Assembly (NCBI RefSeq): GCF_002837275.1
Contig: NZ_NXIF01000034.1
Location: forward strand, 1 to 59,015
Length of the DNA stretch: 59,015 nt
Reading direction: 5' to 3'
DNA from: Malaciobacter halophilus
GTDB taxonomy: Bacteria > Campylobacterota > Campylobacteria > Campylobacterales > Arcobacteraceae
The translations under genes and the position numbers were made by a program. This document shows, in pieces, positions 1 through 59,015 of the stretch. Positions within the stretch are counted from its first letter, which is position 1. Each line of letters starts with the position of its first letter. The notes under the pieces were generated by a model. That model had not been told where the DNA came from. It saw nothing but the letters and a program-made list of their open reading frames with translations, and searched no databases.

Positions 1-127
1 CTTCTGCGCTGATAATACTGCAGGTTTCACTTGTGGAAACGTAGGCCTCTGCCAGCTCTTGAGTCTTTTTAAGCCCTTATCTATTTTAACTTTTTACAGT
101 TATCTTAGTTATGGGCTCTTTTTTTTT
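1..127 (+). terminator. 3' end of an unidentified transcript or small RNA, with terminator
   Basis: No convincing coding frame. Bases 20-52 can fold: GCAG (20-23) pairs with CTGC (49-52) around an inner GTTTC (24-28)/GAAAC (36-40) stem. Bases 72-117 form a second hairpin, AGCCC with GGGCT, enclosing TAACT/AGTTA, followed by a run of T to base 127. This is the shape of a structured RNA ending in an intrinsic terminator on the plus strand. I could not assign it to tmRNA, RNase P, SRP or 6S RNA from motifs. Bases 128-226 are AT-rich leader for the next gene with nothing else recognised. Confidence 0.45.
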
Positions 128-226
128 CTCAACTTTTTATTTCTTACAATAGCTTTAACTTTAACTATTAATATATTATTAACTAAATTTAGATAAAATA
201 AATCAATATTAAAATAAGGAAATTAA

Positions 227-715
227 ATGCTATCATCTTTAAAACAAAAGATTATAGATTATGTATTTACAGTATCTAAGCAACCTATATTATTAAAAGA
301 TTTATTAATTGCTAATTCTCAATATTTACAGAAACTTCATGTTGACCCTGTAAAATTAGGATTTCGATTGAAAGTTGGAAGAGCTTATTTAGTTTATATT
401 GCTTTAGTAATTCTATTTACAGTACCTTTTACAGCTATAACACATGGACTTTTCGCAAATCTTGACCCACATGTATCTATTATTGTTGCAATGCTTTTAA
501 CGGCTGTTATTTTTATCTTTTTTAATTTCTTTAGAGTATGGTTAGTTGACCAAGTAGCATTAAGTCAGATTAAAAAAGGATGGCAAGTTCATTTTCCTTT
601 TTTTCCATATAAAGAGTATAATCGAAAAATAGATAAAATATTTCAACAATCGAATAAATTAGAATTACCTAAAAAAGATTTACAAAAATATATCTTAGAT
701 AACTTAGTTGACTAA
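227..715 (+). CDS. Small two-helix inner-membrane protein, function unknown
   Basis: This 162-residue protein is not one I recognise. It has a cytosolic-looking N-terminal stretch of about 50 residues, two strongly hydrophobic helices at roughly 53-76 and 84-108, and a basic C-terminal tail rich in Lys, Asp and aromatic residues (the FPFFPYKEY stretch is notable). The ATG has AAGGAA 6 bases upstream, so the start is well supported. It stands alone on the plus strand and converges with the mnmD-luxS pair, with only 5 bases between its stop and the mnmD stop. The topology suggests a DUF-type membrane protein; no function is implied by the neighbours. Confidence 0.7.
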   Translation: MLSSLKQKIIDYVFTVSKQPILLKDLLIANSQYLQKLHVDPVKLGFRLKVGRAYLVYIALVILFTVPFTAITHGLFANLDPHVSIIVAMLLTAVIFIFFNFFRVWLVDQVALSQIKKGWQVHFPFFPYKEYNRKIDKIFQQSNKLELPKKDLQKYILDNLVD

Positions 716-720
716 GTTAT

Positions 721-1455
721 CTATCTATCATATAGTGCTTTAGCACTTGGATTTCTAGTTTTTTTCAATTCCATATCTACATATTTACCCAATAAATTTT
801 GTTGTTTTTTAAAAGCTAAGGTTTGTTTTCTTTTATAAGGAATGTACTCATATATGTAAAATCCAGCTTCATACATGGATAATCTAACAGGCGTAGCAAC
901 TGAGTATGTTGTAATTATTGAATCATCATTGCACAAATTATAAAGAAGTGAAAAATACTCTTTAGTCCAAAGTTCATTGTTTACTTCACTTGAAAATGCA
1001 TCTTGATATATTACATCAAATTTTATATTTAAATCTTTTAACAGTACTCTTGCATCTTTAAAAAAGACTTTAATTTCTATTTGTTCATCTTTGTAATATA
1101 AATCTTCACTAATACATTTAATTATATGTTTTAAATTACTAAACTCTTTTGGATAATCAAAATCTTTTAAACTTTTAACAAGCTTTTTGTTAAGCTCAGG
1201 TGAGTAAATATTTACTTTTATCTTTAAATTATTTGTTTTTAAATAATACAAAGTTCCAAGAGTGTTATAACCTAAACCATAACATATATCTAAAATATTT
1301 AGTTCATGTCTATTTTTATGAAAAGTTATTGCAGGTATTACATGTTTTGTAAGGGTTTCAAAAATAGCACCATCATTTATATTATGATAGTGCTGATTAT
1401 ATTGGCTAGAGTAGAGGGTATTTGAGCCATCATTGGTACTTATAGTTTTATACAC
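721..1455 (-). CDS. mnmD: MnmD-like tRNA wobble-uridine methyltransferase (DUF752 family)
   Basis: The protein resembles the methyltransferase half of E. coli MnmC, which methylates aminomethyl-uridine at the wobble position of tRNA using S-adenosylmethionine. The Rossmann glycine motif DICYGLGYNTLG lies at residues 56-67. The family signature DAFSSEVNNELWTKE starts at residue 152, comparable to DAFAP...W in MnmC. The FAD-dependent oxidase half of MnmC is absent, as in stand-alone MnmD proteins. It starts with GTG that overlaps the luxS stop by one base (TAGTG), so translation is probably coupled to luxS. Family assignment is firm; the exact tRNA substrate is inferred. Confidence 0.8.
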   Translation of the reverse strand: MYKTISTNDGSNTLYSSQYNQHYHNINDGAIFETLTKHVIPAITFHKNRHELNILDICYGLGYNTLGTLYYLKTNNLKIKVNIYSPELNKKLVKSLKDFDYPKEFSNLKHIIKCISEDLYYKDEQIEIKVFFKDARVLLKDLNIKFDVIYQDAFSSEVNNELWTKEYFSLLYNLCNDDSIITTYSVATPVRLSMYEAGFYIYEYIPYKRKQTLAFKKQQNLLGKYVDMELKKTRNPSAKALYDR

Positions 1456-1970
1456 TAGATTTCTAACTCTTTTAGTTTTTCTTCTGGTAAATATAACTCT
1501 TTATTAGACATTACTCCAATTTTATTATCTAAGATATCTTGCGCAATCTGTTTTGCTTCATCTAGTGAGTGCATTTTATATGTACCACATTGAAATTTAT
1601 TTAATTCTGGAATATCATTTTGTGATTTAACTTTTAAAACATCTTCCATAGACATTCTCCATGCAGTTGCTACTTCCTCTTCTGTTGGAGAGCCAAGTAA
1701 ACTCATATAAAAACCAGTTCTACAACCCATAGGAGATACATCAATAATCTCTACATTTTCTGAGTTTAAGTGTTCTCTTATAAATCCTGCAAAAAGATGT
1801 TCTAAGGTATGAATTCCTTTTTCTCCCAACATTTTTTCATTTGGCACGCAAAATCTTAAATCAAATACAGTAATAATATCTCCAGATGGAGATTTCATAG
1901 TTTTTGCAACTCTAACAGCAGGTGCTGGCATAATTGTGTGGTCAACTCTAAAACTATCTAGTAATGGCAT
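1455..1970 (-). CDS. luxS: S-ribosylhomocysteine lyase LuxS
   Basis: LuxS splits S-ribosylhomocysteine into homocysteine and DPD, the precursor of autoinducer-2, in the activated methyl cycle. All hallmarks are visible: the metal-binding HTLEH motif (His54, His58), the third ligand in FQCGTY (Cys128), and the catalytic cysteine in [10 protein letters not shown] (Cys83). At 171 residues it has the usual family length. The ATG is used; upstream (1971-2074) lies a short AT-rich spacer after nifJ. It is the first gene of a two-gene unit with mnmD, both tied to S-adenosylmethionine metabolism. Confidence 0.97.
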
Positions 1971-2061
1971 ATTAAACCTTTCAATATTTATTGTTTTGAA
2001 TTTTATCTAAATAAAAGTAAATGGGTAATTAGTATTAAAATATAGTCATATTTTTAAGTTA

Positions 2062-2092
2062 AAGAAGTGAGGTTTTAAACCTGCACTTCTTC
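2062..2092 (-). terminator. Hairpin at the nifJ stop codon
   Basis: AGAAGTG/CACTTCT arms with inner AGGTTT/AAACCT form a strong stem that contains the nifJ stop codon. On the minus strand it is followed by TTTAACTTAAAAA, only a weak T-run, so it could terminate nifJ or stabilise its 3' end while some transcripts read into luxS. Confidence 0.5.
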
Positions 2093-5000
2093 TAGTTTTT
2101 CTTCTTCTATCTCATCACTATAATCCATAGAAGCCCATCTTTGTAGCTGTCTATATCTATATTGTGCATCTTTTTTATTTTTTTCAAGTAGAAAATCTGC
2201 TTGTTCTGGGTTTAGTTTTTTTAAAGATTTATATCTTGTCTCTTTTAATAAAAACTCTTCATATTTATCCCAGTTTGGTTTCTTTCCAAAAATTTTAATT
2301 GGATTTTCACCTTTTTTTATCTTTCTTGGGTCATATGTATAAATAGGCCAATATCCACTATCAGTTGCGAGTTGTCCTTGTTCAACTGATTTCATTAAAC
2401 CTCCTTGGATCCCATGTGCAATACATGGTGAATAAGCAATAATTAATGATGGTCCATCATACTCTTCAGCTTCTTTCATAGCTTGAAGTGCTTGTTTTTG
2501 ATTTGCTCTTGAATTGATTTGTGCTATATAAATATTTCCATAAGTCATTGAAATATAACCTAAATCTTTTTTTGCATTTGGTTTTCCATCATTTGTAAAA
2601 TCTGCAATTGAACCAGCACGTGCAGCTTTAGAAGATTGTCCTCCTGTGTTTGAATAAACTTCAGTATCAACAACTAAAATATTTACATTCTCTCCAGTTG
2701 ATAAAACATGGTCAACTCCTCCGTATCCAATATCATAAGCCCAACCATCTCCTCCAATCATCCATTGAGATTTTTTTACAAAGAATTTTTTTAAGTTTAG
2801 TAACTCTTTCACTCCTTTTAAATCTTGATTTGCTTCAAGTTGAGGAACTAATTTATCTCTTATTTCTTGGGTTTTTGCTCCATTATTTCTATTTTCTAAC
2901 CACTCTTTATATAAAACTTTTAATGGATTGTTTACTTCATCCATACTATTTATCATAATTTTTGCAACTCTATTTCTAATTGTTTCCATTGCAGCATACA
3001 TTCCATATCCAAACTCTGCATTATCTTCAAATAAAGAGTTTGCCCATGCTGGACCTTCTCCTTTTTCATTTTTTGTATATGGTGTAGATGGAGCAGAACC
3101 TGAATAAATAGATGAGCAACCAGTTGCATTTGCAATCATCATTCTATCCCCAAATAGTTGAGTAGCTAGCGTAATATATGGTGTTTCTCCACAACCTGGA
3201 CAAGCAGAGTGATATTCAAATAATGGTTTTGCAAATTGAGAGTTTTTAACATTTGTAGGTTCAACTAAATAATCCTTATATGAAACATCATTGAATAAAT
3301 AATCAGCATTCTCTTGTTCATGATTATCTTCTTCAATTGAGTATGGCACCATTTTCAATGATTTCTCTTTTGTAGGACAAATATCAACACAAATATTGCA
3401 ACCTGTACAGTCTAAAATAGAAACTTGAATTTTATATTTTAAATCTTTATCTTTAAACTCTTTTCCTTTTGCATCAAGTGCGTGTTCTTTTACTCCTTGA
3501 GGAGCATTTTTAAACTCTTCTTCATCCATTAAAAAAGGCCTAATTACTGCATGTGGGCATTCAAAAGCACATTGGTTACACTGAATACATGTGTCACTAT
3601 TCCATTGAGGAACCATAGTTGCAATACCTCTTTTTTCATACTCAGTTGAACCATTTTCAAAAGTTCCACACTCCATTCCTAGTTCAACAATAGTAGATAC
3701 AGGTATCTCATCACCTTTTGCAGCATTTACAACTTTTGCAAATTGTTCAACATACTCGCTTCCATTGTATTTTGAATTAATTGTTAAAGAACCACCTTCA
3801 AGATTTGACCACTCTTTTTTTACATCAACTTTTTCAACACCATGTTCTCCTTGGTCAATTGCTTGATAGTTCATATTTACTATCTCTTCACCTTTATTTC
3901 CATATGCTTTTTTAGCATACTCTTTCATATACTCTTTCGCTTCTTCATATGGAATAACATTTGCAAGTTTAAAAAATGCTGCTTGCATAATAGTGTTTGT
4001 TCTATTTCCTAAACCAATATCATGAGCTAATCTTGTTGCATTTATTATATAAAAGTTTATATTTTTATCTGCAAGAAGTTTTTTTACTCTATTTGGTAGT
4101 TTATTCTCTATTTCATCTTTTGAATGGATTGAGTTTAATAAAAAAGTTCCATTTTGTTTTAACTTATCAATTACTTCATATTGTTCTAAATATACCTCTT
4201 TAGAACAGGCCACAAAACTTGGGTTTGATACAAGATAAGTTGATCTAATAGGATTTTTACTAAATCTTAAGTGAGACCTTGTATATCCACCACTTTTTTT
4301 AGAGTCATATGCAAAATAGGCTTGTGCGTAAAGATCTGTTTTATCACCAATAATTTTTACAGAGTTTTTATTTGCACCTACAGTTCCATCTGCTCCTAAA
4401 CCATAAAATAAACATTCAGTTACATCTTCAACAATTGGAATATTGTTTTTTACTTCTATTGAAGTATGAGTTACATCATCAATAATTCCAACTGTGAAAT
4501 TATCTTTTGAAGTTTTACTTGCAAGGTTATCAAAAAGTGCTATGATTTGATTTGGTGGAACATCTTTAGAAGATAAACCATATCTTCCTCCAATAATTTT
4601 TGGTTGATTTTTTTGTCCATAAAATAGTGCTTTAACATCTAAATATAAAGGTTCCCCTAAACTTCCTGGTTCTTTTGTTCTATCAATAACACAGATTCTT
4701 TCTACACTTAGTGGTAAAGCATTCATAAAGTATTTTGCTGAAAAAGGACGATATAAATGTACACTTAAAAGACCAACTTTTCTTTTTTCTTCTTTTCTTA
4801 GATAATCAATTGTTTCTTTAATTGTTTCAGTAACAGAACCCATAGCTACAATAATATCTGTTGCATTTTCATCACCATAATAAGTAAAAGGTGCATAATC
4901 TCTTCCTGTAACTTTAGATATTTCACTCATATATTCATTTACAATATCAGGAAGTTGATTATAGTATCTATTTGCTGCTTCTCTCCCTTGAAAATATATA

Positions 5001-5668
5001 TCATCGTTTTGTGCAGTTCCTCTTGTAATTGGTGATTCAGGATTAAGTGAATTGTCTCTAAATTTTTGTACAGCTTCATAATCAAGTAATTTATCAAATA
5101 CTTCATATGGCATTACTTCAACTTTATTAATCTCATGAGATGTTCTAAAGCCATCAAAAAAGTGTAAAAAAGGAACTTTCCCTTTAATAGCACTAAGGTG
5201 AGCTATTCCTCCTAAATCCATAACCTCTTGTACAGAACCAGTTGCAAGCATTGCAAAACCAGTTGCTCTTGCACTCATTACATCTTGGTGGTCTCCAAAG
5301 ATAGATAATGCATGAGTTGCTAGTGCCCTAGCACTTACATGTATAACACCAGGTAATAATTGACCTGCAACTTTATACATATTTGGAATTTTTAAAAGAA
5401 GTCCTTGAGAAGCTGTATAAGTAGTTGTAAGTGCCCCTGCTTGTAAAGAACCATGGAAAGTTCCTGCTGCACCTGCCTCACTTTGCATCTCTATTACTTT
5501 TACAGTAGAACCAAAAAGATTCTCTTTACCTTGAGTAGCCCATTTTTCTGTTATGTCTCCCATTTGTGAAGAGGGTGTGATAGGATATACTCCTGCTACT
5601 TCTGTAAAAGCATATGAAACATATGCAGCAGCCTCATTCCCATCCATTGTAGCAAATTTTTTAACCAT
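2075..5668 (-). CDS. nifJ: Pyruvate:ferredoxin (flavodoxin) oxidoreductase, single-chain
   Basis: This enzyme converts pyruvate and CoA to acetyl-CoA and CO2, reducing ferredoxin or flavodoxin. The 1197-residue chain matches the single-polypeptide NifJ/Por type, in which the gamma, alpha, delta and beta modules are fused. The N-terminal alpha-type module contains YPITPSSQMGD. Two [4Fe-4S] motifs, CIQCNQCAFECP (about residues 693-704) and CTGCNICVDICP (about 750-761), make up the ferredoxin module. The thiamine-diphosphate module begins near residue 820 with CPGCGETP and continues with GGDGWAYDIGYGG. The strand and spacing indicate its own transcription unit; the 5669-5762 gap is AT-rich with no gene. 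Confidence 0.97.
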   Translation of the reverse strand: MVKKFATMDGNEAAAYVSYAFTEVAGVYPITPSSQMGDITEKWATQGKENLFGSTVKVIEMQSEAGAAGTFHGSLQAGALTTTYTASQGLLLKIPNMYKVAGQLLPGVIHVSARALATHALSIFGDHQDVMSARATGFAMLATGSVQEVMDLGGIAHLSAIKGKVPFLHFFDGFRTSHEINKVEVMPYEVFDKLLDYEAVQKFRDNSLNPESPITRGTAQNDDIYFQGREAANRYYNQLPDIVNEYMSEISKVTGRDYAPFTYYGDENATDIIVAMGSVTETIKETIDYLRKEEKRKVGLLSVHLYRPFSAKYFMNALPLSVERICVIDRTKEPGSLGEPLYLDVKALFYGQKNQPKIIGGRYGLSSKDVPPNQIIALFDNLASKTSKDNFTVGIIDDVTHTSIEVKNNIPIVEDVTECLFYGLGADGTVGANKNSVKIIGDKTDLYAQAYFAYDSKKSGGYTRSHLRFSKNPIRSTYLVSNPSFVACSKEVYLEQYEVIDKLKQNGTFLLNSIHSKDEIENKLPNRVKKLLADKNINFYIINATRLAHDIGLGNRTNTIMQAAFFKLANVIPYEEAKEYMKEYAKKAYGNKGEEIVNMNYQAIDQGEHGVEKVDVKKEWSNLEGGSLTINSKYNGSEYVEQFAKVVNAAKGDEIPVSTIVELGMECGTFENGSTEYEKRGIATMVPQWNSDTCIQCNQCAFECPHAVIRPFLMDEEEFKNAPQGVKEHALDAKGKEFKDKDLKYKIQVSILDCTGCNICVDICPTKEKSLKMVPYSIEEDNHEQENADYLFNDVSYKDYLVEPTNVKNSQFAKPLFEYHSACPGCGETPYITLATQLFGDRMMIANATGCSSIYSGSAPSTPYTKNEKGEGPAWANSLFEDNAEFGYGMYAAMETIRNRVAKIMINSMDEVNNPLKVLYKEWLENRNNGAKTQEIRDKLVPQLEANQDLKGVKELLNLKKFFVKKSQWMIGGDGWAYDIGYGGVDHVLSTGENVNILVVDTEVYSNTGGQSSKAARAGSIADFTNDGKPNAKKDLGYISMTYGNIYIAQINSRANQKQALQAMKEAEEYDGPSLIIAYSPCIAHGIQGGLMKSVEQGQLATDSGYWPIYTYDPRKIKKGENPIKIFGKKPNWDKYEEFLLKETRYKSLKKLNPEQADFLLEKNKKDAQYRYRQLQRWASMDYSDEIEEEKLEEVQV

Positions 5669-5762
5669 TATCTATCCTTATAATACTATCAATTTTATAG
5701 ATAATAATTAAAGTTTACTTAATAAAGTATTAATTATTTAAATAATAAGGTTGCTTTTATAA

Positions 5763-6422
5763 CTATATTTTTGAGATATTTTTAATTAATTTTACTGCTT
5801 CATATGAGTTTTGTACTATATGTTGAGTATGCTCTTTTAATGAATCTTCTTCTCCATATCCACATAAAACTCCTACACTATTTACTCCAGCACTATTTGC
5901 AGCGATTAAATCTAATTTTGTATCTCCTACCATCCAAACATTACTTGTTTTATTTAAATTCATTAAATCAAGTGTTTTATGAATTGGCTCAGGGTGAGGT
6001 TTTGGATTTTCAACATTTTCTCTTCCTATTATATGTTCAAAATAGTGTAATATATCAAGATGTTTTAAAAGAGGAGTAGTATAAAGTGCTGTTTTTGTTG
6101 TTACAATTGATAATCTTGCAAATTTAGATGCAAACTCTAAACACTCTTTTACTTCTTCTAATAGTGTAGTTTGTTCAAGTGAAACAGTTCTGTATTTTTG
6201 TTTATATGCATCTACAAAATCCCATACTCTTTCATCTTCTACTCCTAAATCTTTATACATAATATCTAAAGGATAACCAATAAGTTTTTTTATATGTTCA
6301 TCTTCACCTTGAAAATCATATGATAGTTCTTCAAATGTATGTCTAAAACAGCTAATAATTGCATTTGTAGAATCGATTAATGTTCCATCTAAATCAAATA
6401 GTATGATATTGTTTTCTTTCAA
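5763..6422 (-). CDS. HAD-family phosphatase (phosphoglycolate phosphatase-like)
   Basis: A 219-residue haloacid-dehalogenase hydrolase. Motif I is FDLDGTLIDS (Asp10 nucleophile, Asp12 acid), motif II lies in SIVTTKT, motif III is the lysine in NPKPHPEP, and motif IV is MVGDTKLDL. The fold and length fit the Gph/PpaX group, but specificity for phosphoglycolate cannot be read from the sequence. It begins with TTG, with AAGGA about 7 bases upstream that also encodes the last codons of the preceding gene; the gap between the genes is 2 bases, so the pair is cotranscribed and probably translationally coupled. Confidence 0.82.
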   Translation of the reverse strand: MKENNIILFDLDGTLIDSTNAIISCFRHTFEELSYDFQGEDEHIKKLIGYPLDIMYKDLGVEDERVWDFVDAYKQKYRTVSLEQTTLLEEVKECLEFASKFARLSIVTTKTALYTTPLLKHLDILHYFEHIIGRENVENPKPHPEPIHKTLDLMNLNKTSNVWMVGDTKLDLIAANSAGVNSVGVLCGYGEEDSLKEHTQHIVQNSYEAVKLIKNISKI

Positions 6423-6424
6423 TT

Positions 6425-7936
6425 TTATTCCTTATTTATTTTTTCCCAATGAATTTGATTGTGCATTATACCTAAAAATGTAGGTTCAATATTTTTAATA
6501 TCTTTATTTACTACAGTTATTGAGTTTGGAATAAATAAAAATAAGTAGGGTAAGTCATTTGTTATTTTTCTAAATATTTTTTTATAAATTTTCGAGAGTT
6601 GCTTTTTATTTATCGTTTTTGCACCTTTTTCAATTAGTTTATCTATTGATTTATTTTCATATCCAACAAAATTAAATCTTCCTATTTTTTGCGAGTCACT
6701 ATGCCAGATAGGATAAGCATCTGGCATTAGAGGAAGTGACCATGCAAGAAGTAGGCTTTCAAATTTTCTTGGATGTACTACTGTATTTAAAAAAGCCTGC
6801 CACTCTACAACTCTAATTTTCACATTTACATTTACTTTTTTAAGTTGATGTTGTAAAATTTGAGCTGCATTTATTCTTATATCATTTCCCGTATTTGTTA
6901 TTAATTCAAACTTTAATGGATTATTCTTGTCATAACCAGCCTCTTTTAATAAAGCTTTTGCTTTTTTTATATTTTGTTTTATAGGTTTTACAGATTCATC
7001 ATATGCAAAGCTTCCTGGCAAAAAAGGACCATTACAAACTTTACCATGTCCAAAAAATAGAATATCTACCATTTCTTGCCTATTTATGGCTAAAGATAGG
7101 GCTTGCCTAACTTTTATATCTTGAAACTTTTTATTTTTTAAGTTAAATGCCATATATGTATATGAAAATGCAGGTTCTTCAATTATTTTATAATTATCAA
7201 AAAAATCTTTTGTAAGTTGTCTATCAATTTGTATAGGGGTTAAAGAAGAAATATCTAGCTTTTTTTGTTTTAACATTAAAAAAGAAGTAGTGGTATCAGG
7301 ATAAAATTTATAATGAATTTTATCAATTTTGGGTTTGCCTTCAAAATAGTTTTTATTTGCATATAAAACTATATCTGATGAGTTTTTTAACTCTTTTAAT
7401 TTATAAGGTCCTGTTCCAATAGGTTGCTTATTAAATTTGCTTGTCATTAAATTTTTTTCATCTTTTAATATATGATATGGCAAAAGACCAATTAACCAAA
7501 TTTCCAAAGCTTTAAAATAAGGTTCTTTATACTCTATTTGTAGAGTATATTTATCTATAAGTTTTACATCTTTTACTTTTTTGTAATTTGAAGCAATTGA
7601 AGTATAAACTTTTGGATTTTTAATAGTTTCATAAGTAAATAAAGCATCTTTTGCTGTTACTTCAACTCCATCATGCCAAAGTACACCTTTTTTTAACTCT
7701 ATTATTAGTTTTGTATCAGTTTGAAAATAGAAGTTTTTTGCAATATCAGGTACAATATTTCCATATTTATCATATTTTAATAAACCATTAAAAAGCCATT
7801 GGCTGATTTGGCTACTTGCACTATCATTTGATAATATGGGATTTAATCTACTAGGACTTGAGCTAATTGATAGATTTAATGTACTTGCAAATAAAAAATT
7901 AAAAATAAACAGAGTTAAAAGAATTATTTTTTTCAT
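6425..7936 (-). CDS. ABC-type peptide/nickel solute-binding protein (SBP family 5)
   Basis: A periplasmic binding protein of the oligopeptide/dipeptide/nickel family. Residues 1-17 form a signal peptide with a hydrophobic core. The family N-terminal pattern follows (LNPILSNDSASSQISQWLFNGLLKYD), as does the GTGPYKLKE motif near residue 176. The 503-residue length is normal for the family. No permease or ATPase gene is adjacent, so it must work with a transporter encoded elsewhere, or the ligand system has been separated. The following phosphatase gene is 2 bases downstream. Substrate is unknown. Confidence 0.85.
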   Translation of the reverse strand: MKKIILLTLFIFNFLFASTLNLSISSSPSRLNPILSNDSASSQISQWLFNGLLKYDKYGNIVPDIAKNFYFQTDTKLIIELKKGVLWHDGVEVTAKDALFTYETIKNPKVYTSIASNYKKVKDVKLIDKYTLQIEYKEPYFKALEIWLIGLLPYHILKDEKNLMTSKFNKQPIGTGPYKLKELKNSSDIVLYANKNYFEGKPKIDKIHYKFYPDTTTSFLMLKQKKLDISSLTPIQIDRQLTKDFFDNYKIIEEPAFSYTYMAFNLKNKKFQDIKVRQALSLAINRQEMVDILFFGHGKVCNGPFLPGSFAYDESVKPIKQNIKKAKALLKEAGYDKNNPLKFELITNTGNDIRINAAQILQHQLKKVNVNVKIRVVEWQAFLNTVVHPRKFESLLLAWSLPLMPDAYPIWHSDSQKIGRFNFVGYENKSIDKLIEKGAKTINKKQLSKIYKKIFRKITNDLPYLFLFIPNSITVVNKDIKNIEPTFLGIMHNQIHWEKINKE

Positions 7937-7978
7937 AATGTATTGTAGTGTTTTTTTTTAAAAAAATGCATAAAAAAA

Positions 7979-7999
7979 GGAAGCAAATATTTTGCTTCC
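7979..7999 (-). terminator. Intrinsic terminator of the molybdoenzyme operon
   Basis: GGAAGCAAA pairs with TTTGCTTCC (9 bp) around a short loop. On the minus strand the hairpin is followed by seven T, so it ends the dba-dsbI-molybdoenzyme-torD transcript. A near-copy of this terminator and its flanks is found after rpsI (15262-15321). Confidence 0.85.
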
Positions 8000-8064
8000 T
8001 TATAAACTTTTAATAAAAACAGTCTTTTTTTAAAAACTAGTTGGGATTGTATTTTTTTGTCTAT

Positions 8065-8691
8065 TTATGCCACTGCTTTTAGAAAGTTTTCTTCTTTTTT
8101 CATAATCTCTTTTATAAATATACCGAATTCTTTTAAAATTGTTTGTTTTGAATTAATTATTATATCTTCGCTAAAATTATTAATCCAAGCTTTGGGATGG
8201 TTATTAAAGAACTCTTTTCTTATTTTAAGAAATTTATTTACTTCTTCTATATTATCAATTTTATATGATTCAATTATCAATAATGATAAATAGTAAAGAT
8301 ATTGAAACTCAAATCCTATAAAATCGTCGGGAAAGTGATTTAAGTTTTGAACTTCAATTCCTACTTGAGAATAATAATCTCTTACTTGGTAAGTGAATTT
8401 TCCCATAAGTAGATTTTCATTTAATCTATAAGAAGATTCAAAAGGCATAGCTAAAGGTTTTTCAGGTCCTACAAATAATCTATTATAGTCCCATCTTGCC
8501 TCATTTACCATATTATTATTTAACTCTTCAATCAATTGAATAAAGTTGCTATTTTTTAAATCCATGTTTAGGTCATTAGATTTTTCTTTAAAGGAAGATA
8601 CATTTTCGTTTGTCCATTGATTGAAAAAAAGTATTCTTAATAAATCATAGGCTTTTGACAAATCTTCGCAATCTTTAACTATCTTTTCCAT
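8065..8691 (-). CDS. TorD/DmsD-family molybdoenzyme maturation chaperone
   Basis: This cytoplasmic all-helical chaperone type binds the Tat signal of a DMSO-reductase-family enzyme and helps insert molybdenum cofactor. The 208-residue protein has the family core pattern, with the YNRLFVGPEKPLAMPFESSY segment (residues about 70-89) corresponding to the conserved (Y/F)xRLFxGP...PxESxY region. It is the last gene of the operon, 9 bases after the cytochrome b gene, and the upstream Tat-signal molybdoenzyme is its obvious client. The ATG is at 8691. Family placement is strong; a specific name is not justified. Confidence 0.85.
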   Translation of the reverse strand: MEKIVKDCEDLSKAYDLLRILFFNQWTNENVSSFKEKSNDLNMDLKNSNFIQLIEELNNNMVNEARWDYNRLFVGPEKPLAMPFESSYRLNENLLMGKFTYQVRDYYSQVGIEVQNLNHFPDDFIGFEFQYLYYLSLLIIESYKIDNIEEVNKFLKIRKEFFNNHPKAWINNFSEDIIINSKQTILKEFGIFIKEIMKKEENFLKAVA

Positions 8692-8700
8692 TTCGAATCC

Positions 8701-9429
8701 TTATTTTTCTTCTTCTTTGTTTTCTTCTTTTATTATATTCTGTTTTTTTAGTCTTTCATACCAATAAATATGGTGTTTTTTAATATGTTCAATACTCATC
8801 TCTCCTGTTTGGAACATTGCTTTAAATGCAGGTAAATTTGATGGTAATAATGCAAAAAGAACATGCACCATTAAAATAAATCCTAGCATTAAGAAACTAA
8901 AAGAGTGAAGAGTAGTTATAAGTTCAGCTGTTCTTAATGATAAAGCATCTATATAGATATTTTTATAAACTAGAATAAATCCTGTAACTATTAGTGCAGT
9001 AACAAAAAAATACATAGCCCAAGCTGCTGCTTTTTGACCTATGTTGTATTTTCCAAATTTTGCTGGTTTATTTTCAACATAATGTAGTTTCATTTGTTTA
9101 ATTCCATCTTTTATTGCTTCTATACCCCATTTTTCAGGCCATATACTTAACTCTTTTAATCTTCTTAGCATAACTACTGCAAATATAAATGCTGTTAATG
9201 CTAATAAAAATCCACTTACCCAATGTAGTGTTCTAAAAATCATTAGTCCTGTTATTAAAGGCTCATTGTTTTTTAGTACTACACTTGCAGGATAACCTAC
9301 ATAGTAAGCTAAAAAGCTAAATGTTTTAGAAAAAAATGGTAACCCCGTTATAATTAATGTTATTGTTTGTATTAATATAAACTTGTGAGTTGTCATTATC
9401 AATGGATGATACGCTTTTACTGTTTTCAT
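8701..9429 (-). CDS. Formate-dehydrogenase-gamma-type cytochrome b membrane subunit
   Basis: A dihaem cytochrome b anchor that would pass electrons between the quinone pool and the adjacent iron-sulfur subunit. Four hydrophobic helices are visible (about residues 17-38, 64-88, 133-155 and 172-193), with histidines suited to haem ligation in THKFI, RTLHW, TLHSF and MVHVL. The C-terminal pattern NLPAFKAMFQTGEMS followed by HHIYWYE is typical of FdnI/FdoI relatives. The family also serves other molybdoenzymes, so formate is not proven as substrate. It sits between the ferredoxin subunit (22-base gap) and the TorD-like gene. Confidence 0.85.
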   Translation of the reverse strand: MKTVKAYHPLIMTTHKFILIQTITLIITGLPFFSKTFSFLAYYVGYPASVVLKNNEPLITGLMIFRTLHWVSGFLLALTAFIFAVVMLRRLKELSIWPEKWGIEAIKDGIKQMKLHYVENKPAKFGKYNIGQKAAAWAMYFFVTALIVTGFILVYKNIYIDALSLRTAELITTLHSFSFLMLGFILMVHVLFALLPSNLPAFKAMFQTGEMSIEHIKKHHIYWYERLKKQNIIKEENKEEEK

Positions 9430-9451
9430 AATCTTTCTCCAATCTATTAAG

Positions 9452-10027
9452 TTAAATTTTTAGTGTAAATTCTTTTCTTTTCATACCTGTTACAAATTTT
9501 GGATAAAATCGTGTTGATGGTACATAAGAATTTGCTTTAAATCCAACAACTTCTTTTTCCATTCCTGCTCTATTGGCTAAATCTGTTTCAATGATGCTTA
9601 ATACACCCATAGGACATGCTGTTACACAAGCAGGAAGTTCACCTCTATCAAGTCTTTCAGCACACATATTACATTTTTGAGCTTTATTTTCTTGACCTAA
9701 TAAAGTAATAGCATTATATTCACAACTTTGAGCACAGTAACCACAACCAATGCACTTATCTCTATTTAACTCTACAATACCATCTTCTCTTACTGTATAT
9801 GCTTCTGCTGGACAAACTTCTGCACAAATTGGATTTTCACAGTGGTTACATGAATGTGTTAAAAATAGACTTTTAATGTTTCCATTTTGAACTACTTCAT
9901 ATTCGTCAACTTTTCTCCAATTTATTTCTGGTTCTTGCTTATGATAAGTTTGACACGCAACTTCACAGGCTTTACATCCTATACAAAAATCTTGGTCAAA
10001 TAGAAAACTTTTTCTTACTTTTTTCAT
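9452..10027 (-). CDS. Four-cluster [4Fe-4S] electron-transfer subunit of a molybdoenzyme
   Basis: A 191-residue ferredoxin-type subunit of the DmsB/PhsB/FdhB family. Sixteen cysteines fall in four groups: CIGCKACEVAC, CNHCENPICAEVC, CIGCGYCAQSC, and CNMC with CVTAC. These would hold four [4Fe-4S] clusters linking the catalytic subunit to the cytochrome b. There is no membrane anchor, consistent with a peripheral periplasmic subunit carried out by the Tat system together with the catalytic partner. The ATG follows the molybdoenzyme stop by 11 bases with a GGAAT ribosome-binding element. Confidence 0.9.
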   Translation of the reverse strand: MKKVRKSFLFDQDFCIGCKACEVACQTYHKQEPEINWRKVDEYEVVQNGNIKSLFLTHSCNHCENPICAEVCPAEAYTVREDGIVELNRDKCIGCGYCAQSCEYNAITLLGQENKAQKCNMCAERLDRGELPACVTACPMGVLSIIETDLANRAGMEKEVVGFKANSYVPSTRFYPKFVTGMKRKEFTLKI

Positions 10028-10038
10028 TTTATATTCCT

Positions 10039-12366
10039 TTATGCTTTTTCAACTTCAATAAATGATGCAGTATATGTTGAACCTTGTCCTAAATCACTAA
10101 TACCATCACTACATAAAATATTAGCTCCTGTATCTGTTTTTGTAACTTTGCACCAAATATTATTCCATGCATAAGTAATGCCAGGATTCATCTCAGTTGA
10201 AATTCTAACTCTAAAAAATGCTTTACCTTTTTCGTTTCTAGCACATACAACAGTACCCTCTTTTATATTTCTTGAATTTGCATCTACTTTATTCATAAAT
10301 AGTTCTGGGTAACCATCATATAATACTCTTGGTAGAATATATTTATTTGTTCCCCAATTTGAATTATTTTGTAGTTGTGTTCCAGGAGTCATAAAATATA
10401 ATGGATATTTTTTTAGATAACTTTTTCCAAATTCATTTTGTGCTTCATAATAATCCCAATCTGTTTCAAGGTCAATAACTGGATGAAATCCTGAATCTTT
10501 AAAATATTGAGAATAAAGTTCTGCTTTTCCAGAAGGTGTTTTAAATTTAAGATCTGTTGGTTTACAATATGGATAATAAGGAAAATGCTCTTTCATTGTT
10601 TCTACTGTTCTTATAGGTTTTACTTGTCCTTCTTTTACTAATCTTTCGTAAGTTATTCCTTGTTTCTTACTAAAAGGAGTATCTAGCATCTTTTTTATAA
10701 CTACTTTTGGATCATTGATATTAAAACATTCATCTGTATATCCCATAGCTTTTGCAATTCCATTGAAAATTTCTAAATTAATTTTACTCTCACCAACTAA
10801 TTTTGCTGCTGCTGCGTTATAACAAACATAACCAGAAATTTGGTCATTTTGAACATCTTCAGATTCTAAAAAAGTTCCTGCAGGTAGAACTAAATCTGCA
10901 TAATCAACAGTATCCGTATGGAAAGGGTCTAATACAATTAAATAAAAGTCATCATCTTCCATTAATCTTTTTTTAATTAAATCAGAGTTTGGTGCAGTAG
11001 TAATCATACTAGTGTTATAATGTATAACTGCTCTTAAAGGAGTAGGAAGAGTTACTTCTTTATAAACTTGAGATTCTGTATCTAAACTTGTTGGGTTATT
11101 GAGTCTTAAGGCTCTACCAAATTGTACATAATTTGCAGTTTGTCTTTTGATTTTTTCTCCATTTTCATCTTTTGGAGATAAATCAGGCATTACTTTACTA
11201 AAGTCATAGCATGGATTTAAGTTTGTGTAAGCCCAAAATAGTCCAGCACCTTTTTTGTTTAATGCTCCTACTAAAACAGGTAAAAATGTAACTGCTCTAA
11301 CAAGTCTAGCTCCATTAAAGTGTCTTTGACCACCATCACCATGGGCAATTGCAGGTCTTTTAGCCGCTGCATATATTTTTGCAAACTCAATAATCTCTTC
11401 TGGCGTAATTTCACATGCTTTTGCTAACTCTTCTAATGAATACTCTTTAGTCTCTTTTACTAATTCATCAAAACCAAGCGCATATTTAGATACAAACTCT
11501 TTATCATATAAGTTTCTTTCAATAAGAACTTTACATACACCTAAACAAAAATAAGGGTCTGTTGAAGGTTTTAGTTGTATAAACATATCTGAATTATTTG
11601 CCATTGGCGTTCTAACAGAGTTTATAGTAACTAATTTACCTCCATTTTTTCTTCTTACATCTTGACCAAATCTAGCCCAGTGTACAGCTGTATAAGCTTC
11701 ATTTGAACCCCATGTAACATATAAATCTGAATCCACTGTTTCAAGCATATCTTTTGAATATGGTGTACCAATAACACTTGGAGTTCCTTGATATCTTGGC
11801 CAATCACATGGATTTCTAACTAATCTTGTTGCACCAATTTTTTCAAGTAAATTACCAGGAGCGATAGTTTTTGAGATGTGACCTTCATTACCAGAATAAA
11901 CCATTTCTCCAATAGCTTCTCCACCATATTTATTTTTAATTTCAGTTAATTTTTTTCCTGCAAGTTTAAAAGCTTCGTCCCATGAGATTCTCTCCCATTT
12001 ACCTTCTTTTCTTTTTCCTACTCTTTTCATAGGGTATAGTATTCTATTTGGCTGATATAAATATTCTCTATAAGTATTACCTTTTACACAAGGATGACCT
12101 TTTGTAACAGGATGCGCTTTATTTCCTTGAATATCTATCATTACACCATTTTGTACTTCTGCAACTAAAGAACATGCATCTCTACAGTTTCTAGGACATG
12201 TTACAAAATGATATTCAGATGCGCCATTTGTTTGAGTGGGTTTATAATCTACCTTATCATATTTTGTAGATGTATATGACATTCCAAATAGTGGTACACT
12301 AACTAAACATGCAGTAGTTCCTTTTACAAAACTTCTTCTACCATTATTAATATTTGAAGCTCCCAT
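10039..12366 (-). CDS. Tat-exported molybdopterin oxidoreductase (DMSO reductase family), substrate unknown
   Basis: The catalytic subunit of a periplasmic respiratory molybdoenzyme. A Tat signal (NNGRRSFVKGT) opens the protein. Four cysteines for an N-terminal [4Fe-4S] cluster follow in CPRNCRDAC (residues 57, 61, 65) and HPCVKG (93). The segment at the usual molybdenum-ligand position reads NPCDWPRYQG (Cys187, Asp188), so the ligand could be Cys or Asp. Middle segments such as DGGQRHFNGARLVRA resemble DmsA. I chose ATG 12366, with AGAAGGA 8 bases upstream, over the ATG 21 bases earlier, which would only lengthen the n-region of the signal. Substrate (formate, S-oxide, tetrathionate or other) is open. 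Confidence 0.85.
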   Translation of the reverse strand: MGASNINNGRRSFVKGTTACLVSVPLFGMSYTSTKYDKVDYKPTQTNGASEYHFVTCPRNCRDACSLVAEVQNGVMIDIQGNKAHPVTKGHPCVKGNTYREYLYQPNRILYPMKRVGKRKEGKWERISWDEAFKLAGKKLTEIKNKYGGEAIGEMVYSGNEGHISKTIAPGNLLEKIGATRLVRNPCDWPRYQGTPSVIGTPYSKDMLETVDSDLYVTWGSNEAYTAVHWARFGQDVRRKNGGKLVTINSVRTPMANNSDMFIQLKPSTDPYFCLGVCKVLIERNLYDKEFVSKYALGFDELVKETKEYSLEELAKACEITPEEIIEFAKIYAAAKRPAIAHGDGGQRHFNGARLVRAVTFLPVLVGALNKKGAGLFWAYTNLNPCYDFSKVMPDLSPKDENGEKIKRQTANYVQFGRALRLNNPTSLDTESQVYKEVTLPTPLRAVIHYNTSMITTAPNSDLIKKRLMEDDDFYLIVLDPFHTDTVDYADLVLPAGTFLESEDVQNDQISGYVCYNAAAAKLVGESKINLEIFNGIAKAMGYTDECFNINDPKVVIKKMLDTPFSKKQGITYERLVKEGQVKPIRTVETMKEHFPYYPYCKPTDLKFKTPSGKAELYSQYFKDSGFHPVIDLETDWDYYEAQNEFGKSYLKKYPLYFMTPGTQLQNNSNWGTNKYILPRVLYDGYPELFMNKVDANSRNIKEGTVVCARNEKGKAFFRVRISTEMNPGITYAWNNIWCKVTKTDTGANILCSDGISDLGQGSTYTASFIEVEKA

Positions 12367-12393
12367 AATATTTTCCTTCTTTTTCATGAAATT

Positions 12394-12423
12394 AAATACT
12401 TCTTCATTTAAGAAGAAGTATTT
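12394..12423 (-). other. Strong hairpin between dsbI and the molybdoenzyme gene
   Basis: AAATACTTCTTC (12394-12405) pairs perfectly with GAAGAAGTATTT (12412-12423) around a 6-base loop. On the minus strand it comes directly after the dsbI stop and is followed by AATTTCATG, not by a T-run, so it is not a normal terminator for dsbI. It could protect a processed mRNA end or set different expression levels of dsbI and the enzyme genes. Confidence 0.55.
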
Positions 12424-12425
12424 TT

Positions 12426-13934
12426 TTATTTAAGTATATAAAGTTTATTTTTGCCATCTTGGTAACTAACTATATTGATATTTCCATCAACAAAATCAAT
12501 AGCTCTTGCATTTGTTATTTTGCTTGGGTATGAATATGTTTTCACAATTTCTTCAGTTTTAGGATTAATCTGTAAAATTGTGTTGTAGTTTTTACTTAAT
12601 GCATATAACATACCATCTTTTTTGGCAAGTCCAGTAATGTAGTAATCACCTAATCCTTTATTATTTCTTGTTTGTATATTTGAAGCTAAAGTTGGTGTAT
12701 ATTCTCCAGATAGAACCCCATCAATATTTGATTGTTTTATAACAACAAAATTCTTTTGTAAGTTACTTGGAACACTAATTGTATAACTATAATCTCCTAA
12801 GCTTACGAAGCTATTTACATAGTTTGTATTTGCTCTTACTGTTCTAAAAGAGTTTTTCTCAATAGCGACAAATTTATCAGCACCCTCTTTAAAGTGTGCA
12901 AATCCTTCTACTTCATCAGCATTTACAGGATCATATTTTACAATTGCATAAGTTTTATTTGTTCCCATAATTTTTATATTTTCATTATCCATAATATCAA
13001 TATCTGCAAAATTTGTCATAAATGGGAAATAGAAACTATCTAAAATTAAATGTGTATGAATATTGTTTAAATCTTTATTTGTAAGATACATTCCCCAATC
13101 TTGAGTTGCAATGGCAAATTGATTAGTTTTTTTATTAAATCTAATACCACTAATAGGTGAATTTAAATCAAGATTAATATTTTTTTCTGATACTAAATTT
13201 AGTTTAGTTGTTATATGTAAAGGTGAATTATTTACATTATGGTCAAACTCCATGTAATTAGCTTTTTGCGCTGGTAAATCAGGAGTATCTACACCAAATG
13301 GACCTCTCCATGTTGGAGCAGAAAATGCATTTGGTAATAAACTACTCCAACTATTATACTTAGGATTAAAAGTAAATCTAGCTGGTGAATCAGGTGCAGT
13401 AAAAGGTGGTGGTCCAGCTGCAATAAAGGCTTGTACTGCATTGGAAGTTGTTACTACCATAAATGTAACAAATGCAAACTTATTTACTTTTGTTAAATTT
13501 CTATAGTTTAATTTTACTAAAACTTCTTGGTCTGTTTTTAAATTAGCAAAAGCTAGAATTAAACCAAGTACAATTAAAACAGCCCAAAAAACTATTCCAG
13601 CCCAAATTTGTGTATGAATATTAAAAATTGGTAATGCTTGACCTTGTCCTATATCCATTTGAGCATACCATCCTAAATGCCAAAAAGCATTCCAAATACC
13701 AAAGGCAGAAACCATTATAATAAGAGCTAAATATTTCATTCTTAGACCATATCTTATTATAAATAAAGCTCCTGCTGCTACAACAATCATATTAATTCTA
13801 AGTGCCCAACAACTTGTACAAGGTGCATCTCCTAAGATGTAACCAAATATCATGTTAGCAACGGCTACTGGCCCTGCCATAACACCTAAAACTGCAAAAG
13901 ACATAAGTACATATAAATTTATATTTTTTCTCAT
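12426..13934 (-). CDS. dsbI: DsbI/DsbB-type thiol oxidoreductase with C-terminal beta-propeller-like domain
   Basis: Residues 1-175 contain about five hydrophobic helices of the DsbB fold, with one CTSC pair (Cys39, Cys42) in a periplasmic loop followed by the conserved WALR. Residues about 190-502 form a soluble, repetitive beta-strand region like the propeller of Campylobacter DsbI. DsbI proteins pass electrons from a periplasmic DsbA-type protein to quinones. I find no other cysteine in the 502 residues, so the second periplasmic pair of classical DsbB is missing. The ATG has AGGAG 7 bases upstream and follows the small dba-like gene by 9 bases, the same order as dba-dsbI of Campylobacter jejuni. 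Confidence 0.82.
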   Translation of the reverse strand: MRKNINLYVLMSFAVLGVMAGPVAVANMIFGYILGDAPCTSCWALRINMIVVAAGALFIIRYGLRMKYLALIIMVSAFGIWNAFWHLGWYAQMDIGQGQALPIFNIHTQIWAGIVFWAVLIVLGLILAFANLKTDQEVLVKLNYRNLTKVNKFAFVTFMVVTTSNAVQAFIAAGPPPFTAPDSPARFTFNPKYNSWSSLLPNAFSAPTWRGPFGVDTPDLPAQKANYMEFDHNVNNSPLHITTKLNLVSEKNINLDLNSPISGIRFNKKTNQFAIATQDWGMYLTNKDLNNIHTHLILDSFYFPFMTNFADIDIMDNENIKIMGTNKTYAIVKYDPVNADEVEGFAHFKEGADKFVAIEKNSFRTVRANTNYVNSFVSLGDYSYTISVPSNLQKNFVVIKQSNIDGVLSGEYTPTLASNIQTRNNKGLGDYYITGLAKKDGMLYALSKNYNTILQINPKTEEIVKTYSYPSKITNARAIDFVDGNINIVSYQDGKNKLYILK

Positions 13935-13943
13935 AAAGAACTC

Positions 13944-14114
13944 CTATAAATTAAATGCAGGTAATACATTATATTGAATATCAATTGCATAGAATACAAA
14001 AGCGACTAATATTGCGGTAAAGGCTAATAAATTAAAAGCCAACTTCTCTTTTTCTGGTTTTTTATACACCAGATACGATACATACAGTAATAAACATAAT
14101 TCTAGGAATTCCAT
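13944..14114 (-). CDS. dba: Dba-like small membrane protein encoded upstream of dsbI
   Basis: A 56-residue protein that starts MEFLELCLLLYVSYLVYKK and continues with a second hydrophobic stretch, AFNLLAFTAILVAFVFYAI. This predicts two membrane helices joined by a basic turn (KKPEKEK). The ATG at 14114 is preceded by a near-perfect AGGAGG ribosome-binding site. In C. jejuni a similarly small protein, Dba, is encoded just before dsbI and is needed for DsbI production; name and role here rest on size, topology and gene order rather than on residue identity. It is the first gene of the operon and directly faces the regulator gene. Confidence 0.7.
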   Translation of the reverse strand: MEFLELCLLLYVSYLVYKKPEKEKLAFNLLAFTAILVAFVFYAIDIQYNVLPAFNL

Positions 14115-14139
14115 TAATTACCTCCTCTTATTCTCTAAA

Positions 14140-14393
14140 CTTAAATATTAATTAATTAATTAAGTAGTAATATATTTTAACAATATTCTATTTTTTTTCA
14201 TATAAAACACTATTTTTTATCTATTACTATATAAAAAGACGCTATTATTAAAAGTAGTAAATCCTTATATATAGCTTATCTAAGCTTAAAGCTTAAATAT
14301 TAATTAATTAATAAAGTAATTATATATTTTAATAATATTGAATACTATACAAAAAATGCTATGTTATGTCTATTAATATACAAAAAATGCTAT
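14140..14393. repeat. Imperfect tandem duplication of about 110-150 bp in the dba/araC intergenic region
   Basis: The segment beginning CTTAAATATTAATTAATTAA at 14140 recurs at 14292 (offset 152). The two copies stay alignable through the AT-rich block TATATTTTAA(C/T)AATATT and through two operator-like motifs each (14201 and 14228 in copy one; 14346 and 14377 in copy two). This is the whole content of the roughly 300-base gap between the divergent dba and araC genes. Confidence 0.75.
14346..14393 (+). promoter_or_regulatory. Repeated operator-like motif upstream of the AraC-type gene
   Basis: TATACAAAAAATGCTAT occurs exactly twice, at 14346-14362 and 14377-14393, 31 bp apart (about three helical turns). 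Diverged forms are at 14201-14213 (TATAAAACACTAT) and 14228-14245 (TATATAAAAAGACGCTAT). Direct-repeat sites are typical for AraC-family activators, so these are likely binding sites of the adjacent regulator. The last copy ends 28 bases before the araC start, which suggests autoregulation. Confidence 0.6.
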
Positions 14394-14421
14394 AGTTCAA
14401 AATTTAGAGGAGATGCAAAAT

Positions 14422-15252
14422 ATGAAATCACTTAATTTATCTAATTATAATTTGCACATAGAAAAAGTATTAGATGAAATTGAATGTAATTTAAATCATA
14501 ATTTATCAATTGAAAAGCTTTCTCATTTGGCAGGTTATTCACCTTTTCATTTTCAAAGATTGTTTAAAGATTATGTTGGAGAAAGCGTTCATCAATATAT
14601 AAAAAGATTAAGAGTAGAAAAAACTGCGTTGATGTTAAAATATCAATACAATAATGTAACAGACTCAGCAATAAGAACAGGTTTTAATAATAATATTTCA
14701 CTTACTAGAGCTTTTAAGAGTATTTATAACTGTTCTCCTAAAGAGTATAAAGATAGATTTCGTACATTTAATAAAAAATATGACACTCCATCTTTTAAAG
14801 TTGTAAATATTGATGATTTTAAGGTTTTCTTTGTACGAGTATGTGGAGATTATCACTACTCAGAAAGAGCGTCCTGGATGGAAGTAGAGAATAATTTTTG
14901 TGAATTATCCCAAAATAATCTACAATATATATCAATTTGCTATAACGAACCATCAATTACTCTTCAAAAAACAAACTTAAGATACGAAGCTTGCATACTA
15001 TTTGAAAAAAATAAACATTCACATATTGCAAATTTACCAATAAAAACTATAAGAGGTGGAAAATATGCTAAATTCTCTTTTACGGGTACTTTAGGAGAAT
15101 TTGACAATTTCTTCAATATTGTATTTGATACTTTTTATCATGATAAGAATTATCAAATATCATTAAAACCATCTTTTCAACTTCATCATAATTCATATAG
15201 AGATTTATTATTTGGTACTACGACAACTGATTTGTTTATACCTATTGATTAG
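14422..15252 (+). CDS. AraC-family regulator with GyrI-like effector domain
   Basis: A transcription regulator with two N-terminal helix-turn-helix motifs (residues about 10-105, including LSHLAGYSPFHFQRLFKDYVG and the second motif ending CSPKEYKDRF). Its C-terminal half (about 115-276) has the beta-rich pattern of GyrI-like small-molecule-binding domains, as in Rob and SoxS-type fusions. I place the start at ATG 14422 because GAGGAG touches the upstream ATG at 14413 with no spacing but is about 8 bases from the second. It diverges from the dba-dsbI-molybdoenzyme operon, its probable target. The effector is unknown. Confidence 0.8.
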   Translation: MKSLNLSNYNLHIEKVLDEIECNLNHNLSIEKLSHLAGYSPFHFQRLFKDYVGESVHQYIKRLRVEKTALMLKYQYNNVTDSAIRTGFNNNISLTRAFKSIYNCSPKEYKDRFRTFNKKYDTPSFKVVNIDDFKVFFVRVCGDYHYSERASWMEVENNFCELSQNNLQYISICYNEPSITLQKTNLRYEACILFEKNKHSHIANLPIKTIRGGKYAKFSFTGTLGEFDNFFNIVFDTFYHDKNYQISLKPSFQLHHNSYRDLLFGTTTTDLFIPID

Positions 15253-15273
15253 TATTTTTAGTGCATAAAAAAA

Positions 15274-15295
15274 GGAAGCAAAATATTTTGCTTCC
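15274..15295. terminator. Bidirectional terminator between araC and rpsI
   Basis: GGAAGCAAAAT pairs with ATTTTGCTTCC (11 bp), with seven A on the left and three T on the right. It ends rpsI on the minus strand strongly and the AraC gene on the plus strand more weakly. Confidence 0.85.
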
Positions 15296-15322
15296 TTTGT
15301 AAAATATTCGAATAAAAACAGA

Positions 15323-15712
15323 TTATCTTTTTGAGAATTGTGTAGATTTTCTTGCTTTTTTTCTTCCGTATTTTTTTCTTTCAACGCTTCTAGCATCTCT
15401 TGTTAATAAACCATAAGGTTTTAAAATAGCTCTAAATTGCTCATCATAAGCAACTAAAGCTCTTGAAATACCGTGTCTTACAGCATCAGCTTGTGCAGAA
15501 TATCCACCTCCAAGCGTTTTAACTACGATATTTACAGAAGTTTCTTGTTTAGATACTTCTAGTGGTTGCATAACTCTTTTTTTAATTGATTCAAGACCAC
15601 CTAACCACTCATCTAAAGATTGACCATTGATTGTAAGTTGACCATTACCATTCTCTAGCCATACTTTAGCTACAGCTGATTTTCTTCTTCCTGTTGCGTA
15701 AACTTTTGCCAT
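15323..15712 (-). CDS. rpsI: 30S ribosomal protein S9
   Basis: S9 sits in the head of the small subunit with its C-terminal tail reaching the P-site tRNA. The 129-residue protein shows the S9 signature [19 protein letters not shown] and the basic tail ending [12 protein letters not shown], whose last arginine contacts tRNA. It follows rplM by 5 bases, the conserved L13-S9 operon order. ATG start. Confidence 0.98.
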
Positions 15713-15717
15713 TAGTC

Positions 15718-16137
15718 TTATCCTTTAATTTGCGCAGTATGAGGGTGCTCAGAACCTGCATATACTTTTAATTTTTTTAACATGTCTTTACCAAGTTTTG
15801 TTTTTGGTAACATACCTCTTGTAGCTAATTTATATAACTTCTCAGGGTTTTTTTCAAACATTTCAGACATTTTGTGAGTTTTTGTACTACCAAAATATCC
15901 TGAGTGAGTATAATAGTTTTTAGTTTCTAGTTTTGTTCCAGAAAATTTAGCTTTTGAAGCGTTAATAATTACAACGTAATCTCCGCAATCTACGTGAGGA
16001 GTGTAAGATGGTTTATGTTTACCTCTTAAAATAGTAGCTACTTCAGTAATAATTCTACCAAATACTTTATCAGTTGCATCTACTACTATCCAATCTCTCT
16101 CGATTTCATTAGCTTTTGCCATTTGAGTAAATTTCAT
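15718..16137 (-). CDS. rplM: 50S ribosomal protein L13
   Basis: An early-assembly protein of the large subunit. The 139 residues contain the family core [20 protein letters not shown] and [26 protein letters not shown]. It leads the rplM-rpsI operon. The ATG at 16137 is followed 9 codons later by no competing start; AT-rich sequence at 16138-16212 separates it from the sensor kinase gene that ends upstream on the same strand. Confidence 0.98.
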
Positions 16138-16212
16138 TTATTTCTCCGATTTGATTAATGAGGTGAAATAGTATTCTAAATAAGCTTAATAACAACTTAA
16201 ATTAAGTCATGT

Positions 16213-17589
16213 TTAATATTTTATTATAAATTCCGAACCAGAATGAAGTTTACTTCTTACTTCAAGTTTAAAATTATGTAAAGATAAAATAGCTTGAACT
16301 ATAAATAAACCAAGTCCCAATGAGTTATTCCAGCCATTTTTCGAGACTCTATAAAATTTTTTGTTAATTTTATTTAAATCATTTTCTTCTATTCCAATAC
16401 CTTTATCTATTATACTTATAGAAGAGCTTGATAATTTGATGATTACATCATCTTCTGAATATTTAAGTGCATTTTCTACTAAATTACTTATTGCCATTTC
16501 CATAAGTGTTTCATCAACTTTTAGATTTATATCTTCACCTTCAATTGTAATATCATGCTCTTTGTATTTATCTTGTAAATCAGAAACTACAGCTTCACAA
16601 AGTTTTTTAATTGAACAGTTTTGTGTTGTTACTTGTTGTTTACCCTCTTCAAGTTTCAATGATAGTCTAAGTTTATCTATAATATTAGACATTTTATCGC
16701 CATTTGATTTAATCTTATTTAAAAATTTCTCTTTCATGCTATTAGGTAAATCAGAATCACATAATAAAGTCTCGCTATAACCAGAAATTATTGCAATTGG
16801 ATTCTTAAACTCATGGGAGATTGCAGAGATTATCTCATCTTTTTGTCTATTTGCAAGTTTTAATTTTGCTGTTTGTTTTGCTTTTTGTTTCTCTTTTTTA
16901 GCTAATTTGGCTGCAACTTTGTTTAAAAATCTAGCTATTTTATTAAACTCTTGTGTATAGTTTGAACTAATTTGATAATTAGGTCTTTTTTCACTTAAAT
17001 CTATAAGAAATTTTAAAATTGAGTCTGTCTCTTTTTTTATTTTTATACTAATAAAATAAGTAGCAAAGAATGCTAAAATTAAAAATATAGTTATTATTGC
17101 AATAATATGAAAAGATAATCTTAGAAAATTCTCTTGAATTTTATCTGTATAATCTGCAAGTCTTATATAATAAGTTTTATCTTTTAATTTAATTTTTTTT
17201 GCTACATATAAAAGCTCTTTATTTAAAGAGTCTGAAAATCTAATTGTTTTGCCAATTCCATCATATTTTGCATGAATTATTTCAAATCTGTCTTGATGAT
17301 TTTCCATAGAGCTTTTATCTTTATCACTTTCTACTATTACCTTTCCTTTTTCATCTATTATTGTAATTCTTAAATTTGTTCTTTTTTTAAACTCATTTAC
17401 TACTTTTTCAATATCATTAATATTATGTAAAACCAATGAGATTGAATCAATATTTTGAGAAAGGTTTTTTTCTATTTGGTTCATATAGATGTTTTTTGAC
17501 CAAAAATAAGTAGTAAAACTTATACTTAAAAAAATAAGAAAAAATATTCCAATAAAGGTTCTTAAAAATAGTTGATGAATTTTTAACAA
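16213..17589 (-). CDS. Membrane sensor histidine kinase of the phosphate locus
   Basis: Two membrane helices (about residues 8-30 and 159-182) bracket a periplasmic sensor domain of about 125 residues. A HAMP-like linker and coiled coil lead to the H-box AISHEFKNPIAIISGY with phospho-acceptor His259. The N-box is ISNLVENALKYS, followed by the G1 box DKGIGI and the G2 box GLGLFIV. Length is 458 residues. The start is TTG and overlaps the response-regulator stop by 7 bases. The locus and architecture suggest it senses phosphate status like PhoR/PhosS, but no PAS domain is evident. It is the last gene of the pst operon. Confidence 0.88.
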   Translation of the reverse strand: MLKIHQLFLRTFIGIFFLIFLSISFTTYFWSKNIYMNQIEKNLSQNIDSISLVLHNINDIEKVVNEFKKRTNLRITIIDEKGKVIVESDKDKSSMENHQDRFEIIHAKYDGIGKTIRFSDSLNKELLYVAKKIKLKDKTYYIRLADYTDKIQENFLRLSFHIIAIITIFLILAFFATYFISIKIKKETDSILKFLIDLSEKRPNYQISSNYTQEFNKIARFLNKVAAKLAKKEKQKAKQTAKLKLANRQKDEIISAISHEFKNPIAIISGYSETLLCDSDLPNSMKEKFLNKIKSNGDKMSNIIDKLRLSLKLEEGKQQVTTQNCSIKKLCEAVVSDLQDKYKEHDITIEGEDINLKVDETLMEMAISNLVENALKYSEDDVIIKLSSSSISIIDKGIGIEENDLNKINKKFYRVSKNGWNNSLGLGLFIVQAILSLHNFKLEVRSKLHSGSEFIIKY

Positions 17590-18257
17590 AAGATATATCC
17601 TTCACCTCTAATAGATTTTATATACTCTTTTTCTCCATTAGGGTCAATTTTTGCTTTTAATCTTTTAACTGCAACATTTACTGTTTTTAGTTTTTTATCA
17701 AAAGAGTCTTCCCAAACAGTGTTTAAAAGATGCTCTCTTGTCATTAATATATCTTTGTTTTTTATAAATTCTAAAAGTAAATCATGCTCTAAGTGAGTTA
17801 ATTCAATAGCTTTATCATTAATATAGAATTTTTTATTTGTTGCTTTATATACTATATCTTTTACTTTTAAAATCTCTATATCTTTAGATGTTCTTTTTAA
17901 AACAGCTTTAACTCTAGCACTAAGCTCTTTTAAATTAAATGGTTTTGTAATATAATCATCTGCATAAGCATCAAATCCTTCTAAAATATCCTCATCTTTG
18001 TCTTTAGCTGTTACATAAATTACAGGATTTGTGTAACCTTTTGCTCTAATTTCTGATATGAAAGTAGTTCCATCAACCCCAGGTAGATTTCTATCCATTA
18101 AAATTAAATCTATATCTTCTTCATCTAATATTTTATCAATTACTGGGTTTACATTTAAACATCCAATTGTATCGTAACCCTCTTTTTGTAAAGTATATTC
18201 TAAAAGTTCTAAAATATCTTCTTCATCTTCAACAATTAAAATTAATCTATTTTTCAT
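17583..18257 (-). CDS. OmpR/PhoB-type response regulator of the phosphate locus
   Basis: The receiver domain (residues 4-117) has the acidic pair Asp11/Glu12, the phosphorylation site Asp55 in LILMDRNLPG, Thr84 and Lys105 (ITKPF). The winged-helix DNA-binding domain (about 128-222) ends in IKSIRGEGYIF. It overlaps the upstream psiE-like gene by 11 bases and the kinase gene by 7, so the pair is made together. By position it is the likely binder of the direct-repeat boxes before pstC and pstS, comparable to PhosR of Campylobacter or PhoB of E. coli. Confidence 0.9.
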   Translation of the reverse strand: MKNRLILIVEDEEDILELLEYTLQKEGYDTIGCLNVNPVIDKILDEEDIDLILMDRNLPGVDGTTFISEIRAKGYTNPVIYVTAKDKDEDILEGFDAYADDYITKPFNLKELSARVKAVLKRTSKDIEILKVKDIVYKATNKKFYINDKAIELTHLEHDLLLEFIKNKDILMTREHLLNTVWEDSFDKKLKTVNVAVKRLKAKIDPNGEKEYIKSIRGEGYIFC

Positions 18258-18642
18258 TACTTTCTTCTTTTAATATAATCTCTTTTTTACCTGGAGAATA
18301 TTTTATAGCAAGTATTCTAAATATAAAGAAAATTAAAATTACAAATAATAAAAATATTATTGTAAAGTAGTCTTTTTTTGCATGTGAAGTATAAATTATA
18401 ACATCTCTAATTAGAAAAATTATAAAAATATCAATAACAAATCTTAGGCGTAGTTTTGCTTTTTTTATAAAATCAGAAATCATTTTCATAACTTCCATTA
18501 TTACAATGAATTCTAACATTAAAACAATTATTTTTTGAAACTCAAGATTTGCAGCAAGAATTATAATAAAAATAATACCTGCTGCTAAAAATTCGTAGTT
18601 ATTCTCAAAGTAGTTTTTAATTCTTTGTATAGCTTTTCTCAT
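18247..18642 (-). CDS. psiE: PsiE-like phosphate-starvation membrane protein
   Basis: A four-helix membrane protein (about 131 residues). The layout of hydrophobic segments and the MKMISDFIKKAKLRLRFVIDIFIIFLIRDVI stretch resemble PsiE, a phosphate-starvation-inducible protein of unknown activity. I prefer the ATG at 18642, 2 bases after the phoU stop; a GTG at 18666 would add 8 residues and overlap phoU by 20 bases. The C-terminus overlaps the response-regulator start by 11 bases. Placement inside the pst operon supports the assignment. Confidence 0.72.
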   Translation of the reverse strand: MRKAIQRIKNYFENNYEFLAAGIIFIIILAANLEFQKIIVLMLEFIVIMEVMKMISDFIKKAKLRLRFVIDIFIIFLIRDVIIYTSHAKKDYFTIIFLLFVILIFFIFRILAIKYSPGKKEIILKEESNEK

Positions 18643-18646
18643 ATAT

Positions 18647-19312
18647 TTATTGTTCGATTTCTCCACCTACATGGGCAAATACAATTAAATTTGCAATACT
18701 TGTAGCTCTATCTGCACATTTTTCTAATCTTCTTAAACTACTTAAAAGATTAAAATAGTCTTTTGAAAGCTCTTGGTTTTTACTTATTAATTTTAAAATA
18801 TTTTTTTCAACCATTGCATATAAGTCATCAGTTTTACTCTCTTCTACTAATACTTTATTAAAGCTCTCTTCTACAACTTTTTCATCATACTCATCTAGCA
18901 TACCTAGTGTAATCTCAAGAGCACTTACAGCAGCTTTTTGTAATGGTATTGCATACTCTAATATTGTTGCTTCATCTAACTCTTCTGAAAATGATTTTCT
19001 AAAAGTCTTAATAAAAGTTTTTGAGTTTGTTCCTGCTCTTACTAACTCATTTGTTATTTTTAAATAAGAAACCATTTGTCTTAAATCTTTTGCTTCAGGA
19101 GAGTATAAAGCAAGAGTAGTAACTATCATATTATCTATTTCATTAGATTTTGAAACTAATCTTTTTAGTGATAAATCAATATCTTTTAATAACTCAATTT
19201 CATTATCTTTTAAAGCTTTTAATGAAGTTTTATTAGCTTTTAATACAATCTCTCCAATCTGCCTTATTTCATTTTTGATTGTTTCAATCTTTTCTTCATA
19301 TGTTTTTAACAT
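18647..19312 (-). CDS. phoU: Phosphate transport regulator PhoU
   Basis: PhoU links PstB activity to the sensor kinase and restrains phosphate uptake when phosphate is plentiful. The 221-residue all-helical protein has two tandem PhoU repeats with acidic metal-site residues in the patterns (E/D)xxx(D/N): SNEIDNM near residue 58 and ESKTDDLYAM near 155, and the closing LRRLEKCADRATSIA. ATG overlaps the pstB stop by one base (TAATG). Downstream psiE and the two-component genes follow at once. Confidence 0.93.
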   Translation of the reverse strand: MLKTYEEKIETIKNEIRQIGEIVLKANKTSLKALKDNEIELLKDIDLSLKRLVSKSNEIDNMIVTTLALYSPEAKDLRQMVSYLKITNELVRAGTNSKTFIKTFRKSFSEELDEATILEYAIPLQKAAVSALEITLGMLDEYDEKVVEESFNKVLVEESKTDDLYAMVEKNILKLISKNQELSKDYFNLLSSLRRLEKCADRATSIANLIVFAHVGGEIEQ

Positions 19313-20091
19313 TATCCAAACCTTCCTGTAATATAATCTTCTGTTTTTTTATTATTTGGATTAACAAATATTGTTTCTGTTTCATCATATTCTATTAATT
19401 TTCCTAAGTGGAAAAATGCTGTATAGTCTGCAACTCTTGCTGCTTGTTGCATATTGTGAGTAACAGTAATAATTGTATAATCTTGTTTTAATTCTAGCAT
19501 TAAAGCTTCAATTTTTTCTGTTGAGATAGGGTCAAGTGCTGAGGTTGGCTCATCCATTAAAATAACTTCAGGCTTTACAGCAATTGTTCTTGCAATACAT
19601 AATCTTTGTTGTTGTCCCCCTGAAAGAGAAGTTCCTGGTTCATTAAGTTTATCTTTAACTTCATCCCAAAGTCCAGATTTTTTAAGTGATGTTTCAACTA
19701 ACTCATCACACTCTTTACCTTTTCCAACAATACCATGCTTTAAAGGTGCATAAGCTACATTGTCATATATTGATTTTGGAAAAGGGTTTGGTTGTTGAAA
19801 AACCATACCAATTCTTTTTCTAACGCTTACTTCATCTACATCTTTATCATAAATATTTTTATTATCAATTATTACTTCTCCATCAATTTTTACAATTGAT
19901 ATTAAGTCATTCATTCTATTTAAACATCTTAAAAAAGTAGATTTCCCACACCCTGATGGTCCAATTAAAGCTGTAATTTTATTTTTATATATGTTTACAT
20001 CTATATTATGTAAAGCGTGGTTATCTCCATACCAAAGGTTTAAAGAGTTAACATTTACTTTTACTTCATTATTTTTAATTTCTTTGCTCAT
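19312..20091 (-). CDS. pstB: Phosphate ABC transporter ATP-binding protein PstB
   Basis: The ATPase of the high-affinity phosphate importer. Visible motifs: Walker [11 protein letters not shown]-loop in [18 protein letters not shown] (PstB-specific), signature [13 protein letters not shown], Walker [14 protein letters not shown] and the switch histidine VTHNM. 259 residues is the normal length. The start has AGGAAA 8 bases upstream and follows pstA by 10 bases. Confidence 0.98.
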
Positions 20092-20101
20092 TTAATATTT
20101 C

Positions 20102-21292
20102 CTACCATTTAACTTCGAATTTTTTTCTTAAATAAATTGCTAGTGCATTTAATGAAATTAATACACTTAGTAATACAATAATACCAGCAGCAGTTTTTTC
20201 TATATACATTCTTTCAGGCATACCTGCCCATGTAAAAATTTGTGCAGGCATTACTGTTGCTGCTTGAGTAACCATTGATGGTGCATCTGGAATAAATGCA
20301 ATCATACCTACAATAATAAGTGGTGCTGTTTCTCCCATGGCTTGTGCAAGACCAATAATTGAACCTGTCATAATTCCAGGAAAAGCTAATGGTAAAACAT
20401 GATCTTTTGTTACTTGAATTTTAGTAAGACCTAAACCATATCCTGCTTGTCTAATCGAATCAGGAACACTTCTTAAAGCTGCCCTTGAACTTACAATGAT
20501 AATTGGTAGTGTCATAAGTGCTAATGTTAAACCACCAACTAAAGGTGAACTTCTTGGTAAACCAAAAAGATTAATAAAAATTGCTAGTCCTAAAAGACCA
20601 AATAGTATTGAAGGAATGGCAGCAAGATTATTTATATTTACTTCTATAATTTGAGTAAATTTATTATCATCTGCAAACTCTTCTAGGTAAATAGCAGTCA
20701 TAACACCAATTGGAAAAGCTACAAGCATAGTAATAATTAAAGTTAATACGGAACCTATAATTGCTGATTTTAAACCTGCATATTCAGGAGTTTTTGAATC
20801 TCCATTTGTAAAAAAGATTTCATTAAATTTTAATTCTGCTTTTCCATAAGCTTTCATATCATCAATTAAAGCTCTATCTTTTCTTTTAAGTTTATAGTAG
20901 TGTCCTTTTAGATATTGGTCAACTTGGTCGTCTGCTAATACCCAAGTAGGAATAGTTTTTCCTAAAAGTTTAGGATTTGCTTCAATCATATTTGGAACTT
21001 CTCTTATCCATGCTCTTGAAACTACACCTCTATATTTTCTATCAATTGATTTTCTATAATTTTTTATTGCTGCTTGACTATAAGTTACATCAACTAATAA
21101 ATAAGCTTGCTTAAATGCAGGAGTTCCTTTAGTCACAATATCTGTTAAAAAAAATGCTAAAAATGCAATTGAAAAAACTAAAGACCCAAGTGTAAACCTT
21201 TTGAATCTTTTAGAACTTCTATGTCTACTTTTTAAAGTAGGGTCATAAAATGGATTTTCTTCTTTTTTCTTTTTGTTTCTTCTAATAATCAT
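20102..21292 (-). CDS. pstA: Phosphate ABC transporter permease PstA with long N-terminal extension
   Basis: One of two membrane subunits of the phosphate importer. The C-terminal 230 residues hold the permease core with IYLEEFADDN and the EAA-like loop RQAGYGLGLTKIQVTKDHVLPLAFPGIMTG. At 396 residues it is about 100 longer than E. coli PstA: after the first helix (about 31-52) there is a charged, non-membrane stretch of about 110 residues, like the DUF3333-type extension seen in some PstA proteins. The ATG overlaps the pstC stop by 4 bases (ATGA). Confidence 0.93.
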   Translation of the reverse strand: MIIRRNKKKKEENPFYDPTLKSRHRSSKRFKRFTLGSLVFSIAFLAFFLTDIVTKGTPAFKQAYLLVDVTYSQAAIKNYRKSIDRKYRGVVSRAWIREVPNMIEANPKLLGKTIPTWVLADDQVDQYLKGHYYKLKRKDRALIDDMKAYGKAELKFNEIFFTNGDSKTPEYAGLKSAIIGSVLTLIITMLVAFPIGVMTAIYLEEFADDNKFTQIIEVNINNLAAIPSILFGLLGLAIFINLFGLPRSSPLVGGLTLALMTLPIIIVSSRAALRSVPDSIRQAGYGLGLTKIQVTKDHVLPLAFPGIMTGSIIGLAQAMGETAPLIIVGMIAFIPDAPSMVTQAATVMPAQIFTWAGMPERMYIEKTAAGIIVLLSVLISLNALAIYLRKKFEVKW

Positions 21293-22218
21293 AATGTATT
21301 CACTTTATATTTTTCTTTGAATTTTCTAATTAACGTTAATGAAATAACATTTAAAGCCAATGTTACAACAAAAAGTACAAGCCCAAGAGCAAATGCAGAT
21401 AGTGTTGCAGGAGAGTTAAAAGCTTGGTCTCCTACTAATGCATCAACTATTCTAACTGTAACAGTAGTCATATCTTCTAAAGGATTTATTGATAAGTTTG
21501 GTCTTAATCCTGCTGCCATAACAACAATCATTGTTTCACCTAATGCTTTAGATAAACCAAGAAGTGAAGCAGAGATAATACCTGGCATAGCTGATGGTAA
21601 AACAATATTTTTAATAGTTTCACCTTGTGTTAGTCCTAATCCTAAAGATGCTTTTCTTTGTGAATCTGGAACGGCTCTTATTACATCATCACTTAAAGAG
21701 GCAATTACAGGAATAATCATAATTCCCATAACTACTCCAGAGGCAAGTGCTGAATTAAATGATGCTTCAAGACCAATTGCAGCAGCAGCTTTAACAATCA
21801 TAGGAGCAATTGTAATTGCTGCAAAGAAACCATAAACAACTGTTGGAATTCCTGCTAGAATTTCAAGTAAAGGTTTAAGAGCATTTCTTACTTTTCTTGA
21901 AGCATATTCACTCATATATACAGCACTTCCTAAACCAATAGGAATTGCTACTGCCATTGCAATTATAGTAATTACAAATGTACCTGCAAAAATAGGAACT
22001 GCGCCAAATTTACTATTTGCAATTCCTGGTGACCATTCAGTACCAGTAATAAAGTACCAAAAACTTCTTAATTGGAAAAATTCTATTGCTTCAAAAAGAA
22101 TAGAGAATAAAATTCCAAATGTAGTTAGAATTGAGATAATAGAAGCAGTAATCAAAAATATCTTAATTATCTTCTCTTTTATCTGTGTGGATTTATTTCT
22201 TGTCTCAAAGGGTGTCAA
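21289..22218 (-). CDS. pstC: Phosphate ABC transporter permease PstC
   Basis: The partner permease of PstA. Six hydrophobic helices are visible with the EAA loop QRKASLGLGLTQGETIKNIVLPSAMPGI and the conserved TEWSPG segment near residue 60. The start is TTG, with AAAGG 8 bases upstream; no Met codon near the N-terminus offers an alternative. It opens the operon pstC-pstA-pstB-phoU-psiE-regulator-kinase, and a PHO-box-like direct repeat lies 47-63 bp upstream. Confidence 0.95.
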   Translation of the reverse strand: MTPFETRNKSTQIKEKIIKIFLITASIISILTTFGILFSILFEAIEFFQLRSFWYFITGTEWSPGIANSKFGAVPIFAGTFVITIIAMAVAIPIGLGSAVYMSEYASRKVRNALKPLLEILAGIPTVVYGFFAAITIAPMIVKAAAAIGLEASFNSALASGVVMGIMIIPVIASLSDDVIRAVPDSQRKASLGLGLTQGETIKNIVLPSAMPGIISASLLGLSKALGETMIVVMAAGLRPNLSINPLEDMTTVTVRIVDALVGDQAFNSPATLSAFALGLVLFVVTLALNVISLTLIRKFKEKYKVNTL

Positions 22219-22264
22219 TACATTTACCTTTATCTATAAAATTTTAAAAATTCTATAAAATAAA

Positions 22265-22281
22265 GGTTACAAAATGGTTAC
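22265..22281 (-). promoter_or_regulatory. Candidate PHO box before pstC
   Basis: On the minus strand the sequence is GTAACCATTTTGTAACC, two GTAACC half-sites with an 11-bp period. It lies 47-63 bp upstream of the pstC start and overlaps the stop codon of the EAL-GGDEF gene. The pstS upstream region has the same arrangement at the same distance. PhoB-type regulators bind direct repeats of 11-bp period. Confidence 0.75.
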
Positions 22282-24026
22282 ATTAGAATAGAACTACCAA
22301 GTGGCGCATCTGTTAGCTTAGAGTCTTTTTTTATTTTTCCTAAGATTTTATCAAAATTTGATTGATTAGAGTATTTTGTAATCTCAATAATTGCTGAACA
22401 AACACTTAAAAGTTTAAACTCTCTATTTATTCCAAATCTATCTTTTGTACTTATAAAACCTTTTTTCTTATCCTCTTCATTATATAAGCTACTTACACTT
22501 TGTTTAAACTCTTGTTGAACTTGATTGATTTTTTTGTAAACTTTTTCGAACTTTTTACCCCTAAATCCTACGAAAAAATCATCTCCTCCAATATGAGCAA
22601 CAAAAGCACTTTTTCGAAGAGATTTTTGTAAAAGTTCTGAAAAAATAAGTATAGCTCTATCTCCTTGTCTAAAACCATAATAATCATTAAATGGTTTAAA
22701 ATCATTAAAATCAAAATATACTATGTGAGTTACTTCATCACTTTTAAAACTATTTTGTATAAATTTGTCTATTTGATTATTTCCAGGTAGTTTAGTCAAA
22801 GGATTTTGATTCTGTGCAATTTCTAGATTTCTTTTGTATGAAAGAGACAAGAGATTATTTACATTAATAAAACCAATATATTTATTACTCTTAGTTACAA
22901 AAATCCCCTTTGATTCATTGCCTCTTAAATTAAACATTTCTAATGTTTTATCAATTCCCCAAGCTACTTCAATTGATAAAGAAGGCTTAATATAACTACT
23001 AAGTTTTGATTTAAAAGATACATTTTGAGCAAGAGATAGTCCATATTGTGAGTATGAAAGTTTTTTTATATCAACTTCATAAATAACTCCTAAAAGTGTT
23101 TTATACTCATCAATTATAGGAACAAAATTATTACTAGGAAATTCTTTAAAATATAAAAAAAGGTCATGTAAGTTTGAGTTTATACTAAGTGGCTCTATAT
23201 ACTCAATATAATCTTTATCTATTAAATTATTTGTTTTATTTCTTCTATCATTTTTAAATAGATTAGGGATATTTTCATATGTATGCTTTATATGTAATAT
23301 ATTAAGTGTAGGTTTTGAGATTAAGAAACCTTGAATATAATCAATATTAATATCTTTACAAGTATAGTACTCAGCTGTAGTTTCAATACCCTCAGCTATA
23401 ACTTTTATTCCCATTACATGAGCCATATCAACAATAGAAGAGCAAAAGAGTTTTTTTCTTGAATCTTTGTTTATATCTCTTATAAAAAATCTATCTAGTT
23501 TAATATAATCTGCCTCACTTAAATAAAGAAGTTCAAGTCCTGAAATTCCAGTACCAAAATCATCAATTGCAATATTAAAACCTTCACTTTTATAATTATT
23601 TAACATTTTATTAACCATAAGTTTATTTTGCATTGAACCATTTTCTGTAATTTCAAAACAAATAGCACTCTCTTTAATATTTAGCTGTTTTAAGATTTTA
23701 TTTGTATTTCCTTTTTCAAAGTCTGGCATATAAAGTAATCTATTATCCAAGTTATAAAATAGCTTCAAATCTTCTATTTTAATATGATTAAATTTTTCAA
23801 TAGCCTTTTTTCTAAGAATCAAATCAATCTTGTATAATATCTTTTTATCAAAAAAGTTATCAAATAAATCAGGAATTGATTTAAATCCTATATTTTGATA
23901 GCCTCTAATTAAGGCTTCAACTGCAAAAAGTTTTCCTGTTCTAGTATTTACAATTGGTTGAAATGCATAATCTAGTTTATCAACAATTATACGAAAGTCA
24001 TCTATATTTTTTTTTGCAGTGGACAT
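22278..24026 (-). CDS. EAL-CBS-GGDEF cyclic-di-GMP turnover protein
   Basis: A soluble 582-residue protein with three modules. The N-terminal EAL phosphodiesterase (residues about 12-250) keeps the residues needed for activity: EALIRG, NLDNR, EITENG, DDFGTG, IKLD, AEGIET and QGF. A CBS pair (about 265-395) follows. The C-terminal diguanylate-cyclase domain has GGDDF instead of GGDEF, a conservative change that may or may not be active. No membrane segment is seen. The gene lies between pstS and pstC, separated from pstS by a terminator; its stop overlaps the pstC PHO-box candidate. Confidence 0.9.
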   Translation of the reverse strand: MSTAKKNIDDFRIIVDKLDYAFQPIVNTRTGKLFAVEALIRGYQNIGFKSIPDLFDNFFDKKILYKIDLILRKKAIEKFNHIKIEDLKLFYNLDNRLLYMPDFEKGNTNKILKQLNIKESAICFEITENGSMQNKLMVNKMLNNYKSEGFNIAIDDFGTGISGLELLYLSEADYIKLDRFFIRDINKDSRKKLFCSSIVDMAHVMGIKVIAEGIETTAEYYTCKDINIDYIQGFLISKPTLNILHIKHTYENIPNLFKNDRRNKTNNLIDKDYIEYIEPLSINSNLHDLFLYFKEFPSNNFVPIIDEYKTLLGVIYEVDIKKLSYSQYGLSLAQNVSFKSKLSSYIKPSLSIEVAWGIDKTLEMFNLRGNESKGIFVTKSNKYIGFINVNNLLSLSYKRNLEIAQNQNPLTKLPGNNQIDKFIQNSFKSDEVTHIVYFDFNDFKPFNDYYGFRQGDRAILIFSELLQKSLRKSAFVAHIGGDDFFVGFRGKKFEKVYKKINQVQQEFKQSVSSLYNEEDKKKGFISTKDRFGINREFKLLSVCSAIIEITKYSNQSNFDKILGKIKKDSKLTDAPLGSSILM

Positions 24027-24108
24027 TTGAAGACCTTTGTAGTTATATATATAGATCTTTTAGTAATTTGTTCGCGAAAATATGTAAAGACCTATATTTA
24101 TAGCTAGT

Positions 24109-24137
24109 AAAAAGAGGAAGGAGAGATTCCTCTTTTT
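24109..24137 (-). terminator. Intrinsic terminator of pstS
   Basis: AAAAAGAGGAA (24109-24119) pairs with TTCCTCTTTTT (24127-24137). On the minus strand the stem ends in a T-run. It lies 3 bases after the pstS stop, so high-level pstS message can end here with limited read-through into the EAL-GGDEF gene. Confidence 0.85.
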
Positions 24138-24140
24138 TAA

Positions 24141-25193
24141 TTAGTGTTTTAAAGAGTCTAAAGTAACTTTTTCTCTTTTTGTTACACTTGCTTTAATAGC
24201 TGCTCTTTTTGCTTTTGGTAATGGAATAAGCCCAATTTCTGTTAAAATTCCTTCTTCACCAATCATCATATCATCCATAAACATTTTTACATAATCTTTC
24301 ATTGCTGGAACATCTTTCTCATGAGAGTTTTTAATGTAGAAAAATAGTGATCTTGAAATTGGATATTCACCAGATGAAATTGCATCAGGAGTTGGCATAA
24401 CACCGTTTATTTTTGCACCTATTAATTTATCTTCATTCTCAACTAAAAATGAGTAACCAAAAATACCAAAAGCATCTTTGTTTTTATTTAATTTTTGAAC
24501 AATTAAATTGTCATTTTCACCTGAAGGAACATAAATACCATCTTGTCTAACTTTGTGATATTTTTTGTATGCTTTATATTTTTTCTTGTCTTTTTTGTAT
24601 AATGAAGTATATTCATCCATTTTTTTAAATGTAGCTTTTAAAACCATATCTTCAAATGCATCTCTTGTTCCTGAAGATTTTGGAGGACCATAAATAATAA
24701 TCTCTCTATTTGGTAATGAAGAGTCAATATCAGACCACTTTTTATAAGGGTTATCTATAAGTTTCCCATTTTTACCTGGAACTTCAGCTGCAACTGCTAA
24801 TGCTAATTGTTTTTTTGTAACAGAAAATGGCTTATTTGAGTTTGATTGTGCAAATGCAATACCATCAAATCCTATAACTGCTTCAGTAATATCTGTTACA
24901 CCATTTTTCTCACACATTTTGAACTCTTTTGCTTTCATTCTTCTTGAAGCATTTGTAATATCAGGAGTATTCATACCGTTTCCAGCACAAAATAGTTTCA
25001 TACCACCACCTGAACCAGTAGATTCAACAACAGGTGTAGGATATTTAGTAGTTGCACCTAACTCTTCAGCAACTGCTGAAGCAAAAGGATATACAGTTGA
25101 TGAACCAACCATTTTTATTTGATCTCTAGCACTTAAACTTACAGTCAATGCTGCACTTGCAAGAATTGCTAATGTCGTTTTCTTAATTGTCAT
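24141..25193 (-). CDS. pstS: Phosphate ABC transporter substrate-binding protein PstS
   Basis: The periplasmic phosphate-binding protein that delivers phosphate to PstCA. A cleavable signal peptide (residues 1-22, ending SLSA) precedes the conserved GSSTVYPFASAVAEEL segment and the phosphate-binding loops STGSGGGMKLFCAG and PKSSGTRDAFEDMV. Length is 350 residues. A strong terminator follows, and a PHO-box-like repeat lies 47-63 bp upstream, so it is probably its own phosphate-regulated unit. Confidence 0.96.
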   Translation of the reverse strand: MTIKKTTLAILASAALTVSLSARDQIKMVGSSTVYPFASAVAEELGATTKYPTPVVESTGSGGGMKLFCAGNGMNTPDITNASRRMKAKEFKMCEKNGVTDITEAVIGFDGIAFAQSNSNKPFSVTKKQLALAVAAEVPGKNGKLIDNPYKKWSDIDSSLPNREIIIYGPPKSSGTRDAFEDMVLKATFKKMDEYTSLYKKDKKKYKAYKKYHKVRQDGIYVPSGENDNLIVQKLNKNKDAFGIFGYSFLVENEDKLIGAKINGVMPTPDAISSGEYPISRSLFFYIKNSHEKDVPAMKDYVKMFMDDMMIGEEGILTEIGLIPLPKAKRAAIKASVTKREKVTLDSLKH

Positions 25194-25239
25194 GTTTTAT
25201 TCTCCATTGATGTTTGATGAAGAAATTGTATAATTAGTT

Positions 25240-25256
25240 GGTTACATTTTGGTTAC
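25240..25256 (-). promoter_or_regulatory. Candidate PHO box before pstS
   Basis: On the minus strand: GTAACCAAAATGTAACC, two GTAACC half-sites with 11-bp period, 47-63 bp upstream of the pstS ATG. A possible -10 element TATACAAT follows about 10-16 bp downstream, so a regulator bound here would sit over the -35 region, as PhoB does. Confidence 0.75.
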
Positions 25257-25307
25257 TAAATTGTAATTTAGCTAAAATTTAATAAGTTTTTAGTGTAGAA
25301 ATGAAAA

Positions 25308-25330
25308 GAGTGATAATTTATATATCACTC
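25308..25330 (-). terminator. Terminator at the prfA stop
   Basis: GAGTGAT (25308-25314) pairs with ATCACTC (25324-25330); the minus-strand hairpin overlaps the prfA stop codon and is followed by TTTTCATTT. It probably ends the rpsT-prfA transcript before the pstS promoter. Confidence 0.6.
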
Positions 25331-26385
25331 ATCTCCATAAGTTTTGTTTGGTAATCAGCGATTAATGGATCTATTATTTCATCAAATAATCCATCATTCA
25401 TTATGTACTCAAGTCTGTAAAGTGTAAGGTTAATTCTGTGGTCTGAAACTCTATTTTGTGGATAATTATATGTTCTAATTCTTCCACTTCTGTCTCCAGT
25501 ACCAACTTGGGCTTTTCTATCTGCACCTTCTTGAGCCATTTGTTCTTGCATTTGTAAGTCATAAAGTCTAGCTTTAAGAACTTTCATTGCTCTTTCTTTA
25601 TTTTTATGCTGTGATTTTTGGTCTTGATTTGTTACTACAAGTCCACTTGGAAGGTGAGTAATTCTTACTGCACTATCTGTTGTATTTACAGATTGACCTC
25701 CATTACCACTTGCTCGCATAACATCAATTTTTAAGTCATTTGGGTTGATTTCAATTTCAATATCATCAACCTCTGGCATAACTGCAACTGTAATTGCAGA
25801 TGTATGTACTCTTCCTTGTGACTCTGTTGCTGGTACCCTTTGAACTCTATGTGTACCACCTTCAAACTTTAGTTTACTATAGGCATGGTCACCTTTTACA
25901 AGTAGTACTAGTTCTTTATAACCACCAGCTTCACTCTCACTAGAGTTCATAACTTCAACTTTCCAGCCATTATTTTCTGCATATCTTAAATAGGCTCTAA
26001 ATAAGTCACCTACAAAAATTGCAGCTTCATCTCCACCTGTTCCAGCTCTAAGTTCCAAGTAGATGTTTTTATCATCATTTGGATCTTTTGGAATCATTAA
26101 GACTTTAATCTCTTCTTCAAGCTCAGGTTTTTTAGCTTCTAGTTCTCTTAGCTCTTCTTTTGCAAGTTCACCTAACTCGGCATCTTCTAAAAGCATTTTA
26201 TTTTCTTCAATATCTTCAATTATTTGAATATATTCATTAGCTTTTTTAACGATTGGCTCGATTGATGATTGCTCTTTAGATAGTTCTGTCATCTTTTTTA
26301 TATCAGATGTAACATCTGGTGAGATTAACAGCTTGTTAATCTCTTCATATCTATCTATAAAAGGCTGTAGTTTTTCTTTTGTCAT
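25318..26385 (-). CDS. prfA: Peptide chain release factor 1
   Basis: RF1 reads UAA and UAG stop codons and triggers peptide release. The GGQ motif is at residues 229-231 (SGNGGQSVN) and the codon-recognition tripeptide is PAT at 185-187, the RF1 type (RF2 has SPF). Length 355 is typical. It follows rpsT by 43 bases on the same strand. ATG start. Confidence 0.98.
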
Positions 26386-26428
26386 ATTTGTATGTATTAT
26401 TTAATAGAGTAAGTATATAACCTTAGGA

Positions 26429-26689
26429 TTATATAGCATTTACTTTAGTTTGTAATCTACTAACTTTTCTTGCTGCATTTCCTTTTTTTAATACACCTTT
26501 ACTTACGCAGTGGTGGATATATTTGTTTGCAGCTTTAATTGCTGAAGCAGCTTTTTCTTTATCATTTGCTTCTACAGCAGATAATACATCTTTAGTTAAG
26601 TTTTTAATTCTTGTTTTATAGAATCTGTTTCTTTCAGTTCTAACCTTTGTTTGTCTAGCTCTTTTTTCAGCAGATTTGTGATTTGCCAT
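26429..26689 (-). CDS. rpsT: 30S ribosomal protein S20
   Basis: A small basic helical protein bound to 16S rRNA. The N-terminal [13 protein letters not shown] and the C-terminal [16 protein letters not shown] are S20 signatures; 86 residues is normal. It diverges from glmM across 85 bases (26690-26774) that must hold both promoters. Confidence 0.98.
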
Positions 26690-26774
26690 TTTATTTTAAC
26701 CTCTTTATAAAAATTTTAAGGGTAGAATGTTACCTAAAACAACTTTAAATTAAGTTTAAATTTAGGAAGATTTA

Positions 26775-28109
26775 ATGAAACTATTTGGAACTGATGGTGT
26801 TAGAGGAAAAGCTGGTGAGTTTTTAGATGCAATTACAACAATTAAACTTGCAATGGCTGCAGGAATATTTTTTAGAAAACATTCTACAACAAATAAAATT
26901 TTAGTGGGAAAAGATACGAGAAGAAGTGGATATATGATTGAAAATGCACTTGTATCTGGATTAACTGCTGTTGGATATGATGTAATACAAATTGGACCTA
27001 TGCCTACACCTGCCATAGCATACTTAACTGAGAGTATGAGATGTGATGCTGGGATTATGATAAGTGCTTCACATAATCCTTATGATGATAATGGAATTAA
27101 ATTTTTTGATAATCATGGAAATAAACTAAGTTCAAAATGTGAAGCAGAGATTGAAGAGATTTTTGCAAATAAAGAGTATTTGAATTCACAACAAAAAACA
27201 GGAAAATCAATAGGTTCTTCAAAAAGAATTGATGATGTAATTGGAAGATATATCGTTTCTATAAAAAGCTCATTTCCAAAAGATTTAACTTTACAAGGTA
27301 TAAGAATTGTTTTAGATTGTGCAAATGGAGCAGCTTATAAAGTTGGTCCAACAATTCTTGAAGAGCTAGGAGCAGAAGTTATTACAATTAATAATTCTCC
27401 TAATGGTTATAATATAAACGATGATTGTGGAGCACTTCATCCTAAAAATGTGGGAAAAATTGTTTTAGAAACAAGAGCTGATATTGGTATTGCACTTGAT
27501 GGGGATGCTGATAGATTAGTAGTAATTGATGAAAATGGAGATGTAGTTTCAGGAGATAAACTAATTGGTGCTTTATGTACTTACTTAAGTGAAGAAAATC
27601 TTCTTGCTGGAAATGCTTGTGTTGCTACTGTTATGAGTAATCAAGCCTTAGAAGATTATTTAGCAAAACATAATATTGAGCTTCAAAGAAGTGATGTTGG
27701 AGATAAGTATGTTTTAGAGGGTATGAAAAACTGTTGTTTAAATTTTGGTGGAGAACAAAGTGGGCATATAATATTCTCAGATGTTGCTAAAACAGGAGAT
27801 GGTCTTGCAAGTGCATTACAAGTATTAGCTATGATGGTTAAAAGTAAGAAAAAAGCAAGCGAAGTATTAAACCCTTTTGATTTGTATCCTCAAGTATTAA
27901 AAAATATTATTGTAAGTGAAAAAAAACCTCTTTCAAAACTTGAAGGTTTAAAACAGTTACAAGATGAGATTAAATCAAATGGAATGAGGGATTTAATAAG
28001 ATATTCAGGTACTGAAAAAAAATTGAGAATTCTACTTGAAGGTAAAGATAAGAAATTAGTAGATGAATATATGCAAAAATTAGTGGAGTTTTTTAAAGAT
28101 AGATTATGA
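26775..28109 (+). CDS. glmM: Phosphoglucosamine mutase
   Basis: GlmM interconverts glucosamine-6-phosphate and glucosamine-1-phosphate for peptidoglycan and lipopolysaccharide precursors. The catalytic serine loop is [12 protein letters not shown] (Ser99), the metal loop DGDADR and the sugar-binding GGEQSGH are present, and the phosphate-binding [11 protein letters not shown] closes the protein. Length 444. It overlaps lspA by 4 bases (ATGA). Confidence 0.98.
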
Positions 28110-28558
28110 ATAAAACACTACTAATGGTTTTTATATTTTTTGGTATATTTTTTATAGACCAAGCTGTTAAATACGCTTTTGTTTTTCATAACTGGGGAGT
28201 AGAAGGAAGTTGTTTATCTTTTCAACTTGCATATAATTATGGTGTTGCTTTTTCAATGTTTTCTTTCTTAAAAGAGTACTTAAAATATATTCAATTAACA
28301 CTTATTTTAATTGGAATTATCTATCTTTATTTTAATAAAGAGGTTTTAAAAGAGTATTCTTTTTCAATAACACTTTTATTAGCAGGTGGTTTATCAAATA
28401 TTTTAGATAGATTCACTTATGGAGCAGTTGTTGATTATATATATTGGCATTGTGGTTTTGAATTTGCAATTTTTAATCTAGCAGATATGATTATTAATTT
28501 AGCAGTTGCAATTATTATATATAAACAAATATGGGGTAAAAAAGAGCAAAAAGCTTAA
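28106..28558 (+). CDS. lspA: Signal peptidase II (lipoprotein signal peptidase)
   Basis: An inner-membrane aspartyl protease that cleaves the signal of diacylated prolipoproteins. Four hydrophobic helices are visible. The catalytic aspartates lie in [19 protein letters not shown] and FNLADMIIN, and the conserved N-terminal FxIDQxxK is FFIDQAVK. 150 residues is typical. The stop overlaps a palindrome AAAAGCTTAAGCTTTT (28549-28564) that may act as a weak terminator before leuC. Confidence 0.97.
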
Positions 28559-28625
28559 GCTTTTGTAAGGTTAACTTTTTTTTAGATATAATCTTGCGAC
28601 AAATTATATATTAAGTAGGTAATAA

Positions 28626-29894
28626 ATGGGACAAACAATAACAGAAAAAATATTTAGTGAGCATGTAGGAAGAGAAGTACATGCGGGAGAAATCATTAGA
28701 TGTAATATAGATATGGTAATTGGTAATGATATTACTACACCTATATCTATTAAAGCATTTGAGGAGAGTGGAAAAGAGAAACTTGCTAATCCAGATGGCT
28801 TTGCTATTGTACTAGACCACTTTATTCCAGCAAAAGATATAGCAAGTGCAAATCAAGCTAAAATTTCAAGAGATTTTGCAATGAAGCATAATCTTAAAAA
28901 CTTTTTTGATGAAAAAGATATGGGAATTGAACATGCATTGCTACCAGAAAAGGGTTTAGTATTACCAGGTGATGTTATTATTGGTGCAGATTCTCATACA
29001 TGTACACATGGTGCTTTAGGGGCATTTAGTACAGGTATGGGAAGCACAGATATATCTTTTGGAATGATTACAGGTGGTAACTGGTTTAAGGTACCAGAAT
29101 CAATCAAAGTAGTATTTAATGGTAAACCAAAAGAGTATGTTACAGGAAAAGATTTAATTTTAGAAGTAATTAGAATTTTAGGTGTTGATGGTGCACTTTA
29201 TAAAACGTTAGAGTTTACTGGAACTACAATCCCACACTTAACAATGGATGATAGATTCTCTTTATGTAATATGGCAATTGAAGCAGGAGCTAAAAATGGT
29301 ATTGTTGCATATGATGAAATAACAAAAGAGTTCTTAGATAGTAGAAGTTCATTAAGAGCTGAACCAAAAATACATTATAGTGATGAAGATGCAACATATT
29401 GTCAAGTAATTGAAATAGATGTTGAAAATCTTGAACCAGTAATTGCTTATCCATTTTTACCATCAAATGGACATTCAGTTTCTCAAGCAGTAATAGATGA
29501 AATAAGAGTTGACCAAGTATTTATAGGTTCTTGTACAAATGGAAGATTAAGTGATTTTGAGGTTGCAGCTAAAATATTAAAAGATAAAAAAGTTGCAAGA
29601 CATGTAAGACTTATTTTAACTCCTGGTACACAACAAATTTTAAGAGAAGCCACAAAAAAAGGCTATATTGATACATTAGTTGATTCAGGAGCAGTTGTAT
29701 CAAATCCTACATGTGGAGCATGTTTAGGAGGATATATGGGTATTTTAGGAGATGATGAGGTTTGTATCTCTACTACAAATAGAAACTTTGTAGGAAGAAT
29801 GGGAAGTAGAAGCTCTAAAATTTATCTTGCAAATAGTGCAGTTGCAGCAGCAAGTGCAATCTCTGGATATATAACTGATCCAAACTCTTTATAA
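28626..29894 (+). CDS. leuC: 3-isopropylmalate dehydratase large subunit
   Basis: LeuC isomerises isopropylmalate in leucine synthesis using a [4Fe-4S] cluster. Motifs include GADSHTCTHGALGAF, GSCTNGRLSDF and NPTCGACLGG, which supply the cluster cysteines. At 422 residues it belongs to the shorter, archaeal-type LeuC/HacA group. No leuD small-subunit gene is in the window next to it, so its partner must lie elsewhere. A -10-like TATAAT at 28587-28592 precedes it. Confidence 0.93.
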   Translation: MGQTITEKIFSEHVGREVHAGEIIRCNIDMVIGNDITTPISIKAFEESGKEKLANPDGFAIVLDHFIPAKDIASANQAKISRDFAMKHNLKNFFDEKDMGIEHALLPEKGLVLPGDVIIGADSHTCTHGALGAFSTGMGSTDISFGMITGGNWFKVPESIKVVFNGKPKEYVTGKDLILEVIRILGVDGALYKTLEFTGTTIPHLTMDDRFSLCNMAIEAGAKNGIVAYDEITKEFLDSRSSLRAEPKIHYSDEDATYCQVIEIDVENLEPVIAYPFLPSNGHSVSQAVIDEIRVDQVFIGSCTNGRLSDFEVAAKILKDKKVARHVRLILTPGTQQILREATKKGYIDTLVDSGAVVSNPTCGACLGGYMGILGDDEVCISTTNRNFVGRMGSRSSKIYLANSAVAAASAISGYITDPNSL

Positions 29895-29896
29895 TT

Positions 29897-30469
29897 ATGA
29901 AACCACAATTTAATATACCTTGTGTGATTTTATGTGGTGGAAAAAGCTCAAGAATGAAAGAAGATAAATCTCTTCTTCCATTCGCAAATAAAACTTCCCT
30001 TGCAAAATATCAATATGACAGATTAAAACCATATTTTAAAGAGATTTATCTATCATCAAAAACAGATAAATTTGATTTTGAAGCTAATTTACTTTTAGAA
30101 GAGTCTTTAATATATTCTCCTATAATTGGTATAGATAGTATTATAAGTAAACTTAATAAAAATGATAAAATTTTCCTTATTACAGTAGATACTCCCTTAG
30201 TAGAAATTGACTCAATCTCAAAAATTATTAATTGTAGTAAAGGTTATGATATTACTGTTGCAAAAACTCAAAGAGTACATAATTTATGTGGTGTCTTCTC
30301 TTCAAATATAAAACATATAGTTGATAATATGATTAAAAATGATATACACAAAATATCTCATCTCTTAGAGGCTGTAAGGACAAATATTGTTGAATTTACT
30401 AATGAAGATGAGTTTATTAACTTAAACCATCCAAAAGATTACCAAAAAGCACTAAATATTATAAGTTAG
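29897..30469 (+). CDS. mobA: Molybdenum cofactor guanylyltransferase
   Basis: MobA attaches GMP to molybdopterin, giving the bis-MGD cofactor required by all DMSO-reductase-family enzymes. The nucleotidyltransferase signature CVILCGGKSSRMKEDKSLLPF is at residues 9-29 and the metal-binding aspartate in LITVDTPLV follows. It starts 2 bases after the leuC stop. Two bis-MGD enzymes are encoded in this window (10-12 kb and 33-36 kb), which fits its presence just before the sulfur island. Confidence 0.9.
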   Translation: MKPQFNIPCVILCGGKSSRMKEDKSLLPFANKTSLAKYQYDRLKPYFKEIYLSSKTDKFDFEANLLLEESLIYSPIIGIDSIISKLNKNDKIFLITVDTPLVEIDSISKIINCSKGYDITVAKTQRVHNLCGVFSSNIKHIVDNMIKNDIHKISHLLEAVRTNIVEFTNEDEFINLNHPKDYQKALNIIS

Positions 30470-30569
30470 ATGAATATTAAATATAACATGATTAAGTTAT
30501 AACTAAGGATTATATTATTTAGTTTTAGTTATGCTTCTTATATAAGATAAAATTATAAAAGGAAGCAAA

Positions 30570-32039
30570 ATGGCAAAAGATGAGCTTAATGAAGCACTAG
30601 ACTTATTAGACTCTAAACTTAAAAAAGAGGGACTTTCAAGAAGGGACGCTTTTAAAGTTGCAGGTCTTGGGTCAGCTGCATTTCTTATGGGAGGAAATGA
30701 GGCACAAGCAGCTGTATCTGCAAAAGCTAGTGATGTTAAAGCAAAAATTGTAATTGTTGGTGGAGGACTTGCTGGAGTTTCTACTGCTGCTAAACTAACT
30801 AATTCACTATCAAATCCAGATATTACTATTATTGAACCAAATCCAAAATCAGTATCATATCAACCAGGAAATACTTTAGTTGCATCTGGTGTTTATACAA
30901 AAGAAGATGTGATGTATGATACAAAAGATTTTATTCCTAATGGCGTAAAACTTATTAAAGATAAAGCAGTAGATTTTAATCCTGATAATAATAAATTAAC
31001 AATTGGTTCAGGTGAAGAGATTACATATGATTATTTAATTATTGCTGCAGGACTATCACTTGATTTTGGAAGAATTAGAGGTTTAGAAGAGATTGGTGAA
31101 GCAAAAAGTGTTGGAAGTGCTAAAAAAATTCTTGATACTTTTGCAGATTCAGGTGTTTGTTCTATTTATAATGTAGATAGTGCAGTTAAGACATGGGAGC
31201 AAATGCAAAAGTTTGTTGAGGCTGCTAAGACTGGCAAAAAGAAAATGCAAGGAGTTTATACTCACCCAAATACTGCTATTAAATGTGGAGGGGCTCCTAA
31301 AAAAATTATGTATTTAACTAACTCTAGGCTTGTTGAAGCAGGAGCAAGAGATAATGCAGAGTTAACATTCTATCCAAATGGTTCTACAATGTTTGGTGTT
31401 CCAGAGTATCATGATGCAATTGTTGAACAGTTTAAACAAAGAGGAATGAAGTGGAACTATAAACATAATTTAGTTGAAGTTGATTTAGATAATAAAATTG
31501 CTACATTTGATAAAAAATGGCTTGAAAAAGGTGCATGGGACGAAGATTTAGAAGAGTATGACATGATATTAAAGCATGAAGATGTAAAAGTACCTTTTGA
31601 TTTATTACACATTACTCCTCCTATGATTGCTCCAAAAGAGATAGGAGATTCAGAAGTTGGTTCAGCAAAAGGTTGGATTCCTGTAAATAAACAGACATTA
31701 CAACATGTTAAGTATGACAATATCTTCTCTTTAGGTGATATTGCAGCAGTTCCAATGGGTAAAACTGGAGGAAGTGTAAGAAAGCAATATAAGGTTGTAG
31801 TTGATAATTTAATCTCTTTAATGGAAGGAAAACCTTTAACTTCTAAATATGAAGGTTATACAGTTTGTCCTTTAATTACTGATATTGGAAAAGTAATGCT
31901 TGCTGAGTTTAATTGGACAAGAAAACCTACTCCATCATTTCCTCTTGACCCAACACAAGAAAGATATATTTGGTGGTTATTAAAAGTATATGCATTAAAA
32001 CCAATGACTATGTATGGTATGTTATCAGGAAGAGCTTAA
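30570..32039 (+). CDS. Tat-exported sulfide:quinone oxidoreductase-type flavoprotein
   Basis: A FAD-dependent sulfide oxidase of the SQR/flavocytochrome c family. A Tat-like signal (LSRRDAFKVAG, residues 22-32) indicates a periplasmic location. The dinucleotide-binding motif VIVGGGLAGVS begins at residue 61, YQPGNTLVASG matches the SQR active-site region, and three cysteines (197, 239, 433) lie at the positions of the SQR redox cysteines. The ATP of the C-terminus is replaced by an amphipathic tail. The dihaem cytochrome gene 18 bases downstream could be an electron acceptor, recalling FccAB. SQR rather than FccB is favoured by the three cysteines. Confidence 0.83.
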   Translation: MAKDELNEALDLLDSKLKKEGLSRRDAFKVAGLGSAAFLMGGNEAQAAVSAKASDVKAKIVIVGGGLAGVSTAAKLTNSLSNPDITIIEPNPKSVSYQPGNTLVASGVYTKEDVMYDTKDFIPNGVKLIKDKAVDFNPDNNKLTIGSGEEITYDYLIIAAGLSLDFGRIRGLEEIGEAKSVGSAKKILDTFADSGVCSIYNVDSAVKTWEQMQKFVEAAKTGKKKMQGVYTHPNTAIKCGGAPKKIMYLTNSRLVEAGARDNAELTFYPNGSTMFGVPEYHDAIVEQFKQRGMKWNYKHNLVEVDLDNKIATFDKKWLEKGAWDEDLEEYDMILKHEDVKVPFDLLHITPPMIAPKEIGDSEVGSAKGWIPVNKQTLQHVKYDNIFSLGDIAAVPMGKTGGSVRKQYKVVVDNLISLMEGKPLTSKYEGYTVCPLITDIGKVMLAEFNWTRKPTPSFPLDPTQERYIWWLLKVYALKPMTMYGMLSGRA

Positions 32040-32057
32040 TTTAATAAAAGGAATAAA

Positions 32058-32708
32058 ATGCAAACAAAAAGAGTGTTATACCTAATTTTTATAGTTAGTT
32101 TTTTAGGAATAGGGCTACATGCAAAGGGCAATTACTCTTCAAAAGAGATATATGCATCAATGTGTTCAAAATGCCATGGTATTAAAGCAGAAGGAAATAT
32201 TAAAAAAGAAGCACCTGCTTTAAATAATATTGGATTAAATGAGTTGGAGATTAGTTTATATGATTTAAAAGGTGGGGCCTCTTACCAATCATCTGGTACT
32301 AATCATGATATTATGCAACATAATATGAAAAAGATAATTCAAAAAGGCATGGATTACAATTCAAAAGAGATGGCTAAATATATATTCTTTACATTTAATA
32401 AAGATGCAAAGAGTTATAAAAAAGGTAGTAAATATACAGTATCTCAAATTTATATGCAAATGTGTTCTAAATGTCACGGCACGAATGCACAAGGTAACCC
32501 AAATAAAAATGCTCCAGCATTAAATAATATGTTAGTGCATGACTTAGAGTTAGAGTTACAAGATATACAAAATAAAACTTTAACACAATCATCTGGTACT
32601 AATCATGATATTATGGAAAGAAATCATGAGATTATCGAGAAAAAAGGTATGAGTTACAGTCCAAAAGAGATGGCTGAATATATTCATACAAATTTTTATA
32701 AAAAATAA
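32058..32708 (+). CDS. Periplasmic dihaem cytochrome c with duplicated domain
   Basis: A signal peptide (residues 1-22) precedes two cytochrome c domains. Each has CSKCHG (haem ligation at Cys36/Cys39/His40 and Cys136/Cys139/His140, exactly 100 residues apart), the motif QSSGTNHDIM and a KGM(D/S)YxxKEMAxYI C-terminal helix, so the gene arose by internal duplication. The ATG has AAAAGGAA upstream and follows the flavoprotein gene closely. It probably carries electrons from sulfide oxidation toward a terminal oxidase; this is inferred from position. Confidence 0.88.
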   Translation: MQTKRVLYLIFIVSFLGIGLHAKGNYSSKEIYASMCSKCHGIKAEGNIKKEAPALNNIGLNELEISLYDLKGGASYQSSGTNHDIMQHNMKKIIQKGMDYNSKEMAKYIFFTFNKDAKSYKKGSKYTVSQIYMQMCSKCHGTNAQGNPNKNAPALNNMLVHDLELELQDIQNKTLTQSSGTNHDIMERNHEIIEKKGMSYSPKEMAEYIHTNFYKK

Positions 32709-32730
32709 AGCAGATATTCTGCTTTATTTT
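32707..32730 (+). terminator. Hairpin after the dihaem cytochrome gene
   Basis: AAAGCAG pairs with CTGCTTT around ATATT, followed by ATTTT. A short stem that begins at the cytochrome stop codon; probably a terminator or partial terminator before the small membrane gene. Confidence 0.55.
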
Positions 32731-32740
32731 GGATAGTAAA

Positions 32741-32980
32741 ATGAAATACTTTAAAAACTTAATTTTATTATATATAGTAATTTTTTTAATCTCGTCATTA
32801 GTAATACATCTTGATAAGTGGACTAAATATCCAGTTGAACATTTTAAAGCACTTTTAAATCATTCATCACCTTTTCATCCTTTTATATACTCTTTGATTA
32901 TATTTACAATAGTATTAGTAATAATAGTAGTATTACAATCAATAACAAAACTTCTAAAAAAACTATTTAAAAATAAATAA
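32741..32980 (+). CDS. Small two-helix membrane protein, function unknown
   Basis: A 79-residue protein with two hydrophobic helices (about 4-22 and 45-67), separated by a loop rich in His and aromatic residues (HLDKWTKYPVEHF...NHSSPFHPF). I take the ATG at 32741, preceded by GGATAG; a TTG 12 bases earlier is also open. No family is recognised. It lies between the SQR-cytochrome pair and the psr operon and may belong functionally to either. Confidence 0.6.
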   Translation: MKYFKNLILLYIVIFLISSLVIHLDKWTKYPVEHFKALLNHSSPFHPFIYSLIIFTIVLVIIVVLQSITKLLKKLFKNK

Positions 32981-33119
32981 ATATATAAATATTTAAAATC
33001 AACTAAAACAATAATGTAACTATAAAGTCACTTCATAAGAAAAAATAATGTTTAAAATAAAAATATTATTAAAAATACTTATAAAAATAACAAAAAAAGA
33101 GAAATTTTGAAAAAATTAG

Positions 33120-33164
33120 TGAATATTCATTCATAAATAAGAATAATTTATATTAACCTATGCT
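33120..33164 (+). promoter_or_regulatory. Possible promoter/operator of the psr operon
   Basis: The 226-base gap before psrA is very AT-rich. It contains a perfect 10-bp palindrome TGAATATTCA (33120-33129) and about 30 bp downstream a -10-like TATGCT (33159-33164). This geometry would suit a regulator bound near -40, but the motif is not one I can assign. Confidence 0.3.
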
Positions 33165-33206
33165 AAAGTTATAAGATTAATAAATAATTTTAAGAAGGAG
33201 TGAGAA

Positions 33207-35651
33207 ATGGAAGTTGAGATTTCACGAAGAAAATTTCTCCAAGGGACAGTTGCTTTATCGGTGATTGCAAGTTCAAGTGCAATCTGTAAAGATACTTCAA
33301 ATAAAGATAAAATTAGTTTTGGTACAAGAAAAAATTCTAATAATAAAGATGTAAAACTTGTACCAACTTTGTGTGAAGTATGTGTTAATAAATGTGCTGC
33401 ATTTGCAAGAGTTGAAAACAATATCGTAACAAAACTTGAGCCAAATCCATATTTCCCAAAATCTCAAAATATGCTTTGTGCTAGAGGAAATGCTGGTATA
33501 CAAGCTTTATATGACCCTGATAGAATAAAATATCCTTTAATTAGAGTAGGTAAAAGAGGTGATGGGAAATATAAAAGAGTAACATGGGATGAGGCATACA
33601 CTTATATTACAGAAAAGATGACAAAAATATTGGATGAAGAAAAAGATAATAGATCATGTTTTGGGTATTGTGCTGGAGAAGGTTTAGCAGAACATACATT
33701 TAAAACTTTTATGTCAAATAAAATTGGTTCATCTAACTTCGTAAATCACGCTTCTATTTGTCTTCAAACTGCTGTATCTGGATATGCATTAACAATTGGT
33801 AAGTATGGACAAGCTGATTTACAAAATGCAAAATATGTAATTATGGCAGGTGCTAATAGAGCAGAAGCAATTCTTACTCCTGATACTATGGATATTTTTA
33901 AAAGAACAAGAGGAAGAGGAACAAAGCTTGTTGTTGTAGATCCAAGATTTACAAATACAGCTATGCATGCTGATGATTATTTAGCAATAAAATCAGGAAC
34001 AGATTTAGCTTTTGTATTAGCATTAACATATCATGTAATTAAAAATGAATTATATAATAGAAAATATGTAAAAAACAATTTTTCAAATTTTGATAAATAT
34101 AAAGAGCATATATTAAATAGTGAATATACTCCTAAATGGGCAGAAAATATAACAGGGATACCTGCACATGAAATAGAAAAAGTTGCACAAGAGTTTATGG
34201 CTAATGCTCCTCAAGCAATATATTATCAAGGTAGAAGGTCAACATGGACAAAAAATGATTTTCAATTAAGACGAGCACAAGCAATATTTACAGCATTAGG
34301 TGGAGGAATAGATGTAAAAGGTGGTATTGTATTTGGAAAAAAACTACCATTGGGTAGCCACTATGTTAATGCACCATTATACTCAAATCCTAAGCCAAGA
34401 ATTGAAAAAGATGAAGCTAAAATTATAGGAGGAAGTGGTTCATGGATTGCATGGAGAAATATGATTTTAGAAGAAAGAACACCATATCCAATAAGAGGAA
34501 TGTTTGTTTATAAACAAAATCCAGTTTTATCTGTACCTCATGTTGAAAAAACAAAGCAGATGTTTAAAAAGATGGATTTAGTTGTAGTAATAGATACAAT
34601 GCCAAGTGATACTGCAATAATGGCAGATGTGATTTTACCAGAATGTACATATTTAGAAAGAGAAGACCCTGTTAAATCTTTTCCTGGTGTTGAGCCTTCT
34701 ATTGCACTTAGAAGAAAGGTAATTGAACCTATGTATGAAACAAAGCCAGTAATAGAGATTTTACATGGACTTGGTAAAAAACTATCTAAACCTCTTTTTG
34801 AAATAAGTAAAAAATATGATGAAGATCTTCAATATGAAATTGAAGGTTTATCAAAAGAAGAGATTGATGAGTTATATAAAGATAATGGATATGATTTAGC
34901 AGATGCTTTTGAACACTCTCAAGAACATATTAATAAAGAGATGGTTTTAGAAAAGTATGATGAAAAAGCATGGAATACATTAAGAACAAAAGGTGTGTTT
35001 TATCCTAAAATGTCAAAAAGTTTTAAAAAGTTAGATAATAATAAATTTAGATATTACAAAGAAAAAGAGAAGTTTTATACAGTATTAAAACTTGAAAATA
35101 AAGAGGATTCGGATGATATTGATACATGTATTAATCCAAGAGATATAGCAGAAATAAAAAGACTTTTCTCAACACCAACTAAGAAAATAGAGTGTTACTT
35201 AGAAAATCTTGCTAAAAAAGGAATTGACCCTATGCCTGTATGGCATCAAGAAGATTTTAAAAAAATACCAAAAGGTAAATTTAAATTTATTAGTGGAAGA
35301 CACTCTCAGTTTACTCAAAACTCAACAGCAAATAATGTAATGCTTTTAGAGTTAATGCCAGAAAATTTTATATGGATTAATAAAAAAGATGCAAAGAAAA
35401 ATGGCATAAATCATGGAGATGTTGTTGAGGTTCAAAGTAGTGCAGGAAAAATTCAAATAAAGGCTTTTCCTACGGATAAAATAATTGAAGATACAGTTTT
35501 TTATGTTCATGGTTTTGGTTCACAATCAACAGGAATGACATTTGCAAATAGAAATGGTGCAAGTGATAATGAAATCATAGAAGATGATATAGAACCAGTA
35601 TTTGGTAGTGCAATTATGCATGAAACAATTGTTTCTATTAGAAAGGTTTAA
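33207..35651 (+). CDS. psrA: Polysulfide/thiosulfate reductase-type catalytic molybdoenzyme
   Basis: The large subunit of a periplasmic molybdoenzyme of the PsrA/PhsA group. A Tat signal (SRRKFLQGT, residues 6-14) is followed by the [4Fe-4S] motif CEVCVNKC...LCARG (Cys56, 59, 63, 91). The probable molybdenum ligand is Cys185 in NHASICLQTAVSGY, the form found in PsrA, PhsA and Nap-type enzymes. Length 814. AAGGAG precedes the ATG. Followed directly by ferredoxin and NrfD-type subunits, the arrangement of Wolinella psrABC. Thiosulfate or polysulfide cannot be distinguished from sequence; the rhodanese gene downstream argues for a sulfane-sulfur substrate. Confidence 0.87.
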   Translation: MEVEISRRKFLQGTVALSVIASSSAICKDTSNKDKISFGTRKNSNNKDVKLVPTLCEVCVNKCAAFARVENNIVTKLEPNPYFPKSQNMLCARGNAGIQALYDPDRIKYPLIRVGKRGDGKYKRVTWDEAYTYITEKMTKILDEEKDNRSCFGYCAGEGLAEHTFKTFMSNKIGSSNFVNHASICLQTAVSGYALTIGKYGQADLQNAKYVIMAGANRAEAILTPDTMDIFKRTRGRGTKLVVVDPRFTNTAMHADDYLAIKSGTDLAFVLALTYHVIKNELYNRKYVKNNFSNFDKYKEHILNSEYTPKWAENITGIPAHEIEKVAQEFMANAPQAIYYQGRRSTWTKNDFQLRRAQAIFTALGGGIDVKGGIVFGKKLPLGSHYVNAPLYSNPKPRIEKDEAKIIGGSGSWIAWRNMILEERTPYPIRGMFVYKQNPVLSVPHVEKTKQMFKKMDLVVVIDTMPSDTAIMADVILPECTYLEREDPVKSFPGVEPSIALRRKVIEPMYETKPVIEILHGLGKKLSKPLFEISKKYDEDLQYEIEGLSKEEIDELYKDNGYDLADAFEHSQEHINKEMVLEKYDEKAWNTLRTKGVFYPKMSKSFKKLDNNKFRYYKEKEKFYTVLKLENKEDSDDIDTCINPRDIAEIKRLFSTPTKKIECYLENLAKKGIDPMPVWHQEDFKKIPKGKFKFISGRHSQFTQNSTANNVMLLELMPENFIWINKKDAKKNGINHGDVVEVQSSAGKIQIKAFPTDKIIEDTVFYVHGFGSQSTGMTFANRNGASDNEIIEDDIEPVFGSAIMHETIVSIRKV

Positions 35652-35653
35652 TT

Positions 35654-36295
35654 ATGGCTAATTATGCAATGGCACTTGATTATCAAAGTTGTATAAATTG
35701 TAAAGCGTGTGAGACTGCTTGCAAAGAAGAAAATGGTGTACAGTTAGGTGCAGATAAACAAAGAATTTGGGTTGGTATTGTAGAAGGAACAATTTTTGAT
35801 AAGTCTTATATAAATTTATATCCTTCTCAGTGTAACCATTGTGAAAATCCTCCTTGTGTAAGTGTTTGTCCTACAAATGCAAGTTATATTGCTAAAGGTG
35901 GAATTGTACAAGTTGATTATGAAAAATGTATTTTATGTAAAGGTTGTATGGAAGCGTGTCCTTATGATGCAAGATTTGTTGATGATACAAAAGTAGCTGT
36001 AGATAAATGTACTTTTTGTGATCACAGAATTGAAGAGTATGGAACAACTGCATGCCAAGCAACTTGCCCTACAAATGTGAGAATGTTTGGTGATTTAGAT
36101 GATGAGAATAGTGATTTAGTAAAACTTTTAAAAACAAAAAGATTTTTCTTTTTAAAACAGAAGCTAAATACTAGACCAAAACTTTTTTATATTGTTCCAG
36201 ATTCAGAAAGTTATGCAAGACAAAGTATCTCTCATGAAACAAAAATTTATAATTGGGATGAGTATTTATTAGAGTTTAAAGGTGTAAGGAAATAA
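35654..36295 (+). CDS. psrB: Polysulfide reductase-type ferredoxin subunit PsrB
   Basis: A 213-residue subunit with sixteen cluster cysteines in four sets: CINCKACETAC, CNHCENPPCVSVC, CILCKGCMEAC, and CTFC with CQATC. It would carry electrons between the NrfD-type membrane subunit and the molybdenum site. It lacks its own signal peptide and is presumably exported with PsrA. It starts 2 bases after psrA and ends 2 bases before psrC. Confidence 0.92.
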   Translation: MANYAMALDYQSCINCKACETACKEENGVQLGADKQRIWVGIVEGTIFDKSYINLYPSQCNHCENPPCVSVCPTNASYIAKGGIVQVDYEKCILCKGCMEACPYDARFVDDTKVAVDKCTFCDHRIEEYGTTACQATCPTNVRMFGDLDDENSDLVKLLKTKRFFFLKQKLNTRPKLFYIVPDSESYARQSISHETKIYNWDEYLLEFKGVRK

Positions 36296-36297
36296 TT

Positions 36298-37560
36298 ATG
36301 GAAAAGTATGCAATTGCTGGGCTTGAGATTAATAAGGCCTCTTTTAAAGAACTCTTTTTTAATAGAGTAATGTTTTTTTCATATATTTTAATATGCTTTG
36401 CATTTTATGGAATATATGAAATTTATGAATTAAGATATTTTACAGAAGTTGCAACTGCACACTCTATGGGTGTTGACCCAACAAATCCAGAGTTAAAAGA
36501 AGCTATGAGAGCTGCAATTTTTGGTAATGTAGGTGAAGTTAGTAGAGAAGTTCCATGGACACTTTTTATTTCTAATTATATGTACATGATTTATACAGGA
36601 AGTGGGATAATTTTTTTAGTAGCATTAGCAGAACTATTGAATTTTAAAATAGTAGAAAAATTAGCTGCATCATTTATGGTTTTAGGGCTTGCAATGGTTC
36701 TTGCAGGACTTTTTACTATTGCTACTGATTTAAATATGTTAAATATGAAATGGATGTTTTTAGACCCAAATACAAATGCAGGTATGTGGCTTATGCTTCC
36801 ATTATATTTTACGTATATTCCTTTTGTTATGTTTGAAATCTATTTAATACTTACAAAAAAAAGAGAGTTAGCTAAAAAATTGGCTTTTCCTATTTTAGTG
36901 TTAAGTATTGGTGTAGATTTAGTTGAGTATTACATTCAAGCAAAACTATTTTCAATGAATACAGCTAGGCATTTATGGACAGAGTTTCCTGCTTTAATGT
37001 GGTATTTTATTATCTCTGCATTTGTTTCAGCACTTGGGGTAATGGGAGTTTTATCATATTTTGTTCATAGAAATAAAAAAGGTTATAAAGAGCTAATGTC
37101 ACTAATAAGAAAAAGCATACTATTTTTTATATTTGTATTAGCAATTTATGAAGTTGTTGGTTATTTGGTTATAGATAAAGACTGGGCATTTATAATTTTA
37201 TTTGGAGAGTTTAGATACTTATTCTTTGGAGGATATATTCTATTTGCATTAGTAATGCCATTTTTACTACTTATTAAACCAGATAAGTCATATATAATAT
37301 TAGCTTCAATCTCAGTTATTATAGGAGGATATATAGGAAGATATTTATTTGTATATGGTGGGAATGCCAATCCTTTAACAAATAGGTTTGGTGTAGGATA
37401 TGAGAAGTATGATTTTTATGGTGTTGCAACAAATTTTAATTATGTTAGCCCACATTTAGGTGAGATTTTTATTGTTCTTGGTTCAGTTGGTGTTGTAATA
37501 TTTATATACAAATTAGTTGATACATTATTTTCAATTAATAAACAAAGAGAAATTCATTAA
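36298..37560 (+). CDS. psrC: NrfD/PsrC-type membrane quinone-reactive subunit
   Basis: An integral membrane protein of 420 residues with about nine to ten hydrophobic helices and no haem-binding pattern. It belongs to the NrfD/PsrC family that exchanges electrons with quinol. The N-terminal 40 residues include a charged cytosolic segment (EINKASFKELFFNR) before the first helix. The C-terminal part has NPLTNRFGVGYEKYDFYGVATNF between the last helices. It completes the psrABC set. Confidence 0.88.
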   Translation: MEKYAIAGLEINKASFKELFFNRVMFFSYILICFAFYGIYEIYELRYFTEVATAHSMGVDPTNPELKEAMRAAIFGNVGEVSREVPWTLFISNYMYMIYTGSGIIFLVALAELLNFKIVEKLAASFMVLGLAMVLAGLFTIATDLNMLNMKWMFLDPNTNAGMWLMLPLYFTYIPFVMFEIYLILTKKRELAKKLAFPILVLSIGVDLVEYYIQAKLFSMNTARHLWTEFPALMWYFIISAFVSALGVMGVLSYFVHRNKKGYKELMSLIRKSILFFIFVLAIYEVVGYLVIDKDWAFIILFGEFRYLFFGGYILFALVMPFLLLIKPDKSYIILASISVIIGGYIGRYLFVYGGNANPLTNRFGVGYEKYDFYGVATNFNYVSPHLGEIFIVLGSVGVVIFIYKLVDTLFSINKQREIH

Positions 37561-37574
37561 TAAAAGGAGAAGTT

Positions 37575-38771
37575 ATGAGAGTTACTAAAATTTTAGCAAC
37601 AATTGCTTTAGTTTCAAGTCTATTTGTTGCAAATGCATTTGCAGGACAAGCAGAACTATTATCAAAGGCTAGTTCAAAGGTTCAAAAGCTTATTAAAGCA
37701 GATAATTTAGAAATAGTTGATTTTGAATATACAAAAAAAGCAATAGGAAAAGGTACAAAAAAAAGTGCAAGTGCAGTTTTAGTTGATGCAAGACCAGAAG
37801 CAAAATATAAAAAAAGCACTATTCCTTCAAGTATCAATATTCCAGATACAAAGTTTGAAGAGTATTTCCCACAATTAAAAGATACTGCAAAAAATAAAGA
37901 GATTATAGTTTATTGTGGTGGTTGGAAATGTGGTAAAAGTCCAAAAGTTGCATCTATGCTTAAGAAAAAAGGTTTTACAAATGTAAAATTATATCAAGCA
38001 GGAGAACCTGAATGGTTAAAAAAATCTTATCCTGAAGTATCTCTTGCTGTAATGAAAAGTGTACAAGGAAAAAATTCGGCTTTAATGGTAGATGCAAGAC
38101 CATATAAAAAAGTCTTACAAGAGACTATTCCTGGTTCAATTGCAATACCTGATACAAAACTTGATACATTAATAGGAAGATTCCCAGCTAACAAAGATGA
38201 AAAAATAGTAGTTTTTTGTGGAGGATTTAATTGTTCTAAATCACATAAAGTAGCTAATGCTTTACTTAAAAAAGGGTATAAAAATGTTTCTGTTTTTGCA
38301 GGAGGATTGCCTCAATGGAAAGAGGCTGGCTTAGCTACAACTGCATCGGCATCATCAAATACAGTAGTAAAAAGTGATGACAATGAACCAAAATTTAGTA
38401 AAAATAGTGTTAAATTAGGTCTTGATGAAGGTACAGTTGATGGAGAATGGTTTAAAAAATTGATTTTACAAAAAAATGTTCCTTCAAATATTCAAATTGT
38501 AGATGTTACTTCAAAAGAGGAGTTTAAGTCAGGACATTTACCAGGAGCAATAAATATTAATGCTGGAAAATTAAATGCAAAAGAGCTGTTAGAAAAGCTT
38601 CCAAAAGGTAAAAGCATAGTATTTAATTGTACAGCAGGTGGAAGATCACTAGAAGCTTGGACAAAACTGTATGATGCAAAAATAGATGTTTCAGAAATCT
38701 TCTATTTTGATGCAAATATAGATTGTAAAGGTACTAGTTGTGAAATTGAAGTAAATGAGCCATTAGGTTAA
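37575..38771 (+). CDS. Periplasmic protein with three rhodanese domains
   Basis: A signal peptide (residues 1-23) is followed by three rhodanese modules. The first (about 45-150) has the active-site loop YCGGWKCGKS (Cys114, Cys119). The second (about 155-255) has FCGGFNCSKS (Cys215, Cys220). The third (about 285-395) has FNCTAGGRS (Cys352). Rhodaneses carry sulfane sulfur as a cysteine persulfide; a periplasmic example, Sud of Wolinella, feeds polysulfide sulfur to PsrA. Position 14 bases after psrC suggests the same role here. The doubled-cysteine loops in domains 1 and 2 differ from domain 3. Confidence 0.88.
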   Translation: MRVTKILATIALVSSLFVANAFAGQAELLSKASSKVQKLIKADNLEIVDFEYTKKAIGKGTKKSASAVLVDARPEAKYKKSTIPSSINIPDTKFEEYFPQLKDTAKNKEIIVYCGGWKCGKSPKVASMLKKKGFTNVKLYQAGEPEWLKKSYPEVSLAVMKSVQGKNSALMVDARPYKKVLQETIPGSIAIPDTKLDTLIGRFPANKDEKIVVFCGGFNCSKSHKVANALLKKGYKNVSVFAGGLPQWKEAGLATTASASSNTVVKSDDNEPKFSKNSVKLGLDEGTVDGEWFKKLILQKNVPSNIQIVDVTSKEEFKSGHLPGAININAGKLNAKELLEKLPKGKSIVFNCTAGGRSLEAWTKLYDAKIDVSEIFYFDANIDCKGTSCEIEVNEPLG

Positions 38772-38795
38772 TAAATATTATTAAAAGGATAAAAA

Positions 38796-39116
38796 ATGTT
38801 AAAAAAATTATTAAAAGCAACTGCTGTTTGTATTTTAGCAAGTTCAATGTTTAGTGTAACTGTTCAAGCTGATGCATTAAAAGGACAAAAAATCATCATT
38901 AAAAAGTTAAAAAAGCCTTGCGGTTTTACAGGTGGTGTTTTAGCAAAAAAACATACTCAAGATGAGTGGAAAAGTAAATTTGAATCTAATCAATTAAATG
39001 ATGAGATTCTTAAAATTTGTCCAAAAGCTAAACCTTTAAGAGACAAATATTTAAAACATGTATATGACTTTTTATATAACTATGCAAGTGATTCAGGAAA
39101 TGTTCCTTCTTGTTAA
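38796..39116 (+). CDS. Small periplasmic cytochrome-like protein without haem motif (NDSGNVPSC family)
   Basis: A signal peptide (1-25, ending VQADA) leads into an 80-residue domain with KGQKIIIKKLKKPCGFTGG, KKHTQDEWK, ICPKAK and the C-terminal SDSGNVPSC. Three cysteines (42, 75, 106) remain, but there is no CxxCH. The layout, Gly-Gln-Lys helix then Cys-Gly then His-x-Gln-Asp-Glu-Trp, looks like a monohaem cytochrome c whose haem site has been lost. It ends the psr operon. A paralogue is at 44650-44973. Function is not known to me. Confidence 0.75.
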   Translation: MLKKLLKATAVCILASSMFSVTVQADALKGQKIIIKKLKKPCGFTGGVLAKKHTQDEWKSKFESNQLNDEILKICPKAKPLRDKYLKHVYDFLYNYASDSGNVPSC

Positions 39117-39128
39117 GGCATAAAAAAA

Positions 39129-39152
39129 GGGCAAGAACTTTTGTTCTTACCC
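39129..39152. terminator. Bidirectional terminator between psr operon and rplT
   Basis: GGGCAAGAAC pairs with GTTCTTACCC (one C-A mismatch) around TTTT. Seven A precede and five T follow, so it works for both the psr operon and the converging rplT. Confidence 0.85.
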
Positions 39153-39178
39153 TTTTTATTTTATTAGTGCAAATTTAA

Positions 39179-39538
39179 TTATGCTGCTAAAGCATCTTTT
39201 GCTTTTGCTACTAATGATGCAAAAGCTTCAGCATCATTCATAGCCATATCAGCTAAGATTTTTCTATCTAATTCAATATTAGCTAATTTTAATCCATTCA
39301 TGAATCTTGAATAGTTAATATCATTTAGTCTACAAGCAGCATTGATTCTAATAATCCAAAGCTTTTTGAAATCTCTTTTCTTTTGTCTTCTATCTCTATA
39401 AGCATATACTAATGAATGCTCAAGTTGCTCTTTGGCTTTTCTAAAGTGTTTTCTTCTACCACTAAAAAAACCTTTGGCTTGTTTTAATACTTTTTTGTGT
39501 CTTCTTCTTCTAACTATACCAGTTTTAACTCTAGGCAT
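39179..39538 (-). CDS. rplT: 50S ribosomal protein L20
   Basis: Binds 23S rRNA early in assembly and, in several bacteria, represses its own operon. The 119 residues begin [16 protein letters not shown] and contain [21 protein letters not shown], both L20 signatures. Last gene of thrS-infC-rpmI-rplT, 88 bases after rpmI. Confidence 0.98.
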
Positions 39539-39569
39539 ATTTTTCCTTTCTTTACCGTTTTTATAGGTG

Positions 39570-39605
39570 TCGATTATATTAAATCGAACTTGTCCACATA
39601 TGTGG
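39570..39605 (-). promoter_or_regulatory. Two hairpins in the rpmI-rplT spacer
   Basis: TCGATT/AATCGA (39570-39587) and the palindrome CCACATATGTGG (39594-39605) lie in tandem upstream of rplT on the minus strand. They may be part of an L20 autoregulatory or processing site; nothing in the sequence proves binding. Confidence 0.35.
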
Positions 39606-39626
39606 AGGGACTATGTAATCTTTTAA

Positions 39627-39824
39627 TTACGCTTTGTTTAACATTTTTTTAACTCTTGCATTATCAACAGATGCAACAGTTTGCTCGCTTCTAAGATTTC
39701 TTTTTCTCTTAGGGCTCTTTTTTGTTAAGATGTGGCTTCTAAAAGCTGATCCTCTTTTAATAGAACCATTCTTTTTTACTTTAAATCTCTTTAAAGCTCC
39801 ACTATTAGATTTCATCTTTGGCAT
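39627..39824 (-). CDS. rpmI: 50S ribosomal protein L35
   Basis: A 65-residue basic protein beginning [20 protein letters not shown] with the L35 motif [15 protein letters not shown]. Encoded between infC and rplT as usual. ATG start with GGAATCC-type spacing upstream. Confidence 0.97.
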
Positions 39825-39956
39825 TGTGGAATCCTTTCAATAAATTTGCATTTTCATATAACTGAAAAAGTTTGTGATTTTACTTAAATATAGTTTAAAG
39901 TTAGGTTAATTGTCTAGCAATATGTAGAAGAGAGTTGTCTTCTACATATTTAAGAG

Positions 39957-40493
39957 TTATTTTTTCTCTTCTTTTTTAGGAAGAACCATCATATTAACAA
40001 ATCTTCCTTCTTGTTTAGGTTTAGCATCTCTTGTTCCATACTCTTCAAGCATAGGCCAAATTCTTTCAAGAACTTCAACACCCGCTTCAGGATGAGCCAT
40101 TTCTCTACCTTTTAAGAAAACCCTACATTTAACATGGAATCCCTTTTCAAGAAATTCAATAGCATGTTTAACTTTATAATTAATGTCATTATCTGCAATT
40201 TTTACAGAGAATTTCACTTCTTTAACAACAATAACTTTTTGTTTTTTCTTAGCTTCTTTTTTCTTCTTTTCTTGTTGGTATTTAAATTTACCATAATCCA
40301 TGATTTTTGCAACTGGTGGTTTTGCACTTGGTGCAATTAAAACTAAATCTAGTCCTAATTCATCAGCCGTTGCTTGTGCATCTCTTGTTGGAATAATACC
40401 ATAATTAGTTCCATCATCAGATGTACATCTAACCTCTCTTACTGTAATGTCTTCGTTCATTAACACTTCGTCTTTTTTATTGTTTCGACTCAA
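39957..40493 (-). CDS. infC: Translation initiation factor IF-3
   Basis: IF-3 controls start-codon selection and subunit dissociation. The N-domain has [24 protein letters not shown], the linker is lysine-rich, and the C-domain has [20 protein letters not shown] and [11 protein letters not shown]. The start is TTG overlapping the thrS stop by 4 bases (TTGA). IF-3 genes of other bacteria also use rare starts, which allows IF-3 to repress its own synthesis. A later ATG at residue 12 is possible but would remove conserved N-terminal residues. Confidence 0.95.
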
Positions 40494-42298
40494 ATTTCAC
40501 ATCCTTTTTTAATTTCTTCTAACATTGAAATAAACTCCTCTTTAGACATGTTAGATTGCTCTCTCTTTCGTCTATCTCTTAATGCTATAGAGTTATTTGC
40601 CACTTCTTCATCACCAACAACAACTATCATTGGTACTCTTTGCTTCTCTGCCATTCTAATTCTTTTATTTAAACTCTCGTTCATATCAAAAATTTTAGAA
40701 TCAATCTCTTTATATAATAGCTCTTTTTGTAAAGATTTTGCATACTCAACATGAGTATTTGCAATCGGAACAAAGATAACTTCTGTTGGAGCGATAACAA
40801 AAGGAAACTCTCCAGCACAGTGTTCTGTTAGAATACCAATAAATCTTTCAAAAGAACCTAAAATTGCTCTATGAATCATTACAGGTTGTTCTTTTTCACC
40901 TTTGTCGTTGATATACTCTACATTAAATCTACTAGGTAAATTCATATCAACTTGAACAGTACCACATTGCCATTTTCTTCCAATAGCATCTAAAATCTTA
41001 ATATCGATTTTTGGTCCATAAAATGCTCCACCACCTTCATCAATTCCATAAGGCAGATTGTTCTCATCTAAAGCATCCATGATACCTTTTGTAGTCTTTT
41101 CCCAAAATTCATCATCACCTATTGCTTTTTTAGGTTTTGTTGATACTTCCATTTCATATTTAAAGTCAAATAAACTAAGTAGTTTATCTACAAACTCTAA
41201 AACTTCAATAATTACTTCTTTTACTTGTGCTTGTGTACAAAAGATATGCGCATCATCTTGAGTAAATTCTCTAACTCTAAAAAGCCCATGCATTGCTCCA
41301 CTCATTTCATGTCTGTGAACAACTCCATACTCAAAAAGTTTTTTAGGTAAGTCTTTATATGAAACTAAATCATTTTTGAAAATCTGAATATGACCAACAC
41401 AGTTCATAGGTTTTATTCCATACTCTTGCCCATCAATTTCAGTTAAATACATATTTTGTTTGTAGTTTTCATAGTGACCAGATGTAACCCATTGTTGAGC
41501 TTTTAAAATCTCTGGACCTCTTACTGGTTCATAACCTCTTACTCTATGCGCTTTGTAAAGAATTCTTTCTAGTTTACTTCTAAGTCTTGCTCCATTTGGA
41601 AGCCACATTGGAAGTCCAGCTCCAACTTCTTCATTAAATGTAAATAGTTCTAATTCTGTTCCAAGTTTTCTATGGTCTCTTTTTTTAGCTTCTTCTAGCA
41701 TTCTTACATAGTCATTTAACTCTTTTTTATCAAAAAATGCAATTCCATAGATTCTAGTAATCATTTCATTCTCTTCATCCCCACCAAGATAAGCACCAGC
41801 TACTCTTGTAAGTTTGAAGCTTCTAATCATTCTAGTATTAGGAACATGAGGGCCTCTACATAAATCTTCAAAGTCCCCTTGTTTATATAAAGTTAAGGTG
41901 TCATCAGTAATATTTTTCAGTACTGCTTGCTTAAGTTCATCATTTGCAAACTTTTCTAAAATCTCAGCTTTGGTTGTTTCATATCTTTGTATTGGTAGCT
42001 TTGCATTTGCAAGCTCTTTCATTTTCTTTTCAATTTTTGGTAAATCCTCATCAGATATTTTTGAATCTACCTTGAAATCATAATAAAATCCCTCTTTTAC
42101 AACAGGACCAACAAAGAATTTAGCTTCTGGATATAACTCTTTGATAGCTTGTGCCATAAGGTGTGCACAAGAGTGTCTAAGTATCTCTAAAGATTCAGGA
42201 GAGTTATCATTTCTAATCTCTTCTCCAGTTATATTTAAAGCTTCCGCAGTTTGAAGGTCGTATATTTTACCTTCACTTAATACACCAATTGGTTCCAA
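40490..42298 (-). CDS. thrS: Threonyl-tRNA synthetase, shortened N-terminus
   Basis: Charges tRNA-Thr. The editing-domain motif [10 protein letters not shown] begins at residue 42, and catalytic motifs include [15 protein letters not shown], the zinc-site region around MNCVGH and [22 protein letters not shown], and the C-terminal anticodon-binding domain. In E. coli the HSCAHL motif starts near residue 73, so about 30 residues of the N-terminal TGS domain are missing here, a pattern I associate with this phylum. The TTG start has AAGGAA 5 bases upstream. It leads the operon. Confidence 0.95.
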
Positions 42299-42421
42299 TA
42301 ATTTCCTTTTCTTAATAAATTTTGCCGTAGCAATTTTATAGAATTTTGTACATTTTAGCGCATTTGCACTTAAATTTAATCTTAATATCAGTTTATTAAT
42401 TAATTTTAGATAGAATATGGA

Positions 42422-42934
42422 ATGATTTTAAACCTATCTAAAATAAAAACCGAAGCCTTACTACTGTTTTGTAAAGATTTAATAACTTCGTATAAAGATA
42501 ATAATGAGAAAATCTTTAATGTAGATGAAAAAGTAGACAAATATGTAAATTCAATTAGTGAAGATATATTAAAACAGATTAATAATGTTACTTTTGATAG
42601 TGAACATTATATAAAAAATAGAAATCATTATAGAATTAAAGCAGTATTTAATGCATATAATTTTATTAATAAACAGATTTCTAAACATTTAAGTAAAAAT
42701 AGTACTTTTAATCCTGCAATGCTTTACTTAGCTCTTTTAGCTGTATGGTTTAAAGAGTTAGACAAAGAGAAAAATTCAAAAGAGTATATATATTTTACAC
42801 TTTTTCCATATGCAAATATGTATGATAAGTTATTATTAGAAGTAAAAGATGAAGAGTTTAGAAGAGTAAATATAGCAATGATGAATATAGCAGAAACTAC
42901 AATTATAAATTTAGATAGAGTCTCTTTAAAATAA
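42422..42934 (+). CDS. Conserved-looking helical protein, function unknown
   Basis: A soluble 170-residue protein, predominantly helical and rich in Lys, Asn and Ile, with the motif YLALLAVWFKELDKEKNSKEYIYFTLFPYANMYDKLLLEV in its second half. No signal peptide, metal site or known motif is visible. It stands alone between thrS (divergent, sharing 42299-42421) and the porin gene (convergent, 16 bases apart). The start ATG has only a weak ribosome-binding site. Confidence 0.65.
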   Translation: MILNLSKIKTEALLLFCKDLITSYKDNNEKIFNVDEKVDKYVNSISEDILKQINNVTFDSEHYIKNRNHYRIKAVFNAYNFINKQISKHLSKNSTFNPAMLYLALLAVWFKELDKEKNSKEYIYFTLFPYANMYDKLLLEVKDEEFRRVNIAMMNIAETTIINLDRVSLK

Positions 42935-42945
42935 GACTCTATCTA
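42912..42945. terminator. Perfect 12-bp hairpin between converging genes
   Basis: TAGATAGAGTCT (42912-42923) pairs with AGACTCTATCTA (42934-42945) and spans the stop of the upstream gene. There is no clear T-run on either side, so termination would be weak; mRNA 3'-end protection is also possible. Confidence 0.5.
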
Positions 42946-42950
42946 CAAAA

Positions 42951-44450
42951 CTAGAATCTATATCTAACATTTGCTGTAATATTTTGTGCTTCTTCAACAT
43001 TATTATCTCTAATATTTGTTGGCTCACCTAAGTCTCCAAAGAAACCATTACTTCCTGCATAATCATATTTAATATGAGTATATCTAAGAGAAAAACTTAA
43101 AGCATCTGTTAGTTTTTGGTTTCTATAAACTTCCCATGCAGTACCTCGCGCTGCTATTTTACTTCCAGCCATTGTATCTTCACCATAAGTCATAGGTCTC
43201 CAGTATTTACTACCTTTATTCCACTCAATTCCAACTCTTGCATTATCAGTTATTGGACAAGGCATATTTGCTCCAATCCAAAATGAGTGACCAGTTTCAG
43301 AATCTGTAGAACCAAGCATTTCATTACCTCCATCTGGACTTGTCTTACTCATAGCATATGAAGCAAATACAGTTGTATCATCTAAAAAGTCCGAAATTCC
43401 ACTTCCAATACCCCATGCTTTAAACATAATAGTAGCTAATTGAATATCTCCAAAGTTATCAAATTTACCTGTTGTTGTTGGACTTGCATTTCTTTTATTG
43501 TCAATACTCCCTTCCATTCCTATTAAGTTCCAAGCTTTTGCATAGTTCATGTGAATAGAGTATTGCCCATCATCATAAGGAACAAAAATAACTCCAGCCA
43601 TATCAACATTTTCTGATGTATCATTATCTTTCATGTAGTCATAATCATCAAATCTAAGTTTTGCATTTGTAAGACCTCTTCCTGCACAAAACTTAAGCCA
43701 CATACCACTAACACCTGTGATTTTATCAAGGTTAAATCTCGCACTAGCTCCATCAAACTCAACATTTACAGTGTGTGAAAGTGCTGATTTTCTACTTTGA
43801 TCAGCTCTAAAGTTTATTCCTAAGCCATCAGTTGAAGGTCTTCTTCCAACACTAGCAGTCCAAGAAACATCACTATTTCCTAAAAATGAGTCATTTTTAT
43901 ATAACCAATAAGCCTCTTTTACTTTTAGACTATTATCATTTGTAGCAGCTTCATTTGTAACCCAATCAAATGTTGCATTGCCATTTGTACTTGCTCTATT
44001 ATCCCCAAAAAGTTTGTTATATGATAGTGTTCCATAAAAAATCGAGTTATCATCAGCTTGGAATTTCATTCCTAACCAAAGTCTATTTGAAAAAATCGCC
44101 TCATTTGAAACTTTTTTACCATTTCCTAATTTATACTGAACATTGTCATATTGAGTTCTAAAATCAATATCCCACTTAATATTATCCCCAGCATCATGTG
44201 CTTTAACATCTTGAATCTTTTTTGAGTTTCTATTTACAGTTTTTTCAAGTTTTGTAAATCTTTTGTCAGTAAAACTTTTTTCTAAGTTTGATACTTTGCT
44301 TTCATTTGAATTAAGTTTCGTTTCTAGCATTTGTATCTGTTTTTTTAATAATTCAATTTGCTTCATCATTTCATCATTTGAAGTGTTTGCAGCAAATAGT
44401 GTACTACTTAATGCTACAGCAGTAGATAGACCTATTATAGCCTTTTTCAT
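42951..44450 (-). CDS. Outer-membrane porin-like protein (DUF3373 type) with coiled coil
   Basis: A signal peptide (1-20) is followed by a short coiled coil (about 24-70, MMKQIELLKKQIQMLETKL region) and a long beta-barrel domain with alternating strands and a C-terminal phenylalanine (NITANVRYRF) typical of outer-membrane insertion. The layout matches DUF3373 proteins of this phylum, which are described as putative porins. Length 499. The coiled coil may attach to peptidoglycan or trimerise. Substrate is unknown. Confidence 0.82.
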   Translation of the reverse strand: MKKAIIGLSTAVALSSTLFAANTSNDEMMKQIELLKKQIQMLETKLNSNESKVSNLEKSFTDKRFTKLEKTVNRNSKKIQDVKAHDAGDNIKWDIDFRTQYDNVQYKLGNGKKVSNEAIFSNRLWLGMKFQADDNSIFYGTLSYNKLFGDNRASTNGNATFDWVTNEAATNDNSLKVKEAYWLYKNDSFLGNSDVSWTASVGRRPSTDGLGINFRADQSRKSALSHTVNVEFDGASARFNLDKITGVSGMWLKFCAGRGLTNAKLRFDDYDYMKDNDTSENVDMAGVIFVPYDDGQYSIHMNYAKAWNLIGMEGSIDNKRNASPTTTGKFDNFGDIQLATIMFKAWGIGSGISDFLDDTTVFASYAMSKTSPDGGNEMLGSTDSETGHSFWIGANMPCPITDNARVGIEWNKGSKYWRPMTYGEDTMAGSKIAARGTAWEVYRNQKLTDALSFSLRYTHIKYDYAGSNGFFGDLGEPTNIRDNNVEEAQNITANVRYRF

Positions 44451-44594
44451 GCTATTATCTCCTTGTGTTTTTATAGTTATAATAACTAAAACTTATAAAT
44501 AAAAGTTTCATTTATCTTATCAATATTATATAACTTTAGCTTTTAATAGGTGCTTAATAAAATATTAGTTTTACTTATGAAAATAATAAAAAAA

Positions 44595-44619
44595 GGGTAA
44601 CAGTATTCAACTGTTACCC
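44595..44619 (-). terminator. Terminator after the 107-residue cytochrome-like gene
   Basis: GGGTAACAG pairs with CTGTTACCC around TATTCAA. On the minus strand seven T follow directly, so it ends the 44650-44973 transcript before the porin promoter region. Confidence 0.85.
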
Positions 44620-44649
44620 TTTAAGTGGATGGGATTTATATATTTTATT

Positions 44650-44973
44650 CTAACAAGATGGAACATTTCCAGAGTCATTTGCATATTCATATGCAAAATC
44701 AAATAAATGTCCTTGCCAGCTTTTTTTAATAGAACCTTTTTTTACTTTTGGACATATTTTGATTATTTCATTTTCAAAATTTCCAGAATCTTTAATCTCT
44801 TTCCACTCATCTTGAGAGTGTTTAGCAGCAAATTTATCTCCATTCATTCCACAAGGGCTTTTTAATTTTTTAATGAAAATTTTTTGTCCTTTTCTAGAAT
44901 CAGCTTGTGCAGTTGTAGCTGTTACACCTAAAGCTAATGCTGCTGCAAGAGCTATTTTTACGAATTTTGTCAT
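44650..44973 (-). CDS. Small periplasmic cytochrome-like protein, paralogue of 38796-39116
   Basis: A 107-residue exported protein (signal peptide to about residue 24). Its mature part repeats the pattern of the psr-linked protein: KGQKIFIKKLKSPCG, KHSQDEWK, ICPKVK and NDSGNVPSC, with cysteines 41, 74 and 107. As there, no CxxCH motif is present. It has its own promoter region and a strong terminator and is not in an operon. The two copies are so alike that recent duplication or shared function is likely; the function is unknown. Confidence 0.75.
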   Translation of the reverse strand: MTKFVKIALAAALALGVTATTAQADSRKGQKIFIKKLKSPCGMNGDKFAAKHSQDEWKEIKDSGNFENEIIKICPKVKKGSIKKSWQGHLFDFAYEYANDSGNVPSC

Positions 44974-45065
44974 TGTTTTTTCTCCTAATTTAAATTTGGG
45001 TACAATTATATTTTATTAATATAAAAAACCAAAACAATATTATTATAACATAAAGTGAATTAATT

Positions 45066-46394
45066 GTGAAGTACTTTTTATTAAAACAAGTAGTAGAATA
45101 TTTAAACAAGAATGCCCAAAATATAAAGCTTATTAAGAGAATTGATAACAATATAATTATAATTGAATTTAATAATAATAACATATTATATTTTGACATG
45201 ACTAAGGGACAGAGTACTATTTTTAAGAAAAAAAATAGAATAAATATAAAAAAAGATTTTAATGCACCTTTTGATGTGTTATTACAAAAACGATTTAATA
45301 ACTCAAAAATTCAAGAAATTAAAATCTATAATGAAGATAAAGTAATAAATATAAAAGTTAACTCTTCCTCTTCTTATAAAAAACTAACAACAATACTACA
45401 ATTAGAGTTTACAGGTAAACATACTAATATAATTATTTTAGATGAAAATAGAGTCGTTTTAGAAGCCTTAAGACATATTGATGAGTTCTCATCTAGTAGA
45501 ATTGTAAAAACAGGACATAAATTAGAAGAGATTCCAAAACAAAATTTTGTATTTAAAGAGCACAAGGTTGAAAATATAGAAGCCTATCTTTATGAAATAT
45601 ATGAAAAAAAAGAACAAAAAGTTTTAGAAAATATAAAAAAACAGAAAAGTTCAATAGTTAAAAAAAAGTTAAAAAAGCTTGATTTATTGATTACTTCTCT
45701 TCCTAAAAAACAGAATCTTCAAGAAGAGTCAAATAGTTTATATGAGAAAGCAAGTATTATATTAAATAATTTACATAATATAAAACCTTATCAAAAAGTA
45801 TTAGAAGCTTATGATTATGAAGGAAATAAAGTTCAAATTGAACTTGATACAAAGTATAGTGCTTCTTCGTACTCAAATGAGTTGTTTAAAAAAGCAAAAA
45901 GATTAAAACAAAAAGCATTAAATATCTCAATAGAGAAAGATAGTTTAACTCAAAAGTATGAATTTTTAACAAAAATGTTATTAAATATTCAAAAGTGTGA
46001 AAATAGTGATGAGTTAGAGTTTTTACTTCCTAAAAAGCAGAAAAATCAAATAAAAACAACTAAGCAACAAAATTATGAATCATTTTTCTTTAATGGATAT
46101 AAAATAATGTTAGGAAGAAATGAAAGAGAAAATATATATTTACTAAAAAACTCAAAAGCAAGTGATTTTTGGTTTCATTTAAAAGATAGAACTTCTTGTC
46201 ATGTAATAGTTCAAAATAGTAAAAAAATAATACCTGATGAACTTATAATTAAAGCAGCAAAGCTGTGTGCAAGTTTTTCAGTTGACTTTTCTGGAAATTA
46301 TTTAGTTGATTATACACAAAGAAGAAATGTAAAAATACAACATGGCTCAAATGTTTTATACAATCCTTATACAACAGTAGAGGTAAAAATATAA
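45066..46394 (+). CDS. rqcH: NFACT/RqcH-family ribosome quality-control protein
   Basis: The protein has an N-terminal NFACT-N-like region (about 1-190), a central lysine-rich coiled coil (about 190-330) and a C-terminal NFACT-R domain (GYKIMLGRNERENIYL and ASDFWFHLKDRTSCHVIVQN, about 345-440). RqcH adds alanine tails to stalled peptides on free large ribosomal subunits. The 442-residue length is shorter than Bacillus RqcH (about 570). GTG start. Members have often been called fibronectin-binding proteins. Family is firm, activity is inferred. Confidence 0.82.
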   Translation: MKYFLLKQVVEYLNKNAQNIKLIKRIDNNIIIIEFNNNNILYFDMTKGQSTIFKKKNRINIKKDFNAPFDVLLQKRFNNSKIQEIKIYNEDKVINIKVNSSSSYKKLTTILQLEFTGKHTNIIILDENRVVLEALRHIDEFSSSRIVKTGHKLEEIPKQNFVFKEHKVENIEAYLYEIYEKKEQKVLENIKKQKSSIVKKKLKKLDLLITSLPKKQNLQEESNSLYEKASIILNNLHNIKPYQKVLEAYDYEGNKVQIELDTKYSASSYSNELFKKAKRLKQKALNISIEKDSLTQKYEFLTKMLLNIQKCENSDELEFLLPKKQKNQIKTTKQQNYESFFFNGYKIMLGRNERENIYLLKNSKASDFWFHLKDRTSCHVIVQNSKKIIPDELIIKAAKLCASFSVDFSGNYLVDYTQRRNVKIQHGSNVLYNPYTTVEVKI

Positions 46395-46529
46395 TAATTT
46401 TATTTTAAATATAATATTTTTATAGGAAGTTTATTAAATTATAAAAAAAGTGTAAGTTTTATGCATATTAAGTGTAATTATTTATGATATTTTTGCTAAT
46501 ATTTCATGACCAAATTCAAGGAGGGAACA

Positions 46530-47273
46530 TTGAAAAGTTATGTTAAAATTGGATTACTAACATTAAGTTCAATTTTTATTATATCATTATTTACAGGTTG
46601 TGGAGCTTTACATACAGCAATTAAGAAAAGAAATTTAGACGTTCAAACAAAGATGAGTGACTCTATTTTTCTTGAACCAGTTGCACCTGAAAAACAGATT
46701 GTTTATGTAAGAGTTAGAAATACAACAGATAAAGATATTGATGTTGAAAATGAAGTGAAAAAAGCTTTTGAAAAAAGAGGCTTTAAAATCACAAGAAATC
46801 CAAGAGAAGCAGAATTTATGGTACAAGCTAACTTACTTCAAGTTGGTAAAAGTGATGCAAGAACTGCAAGAAGTGCATTAGAGTCTGGATTTGGTGGAGT
46901 TGTTCTAGGAGCTGGAATTGCAGCTGCAAGTGGAGCAAATAGTGCTAAATCTTATGCAGCTGGTGGACTTATTGGTGGATTAGTAGCTTCAGTTGCTGAT
47001 GCAATGGTTGATGACACTTATTTTACAATGATTACTGATGTTGAAATAAGACAAAGACCTTTAGAAGGTGAGACTATTGTTCAAAATGCAAATGCCAATG
47101 CAAAACAAGGTATGTCTGCAAATGTTAATCAAAAAATTAATACTAAAAATGCAAGATGGAAAATTTACAGAACTAGAGTTGTAAGTACTGCTAATAAAGT
47201 AAATCTTGAGTTTACTGAAGCTAAACCTAAACTAGTTGAAGGTTTAACAAGATCACTTTCTGGAATTTTATAA
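46530..47273 (+). CDS. TraT-like outer-membrane lipoprotein
   Basis: A 247-residue lipoprotein: MKSYVKIGLLTLSSIFIIS is a signal and LFTGC a lipobox. The central glycine/alanine-rich part (GFGGVVLGAGIAAASGANSAKSYAAGGLIGG) and the C-terminal region match TraT, known from plasmids for serum resistance and surface exclusion. I choose TTG 46530, with AAGGAGGG 5 bases upstream, rather than the ATG at 46506, which has no ribosome-binding site and would put eight charged residues before the signal. No transfer genes are nearby, so it is a chromosomal relative. Confidence 0.85.
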   Translation: MKSYVKIGLLTLSSIFIISLFTGCGALHTAIKKRNLDVQTKMSDSIFLEPVAPEKQIVYVRVRNTTDKDIDVENEVKKAFEKRGFKITRNPREAEFMVQANLLQVGKSDARTARSALESGFGGVVLGAGIAAASGANSAKSYAAGGLIGGLVASVADAMVDDTYFTMITDVEIRQRPLEGETIVQNANANAKQGMSANVNQKINTKNARWKIYRTRVVSTANKVNLEFTEAKPKLVEGLTRSLSGIL

Positions 47274-47283
47274 TTTCTACTAT

Positions 47284-47308
47284 AAACTAGGCATTTTGCC
47301 TAGTTTTT
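47284..47308 (+). terminator. Terminator of the TraT-like gene
   Basis: AAACTAGGCA pairs with TGCCTAGTTT (10 bp) around TTT, followed by a T-run. It separates the gene from the cdsA operon. Confidence 0.9.
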
Positions 47309-47398
47309 CTACTCATAATTAACTTAAAAAAGCTGACATTAACAAATTAAAAGTGATTTGATGGTAAAATCACAACTATTTTAAATGTAGGAAAATTA

Positions 47399-48157
47399 AT
47401 GTCAAATTTAATAAAAGATAGTTCAACAAGGATAAAAACAGCATTAGTCTTGTTTTTTGTATTTATATTAGTAAGTTATTTGGATGTATTTTTTATTACA
47501 TGGCTATTTTTAGGTGCTTTTATGATAATTGGTGTAAATGAAGCCATGAGACTTTTTAATGTAAAAGGCTACATTGTTTATCAAGTTTCATCAATATTAT
47601 GGATAATTGCATATTTTTATAAAGAGTCTGAAAATTTAATATTTTTAGCTTTAGTTATTTTAGCTTCTGTTTTAGCATATACAAAAGATATTGATAAAAA
47701 AACATTTTTACCTTTACTTTATCCTCTGGCTTCATTTTTAATCTTGTTATCTTTATATAATGAGTTTGGAATACAAATTCTATGGTGGATTTTATTTATA
47801 GTTGCAACTACTGATACAGGTGCATATTTTGTAGGTAAAAGTATTGGAAAAACAAAATTTTGTGAAACTAGTCCTAATAAAACACTTGAGGGTGTTGTAG
47901 GTGGAGTTCTTTTTGGTTCGGTTTTAGGTGCACTTTTTGCAATAACTGAACTTTCATATTTTCAAGCACTTTTAATCTCTTTTATAGTTGCAATTGCTTC
48001 TGTATTTGGTGATTTATTTGAAAGCTATTTAAAAAGAGAGGCTAAAGTAAAAGATAGTGGAGATATTTTACCTGGACATGGTGGAGTATTAGATAGAACT
48101 GATGGATATTTATTTGCATCAGTAGTTATGTTAGTAGTATTAAGAGTTATAGTTTGA
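47399..48157 (+). CDS. cdsA: Phosphatidate cytidylyltransferase
   Basis: Makes CDP-diacylglycerol for phospholipid synthesis in the inner membrane. About seven hydrophobic helices and the family signature SYLKREAKVKDSGDILPGHG followed by GVLDRTDGYL near the C-terminus. 252 residues. First gene of a run of seven plus-strand genes; its stop overlaps the dxr start (TTGA). Confidence 0.96.
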   Translation: MSNLIKDSSTRIKTALVLFFVFILVSYLDVFFITWLFLGAFMIIGVNEAMRLFNVKGYIVYQVSSILWIIAYFYKESENLIFLALVILASVLAYTKDIDKKTFLPLLYPLASFLILLSLYNEFGIQILWWILFIVATTDTGAYFVGKSIGKTKFCETSPNKTLEGVVGGVLFGSVLGALFAITELSYFQALLISFIVAIASVFGDLFESYLKREAKVKDSGDILPGHGGVLDRTDGYLFASVVMLVVLRVIV

Positions 48158-49221
48158 TAGTATTAGGAAGTACAGGCTCAATAGGGGTAAATACCTTAAA
48201 TATTGCAAGAAAATTTAACTTAGATGTTGAAGTTTTAGTTGCAGGTAGAAATATAAAACTTTTAAATGAACAAATAAAAGAGTTTAATCCCAAAATAGTT
48301 GTAATAGCAAGAAAAGAAGATATAAAAGATGTAAATCATAATAATGTGGGTTTTGGCTTACAAGCAATCTTAGAAGCCATTGAGAATAGCTCTTCAAAAA
48401 CAGTAGTAAATGCATTAGTTGGTTTTTTAGGTTTAAAACCAACATTAAAAGCAATAAAGTGTGGTAAAAAAGTTGCATTGGCAAATAAAGAGTCATTAGT
48501 TGTAGCAGGAAAGTTTATCGACCAGACAAATTTAAGTGCAATAGATAGTGAACATTTTGGATTATGGTATTTACTTCAAGATAAAAAAGTTGATTCAATG
48601 CTTATTACTGCAAGTGGAGGTTCTTTTAGAGATTATGAAATAAAAGATTTGAAAAATGTATCTATAAAAGAAGCATTAAATCATCCAAATTGGTCAATGG
48701 GAAATAAAATTACTATTGATAGTGCTACAATGACTAATAAAATGTTTGAACTACTTGAAGCAAAATGGCTATTTAATACTACAAAATTAGATGCTGTTAT
48801 TGAAACAAAATCACTTATTCATGCATTAATTAATTTTACAGATGGAAGTACAACCGCTCATATTGCAAATGCTTCAATGCAACTTCCAATAGCATATGCA
48901 ATATTAGGTGAAGTACATGAATCTATATTACAACCAATTGATTTACTTGAAGTTGCATCTTTAGAGTTTAAAAAAATAGAACAAAGTAGATATCCAATTT
49001 GGGAAATAAAAGATGAGGTTTTAAATAATCCAGATTTAGGAGTTGTAATAAATGCGGCAAATGAAGTTGCTGTTTCGAAATTTTTAAATAGTAAAATTGG
49101 ATTTTTAGACATATCTAAAATTACTCTTGATGCTGTAAATAGATTTAATAAACCAATTATTAGTAGTATAGATGATATATATGAAATTGATAAAGAAGTG
49201 AGAAACTATTGTGAGTCTTGA
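48154..49221 (+). CDS. dxr: 1-deoxy-D-xylulose 5-phosphate reductoisomerase
   Basis: Second step of the MEP isoprenoid pathway, NADPH- and metal-dependent. Motifs: LGSTGSIGVNTL (NADPH), ALANKESLVVAG, SEHFGLWYLL, TASGGSFRDY and HPNWSMGNKITIDSATMTNK. Length 355. TTG start overlapping the cdsA stop by 4 bases, so translation is coupled. cdsA-dxr adjacency is common in bacteria. Confidence 0.97.
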   Translation: MIVLGSTGSIGVNTLNIARKFNLDVEVLVAGRNIKLLNEQIKEFNPKIVVIARKEDIKDVNHNNVGFGLQAILEAIENSSSKTVVNALVGFLGLKPTLKAIKCGKKVALANKESLVVAGKFIDQTNLSAIDSEHFGLWYLLQDKKVDSMLITASGGSFRDYEIKDLKNVSIKEALNHPNWSMGNKITIDSATMTNKMFELLEAKWLFNTTKLDAVIETKSLIHALINFTDGSTTAHIANASMQLPIAYAILGEVHESILQPIDLLEVASLEFKKIEQSRYPIWEIKDEVLNNPDLGVVINAANEVAVSKFLNSKIGFLDISKITLDAVNRFNKPIISSIDDIYEIDKEVRNYCES

Positions 49222-49483
49222 TTTACTTATACCTTTTCTTATTTTAATAATTTTGGTAATATACTTAATATATACAAGAAGTAAGTTTGAAAAAGAGATT
49301 TTAGACTCTTATGAACAGAAGTTTGAAAAGTGGAAAAAGCATAACTCAAATGAAAATAGAGTTGAGCATAAGCAACTTGTAGGACTTGTTTTTAAAACAG
49401 GGTATAAAGTTGATATTGAACTTTTAGATGAAAGTGTAACAAAACAGTTAGAAAAGGGTAAGTTTAGTATAAAGGCTAAATAA
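49211..49483 (+). CDS. Single-helix membrane-anchored small protein
   Basis: A 90-residue protein with one N-terminal membrane helix (about 3-22) followed by a charged soluble part ending in KFSIKAK. GTG start, overlapping the end of dxr by 11 bases; its last base overlaps the next start. No family recognised. The tight packing says it is translated as part of this operon. Confidence 0.65.
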   Translation: MSLDLLIPFLILIILVIYLIYTRSKFEKEILDSYEQKFEKWKKHNSNENRVEHKQLVGLVFKTGYKVDIELLDESVTKQLEKGKFSIKAK

Positions 49484-49911
49484 TGAAACTACTAGTTTTC
49501 CTATTAATTGCAAGCTCTTTGTTTGCAAGTAGTTTTGAAAGAAACCATCGTTTAAATGTAGTTGTTGACAAAAAAAATCATTTAATGTGGCAAGATGATA
49601 TTAGTGTTATAAAAGTTAAAAAAACTCATGAGCAAGTACCAATATATTGTCAAAACTTAAGGCATGCAGGTTTTTCAAACTGGAGAGTACCAAATATTGA
49701 AGAGTATAAATTAATAGTTGATAAAAAAAATGAATTAAACTATATAAATAGAGCTTTTAAATATAATGTTCCAGACGGATATTGGGCAAATAAAGCCCAT
49801 TGGAGAACCCTTTGGTATTATGCTGATTATATGCATTTTATAAGTGGAACAGCATATTTTGATAGTAGGCATAAAAAGAAATATATTAGATGTGTTAGAG
49901 ATATAAAGTAA
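49483..49911 (+). CDS. Exported DUF1566-type protein
   Basis: A signal peptide (1-18, ending SSLFA) precedes a domain of about 120 residues with LMWQDD, AGFSNWRVPNIEEYKLIVD and a closing YIRCVRD, the pattern of DUF1566 (Lcl C-terminal-like) domains, which have a C-type-lectin-like look. Two cysteines (in IYCQN and IRCVR) could form a disulfide. Its start overlaps the previous stop by one base. Function is not known. Confidence 0.78.
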   Translation: MKLLVFLLIASSLFASSFERNHRLNVVVDKKNHLMWQDDISVIKVKKTHEQVPIYCQNLRHAGFSNWRVPNIEEYKLIVDKKNELNYINRAFKYNVPDGYWANKAHWRTLWYYADYMHFISGTAYFDSRHKKKYIRCVRDIK

Positions 49912-49920
49912 GGAATAAAC

Positions 49921-50481
49921 TTGAGTAAAAGAGTATTAATATTACATGGATTAAATGGAAGTGAATATCCCCATTGGCAAGCTTATTTGGCAATTGATTT
50001 AATAAAACAGAATTATGTTGTATCTTTTCCTTCTTTTCCAAATAAAAATAATCCAAATTTTAATCAATGGAAAGAGTGTTTAAAAAAAGAGATTGAACAC
50101 TTTAAACCTGAAATTGTTGTTTGTCACTCTTTGGCAAATATTTTATGGTTTCATATATGTGATGAATTGGATATACAACTTGATAAGTTAATGTTAGTTG
50201 CTCCTGTTAGCAAAACTTGTGATGTAGAAGAGATAAAAGAGTTTTTCCCATATAATGCGCCAAAAGATTTAAAAGCTAAAGAAGTTATCATGGCTGCATC
50301 TACAAATGACCCTTATATGAGTTTAGAAGAGGCAGTACAATTGCAACAAGAATTAAATATTGGTATGAAAATAATGGAAGATGCAGGTCATATAAATGCA
50401 CAATCTGGTTTTGGAAGACTTGATTGTGCTTTAGATTGGATAAAAAGAGAAGAAGAGTGCAAAGAGTCTAAAGACTCTTAA
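49921..50481 (+). CDS. RBBP9/YdeN-family serine hydrolase
   Basis: A small alpha/beta-hydrolase of 186 residues. It opens with [16 protein letters not shown], has the nucleophile elbow VCHSLAN, the acid in ASTNDPY and the catalytic histidine in [12 protein letters not shown], all RBBP9-like. Start is TTG with AGGAAT about 6 bases upstream. Substrate unknown. It lies between the DUF1566 gene and tsaD. Confidence 0.85.
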
Positions 50482-50504
50482 GTTTTATAAAAAGGATAAA
50501 ATCA

Positions 50505-51494
50505 TTGATTTTAAGTATTGAATCATCTTGTGATGATAGCTCAATAGCTATTACAGATATAAAAACAAAAAAATTAATATTTCATAAGAAAATATCTCAA
50601 GAGTTACAACATAGTGCATATGGTGGAGTTGTTCCTGAATTAGCAGCAAGACTTCATATTGAAGCTTTACCAAAAATATTAGAAGAGACAAAAGAGTATT
50701 TTAGTAAGCTTAAAGCTGTTGCTGTGACAAATTCACCTGGTCTTTCTGTAACATTAATGGAAGGTGTTACAATGGCAAAAGCATTAGCAACATCTTTAGA
50801 TATTCCATTAATTGCAGTAAATCATTTAAAAGGGCATATTTACTCACTTTTTATTGAAAAAGAAGCCATACTTCCTTGTACAATACTGCTAGTTTCAGGA
50901 GGTCATACTCAAATAATTGAAGCTAATTCATATGATGATATGAAAATTATTGCAACTACAATGGATGATAGCTTTGGAGAGAGTTTTGACAAAGTTGCAA
51001 AGATGATGAGCTTAGGGTATCCTGGAGGACCAATTGTTCAAGAACTTTCACAAAAAGGAGATGAAAATAGATTTGATTTTCCTATTCCTTTAAGACAAAG
51101 TCCTAAAATTGAGTTTAGCTATTCAGGACTTAAAAATGCAGTAAGATTGGAAATAGAAAAGATAAAAGAACTCTCATCTAAAGATAAAGCCGATATTTGT
51201 GCTTCTTTTCAAAAAGCAGCAGTTAGTCATATAATGCAAAAAATTAAAAAGTATTTTAAAACTACAATTCCTAAAAATTTTGCAATAGTTGGTGGAGCAA
51301 GTGCAAATATATATTTAAGAAAAGAGTTAGAGCAACTTTGTAATAAACATAATACAACACTTTATTTAAGTCAGTTAAAATATTGTTCAGATAATGCTGC
51401 AATGATTGGAAGAGTTGCAATTGAACAATTTGAAAGAGAAGAGTTTGTTTCAATCAATGAAATAGATATTCAAACTAGAATTAAAAATATGTAA
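50505..51494 (+). CDS. tsaD: tRNA threonylcarbamoyladenosine synthase subunit TsaD
   Basis: Transfers the threonylcarbamoyl group to A37 of ANN-decoding tRNAs. N-terminal ESSCDDSS, the metal-binding histidines in [18 protein letters not shown] and the C-terminal DNAAMIGR are clear. 329 residues. TTG start with AAAAGGA 7 bases upstream. Part of the plus-strand operon. Confidence 0.97.
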
Positions 51495-51522
51495 ATCTTT
51501 TTTAAGATTAAAAGGAAAAATA

Positions 51523-51843
51523 ATGATATTTGAAATGGGTGCTAACTTGCAAGGGGATAACTTTGATACAAAAAAAGAGGATAAGAAAAAAAAGCCTAAA
51601 CAGAATATTGAACCAAAAAATAAACATCAGTTAGTATTTACTTTTGAAAAAAGAAAAGGAAAACCAGTAACTTTACTAGGTAGATTTTATCTAGTAGAGA
51701 ATGAAAAGAAACAGATATTAAAACTTCTAAAGAAAAAGCTTGCTTGTGGTGGAAGTATAAAAGATGAGTGGATAGAACTTCAAGGTGATGTAAAAACAAA
51801 AGTTAAAGAGATTTTAGAAAATGAAGGCTGGAAGTTTAAATAA
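51523..51843 (+). CDS. SUI1/YciH-family translation initiation factor homologue
   Basis: A 106-residue protein: a lysine-rich, probably disordered N-terminus (1-35) and a SUI1 fold (about 36-105) with KRKGKPVTLLGRF, KKKLACGGSIKDEWIELQGD and KEILENEGW. Bacterial SUI1 proteins resemble eukaryotic eIF1, which guards start-codon choice; their bacterial role is not settled. Starts 28 bases after tsaD with AAAAGGAAAA. Confidence 0.88.
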   Translation: MIFEMGANLQGDNFDTKKEDKKKKPKQNIEPKNKHQLVFTFEKRKGKPVTLLGRFYLVENEKKQILKLLKKKLACGGSIKDEWIELQGDVKTKVKEILENEGWKFK

Positions 51844-51870
51844 TAAGAGGAGTTAACCTCTTATTATTTT
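51841..51870. terminator. Bidirectional terminator between SUI1 gene and AGCS transporter
   Basis: TAATAAGAGG pairs with CCTCTTATTA (10 bp) around AGTTAA, followed by TTTT on the plus strand. It overlaps both stop codons of the converging genes. Confidence 0.85.
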
Positions 51871-53279
51871 GTCCAGATTGTTGTATCAATTTTATCTTTT
51901 AATTCTGGGTAATATTTTGCTTCAAAAGTAGGGTCTTTACCTTGCTCTCTTTGTTCTAAATAATCTTTTGTTAATTTAACAACAGTTCCAGAAAGTAAAA
52001 CAATTGCAACTAAGTTTATAGTTGCCATAAGTCCCATAGAAGCATCAGCTGCATTAAATACTGTTTGTACTTTTTCATGAGATCCCCAAATTACCATACC
52101 AATTGTTGCAATTCTTAAAATTGTAACTCCTAGTTTATTTCCAGCACCTAAATATGTTAAGGCATTTTCTGCATATGAATAATTACCAATAATAGAAGTA
52201 AATGCAAAGAATAAAATTGCAATTGCAATAAAATAAATACCAGCATCACCAATATGTGTTGAAAGTGCTAATTGAGTTAATTCAATACCTTTTACTCCTG
52301 ATTCTGGGTCTAGCACACCTGCTAAAAGAATCATTACTGCAGTTGCTGTACAAATTAAAATTGTATCAATAAAAACACCTAATGCTTGTACAAAACCTTG
52401 AGAAGATGGATGGTGAGGAGTTGGTGTTGCTACTGCTGCAATATTTGGGGCAGAACCCATACCAGCTTCATTTGAAAATAGTCCTCTTTTAACACCATTT
52501 AATAAAGCTGCTAAAATACCACCTGTTACACCACCTACTGCTTCTTCTAATCCAAAAGCACTTTTTACAATTAATGCTAAAATACCTGGAACAGCTTCAT
52601 AATTAATTATCATTGTAAAAACTGCTAGTAATAAATAAATAATGGCCATAAATGGAACAACAACTTCTGCTACTTTAGCAATACCTTTTATTCCTCCAAA
52701 GATTACTAATGCTGCAACTGCTGCAATTGTAAGTCCTACATAAAGTTTATCAATTCCAAACGCTGCATTTACTGCACCTGCAATTGAATTTGCTTGAACT
52801 GCATTAAATACTAAACCAAATGCTAAAATTAAACTAATTGAGAAAATTGCTGCAAGTAGTGGAGATTTTAGTCCTTTTGCAATATAAAAAGCAGGACCAC
52901 CTCTGTATTGGTCATTTTCATCTTTAATTTTATAAAGTTGAGCTAATGTACTTTCTGCATATGCTGTTGCCATACCAACAAGTGCAACAATCCACATCCA
53001 AAAAATTGCTCCTGCACCACCTAAAAAAAGTGCAACTGCTACACCAGCAAGGTTCCCTGTTCCAACTCTTGAAGCCAATGAAATTGTAAGAGCTTGAAAT
53101 GGTGAAATACCTGATTCGTCAGTTTCATCTTTGTCAAATACTGATTTAAACATCTCTTTAAAATGTACAAATTGAATAAACTTAAGTTTAATAGTAAAGA
53201 ATACACCAACGGCTAATAATCCGTAAATTAAAATGTATCCCCAAAATATGTTATTTAAAAAGTCTATTATCATATTCAT
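51864..53279 (-). CDS. Sodium:alanine/glycine symporter (AGCS family)
   Basis: An inner-membrane sodium-coupled amino-acid carrier with about ten to eleven hydrophobic helices over 471 residues. Family motifs include GTGNLAGVAVALFLGGAGAI near residue 75 and GLFSNEAGMGSAPNIAA near 270. ATG with AAAGGA upstream. The 189-base gap (53280-53468) to the divergent nnrD gene is AT-rich and should hold both promoters. Substrate is probably alanine or glycine, by family. Confidence 0.92.
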   Translation of the reverse strand: MNMIIDFLNNIFWGYILIYGLLAVGVFFTIKLKFIQFVHFKEMFKSVFDKDETDESGISPFQALTISLASRVGTGNLAGVAVALFLGGAGAIFWMWIVALVGMATAYAESTLAQLYKIKDENDQYRGGPAFYIAKGLKSPLLAAIFSISLILAFGLVFNAVQANSIAGAVNAAFGIDKLYVGLTIAAVAALVIFGGIKGIAKVAEVVVPFMAIIYLLLAVFTMIINYEAVPGILALIVKSAFGLEEAVGGVTGGILAALLNGVKRGLFSNEAGMGSAPNIAAVATPTPHHPSSQGFVQALGVFIDTILICTATAVMILLAGVLDPESGVKGIELTQLALSTHIGDAGIYFIAIAILFFAFTSIIGNYSYAENALTYLGAGNKLGVTILRIATIGMVIWGSHEKVQTVFNAADASMGLMATINLVAIVLLSGTVVKLTKDYLEQREQGKDPTFEAKYYPELKDKIDTTIWTK

Positions 53280-53468
53280 ATGTTATCCTTTTTACTTTGG
53301 TAATATATAGAATAGTAAAATATAACTTATATGTAATTAATAAATAACAAAAATAAATAAAATATAAATATTTTAAGTAATAAAGTTACAAAATCTAATA
53401 TTTTTCTTACTTATAAGTCTTTTTGTTTTATTTTTATATAATAAATCAATTTATAAAAAAGAGTAGTT

Positions 53469-54869
53469 ATGCAAAAAATTTTTGATGAAGTTAGTTCTTT
53501 AGATAAGAAATGTTATGACAAATTTTCTTTGAGTGAAGACTTGTTAATGGAGCATGCAGCTTTAGCTTTAAAGTGTGAAGTTAATAATAAAATTAAATCA
53601 TATAACTCTACTATTTTAATAGTTTGTGGAGTTGGGAATAATGGTGCAGATGGTTTGGCTTTAGCAAGATTATTACAAGATGAGTATTTAAATATTATAG
53701 TTTATACTCCTTTTGAAGTAAAATCAAAAATGGCTAAACTTCAACTTGAAAGATTAAAGCTATTAGGAGTAAATACTACTAATAGTTTAAGAAAAGTTTT
53801 TGATATTGATTGTGTAGTAGATTCTCTTTTTGGAAGTGGTTTGAATAAACCTTTAAAAAAAGAAGCAATAGATATTCTTGAAAAAATAAATAGTATTGAA
53901 GCTTATAAAATTGCTTGTGATATTCCAAGTGGAGTTGATAATAATGGAGAAATTAAAAATAGTGCTTTTAAAGCTGATGTAACAGTTACTATGGGTGCTT
54001 TAAAAACTTCTTTATTAACAGATGGTGCAAAAGAGTTCACAGGTATTATAAAAAAGGCAAATTTAGGTCTTTCAAGTAGTTGTTATGAAAATCAAACAGA
54101 TATGTATTTACTTGAACAAAAGGATTTAAAGCTTCCTTTTAGAGATAATATAAATACACATAAAGGAAATTATGGACATGCTTGTGTAGTTATTGGGTGT
54201 AAAAAAGGAGCTGGAGTTATTGCAAGTAGTGCTGCTTTTAGTTTTGGAGCAGGACTTGTGACAGCTATTGTTCATGAAGAGTTACAGTTACCATATTATA
54301 TTATGCAAAGTCATAATCTACCATCTAATGTAACAGCTATTGCTTTAGGAATGGGATTAGGATTATATGATAAAAATGAATTAAAGAAGATTTTAAATAC
54401 AAATGTAGCAAAAGTTATCGATGCAGATTTATTTTATGAAAAGTTATTGTTAGACTATTTAAACCAAGAGATTGTTTTAACTCCTCATCCAAAAGAGTTT
54501 TGTTCTTTATTAAAATTAACAAAACTTGCAGATATTGATATTGATACTTTACAAAGTAATAGATTTAAATATGTAAAACTGTTTTGTAAAAAATACCCAA
54601 AAGTAACTCTACTTTTAAAAGGGGCAAATGTTATAATCTCACAAAACAATAAAGTATATGTAAATTGCTTGGGAACATCAGCTTTAAGTAAAGGTGGAAG
54701 TGGAGATGTGCTAAGTGGATTAATAGTTGCTTTACTTGCACAAGGATATAGTTTCTTACAAAGTGCAATAAATGCATCACTAGCTCATACATTAGCAGCA
54801 AAAAATTTTAAAAGCAATAATTATGCTTTAAACCCAGAAGATTTAATAGAAGGAATAAAAAACTTATGA
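53469..54869 (+). CDS. nnrD: Bifunctional NAD(P)H-hydrate epimerase/dehydratase
   Basis: Repairs hydrated NADH and NADPH. The N-terminal YjeF-type epimerase (about 1-205) has VCGVGNNGADGLALARLL and the DSLFGSGLNKPL segment. The C-terminal ADP-dependent dehydratase (about 215-466) has LTPHPKEF, LLKGANVIIS and the nucleotide-binding SALSKGGSGDVLSGLI. 466 residues is the usual fused length. Its stop overlaps the cutA start by 4 bases. Confidence 0.93.
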   Translation: MQKIFDEVSSLDKKCYDKFSLSEDLLMEHAALALKCEVNNKIKSYNSTILIVCGVGNNGADGLALARLLQDEYLNIIVYTPFEVKSKMAKLQLERLKLLGVNTTNSLRKVFDIDCVVDSLFGSGLNKPLKKEAIDILEKINSIEAYKIACDIPSGVDNNGEIKNSAFKADVTVTMGALKTSLLTDGAKEFTGIIKKANLGLSSSCYENQTDMYLLEQKDLKLPFRDNINTHKGNYGHACVVIGCKKGAGVIASSAAFSFGAGLVTAIVHEELQLPYYIMQSHNLPSNVTAIALGMGLGLYDKNELKKILNTNVAKVIDADLFYEKLLLDYLNQEIVLTPHPKEFCSLLKLTKLADIDIDTLQSNRFKYVKLFCKKYPKVTLLLKGANVIISQNNKVYVNCLGTSALSKGGSGDVLSGLIVALLAQGYSFLQSAINASLAHTLAAKNFKSNNYALNPEDLIEGIKNL

Positions 54870-55174
54870 AACCTATATTAGTACAAACAACAACAAATAG
54901 TATAAAAGAGGCAAAAAAGATTTCAAAAATCTTATTAGAAAAAAAGCTTGCTGCTTGTATTCAAGTATCTAAAATAGACTCTTTTTATGTGTGGAAAGAT
55001 GATTTTTGTGAAGATGAAGAGTTCTTAATAAGTATAAAAACTAAAAAAGAAAATTTCGAAAAAATCGAAAGGAAGATTAAAGAATTACATAGCTATGATG
55101 TGCCCGAAATTATAAGCTTTAAAATTGATAGCTTAAGTAAAGAGTACAAGAGTTTTCTATCTCAGAATTGTTAA
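54866..55174 (+). CDS. cutA: CutA1-family divalent-cation tolerance protein
   Basis: A 102-residue ferredoxin-like protein that forms trimers in relatives. The family features LLEKKLAACIQV, the FYVWKDD segment and YDVPEIISFKI are visible. Role in copper tolerance is named by family but is not well established. ATGA overlap with nnrD. Confidence 0.93.
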   Translation: MKPILVQTTTNSIKEAKKISKILLEKKLAACIQVSKIDSFYVWKDDFCEDEEFLISIKTKKENFEKIERKIKELHSYDVPEIISFKIDSLSKEYKSFLSQNC

Positions 55175-55210
55175 AAATAAATATATGTATTTTTGGAGGA
55201 AAAAATAAAA

Positions 55211-55990
55211 ATGAGTGATGTTTTAAAAATAGGAAAGTATGAGTTTAATAGTAGATTAATTGTTGGTTCTGGAAAATATGATAGTTTTCAAACGACAAAA
55301 GATGCAACATTAGCAAGTGGAAGTGAGCTTATTACTGTTGCTATTAGAAGAGTAAATATTACAAATCCAAATGAAGAGAATTTATTAGATTATTTTAAAG
55401 ATACAAATGTAAAACTTCTTCCTAATTCAGCTGGATGTTTTACTGCTCAAGAAGCAATTACTACATTTAGACTTATGAGAGAAGCTACAGGAATTGATTT
55501 AATTAAACTTGAAGTTATAGGTGATGCTGATAAAACTCTATATCCAGATGTAATTGATACGATAAAAGCTTGTGAAACTCTTAAAAAAGATGGTTTTACT
55601 GTAATGGCTTATACAAATGACGATCCAATAATTGCAAAAAGATTAGAAGATGCAGGTGCAGATGCAATTATGCCTCTTGCTGCTCCTATTGGTTCTGGAC
55701 TTGGTATTCAAAATAGATATAATATTGCATTTATCAAAGATGCAGTTAATGTTCCTGTTATTGTTGATGCAGGAGTAGGTTGTGCAAGTGATGCTGCAAT
55801 TGCTATGGAATTAGGAGCAGAAGCTGTATTAACAAATACAGCAATTGCACAAGCAAAAGACCCTTTAAAAATGGCAGAGGCAATGAAACATGCAGTTATT
55901 GCAGGAAGAATGAGTTATGAAGCAGGAAGAATTCCTAAAAAACCATATGCAACTGCAAGTTCTCCTGTTGATGGATTGATTCAATTTTAA
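55211..55990 (+). CDS. thiG: Thiazole synthase ThiG
   Basis: Makes the thiazole phosphate of thiamine. TIM-barrel protein with [15 protein letters not shown] at the start, the Schiff-base lysine in IKLEVIGD, and [19 protein letters not shown] near the C-terminus. I choose ATG 55211, with GGAGG about 11 bases upstream, over an in-frame TTG at 55193 that overlaps that ribosome-binding site. No thiS, thiF or thiH lies next to it, so the sulfur-carrier partner is elsewhere. Confidence 0.95.
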
Positions 55991-55997
55991 ATATTTT

Positions 55998-56020
55998 GGG
56001 CTTCTTTAAAAAAGAAGTCC
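55998..56020. terminator. Hairpin between thiG and azlD
   Basis: GGGCTTCTTT pairs with AAAGAAGTCC (one G-T pair). It overlaps the azlD stop and lies 8 bases after thiG. T-runs are weak; shared terminator of converging genes is likely. Confidence 0.55.
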
Positions 56021-56311
56021 ATTTCTATATATAGCAACAATAAATACTCCTATACTCATAGATAATAAAACACTTTTTGTTTTATACATAGTAAAAATGG
56101 AAATAACTGCAGCACAAATTCCTATTATTCCCATCTTTATAATAGAAGGGATAATTAAAGCAATTAATAATGTTGCTGGAATTGATTCTAAAAAAATATC
56201 TAAATTTTTAAATCTTTTTAATTTATTACATAATAGTAAACCAGATATTCTTAAAATATAAGTGCCTATTGCAACAAAAGTTATTATAATTAAAATATCA
56301 AAACTATTCAT
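56006..56311 (-). CDS. azlD: AzlD-family branched-chain amino-acid exporter small subunit
   Basis: A 101-residue membrane protein with four hydrophobic segments. TYILRISGLLLCNKLKRF near residues 18-35 is the AzlD motif. It overlaps azlC by 8 bases. AzlC and AzlD together export branched-chain amino acids. Confidence 0.85.
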   Translation of the reverse strand: MNSFDILIIITFVAIGTYILRISGLLLCNKLKRFKNLDIFLESIPATLLIALIIPSIIKMGIIGICAAVISIFTMYKTKSVLLSMSIGVFIVAIYRNGLLF

Positions 56312-56984
56312 GGCTTTTTCTTTTATTTAAATACACATATAAAAAAGAACCTAATAAAGCAGAAACTATTATATAAGACATATTTGGAATAATTTTTTCT
56401 AAAATAGTAGCGATTATTGCAGTAGATAAATAGATAATAAAATCATTTTTGCTTTTATACATACTTGTTACTATTGCAATAAATAGTGCTAAAAAAGCAA
56501 AATCTAAACCATACACTTTTGGATTTGAGATAAATTCTGCAAAATAATATCCACATAATGTTCCAAGAAACCATACTATAAAGATACACAATCCTCCTCC
56601 TAGTAGAAAAAAGACATTAATATCTTTTTCTTTTCTATTCATAGTAACAGCCCAAGATTCATCTGTAACAAAGTGCATAATTAAAGCTTTTCTTTTTAAA
56701 CTACTACTTTTGAATAGGTTATTTAATGATGCTCCTATTAAAAAGTATCTAAGATTAATAAGTAAAGCACTCCAAACAATTACAGAGATGTTTACTGGAT
56801 TGCTTAACATATCAACAATCAAAAATTGTGCTGAACCTGCAAAAATGAAGATATTCATTAAAGCTAGCTGTAAAAAACTAATGCCTTTTGAAGTACAAAT
56901 AATTCCAAGTACAGCACCATATGCAAAAACACTTATACTAATTGGCAGATTTGCCATAAATCCATTTTTTATTTCTTTTTTCAT
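56304..56984 (-). CDS. azlC: AzlC-family branched-chain amino-acid exporter large subunit
   Basis: A 226-residue protein with about seven hydrophobic helices. FAYGAVLGII, FAGSAQFLIVD and LRYFLIGASL are characteristic of AzlC, as is HFVTDESWAV. ATG at 56984. It follows the araC gene by 46 bases; a motif there repeats one found before araC, so both may be controlled by that regulator. Confidence 0.9.
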   Translation of the reverse strand: MKKEIKNGFMANLPISISVFAYGAVLGIICTSKGISFLQLALMNIFIFAGSAQFLIVDMLSNPVNISVIVWSALLINLRYFLIGASLNNLFKSSSLKRKALIMHFVTDESWAVTMNRKEKDINVFFLLGGGLCIFIVWFLGTLCGYYFAEFISNPKVYGLDFAFLALFIAIVTSMYKSKNDFIIYLSTAIIATILEKIIPNMSYIIVSALLGSFLYVYLNKRKSHE

Positions 56985-57014
56985 ACTAAAAGAGTATCAA
57001 AATAGAAATCTTTT

Positions 57015-57033
57015 GTATTGTATGAGATTGCTA
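57015..57033 (-). promoter_or_regulatory. Operator-like motif before azlC
   Basis: Plus-strand GTATTGTATGAGATTGCTA matches 18 of 19 bases of the motif before araC (57894-57912). It lies 31-49 bp upstream of azlC and overlaps the araC stop codon, so it is best explained as a regulator site conserved at both promoters. Confidence 0.65.
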
Positions 57034-57861
57034 ATTAAAAAATCTTTTATACTCACCAGGTGTTAAACCAGTAATTGCTTTAAATCTTTTATTTAAATGA
57101 CTTTGGTCATTAAATCCACACATATAAGCAGTATCAATTAAACTTAAGCCTTTTTGTAAAAATTGTTTTGCTTTTTCAACTCTTATTATCATTAAATAAG
57201 CATGAACTGATATAAATGTGTGTTTTTTAAAGAGTCTAATAAAATGATATTTAGAAATACCAAACTCTTTTGATATATCATCTAAAGATATTTGCATATA
57301 AAAGTTATCATGTAAATACTCTTTTACTTTTTGTATTAGTAGATAATTAGATGGTAGTTCAATTAAATTAGTTGCTTTTGTATTAATTTGCAATATTGAA
57401 TTTACAATATCAATTAGTTCACATTCCCAAGTAAGAGTATTAAAATAAGGAATATTGTCATGATTGATTAAAAAAGACAATCTATTATAGATGTATTCAT
57501 TATTGAAAGAAAAATCACGAAAACAAAGTTGCTTTTTTGAAAAGTTATATTTAAGTATTTCATTAATAGTTTCAGGCTTTAAATATAAAGAACGATGTTT
57601 ATACTCATTGTTATTTCCAATAGCACAAGCATGAACTTCATCTGGATTTATGGTAATTATTGAAGATTTGTCAAATTTATGATTAAAACCTTTTAAAAAA
57701 GCATTCATGTGGCCTTTTTCAATAAGGCTAATTGTATACTCTTCATGAACATGTTTATCATAATTGAAGTTATTGAAGTGTCCTTCATATATAATAATAT
57801 CTTTATTAAGTTGCGGTTTTGAAAACTTTATATTGTGAACTATTTGATTTGTATTTTTCAT
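57031..57861 (-). CDS. AraC-family regulator of the azl operon
   Basis: The N-terminal cupin-like sensor domain (about 20-110, VHEEYTISLIEKGHM and NPDEVHAC) is followed by the C-terminal double helix-turn-helix (about 172-276, ISKEFGISKYHFIRLFKKHT and TAYMCGFNDQSHLNKRFKAITGLTPGEYKRF). 276 residues. It lies upstream of azlC in the same direction; regulators of this type often sit next to azlCD and respond to an amino acid, which I infer here. Confidence 0.88.
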   Translation of the reverse strand: MKNTNQIVHNIKFSKPQLNKDIIIYEGHFNNFNYDKHVHEEYTISLIEKGHMNAFLKGFNHKFDKSSIITINPDEVHACAIGNNNEYKHRSLYLKPETINEILKYNFSKKQLCFRDFSFNNEYIYNRLSFLINHDNIPYFNTLTWECELIDIVNSILQINTKATNLIELPSNYLLIQKVKEYLHDNFYMQISLDDISKEFGISKYHFIRLFKKHTFISVHAYLMIIRVEKAKQFLQKGLSLIDTAYMCGFNDQSHLNKRFKAITGLTPGEYKRFFN

Positions 57862-57893
57862 AATAACTAATTATATCAAGAAATATTCAAATA

Positions 57894-57930
57894 GTATTGT
57901 ATGAAATTGCTATTAAATCAGTATGAAATT
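57894..57930 (-). promoter_or_regulatory. Operator-like repeat before the AraC-type gene
   Basis: Plus-strand GTATTGTATGAAATTGCTA (57894-57912) is followed 22 bp later by a partial copy GTATGAAATT (57921-57930). The full motif also precedes azlC. The site is 33-51 bp upstream of the araC start. Confidence 0.65.
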
Positions 57931-57969
57931 AAAATTTTTAAAAAAAAATGAATTTTTCTCAAAAACCCC

Positions 57970-57998
57970 TTGACAAATAAAAAAAAATATAATATAAT
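57970..57998 (+). promoter_or_regulatory. Sigma-70 promoter of the tRNA cluster
   Basis: TTGACA (57970-57975) and TATAAT (57993-57998) are perfect and spaced by 17 bp. The start region TCCGTCCA resembles that of the rRNA promoter at 58825 and has the GC-rich discriminator of stringently controlled stable-RNA genes. Confidence 0.9.
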
Positions 57999-58041
57999 TC
58001 CGTCCACTTTTTGAGAGAAACCACTTAAAAAGTAAATTTGT

Positions 58042-58119
58042 CGGGGCGTAGCGCAGTCTGGTTAGCGCACCTGGTTTGGGACCAGGGGGCCGGAGGTTCG
58101 AATCCTCTCGCCCCGACCA
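58042..58119 (+). tRNA. tRNA-Pro (anticodon TGG)
   Basis: Full cloverleaf: acceptor arms CGGGGCG/CGCCCCG, anticodon loop TTTGGGA with TGG, T-loop GGTTCGAATCC and encoded CCA. First gene of the cluster, 44 bases after the -10 element. Confidence 0.97.
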
Positions 58120-58131
58120 TCATAAACAAAT

Positions 58132-58209
58132 GGTGGGTATAGCTCAGTTGGTTAGAGCATCGGGTTGTGGTTCCGAGGGCCGTGGGTTCGAATCCCATTA
58201 TCCACCCCA
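58132..58209 (+). tRNA. tRNA-His (anticodon GTG)
   Basis: Acceptor GTGGGTA/TATCCAC with the extra 5' G(-1) opposite C73 expected of tRNA-His, anticodon stem TCGGG/TCCGA with loop TTGTGGT, T-loop GGTTCGAATCC and CCA. Confidence 0.97.
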
Positions 58210-58227
58210 TTTATTTTATTATTTTAA

Positions 58228-58304
<77 letters not shown>

Positions 58305-58308
58305 CTTT

Positions 58309-58393
58309 GCGGATGTGGTGAAATTGGTAGACACGCCAGACTTAGGATCTGGTGCCTCACGGTGTGGAGGTTCGAGTCCTCTCATCCGCACCA
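58309..58393 (+). tRNA. tRNA-Leu (anticodon TAG)
   Basis: Class II tRNA with a long variable arm. Acceptor GCGGATG/CATCCGC, anticodon stem CCAGA/TCTGG with loop CTTAGGA (TAG), variable arm TGCCTCACGGTGTG, CCA encoded. 85 bases. Confidence 0.97.
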
Positions 58394-58396
58394 CTT

Positions 58397-58443
58397 AAGC
58401 CTTATGTAAATGATTATTTTATCATTTGTATAAGGCTTTTTTT
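58397..58443 (+). terminator. Strong terminator inside the tRNA cluster
   Basis: AAGCCTTAT pairs with ATAAGGCTT and inner AAATGAT with ATCATTT, followed by a T-run. It lies after tRNA-Leu and before the second tRNA-Arg, so the last tRNA depends on read-through or its own promoter. Confidence 0.9.
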
Positions 58444-58452
58444 CTTTCAAAT

Positions 58453-58529
<77 letters not shown>

Positions 58530-58820
58530 CTTTAATAATAATCAGTTTATATAAATATGAATGTTTTATGACTTTAACAAATAGTTAAAGTCTAAACAAT
58601 TTAAAAAATAATTTAATAACTTATTGTGGATAAATGCTTCTTTTATACTAATTCATAATCTTAAATAAATTTCAACTTTTAATAAAAATCTAAAACTCAA
58701 AAAAATTACTACGAATAGAAAATAACAGTCAAATAAAAAAGACCATAAAATATAGAGAAAAAATAAAAAAATAGGTAAAAAGCAGAAAAATTCAAAAATT
58801 TAAGCTGTAGTTAAGGGTAA
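58530..58820. other. AT-rich intergenic stretch upstream of the rRNA promoter
   Basis: About 290 bases with no supportable gene. A-tracts (for example around 58735-58770 and 58785-58800) directly upstream of the rRNA promoter could act as UP elements or curved DNA that raises its activity. Confidence 0.4.
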
Positions 58821-58824
58821 AGGG

Positions 58825-58853
58825 TTGACAAGAGGAGAAAATTTGTCTATAAT
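58825..58853 (+). promoter_or_regulatory. Sigma-70 promoter of a ribosomal RNA operon
   Basis: TTGACA (58825-58830) and TATAAT (58848-58853), both perfect, 17 bp apart, followed by TCCCGTCC. The same element layout precedes the tRNA cluster. Strength and position suggest an rRNA transcript beginning near 58860. Confidence 0.9.
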
Positions 58854-58902
58854 TCCCGTCCAAATTCGCTGAGGCTTAAAAGAGAAGCAAGAGAGAGGAT
58901 TT

Positions 58903-58948
58903 GAGTTCTTTAACAAAAGAAGTTTATAAGAGATAACTTTTATAAACT
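58903..58948 (+). promoter_or_regulatory. rRNA leader: boxA-like antitermination element and hairpin
   Basis: GAGTTCTTTAACAA (58903-58916) matches the core TTCTTTAACA of rrn boxA (E. coli TGCTCTTTAACA), where Nus factors bind. AGTTTATAA (58921-58929) pairs with TTATAAACT (58940-58948). The 16S gene itself is not in the window and is expected just after base 59015. Confidence 0.75.
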
Positions 58949-59015
58949 GAATATATATGATAACAAGAGAAAAACAAGAAGAATAAAAAAATTCTTCGTC
59001 TATAACACGAGTAAT

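Follow-up and report, generated by a model that had tools for sequence, protein, structure and literature searches.

The locus raises the question of why dba and dsbI, the genes of a disulfide-forming system, should stand directly in front of the genes for a Tat-exported molybdoenzyme complex. The original prediction offered two explanations, namely that the complex needs a specific disulfide, or that DsbI delivers electrons to the quinone route that the complex also uses. Within the window, i.e. the whole analysed stretch of 59,015 nucleotides from Malaciobacter halophilus, all six genes that it had described on one strand were found in their places on the minus strand, in the order dba, dsbI, moA, moB, cytochrome b gene and torD, with successive gaps of 9, 38, 11, 22 and 9 nt. 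The terminator placed at the end of the block is also present, albeit at 8001-7977, just beyond the range given for it. The labels MoA (molybdoenzyme catalytic subunit) and MoB (four-cluster ferredoxin) are coined here. The features of the locus are as follows.

7977..8001, minus strand: intrinsic terminator at the block end (11-bp stem, 3-nt loop, T run)
8065..8691, minus strand: torD, TorD/DmsD-type chaperone for Tat proofreading and cofactor insertion (Pfam Nitrate_red_del, 82 bits; TorD, E=8.5e-10)
8701..9429, minus strand: cytochrome b membrane anchor of the FdnI / b561 type (Pfam Ni_hydr_CYTB, 55 bits; TIGR01583, E=7e-17)
9452..10027, minus strand: moB, ferredoxin subunit with four [4Fe-4S] motifs (Pfam Fer4_11)
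10039..12387, minus strand: moA, molybdopterin-binding catalytic subunit exported by Tat, with [4Fe-4S] and Cys as Mo ligand; the true start is probably 12366
12394..12423, minus strand: 12-bp hairpin in the dsbI-moA gap, a possible attenuator or mRNA processing site
12426..13934, minus strand: dsbI-like gene (502 aa), DsbB-type membrane domain and C-terminal beta-rich propeller-like domain
13944..14114, minus strand: dba-like gene, small membrane protein of 56 aa (NF050061, E=4e-11)
14137..14339, minus strand: two AT-rich direct repeats, each about 51 nt long (14289-14339 and 14137-14187, 90% identity) in the dba promoter region
14343..14392, minus strand: TAGCATTTTTTGTATAkTA, present twice (14343-14361 and 14374-14392), a candidate operator for the regulator transcribed divergently
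14413..15252, plus strand: AraC-type regulator with a GyrI/Cass2-like ligand domain (Pfam HTH_18, Cass2, GyrI-like)

The DsbI protein combines a DsbB domain (Pfam DsbB, 35.1 bits, above cut-off), a single CXXC, no second cysteine pair and a C-terminal propeller, as is typical of DsbI-type enzymes; its CTSC at residues 39-42 contains the only cysteines of the protein. The propeller was assigned from homology and strand pattern, the AF2 model being of low confidence (mean pLDDT 49). The DsbI proteins of C. jejuni and H. pylori likewise have a DsbB-like domain, one CXXC and a C-terminal propeller, and in C. jejuni a small Dba precedes. The similarity to family NF050065 extends over the full length (E=1.7e-124, 415.9 bits) but stays below the equivalog cut-off of 800, and the Dba protein, at the expected position, matches NF050061 over its full length with 42.6 bits against a cut-off of 90. 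The name Dba-DsbI used in the original prediction is thus appropriate as a statement of homology, while both proteins fall under the NCBI equivalog cut-offs; judged from these scores, DsbI is a homologue of Campylobacter DsbI that represents a different equivalog. Unlike the forms linked to MoA, dba-dsbI of C. jejuni and DsbI of H. pylori stand alone (PMC4460558, PMC3167755), in agreement with what had been stated for C. jejuni. DsbI genes elsewhere are mostly solitary; their neighbours include no consistent partner, although selD/yedF adjoin three of them. The ordinary DsbB family was matched in 80 of 104 Arcobacteraceae, including M. halophilus (C58, beside DsbA). Since most Arcobacteraceae already have a general DsbB, DsbI is an extra enzyme accompanying MoA; in M. 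halophilus there is no second dsbI.

MoA exceeds the cut-offs of Pfam Molybdop_Fe4S4, Molybdopterin and Molydop_binding, which places it in the DMSO reductase (MopB) superfamily. Its sequence contains the Tat motif GRRSFVKG and four Fe-S cysteines, with another cysteine in the place of the Mo ligand, and the better start of the gene is the ATG at 12366, preceded by the ribosome-binding site AAGAAGGA and also used by close relatives. None of the NCBIfam models for DmsA/YnfE, PhsA, Fdh-alpha, TorA/BisC, NapA, TtrA, ArrA or DMSO type II is matched above its cut-off (bits/cut-off: DmsA, TIGR02166, the best, 288.5/777.7; Fdh 248.1/666; type II 206.7/985; PhsA 205.6/694), whereas the same library does assign the PhsA, NapA and TorA of M. 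halophilus itself. In the tree with characterised subfamilies that the original prediction had called for, the 23 MoA sequences lie on one side of a branch with a support of 100 and a stem of 0.97, outside DmsA, YnfE, TorA, NapA, FdhF, FdnG, NarG and PhsA (ArrA, TtrA, SerA, AioA and PsrA were not included in this tree). The best fold matches (Z 31-36) are formate dehydrogenase H, Nap and polysulfide reductase. A formate dehydrogenase was rejected, as MoA has Cys194-Asp195, without a His after the Mo ligand; FdhF, FdnG and the formate dehydrogenases of M. halophilus itself have [U/C]-His at this site. A Ser-ligated S/N-oxide reductase was likewise rejected, because DmsA, YnfE and TorA have a Ser where MoA has its Cys. 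Most likely, MoA represents a previously unclassified subfamily of molybdoenzymes, presumably reductases. That its substrate cannot be named from sequence, as originally stated, still holds: there is neither a subfamily match nor a characterised member of the clade, and its gene neighbourhoods show no sulfur, nitrogen or arsenic gene that recurs, so that no substrate was assigned. A search of a plasmid collection gave only relatives at about 30% identity.

The gene order, which was to be looked for in other Campylobacterota, recurs with MoA orthologues in 25 genomes from three families of this phylum; with the separate branch of the molybdoenzyme, both checks named in the original prediction speak for it. 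Directly upstream of moA, 24 of the 25 have intact dba and dsbI or, in place of dsbI, split genes for the DsbB-like and propeller parts, with dba right in front of dsbI or dsbB; dsbI is split across a large clade, the propeller having a gene of its own in the majority of Campylobacteraceae loci. In the remaining genome (G522) the dsbB of the block is reduced to a stub, while the propeller gene is kept and the MoA frame is open. In a set of 148 genomes (104 Arcobacteraceae, 44 from the Sulfurospirillum family), MoA was found in 6 and DsbI in 7; all six MoA genomes carry DsbI, and a single DsbI genome is without MoA (naive Fisher p 5e-10, kinship ignored). Around MoA relatives that do not belong to the clade, 77 loci were scanned and none contained a DsbB-like ORF. 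The linkage of dba-dsbI to MoA is therefore near-obligate, and DsbI accompanies almost only one enzyme here, alongside a general DsbB. The MoA and DsbI trees are concordant for the main groups, the MoA-linked DsbI forms being separate clades, and G491, a member of the Campylobacteraceae, clusters with the Sulfurospirillum family in both, suggesting that the block moves as one. It is patchy in distribution, sits in differing genomic surroundings and has been transferred between families. No paper on a dba-dsbI-molybdoenzyme locus was found in an open-access literature search.

The constant core of the block consists of dba-dsbI-moA-moB-torD only. MoB has 16 cluster cysteines that are invariant in 23 of 23 sequences, and torD is retained in every locus (25 genomes). 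The electron partner of MoA, in contrast to this core, is exchangeable across loci: it is a b-type cytochrome in 5 genomes, an NrfD-type quinol subunit in 18 and a soluble [NiFe] hydrogenase in 2. In the hydrogenase variant the hydrogenase small subunit lacks a C-terminal membrane helix, and DsbI is the only quinone-linked subunit encoded. DmsABC, PhsABC, PsrABC and FdnGHI likewise have a Tat-exported [4Fe-4S] catalytic subunit, a four-cluster ferredoxin, a membrane anchor and a TorD-type chaperone; relative to these systems the MoA block adds dba-dsbI, and its anchor can be exchanged, even for a [NiFe] hydrogenase. In the molybdoenzyme subfamily defined by the locus, three different electron suppliers serve one catalytic core, a soluble [NiFe] hydrogenase being one of them. 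This is a clear case in which respiratory modules are swapped and the maturation kit is retained.

Non-cofactor cysteines conserved throughout the clade occur, among the exported products of the block, in MoA alone. Cysteines 285, 325, 554 and 759 occur in 23 of 23 sequences, 281 and 393 in 22, and 522 in 21; at positions 281, 393 and 522 cysteine is absent from all 51 other molybdoenzymes compared. A Campylobacteraceae MoA has further cysteines at 313, 399, 454, 494 and 564. The number of cysteines as such was rejected as proof of disulfides, since relatives without DsbI can match it, e.g. the MoA relative of locus L014, which has no DsbI nearby and contains 25 cysteines.

On these grounds we propose, with a probability of about one half, that the block specifies an iron-sulfur molybdoenzyme complex of the periplasm, representing a new subfamily, and a maturation kit that works in two stages. 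The cytoplasmic stage would be served by TorD, which would guide insertion of the cofactor and export of MoA through Tat. Once MoA is exported, Dba/DsbI, as a quinone-linked thiol oxidase, would introduce at least one disulfide into MoA, either directly or via DsbA, with the propeller domain perhaps serving in recognition. Electrons would pass from quinol (through the b-type cytochrome or the NrfD-type subunit) or from H2 (through the [NiFe] hydrogenase) to MoB and on to MoA, which most likely reduces its substrate. Of the two initial explanations, a specific disulfide is favoured because DsbI is kept with any electron partner and because MoA has conserved spare cysteines; from this linkage and these cysteines we infer that MoA contains disulfides and is a substrate of DsbI. 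A comparable arrangement is known from uropathogenic E. coli, in which DsbL/DsbI is co-encoded with the sulfotransferase AssT, reportedly its one substrate. By analogy, DsbI of the MoA block, also a DsbB-like oxidase, may serve a single exported enzyme; the block differs in having no DsbL, in its partner being a Tat molybdoenzyme instead of a sulfotransferase, and in the propeller of the oxidase. The amounts of the C. jejuni molybdoenzymes NapA and TorA drop without DsbA1 and C8J_1298 (PMC8708908), which provides a precedent for MoA as a Dsb target. These are Tat molybdoenzymes like MoA, but they rely on the general Dsb pathway and no dedicated dsbI has been described beside them. The present genomes offer a candidate target for DsbI in Campylobacterota. 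Several observations count against the disulfide reading: the block has no DsbA gene, C. jejuni DsbI is reported not to interact with DsbA1 or DsbA2 and has been linked to the reductive pathway (2025 review, PMC12428200), and several of the clade cysteines stand in place of hydrophobic residues and might just be buried. The open MoA frame of G522 despite the loss of dsbB from its block also counts against it, though this genome, the only one without Cys393, has two other DsbI genes.

The patchy distribution of the block and its movement between families could also reflect mere co-transfer of functions needed under the same (anaerobic or iron-related) conditions, with DsbI serving other envelope proteins. 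The solitary nature of most other DsbI genes, which lack a consistent partner, and the Fur regulation of dba-dsbI in C. jejuni (PMC3167755) fit this explanation, which we consider possible but clearly weaker, as the linkage outlasts both electron-partner exchange and dsbI splitting, the surroundings of the block differ, and the genomes already own a general DsbB. A role of DsbI in the electron route, in which it would pass thiol electrons to quinone next to the molybdoenzyme complex or into it, is unlikely. In its favour, DsbI is the sole link to quinone in the hydrogenase variant. However, the shared quinone route of the original prediction gained no positive support, this variant keeping DsbI with no other quinone-linked subunit encoded. 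Moreover, 23 of the 25 genomes have a quinol-type subunit and still keep DsbI, enzymes of this type reduce quinone, opposite to the direction that a reductase needs, and MoB, TorD and the propeller offer no conserved cysteine pair as a path.

Slightly less probable still is a function of Dba/DsbI in reducing or repairing the enzyme instead of forming disulfides. C. jejuni DsbI is thought to work in a reductive pathway, and has been assigned to a reductive or isomerisation branch (PMC12428200), but the MoA-linked DsbI retains the DsbB-type CXXC and the Arg that follows it, and the block contains no DsbC- or DsbD-like gene. A more speculative scheme, to which we give the least credence, is that the substrate of MoA contains sulfur or is of the disulfide type and that DsbI re-oxidises the thiol formed by its reduction, which would close a thiol/disulfide loop; with the hydrogenase as partner, electrons would then flow from H2 via MoA, thiol and DsbI to quinone, which, if true, would be a new kind of respiratory circuit.

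The hairpin between dsbI and moA, by which the two genes may be expressed unequally, has an identical stem in G078 and a nearly identical one in G065, the two nearest relatives, and G316, G138 and G300 have different hairpins at the equivalent position; in G491 the gap has none, whereas one was seen in the five other genomes compared. The divergent AraC-type regulator forms part of the locus, and its position is retained in G078 and G065. The direct repeats of about 51 nt upstream of dba are conserved in the same two genomes. The two copies of the candidate operator are the only exact matches to its sequence in the entire 2.75 Mb genome, and similar copies are also found upstream in G078 and G065.

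The original prediction of a one-strand operon that begins with Dba-DsbI and continues with a Tat molybdoenzyme complex was borne out by a six-gene block on the minus strand, from position 14114 down to 8065, with internal gaps of 9 to 38 nt. Its genes, in order, and the associated elements are:

Minus strand, Dba-like protein, 56 aa, first gene
Minus strand, DsbI-like protein, 502 aa, second gene
12394-12423, hairpin between dsbI and moA
Minus strand, MoA, the Tat-exported molybdopterin enzyme (catalytic subunit), 782 aa, preferable start at 12366
Minus strand, MoB, four-cluster ferredoxin, 191 aa
Minus strand, cytochrome b, 242 aa
Minus strand, TorD-type chaperone, 208 aa, last gene
8001-7977, terminator at the downstream end of the block
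14413-15252, AraC-type gene, divergent from the block

The promoter region common to the block and the AraC-type gene contains two exact copies of TAGCATTTTTTGTATAkTA; as no other exact match exists in the genome, they are probably the operator of this regulator. A hairpin occupies the same position in the dsbI-moA gap of six of the seven loci with a fused DsbI, and its sequence differs by lineage: those of three Sulfurospirillum-family genomes (G316, G138 and G300) are unrelated to that of the window, and the gap in the Campylobacteraceae genome G491 has none. With such a hairpin in between, dsbI and moA may be expressed at different levels, a pattern that would be compatible with one product acting as catalyst on the other.

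The block is not confined to this genome. Among 104 Arcobacteraceae genomes, MoA occurs in three and DsbI in four, and all three moA genes adjoin dsbI; across 399 genomes of the order the two are adjacent in all 11 genomes with MoA. For 104 Arcobacteraceae and 44 Sulfurospirillum-family genomes taken together, in which MoA occurs in 6 (all with DsbI) and DsbI in 7, the co-occurrence p value is 5e-10, kinship ignored. With further genomes from the two other families, the count rose to 26 loci in 25 genomes, one genome (G558) carrying the locus on two contigs; the gene order does recur in other Campylobacterota. Intact dba and dsbI lie immediately 5' of moA in 24 of these. In the remaining genome, G522, dba and most of dsbB are gone; it retains the propeller gene and the last dsbB residues, and has two further DsbI genes elsewhere. 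Separate genes encode the DsbB-like and propeller portions of DsbI in most Campylobacteraceae loci, with a fused form inside this clade in G505; two genomes, G397 and G534, have an interrupted moA reading frame. Where DsbI is rare, in two of the families, it accompanies MoA only, with G070 as the sole exception. The main groups of the MoA and DsbI trees agree, and G491 clusters with the Sulfurospirillum family in both, which argues that the block has been inherited as a unit.

MoA scores far under every NCBIfam subfamily cut-off (its best score is 288.5 bits against a cut-off of 777.7), whereas PhsA, NapA and TorA of this genome are each named by that library above theirs. A tree of 74 proteins places the 23 uninterrupted MoA sequences alone on one side of a branch (support 100, stem length 0.97); a branch of its own had been named beforehand as support for a distinct system. 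Closest to them is a Terriglobia protein of about 38% identity with no DsbI nearby. A DsbB-type profile found no match around more distant relatives of MoA (77 loci). The molybdenum ligand is Cys194 followed by Asp, whereas formate dehydrogenases have Cys/Sec-His and S/N-oxide reductases have Ser. The usual fold is seen in an AF2 model (mean pLDDT 85), whose closest matches, FdhH, Nap and PsrA, share about 20% identity.

The electron partner varies. Cytochrome b is found in five genomes (that of the window, G078, G065, G300 and G491), and an NrfD-type quinol subunit 3' of torD in 18 Campylobacteraceae. In two Sulfurospirillum-family genomes, G138 and G316 (Sulfurospirillum sp. BB15, locus L012), the replacement is a [NiFe] hydrogenase large subunit with a Tat small subunit. 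As this small subunit lacks a C-terminal membrane helix, the enzyme looks soluble and could pass electrons directly to MoB. Partners of the hydrogenase and quinol types point to MoA as a probable reductase. Every locus retains moA, moB, torD and dsbI, the last at least as a remnant; the tie of DsbI to the catalytic subunit is thus closer than that of the quinone anchor, and DsbI behaves like TorD, a maturation factor. Overall, the locus represents a previously unclassified molybdoenzyme subfamily with an exchangeable electron supply and a probably dedicated Dba/DsbI module.

DsbI probably serves MoA. The DsbB family was matched in 80 of the 104 Arcobacteraceae, and the genome of the window has an ordinary DsbB beside DsbA, so that DsbI is an extra. 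MoA is the only exported product with conserved cysteines beyond the cofactor ligands: Cys285, 325, 554 and 759 in 23 of 23 sequences, Cys281 and 393 in 22, and Cys522 in 21. None of 51 other molybdoenzymes has a cysteine at position 281, 393 or 522. The split-DsbI Campylobacteraceae clade has five more (313, 399, 454, 494 and 564; 16/16). Cys393 is lost only in G522, whose block lost dsbB, a single observation. In C. jejuni, the amounts of NapA and TorA drop without Dsb proteins (PMC8708908), so Dsb dependence does occur among Tat molybdoenzymes in this group. For DsbI of C. jejuni, opinion tends toward a reductive role (PMC12428200). Some of the clade's cysteines may be no more than buried residues, and disulfides in MoA are putative.

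Further dba-dsbI copies and neighbouring genes were observed. In three Campylobacteraceae genomes (L209, L216 and L222) another dba-dsbI lies just 3' of yedF/tusA-like and selD-like (selenophosphate synthase) genes, named by eye. Diverged second split dba-dsbB-propeller copies (L136 14546-16407, L161 11221-13008, L165 9534-11319 and L212 4683-6468) lie near the molybdoenzyme block or elsewhere, with no molybdoenzyme of their own. Most Campylobacteraceae have two conserved proteins on the flanks of the block, one of about 200 aa and one of about 380 aa (L133 2277-4039 and equivalents); the larger has no Pfam match. A CRISPR-like repeat array, adjoined by Cas-like genes named by eye, lies beside the Sulfurospirillum block (L130 9693-12824, equal to L012 2637-5768).

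A separate, apparently sulfur-related cluster lies at 30570-38771 on the plus strand of the window, encoding a Tat-signal flavoprotein, a cytochrome c, a PsrABC-like molybdoenzyme (814 aa, without a strong NCBIfam match), a ferredoxin, an NrfD-type subunit and a multi-domain rhodanese. Genes of the molybdopterin family number at least 12 in this genome (C31 and C64; L172, L173, L175 and L179); four carry an in-frame TGA, apparently a selenocysteine codon in formate dehydrogenases.
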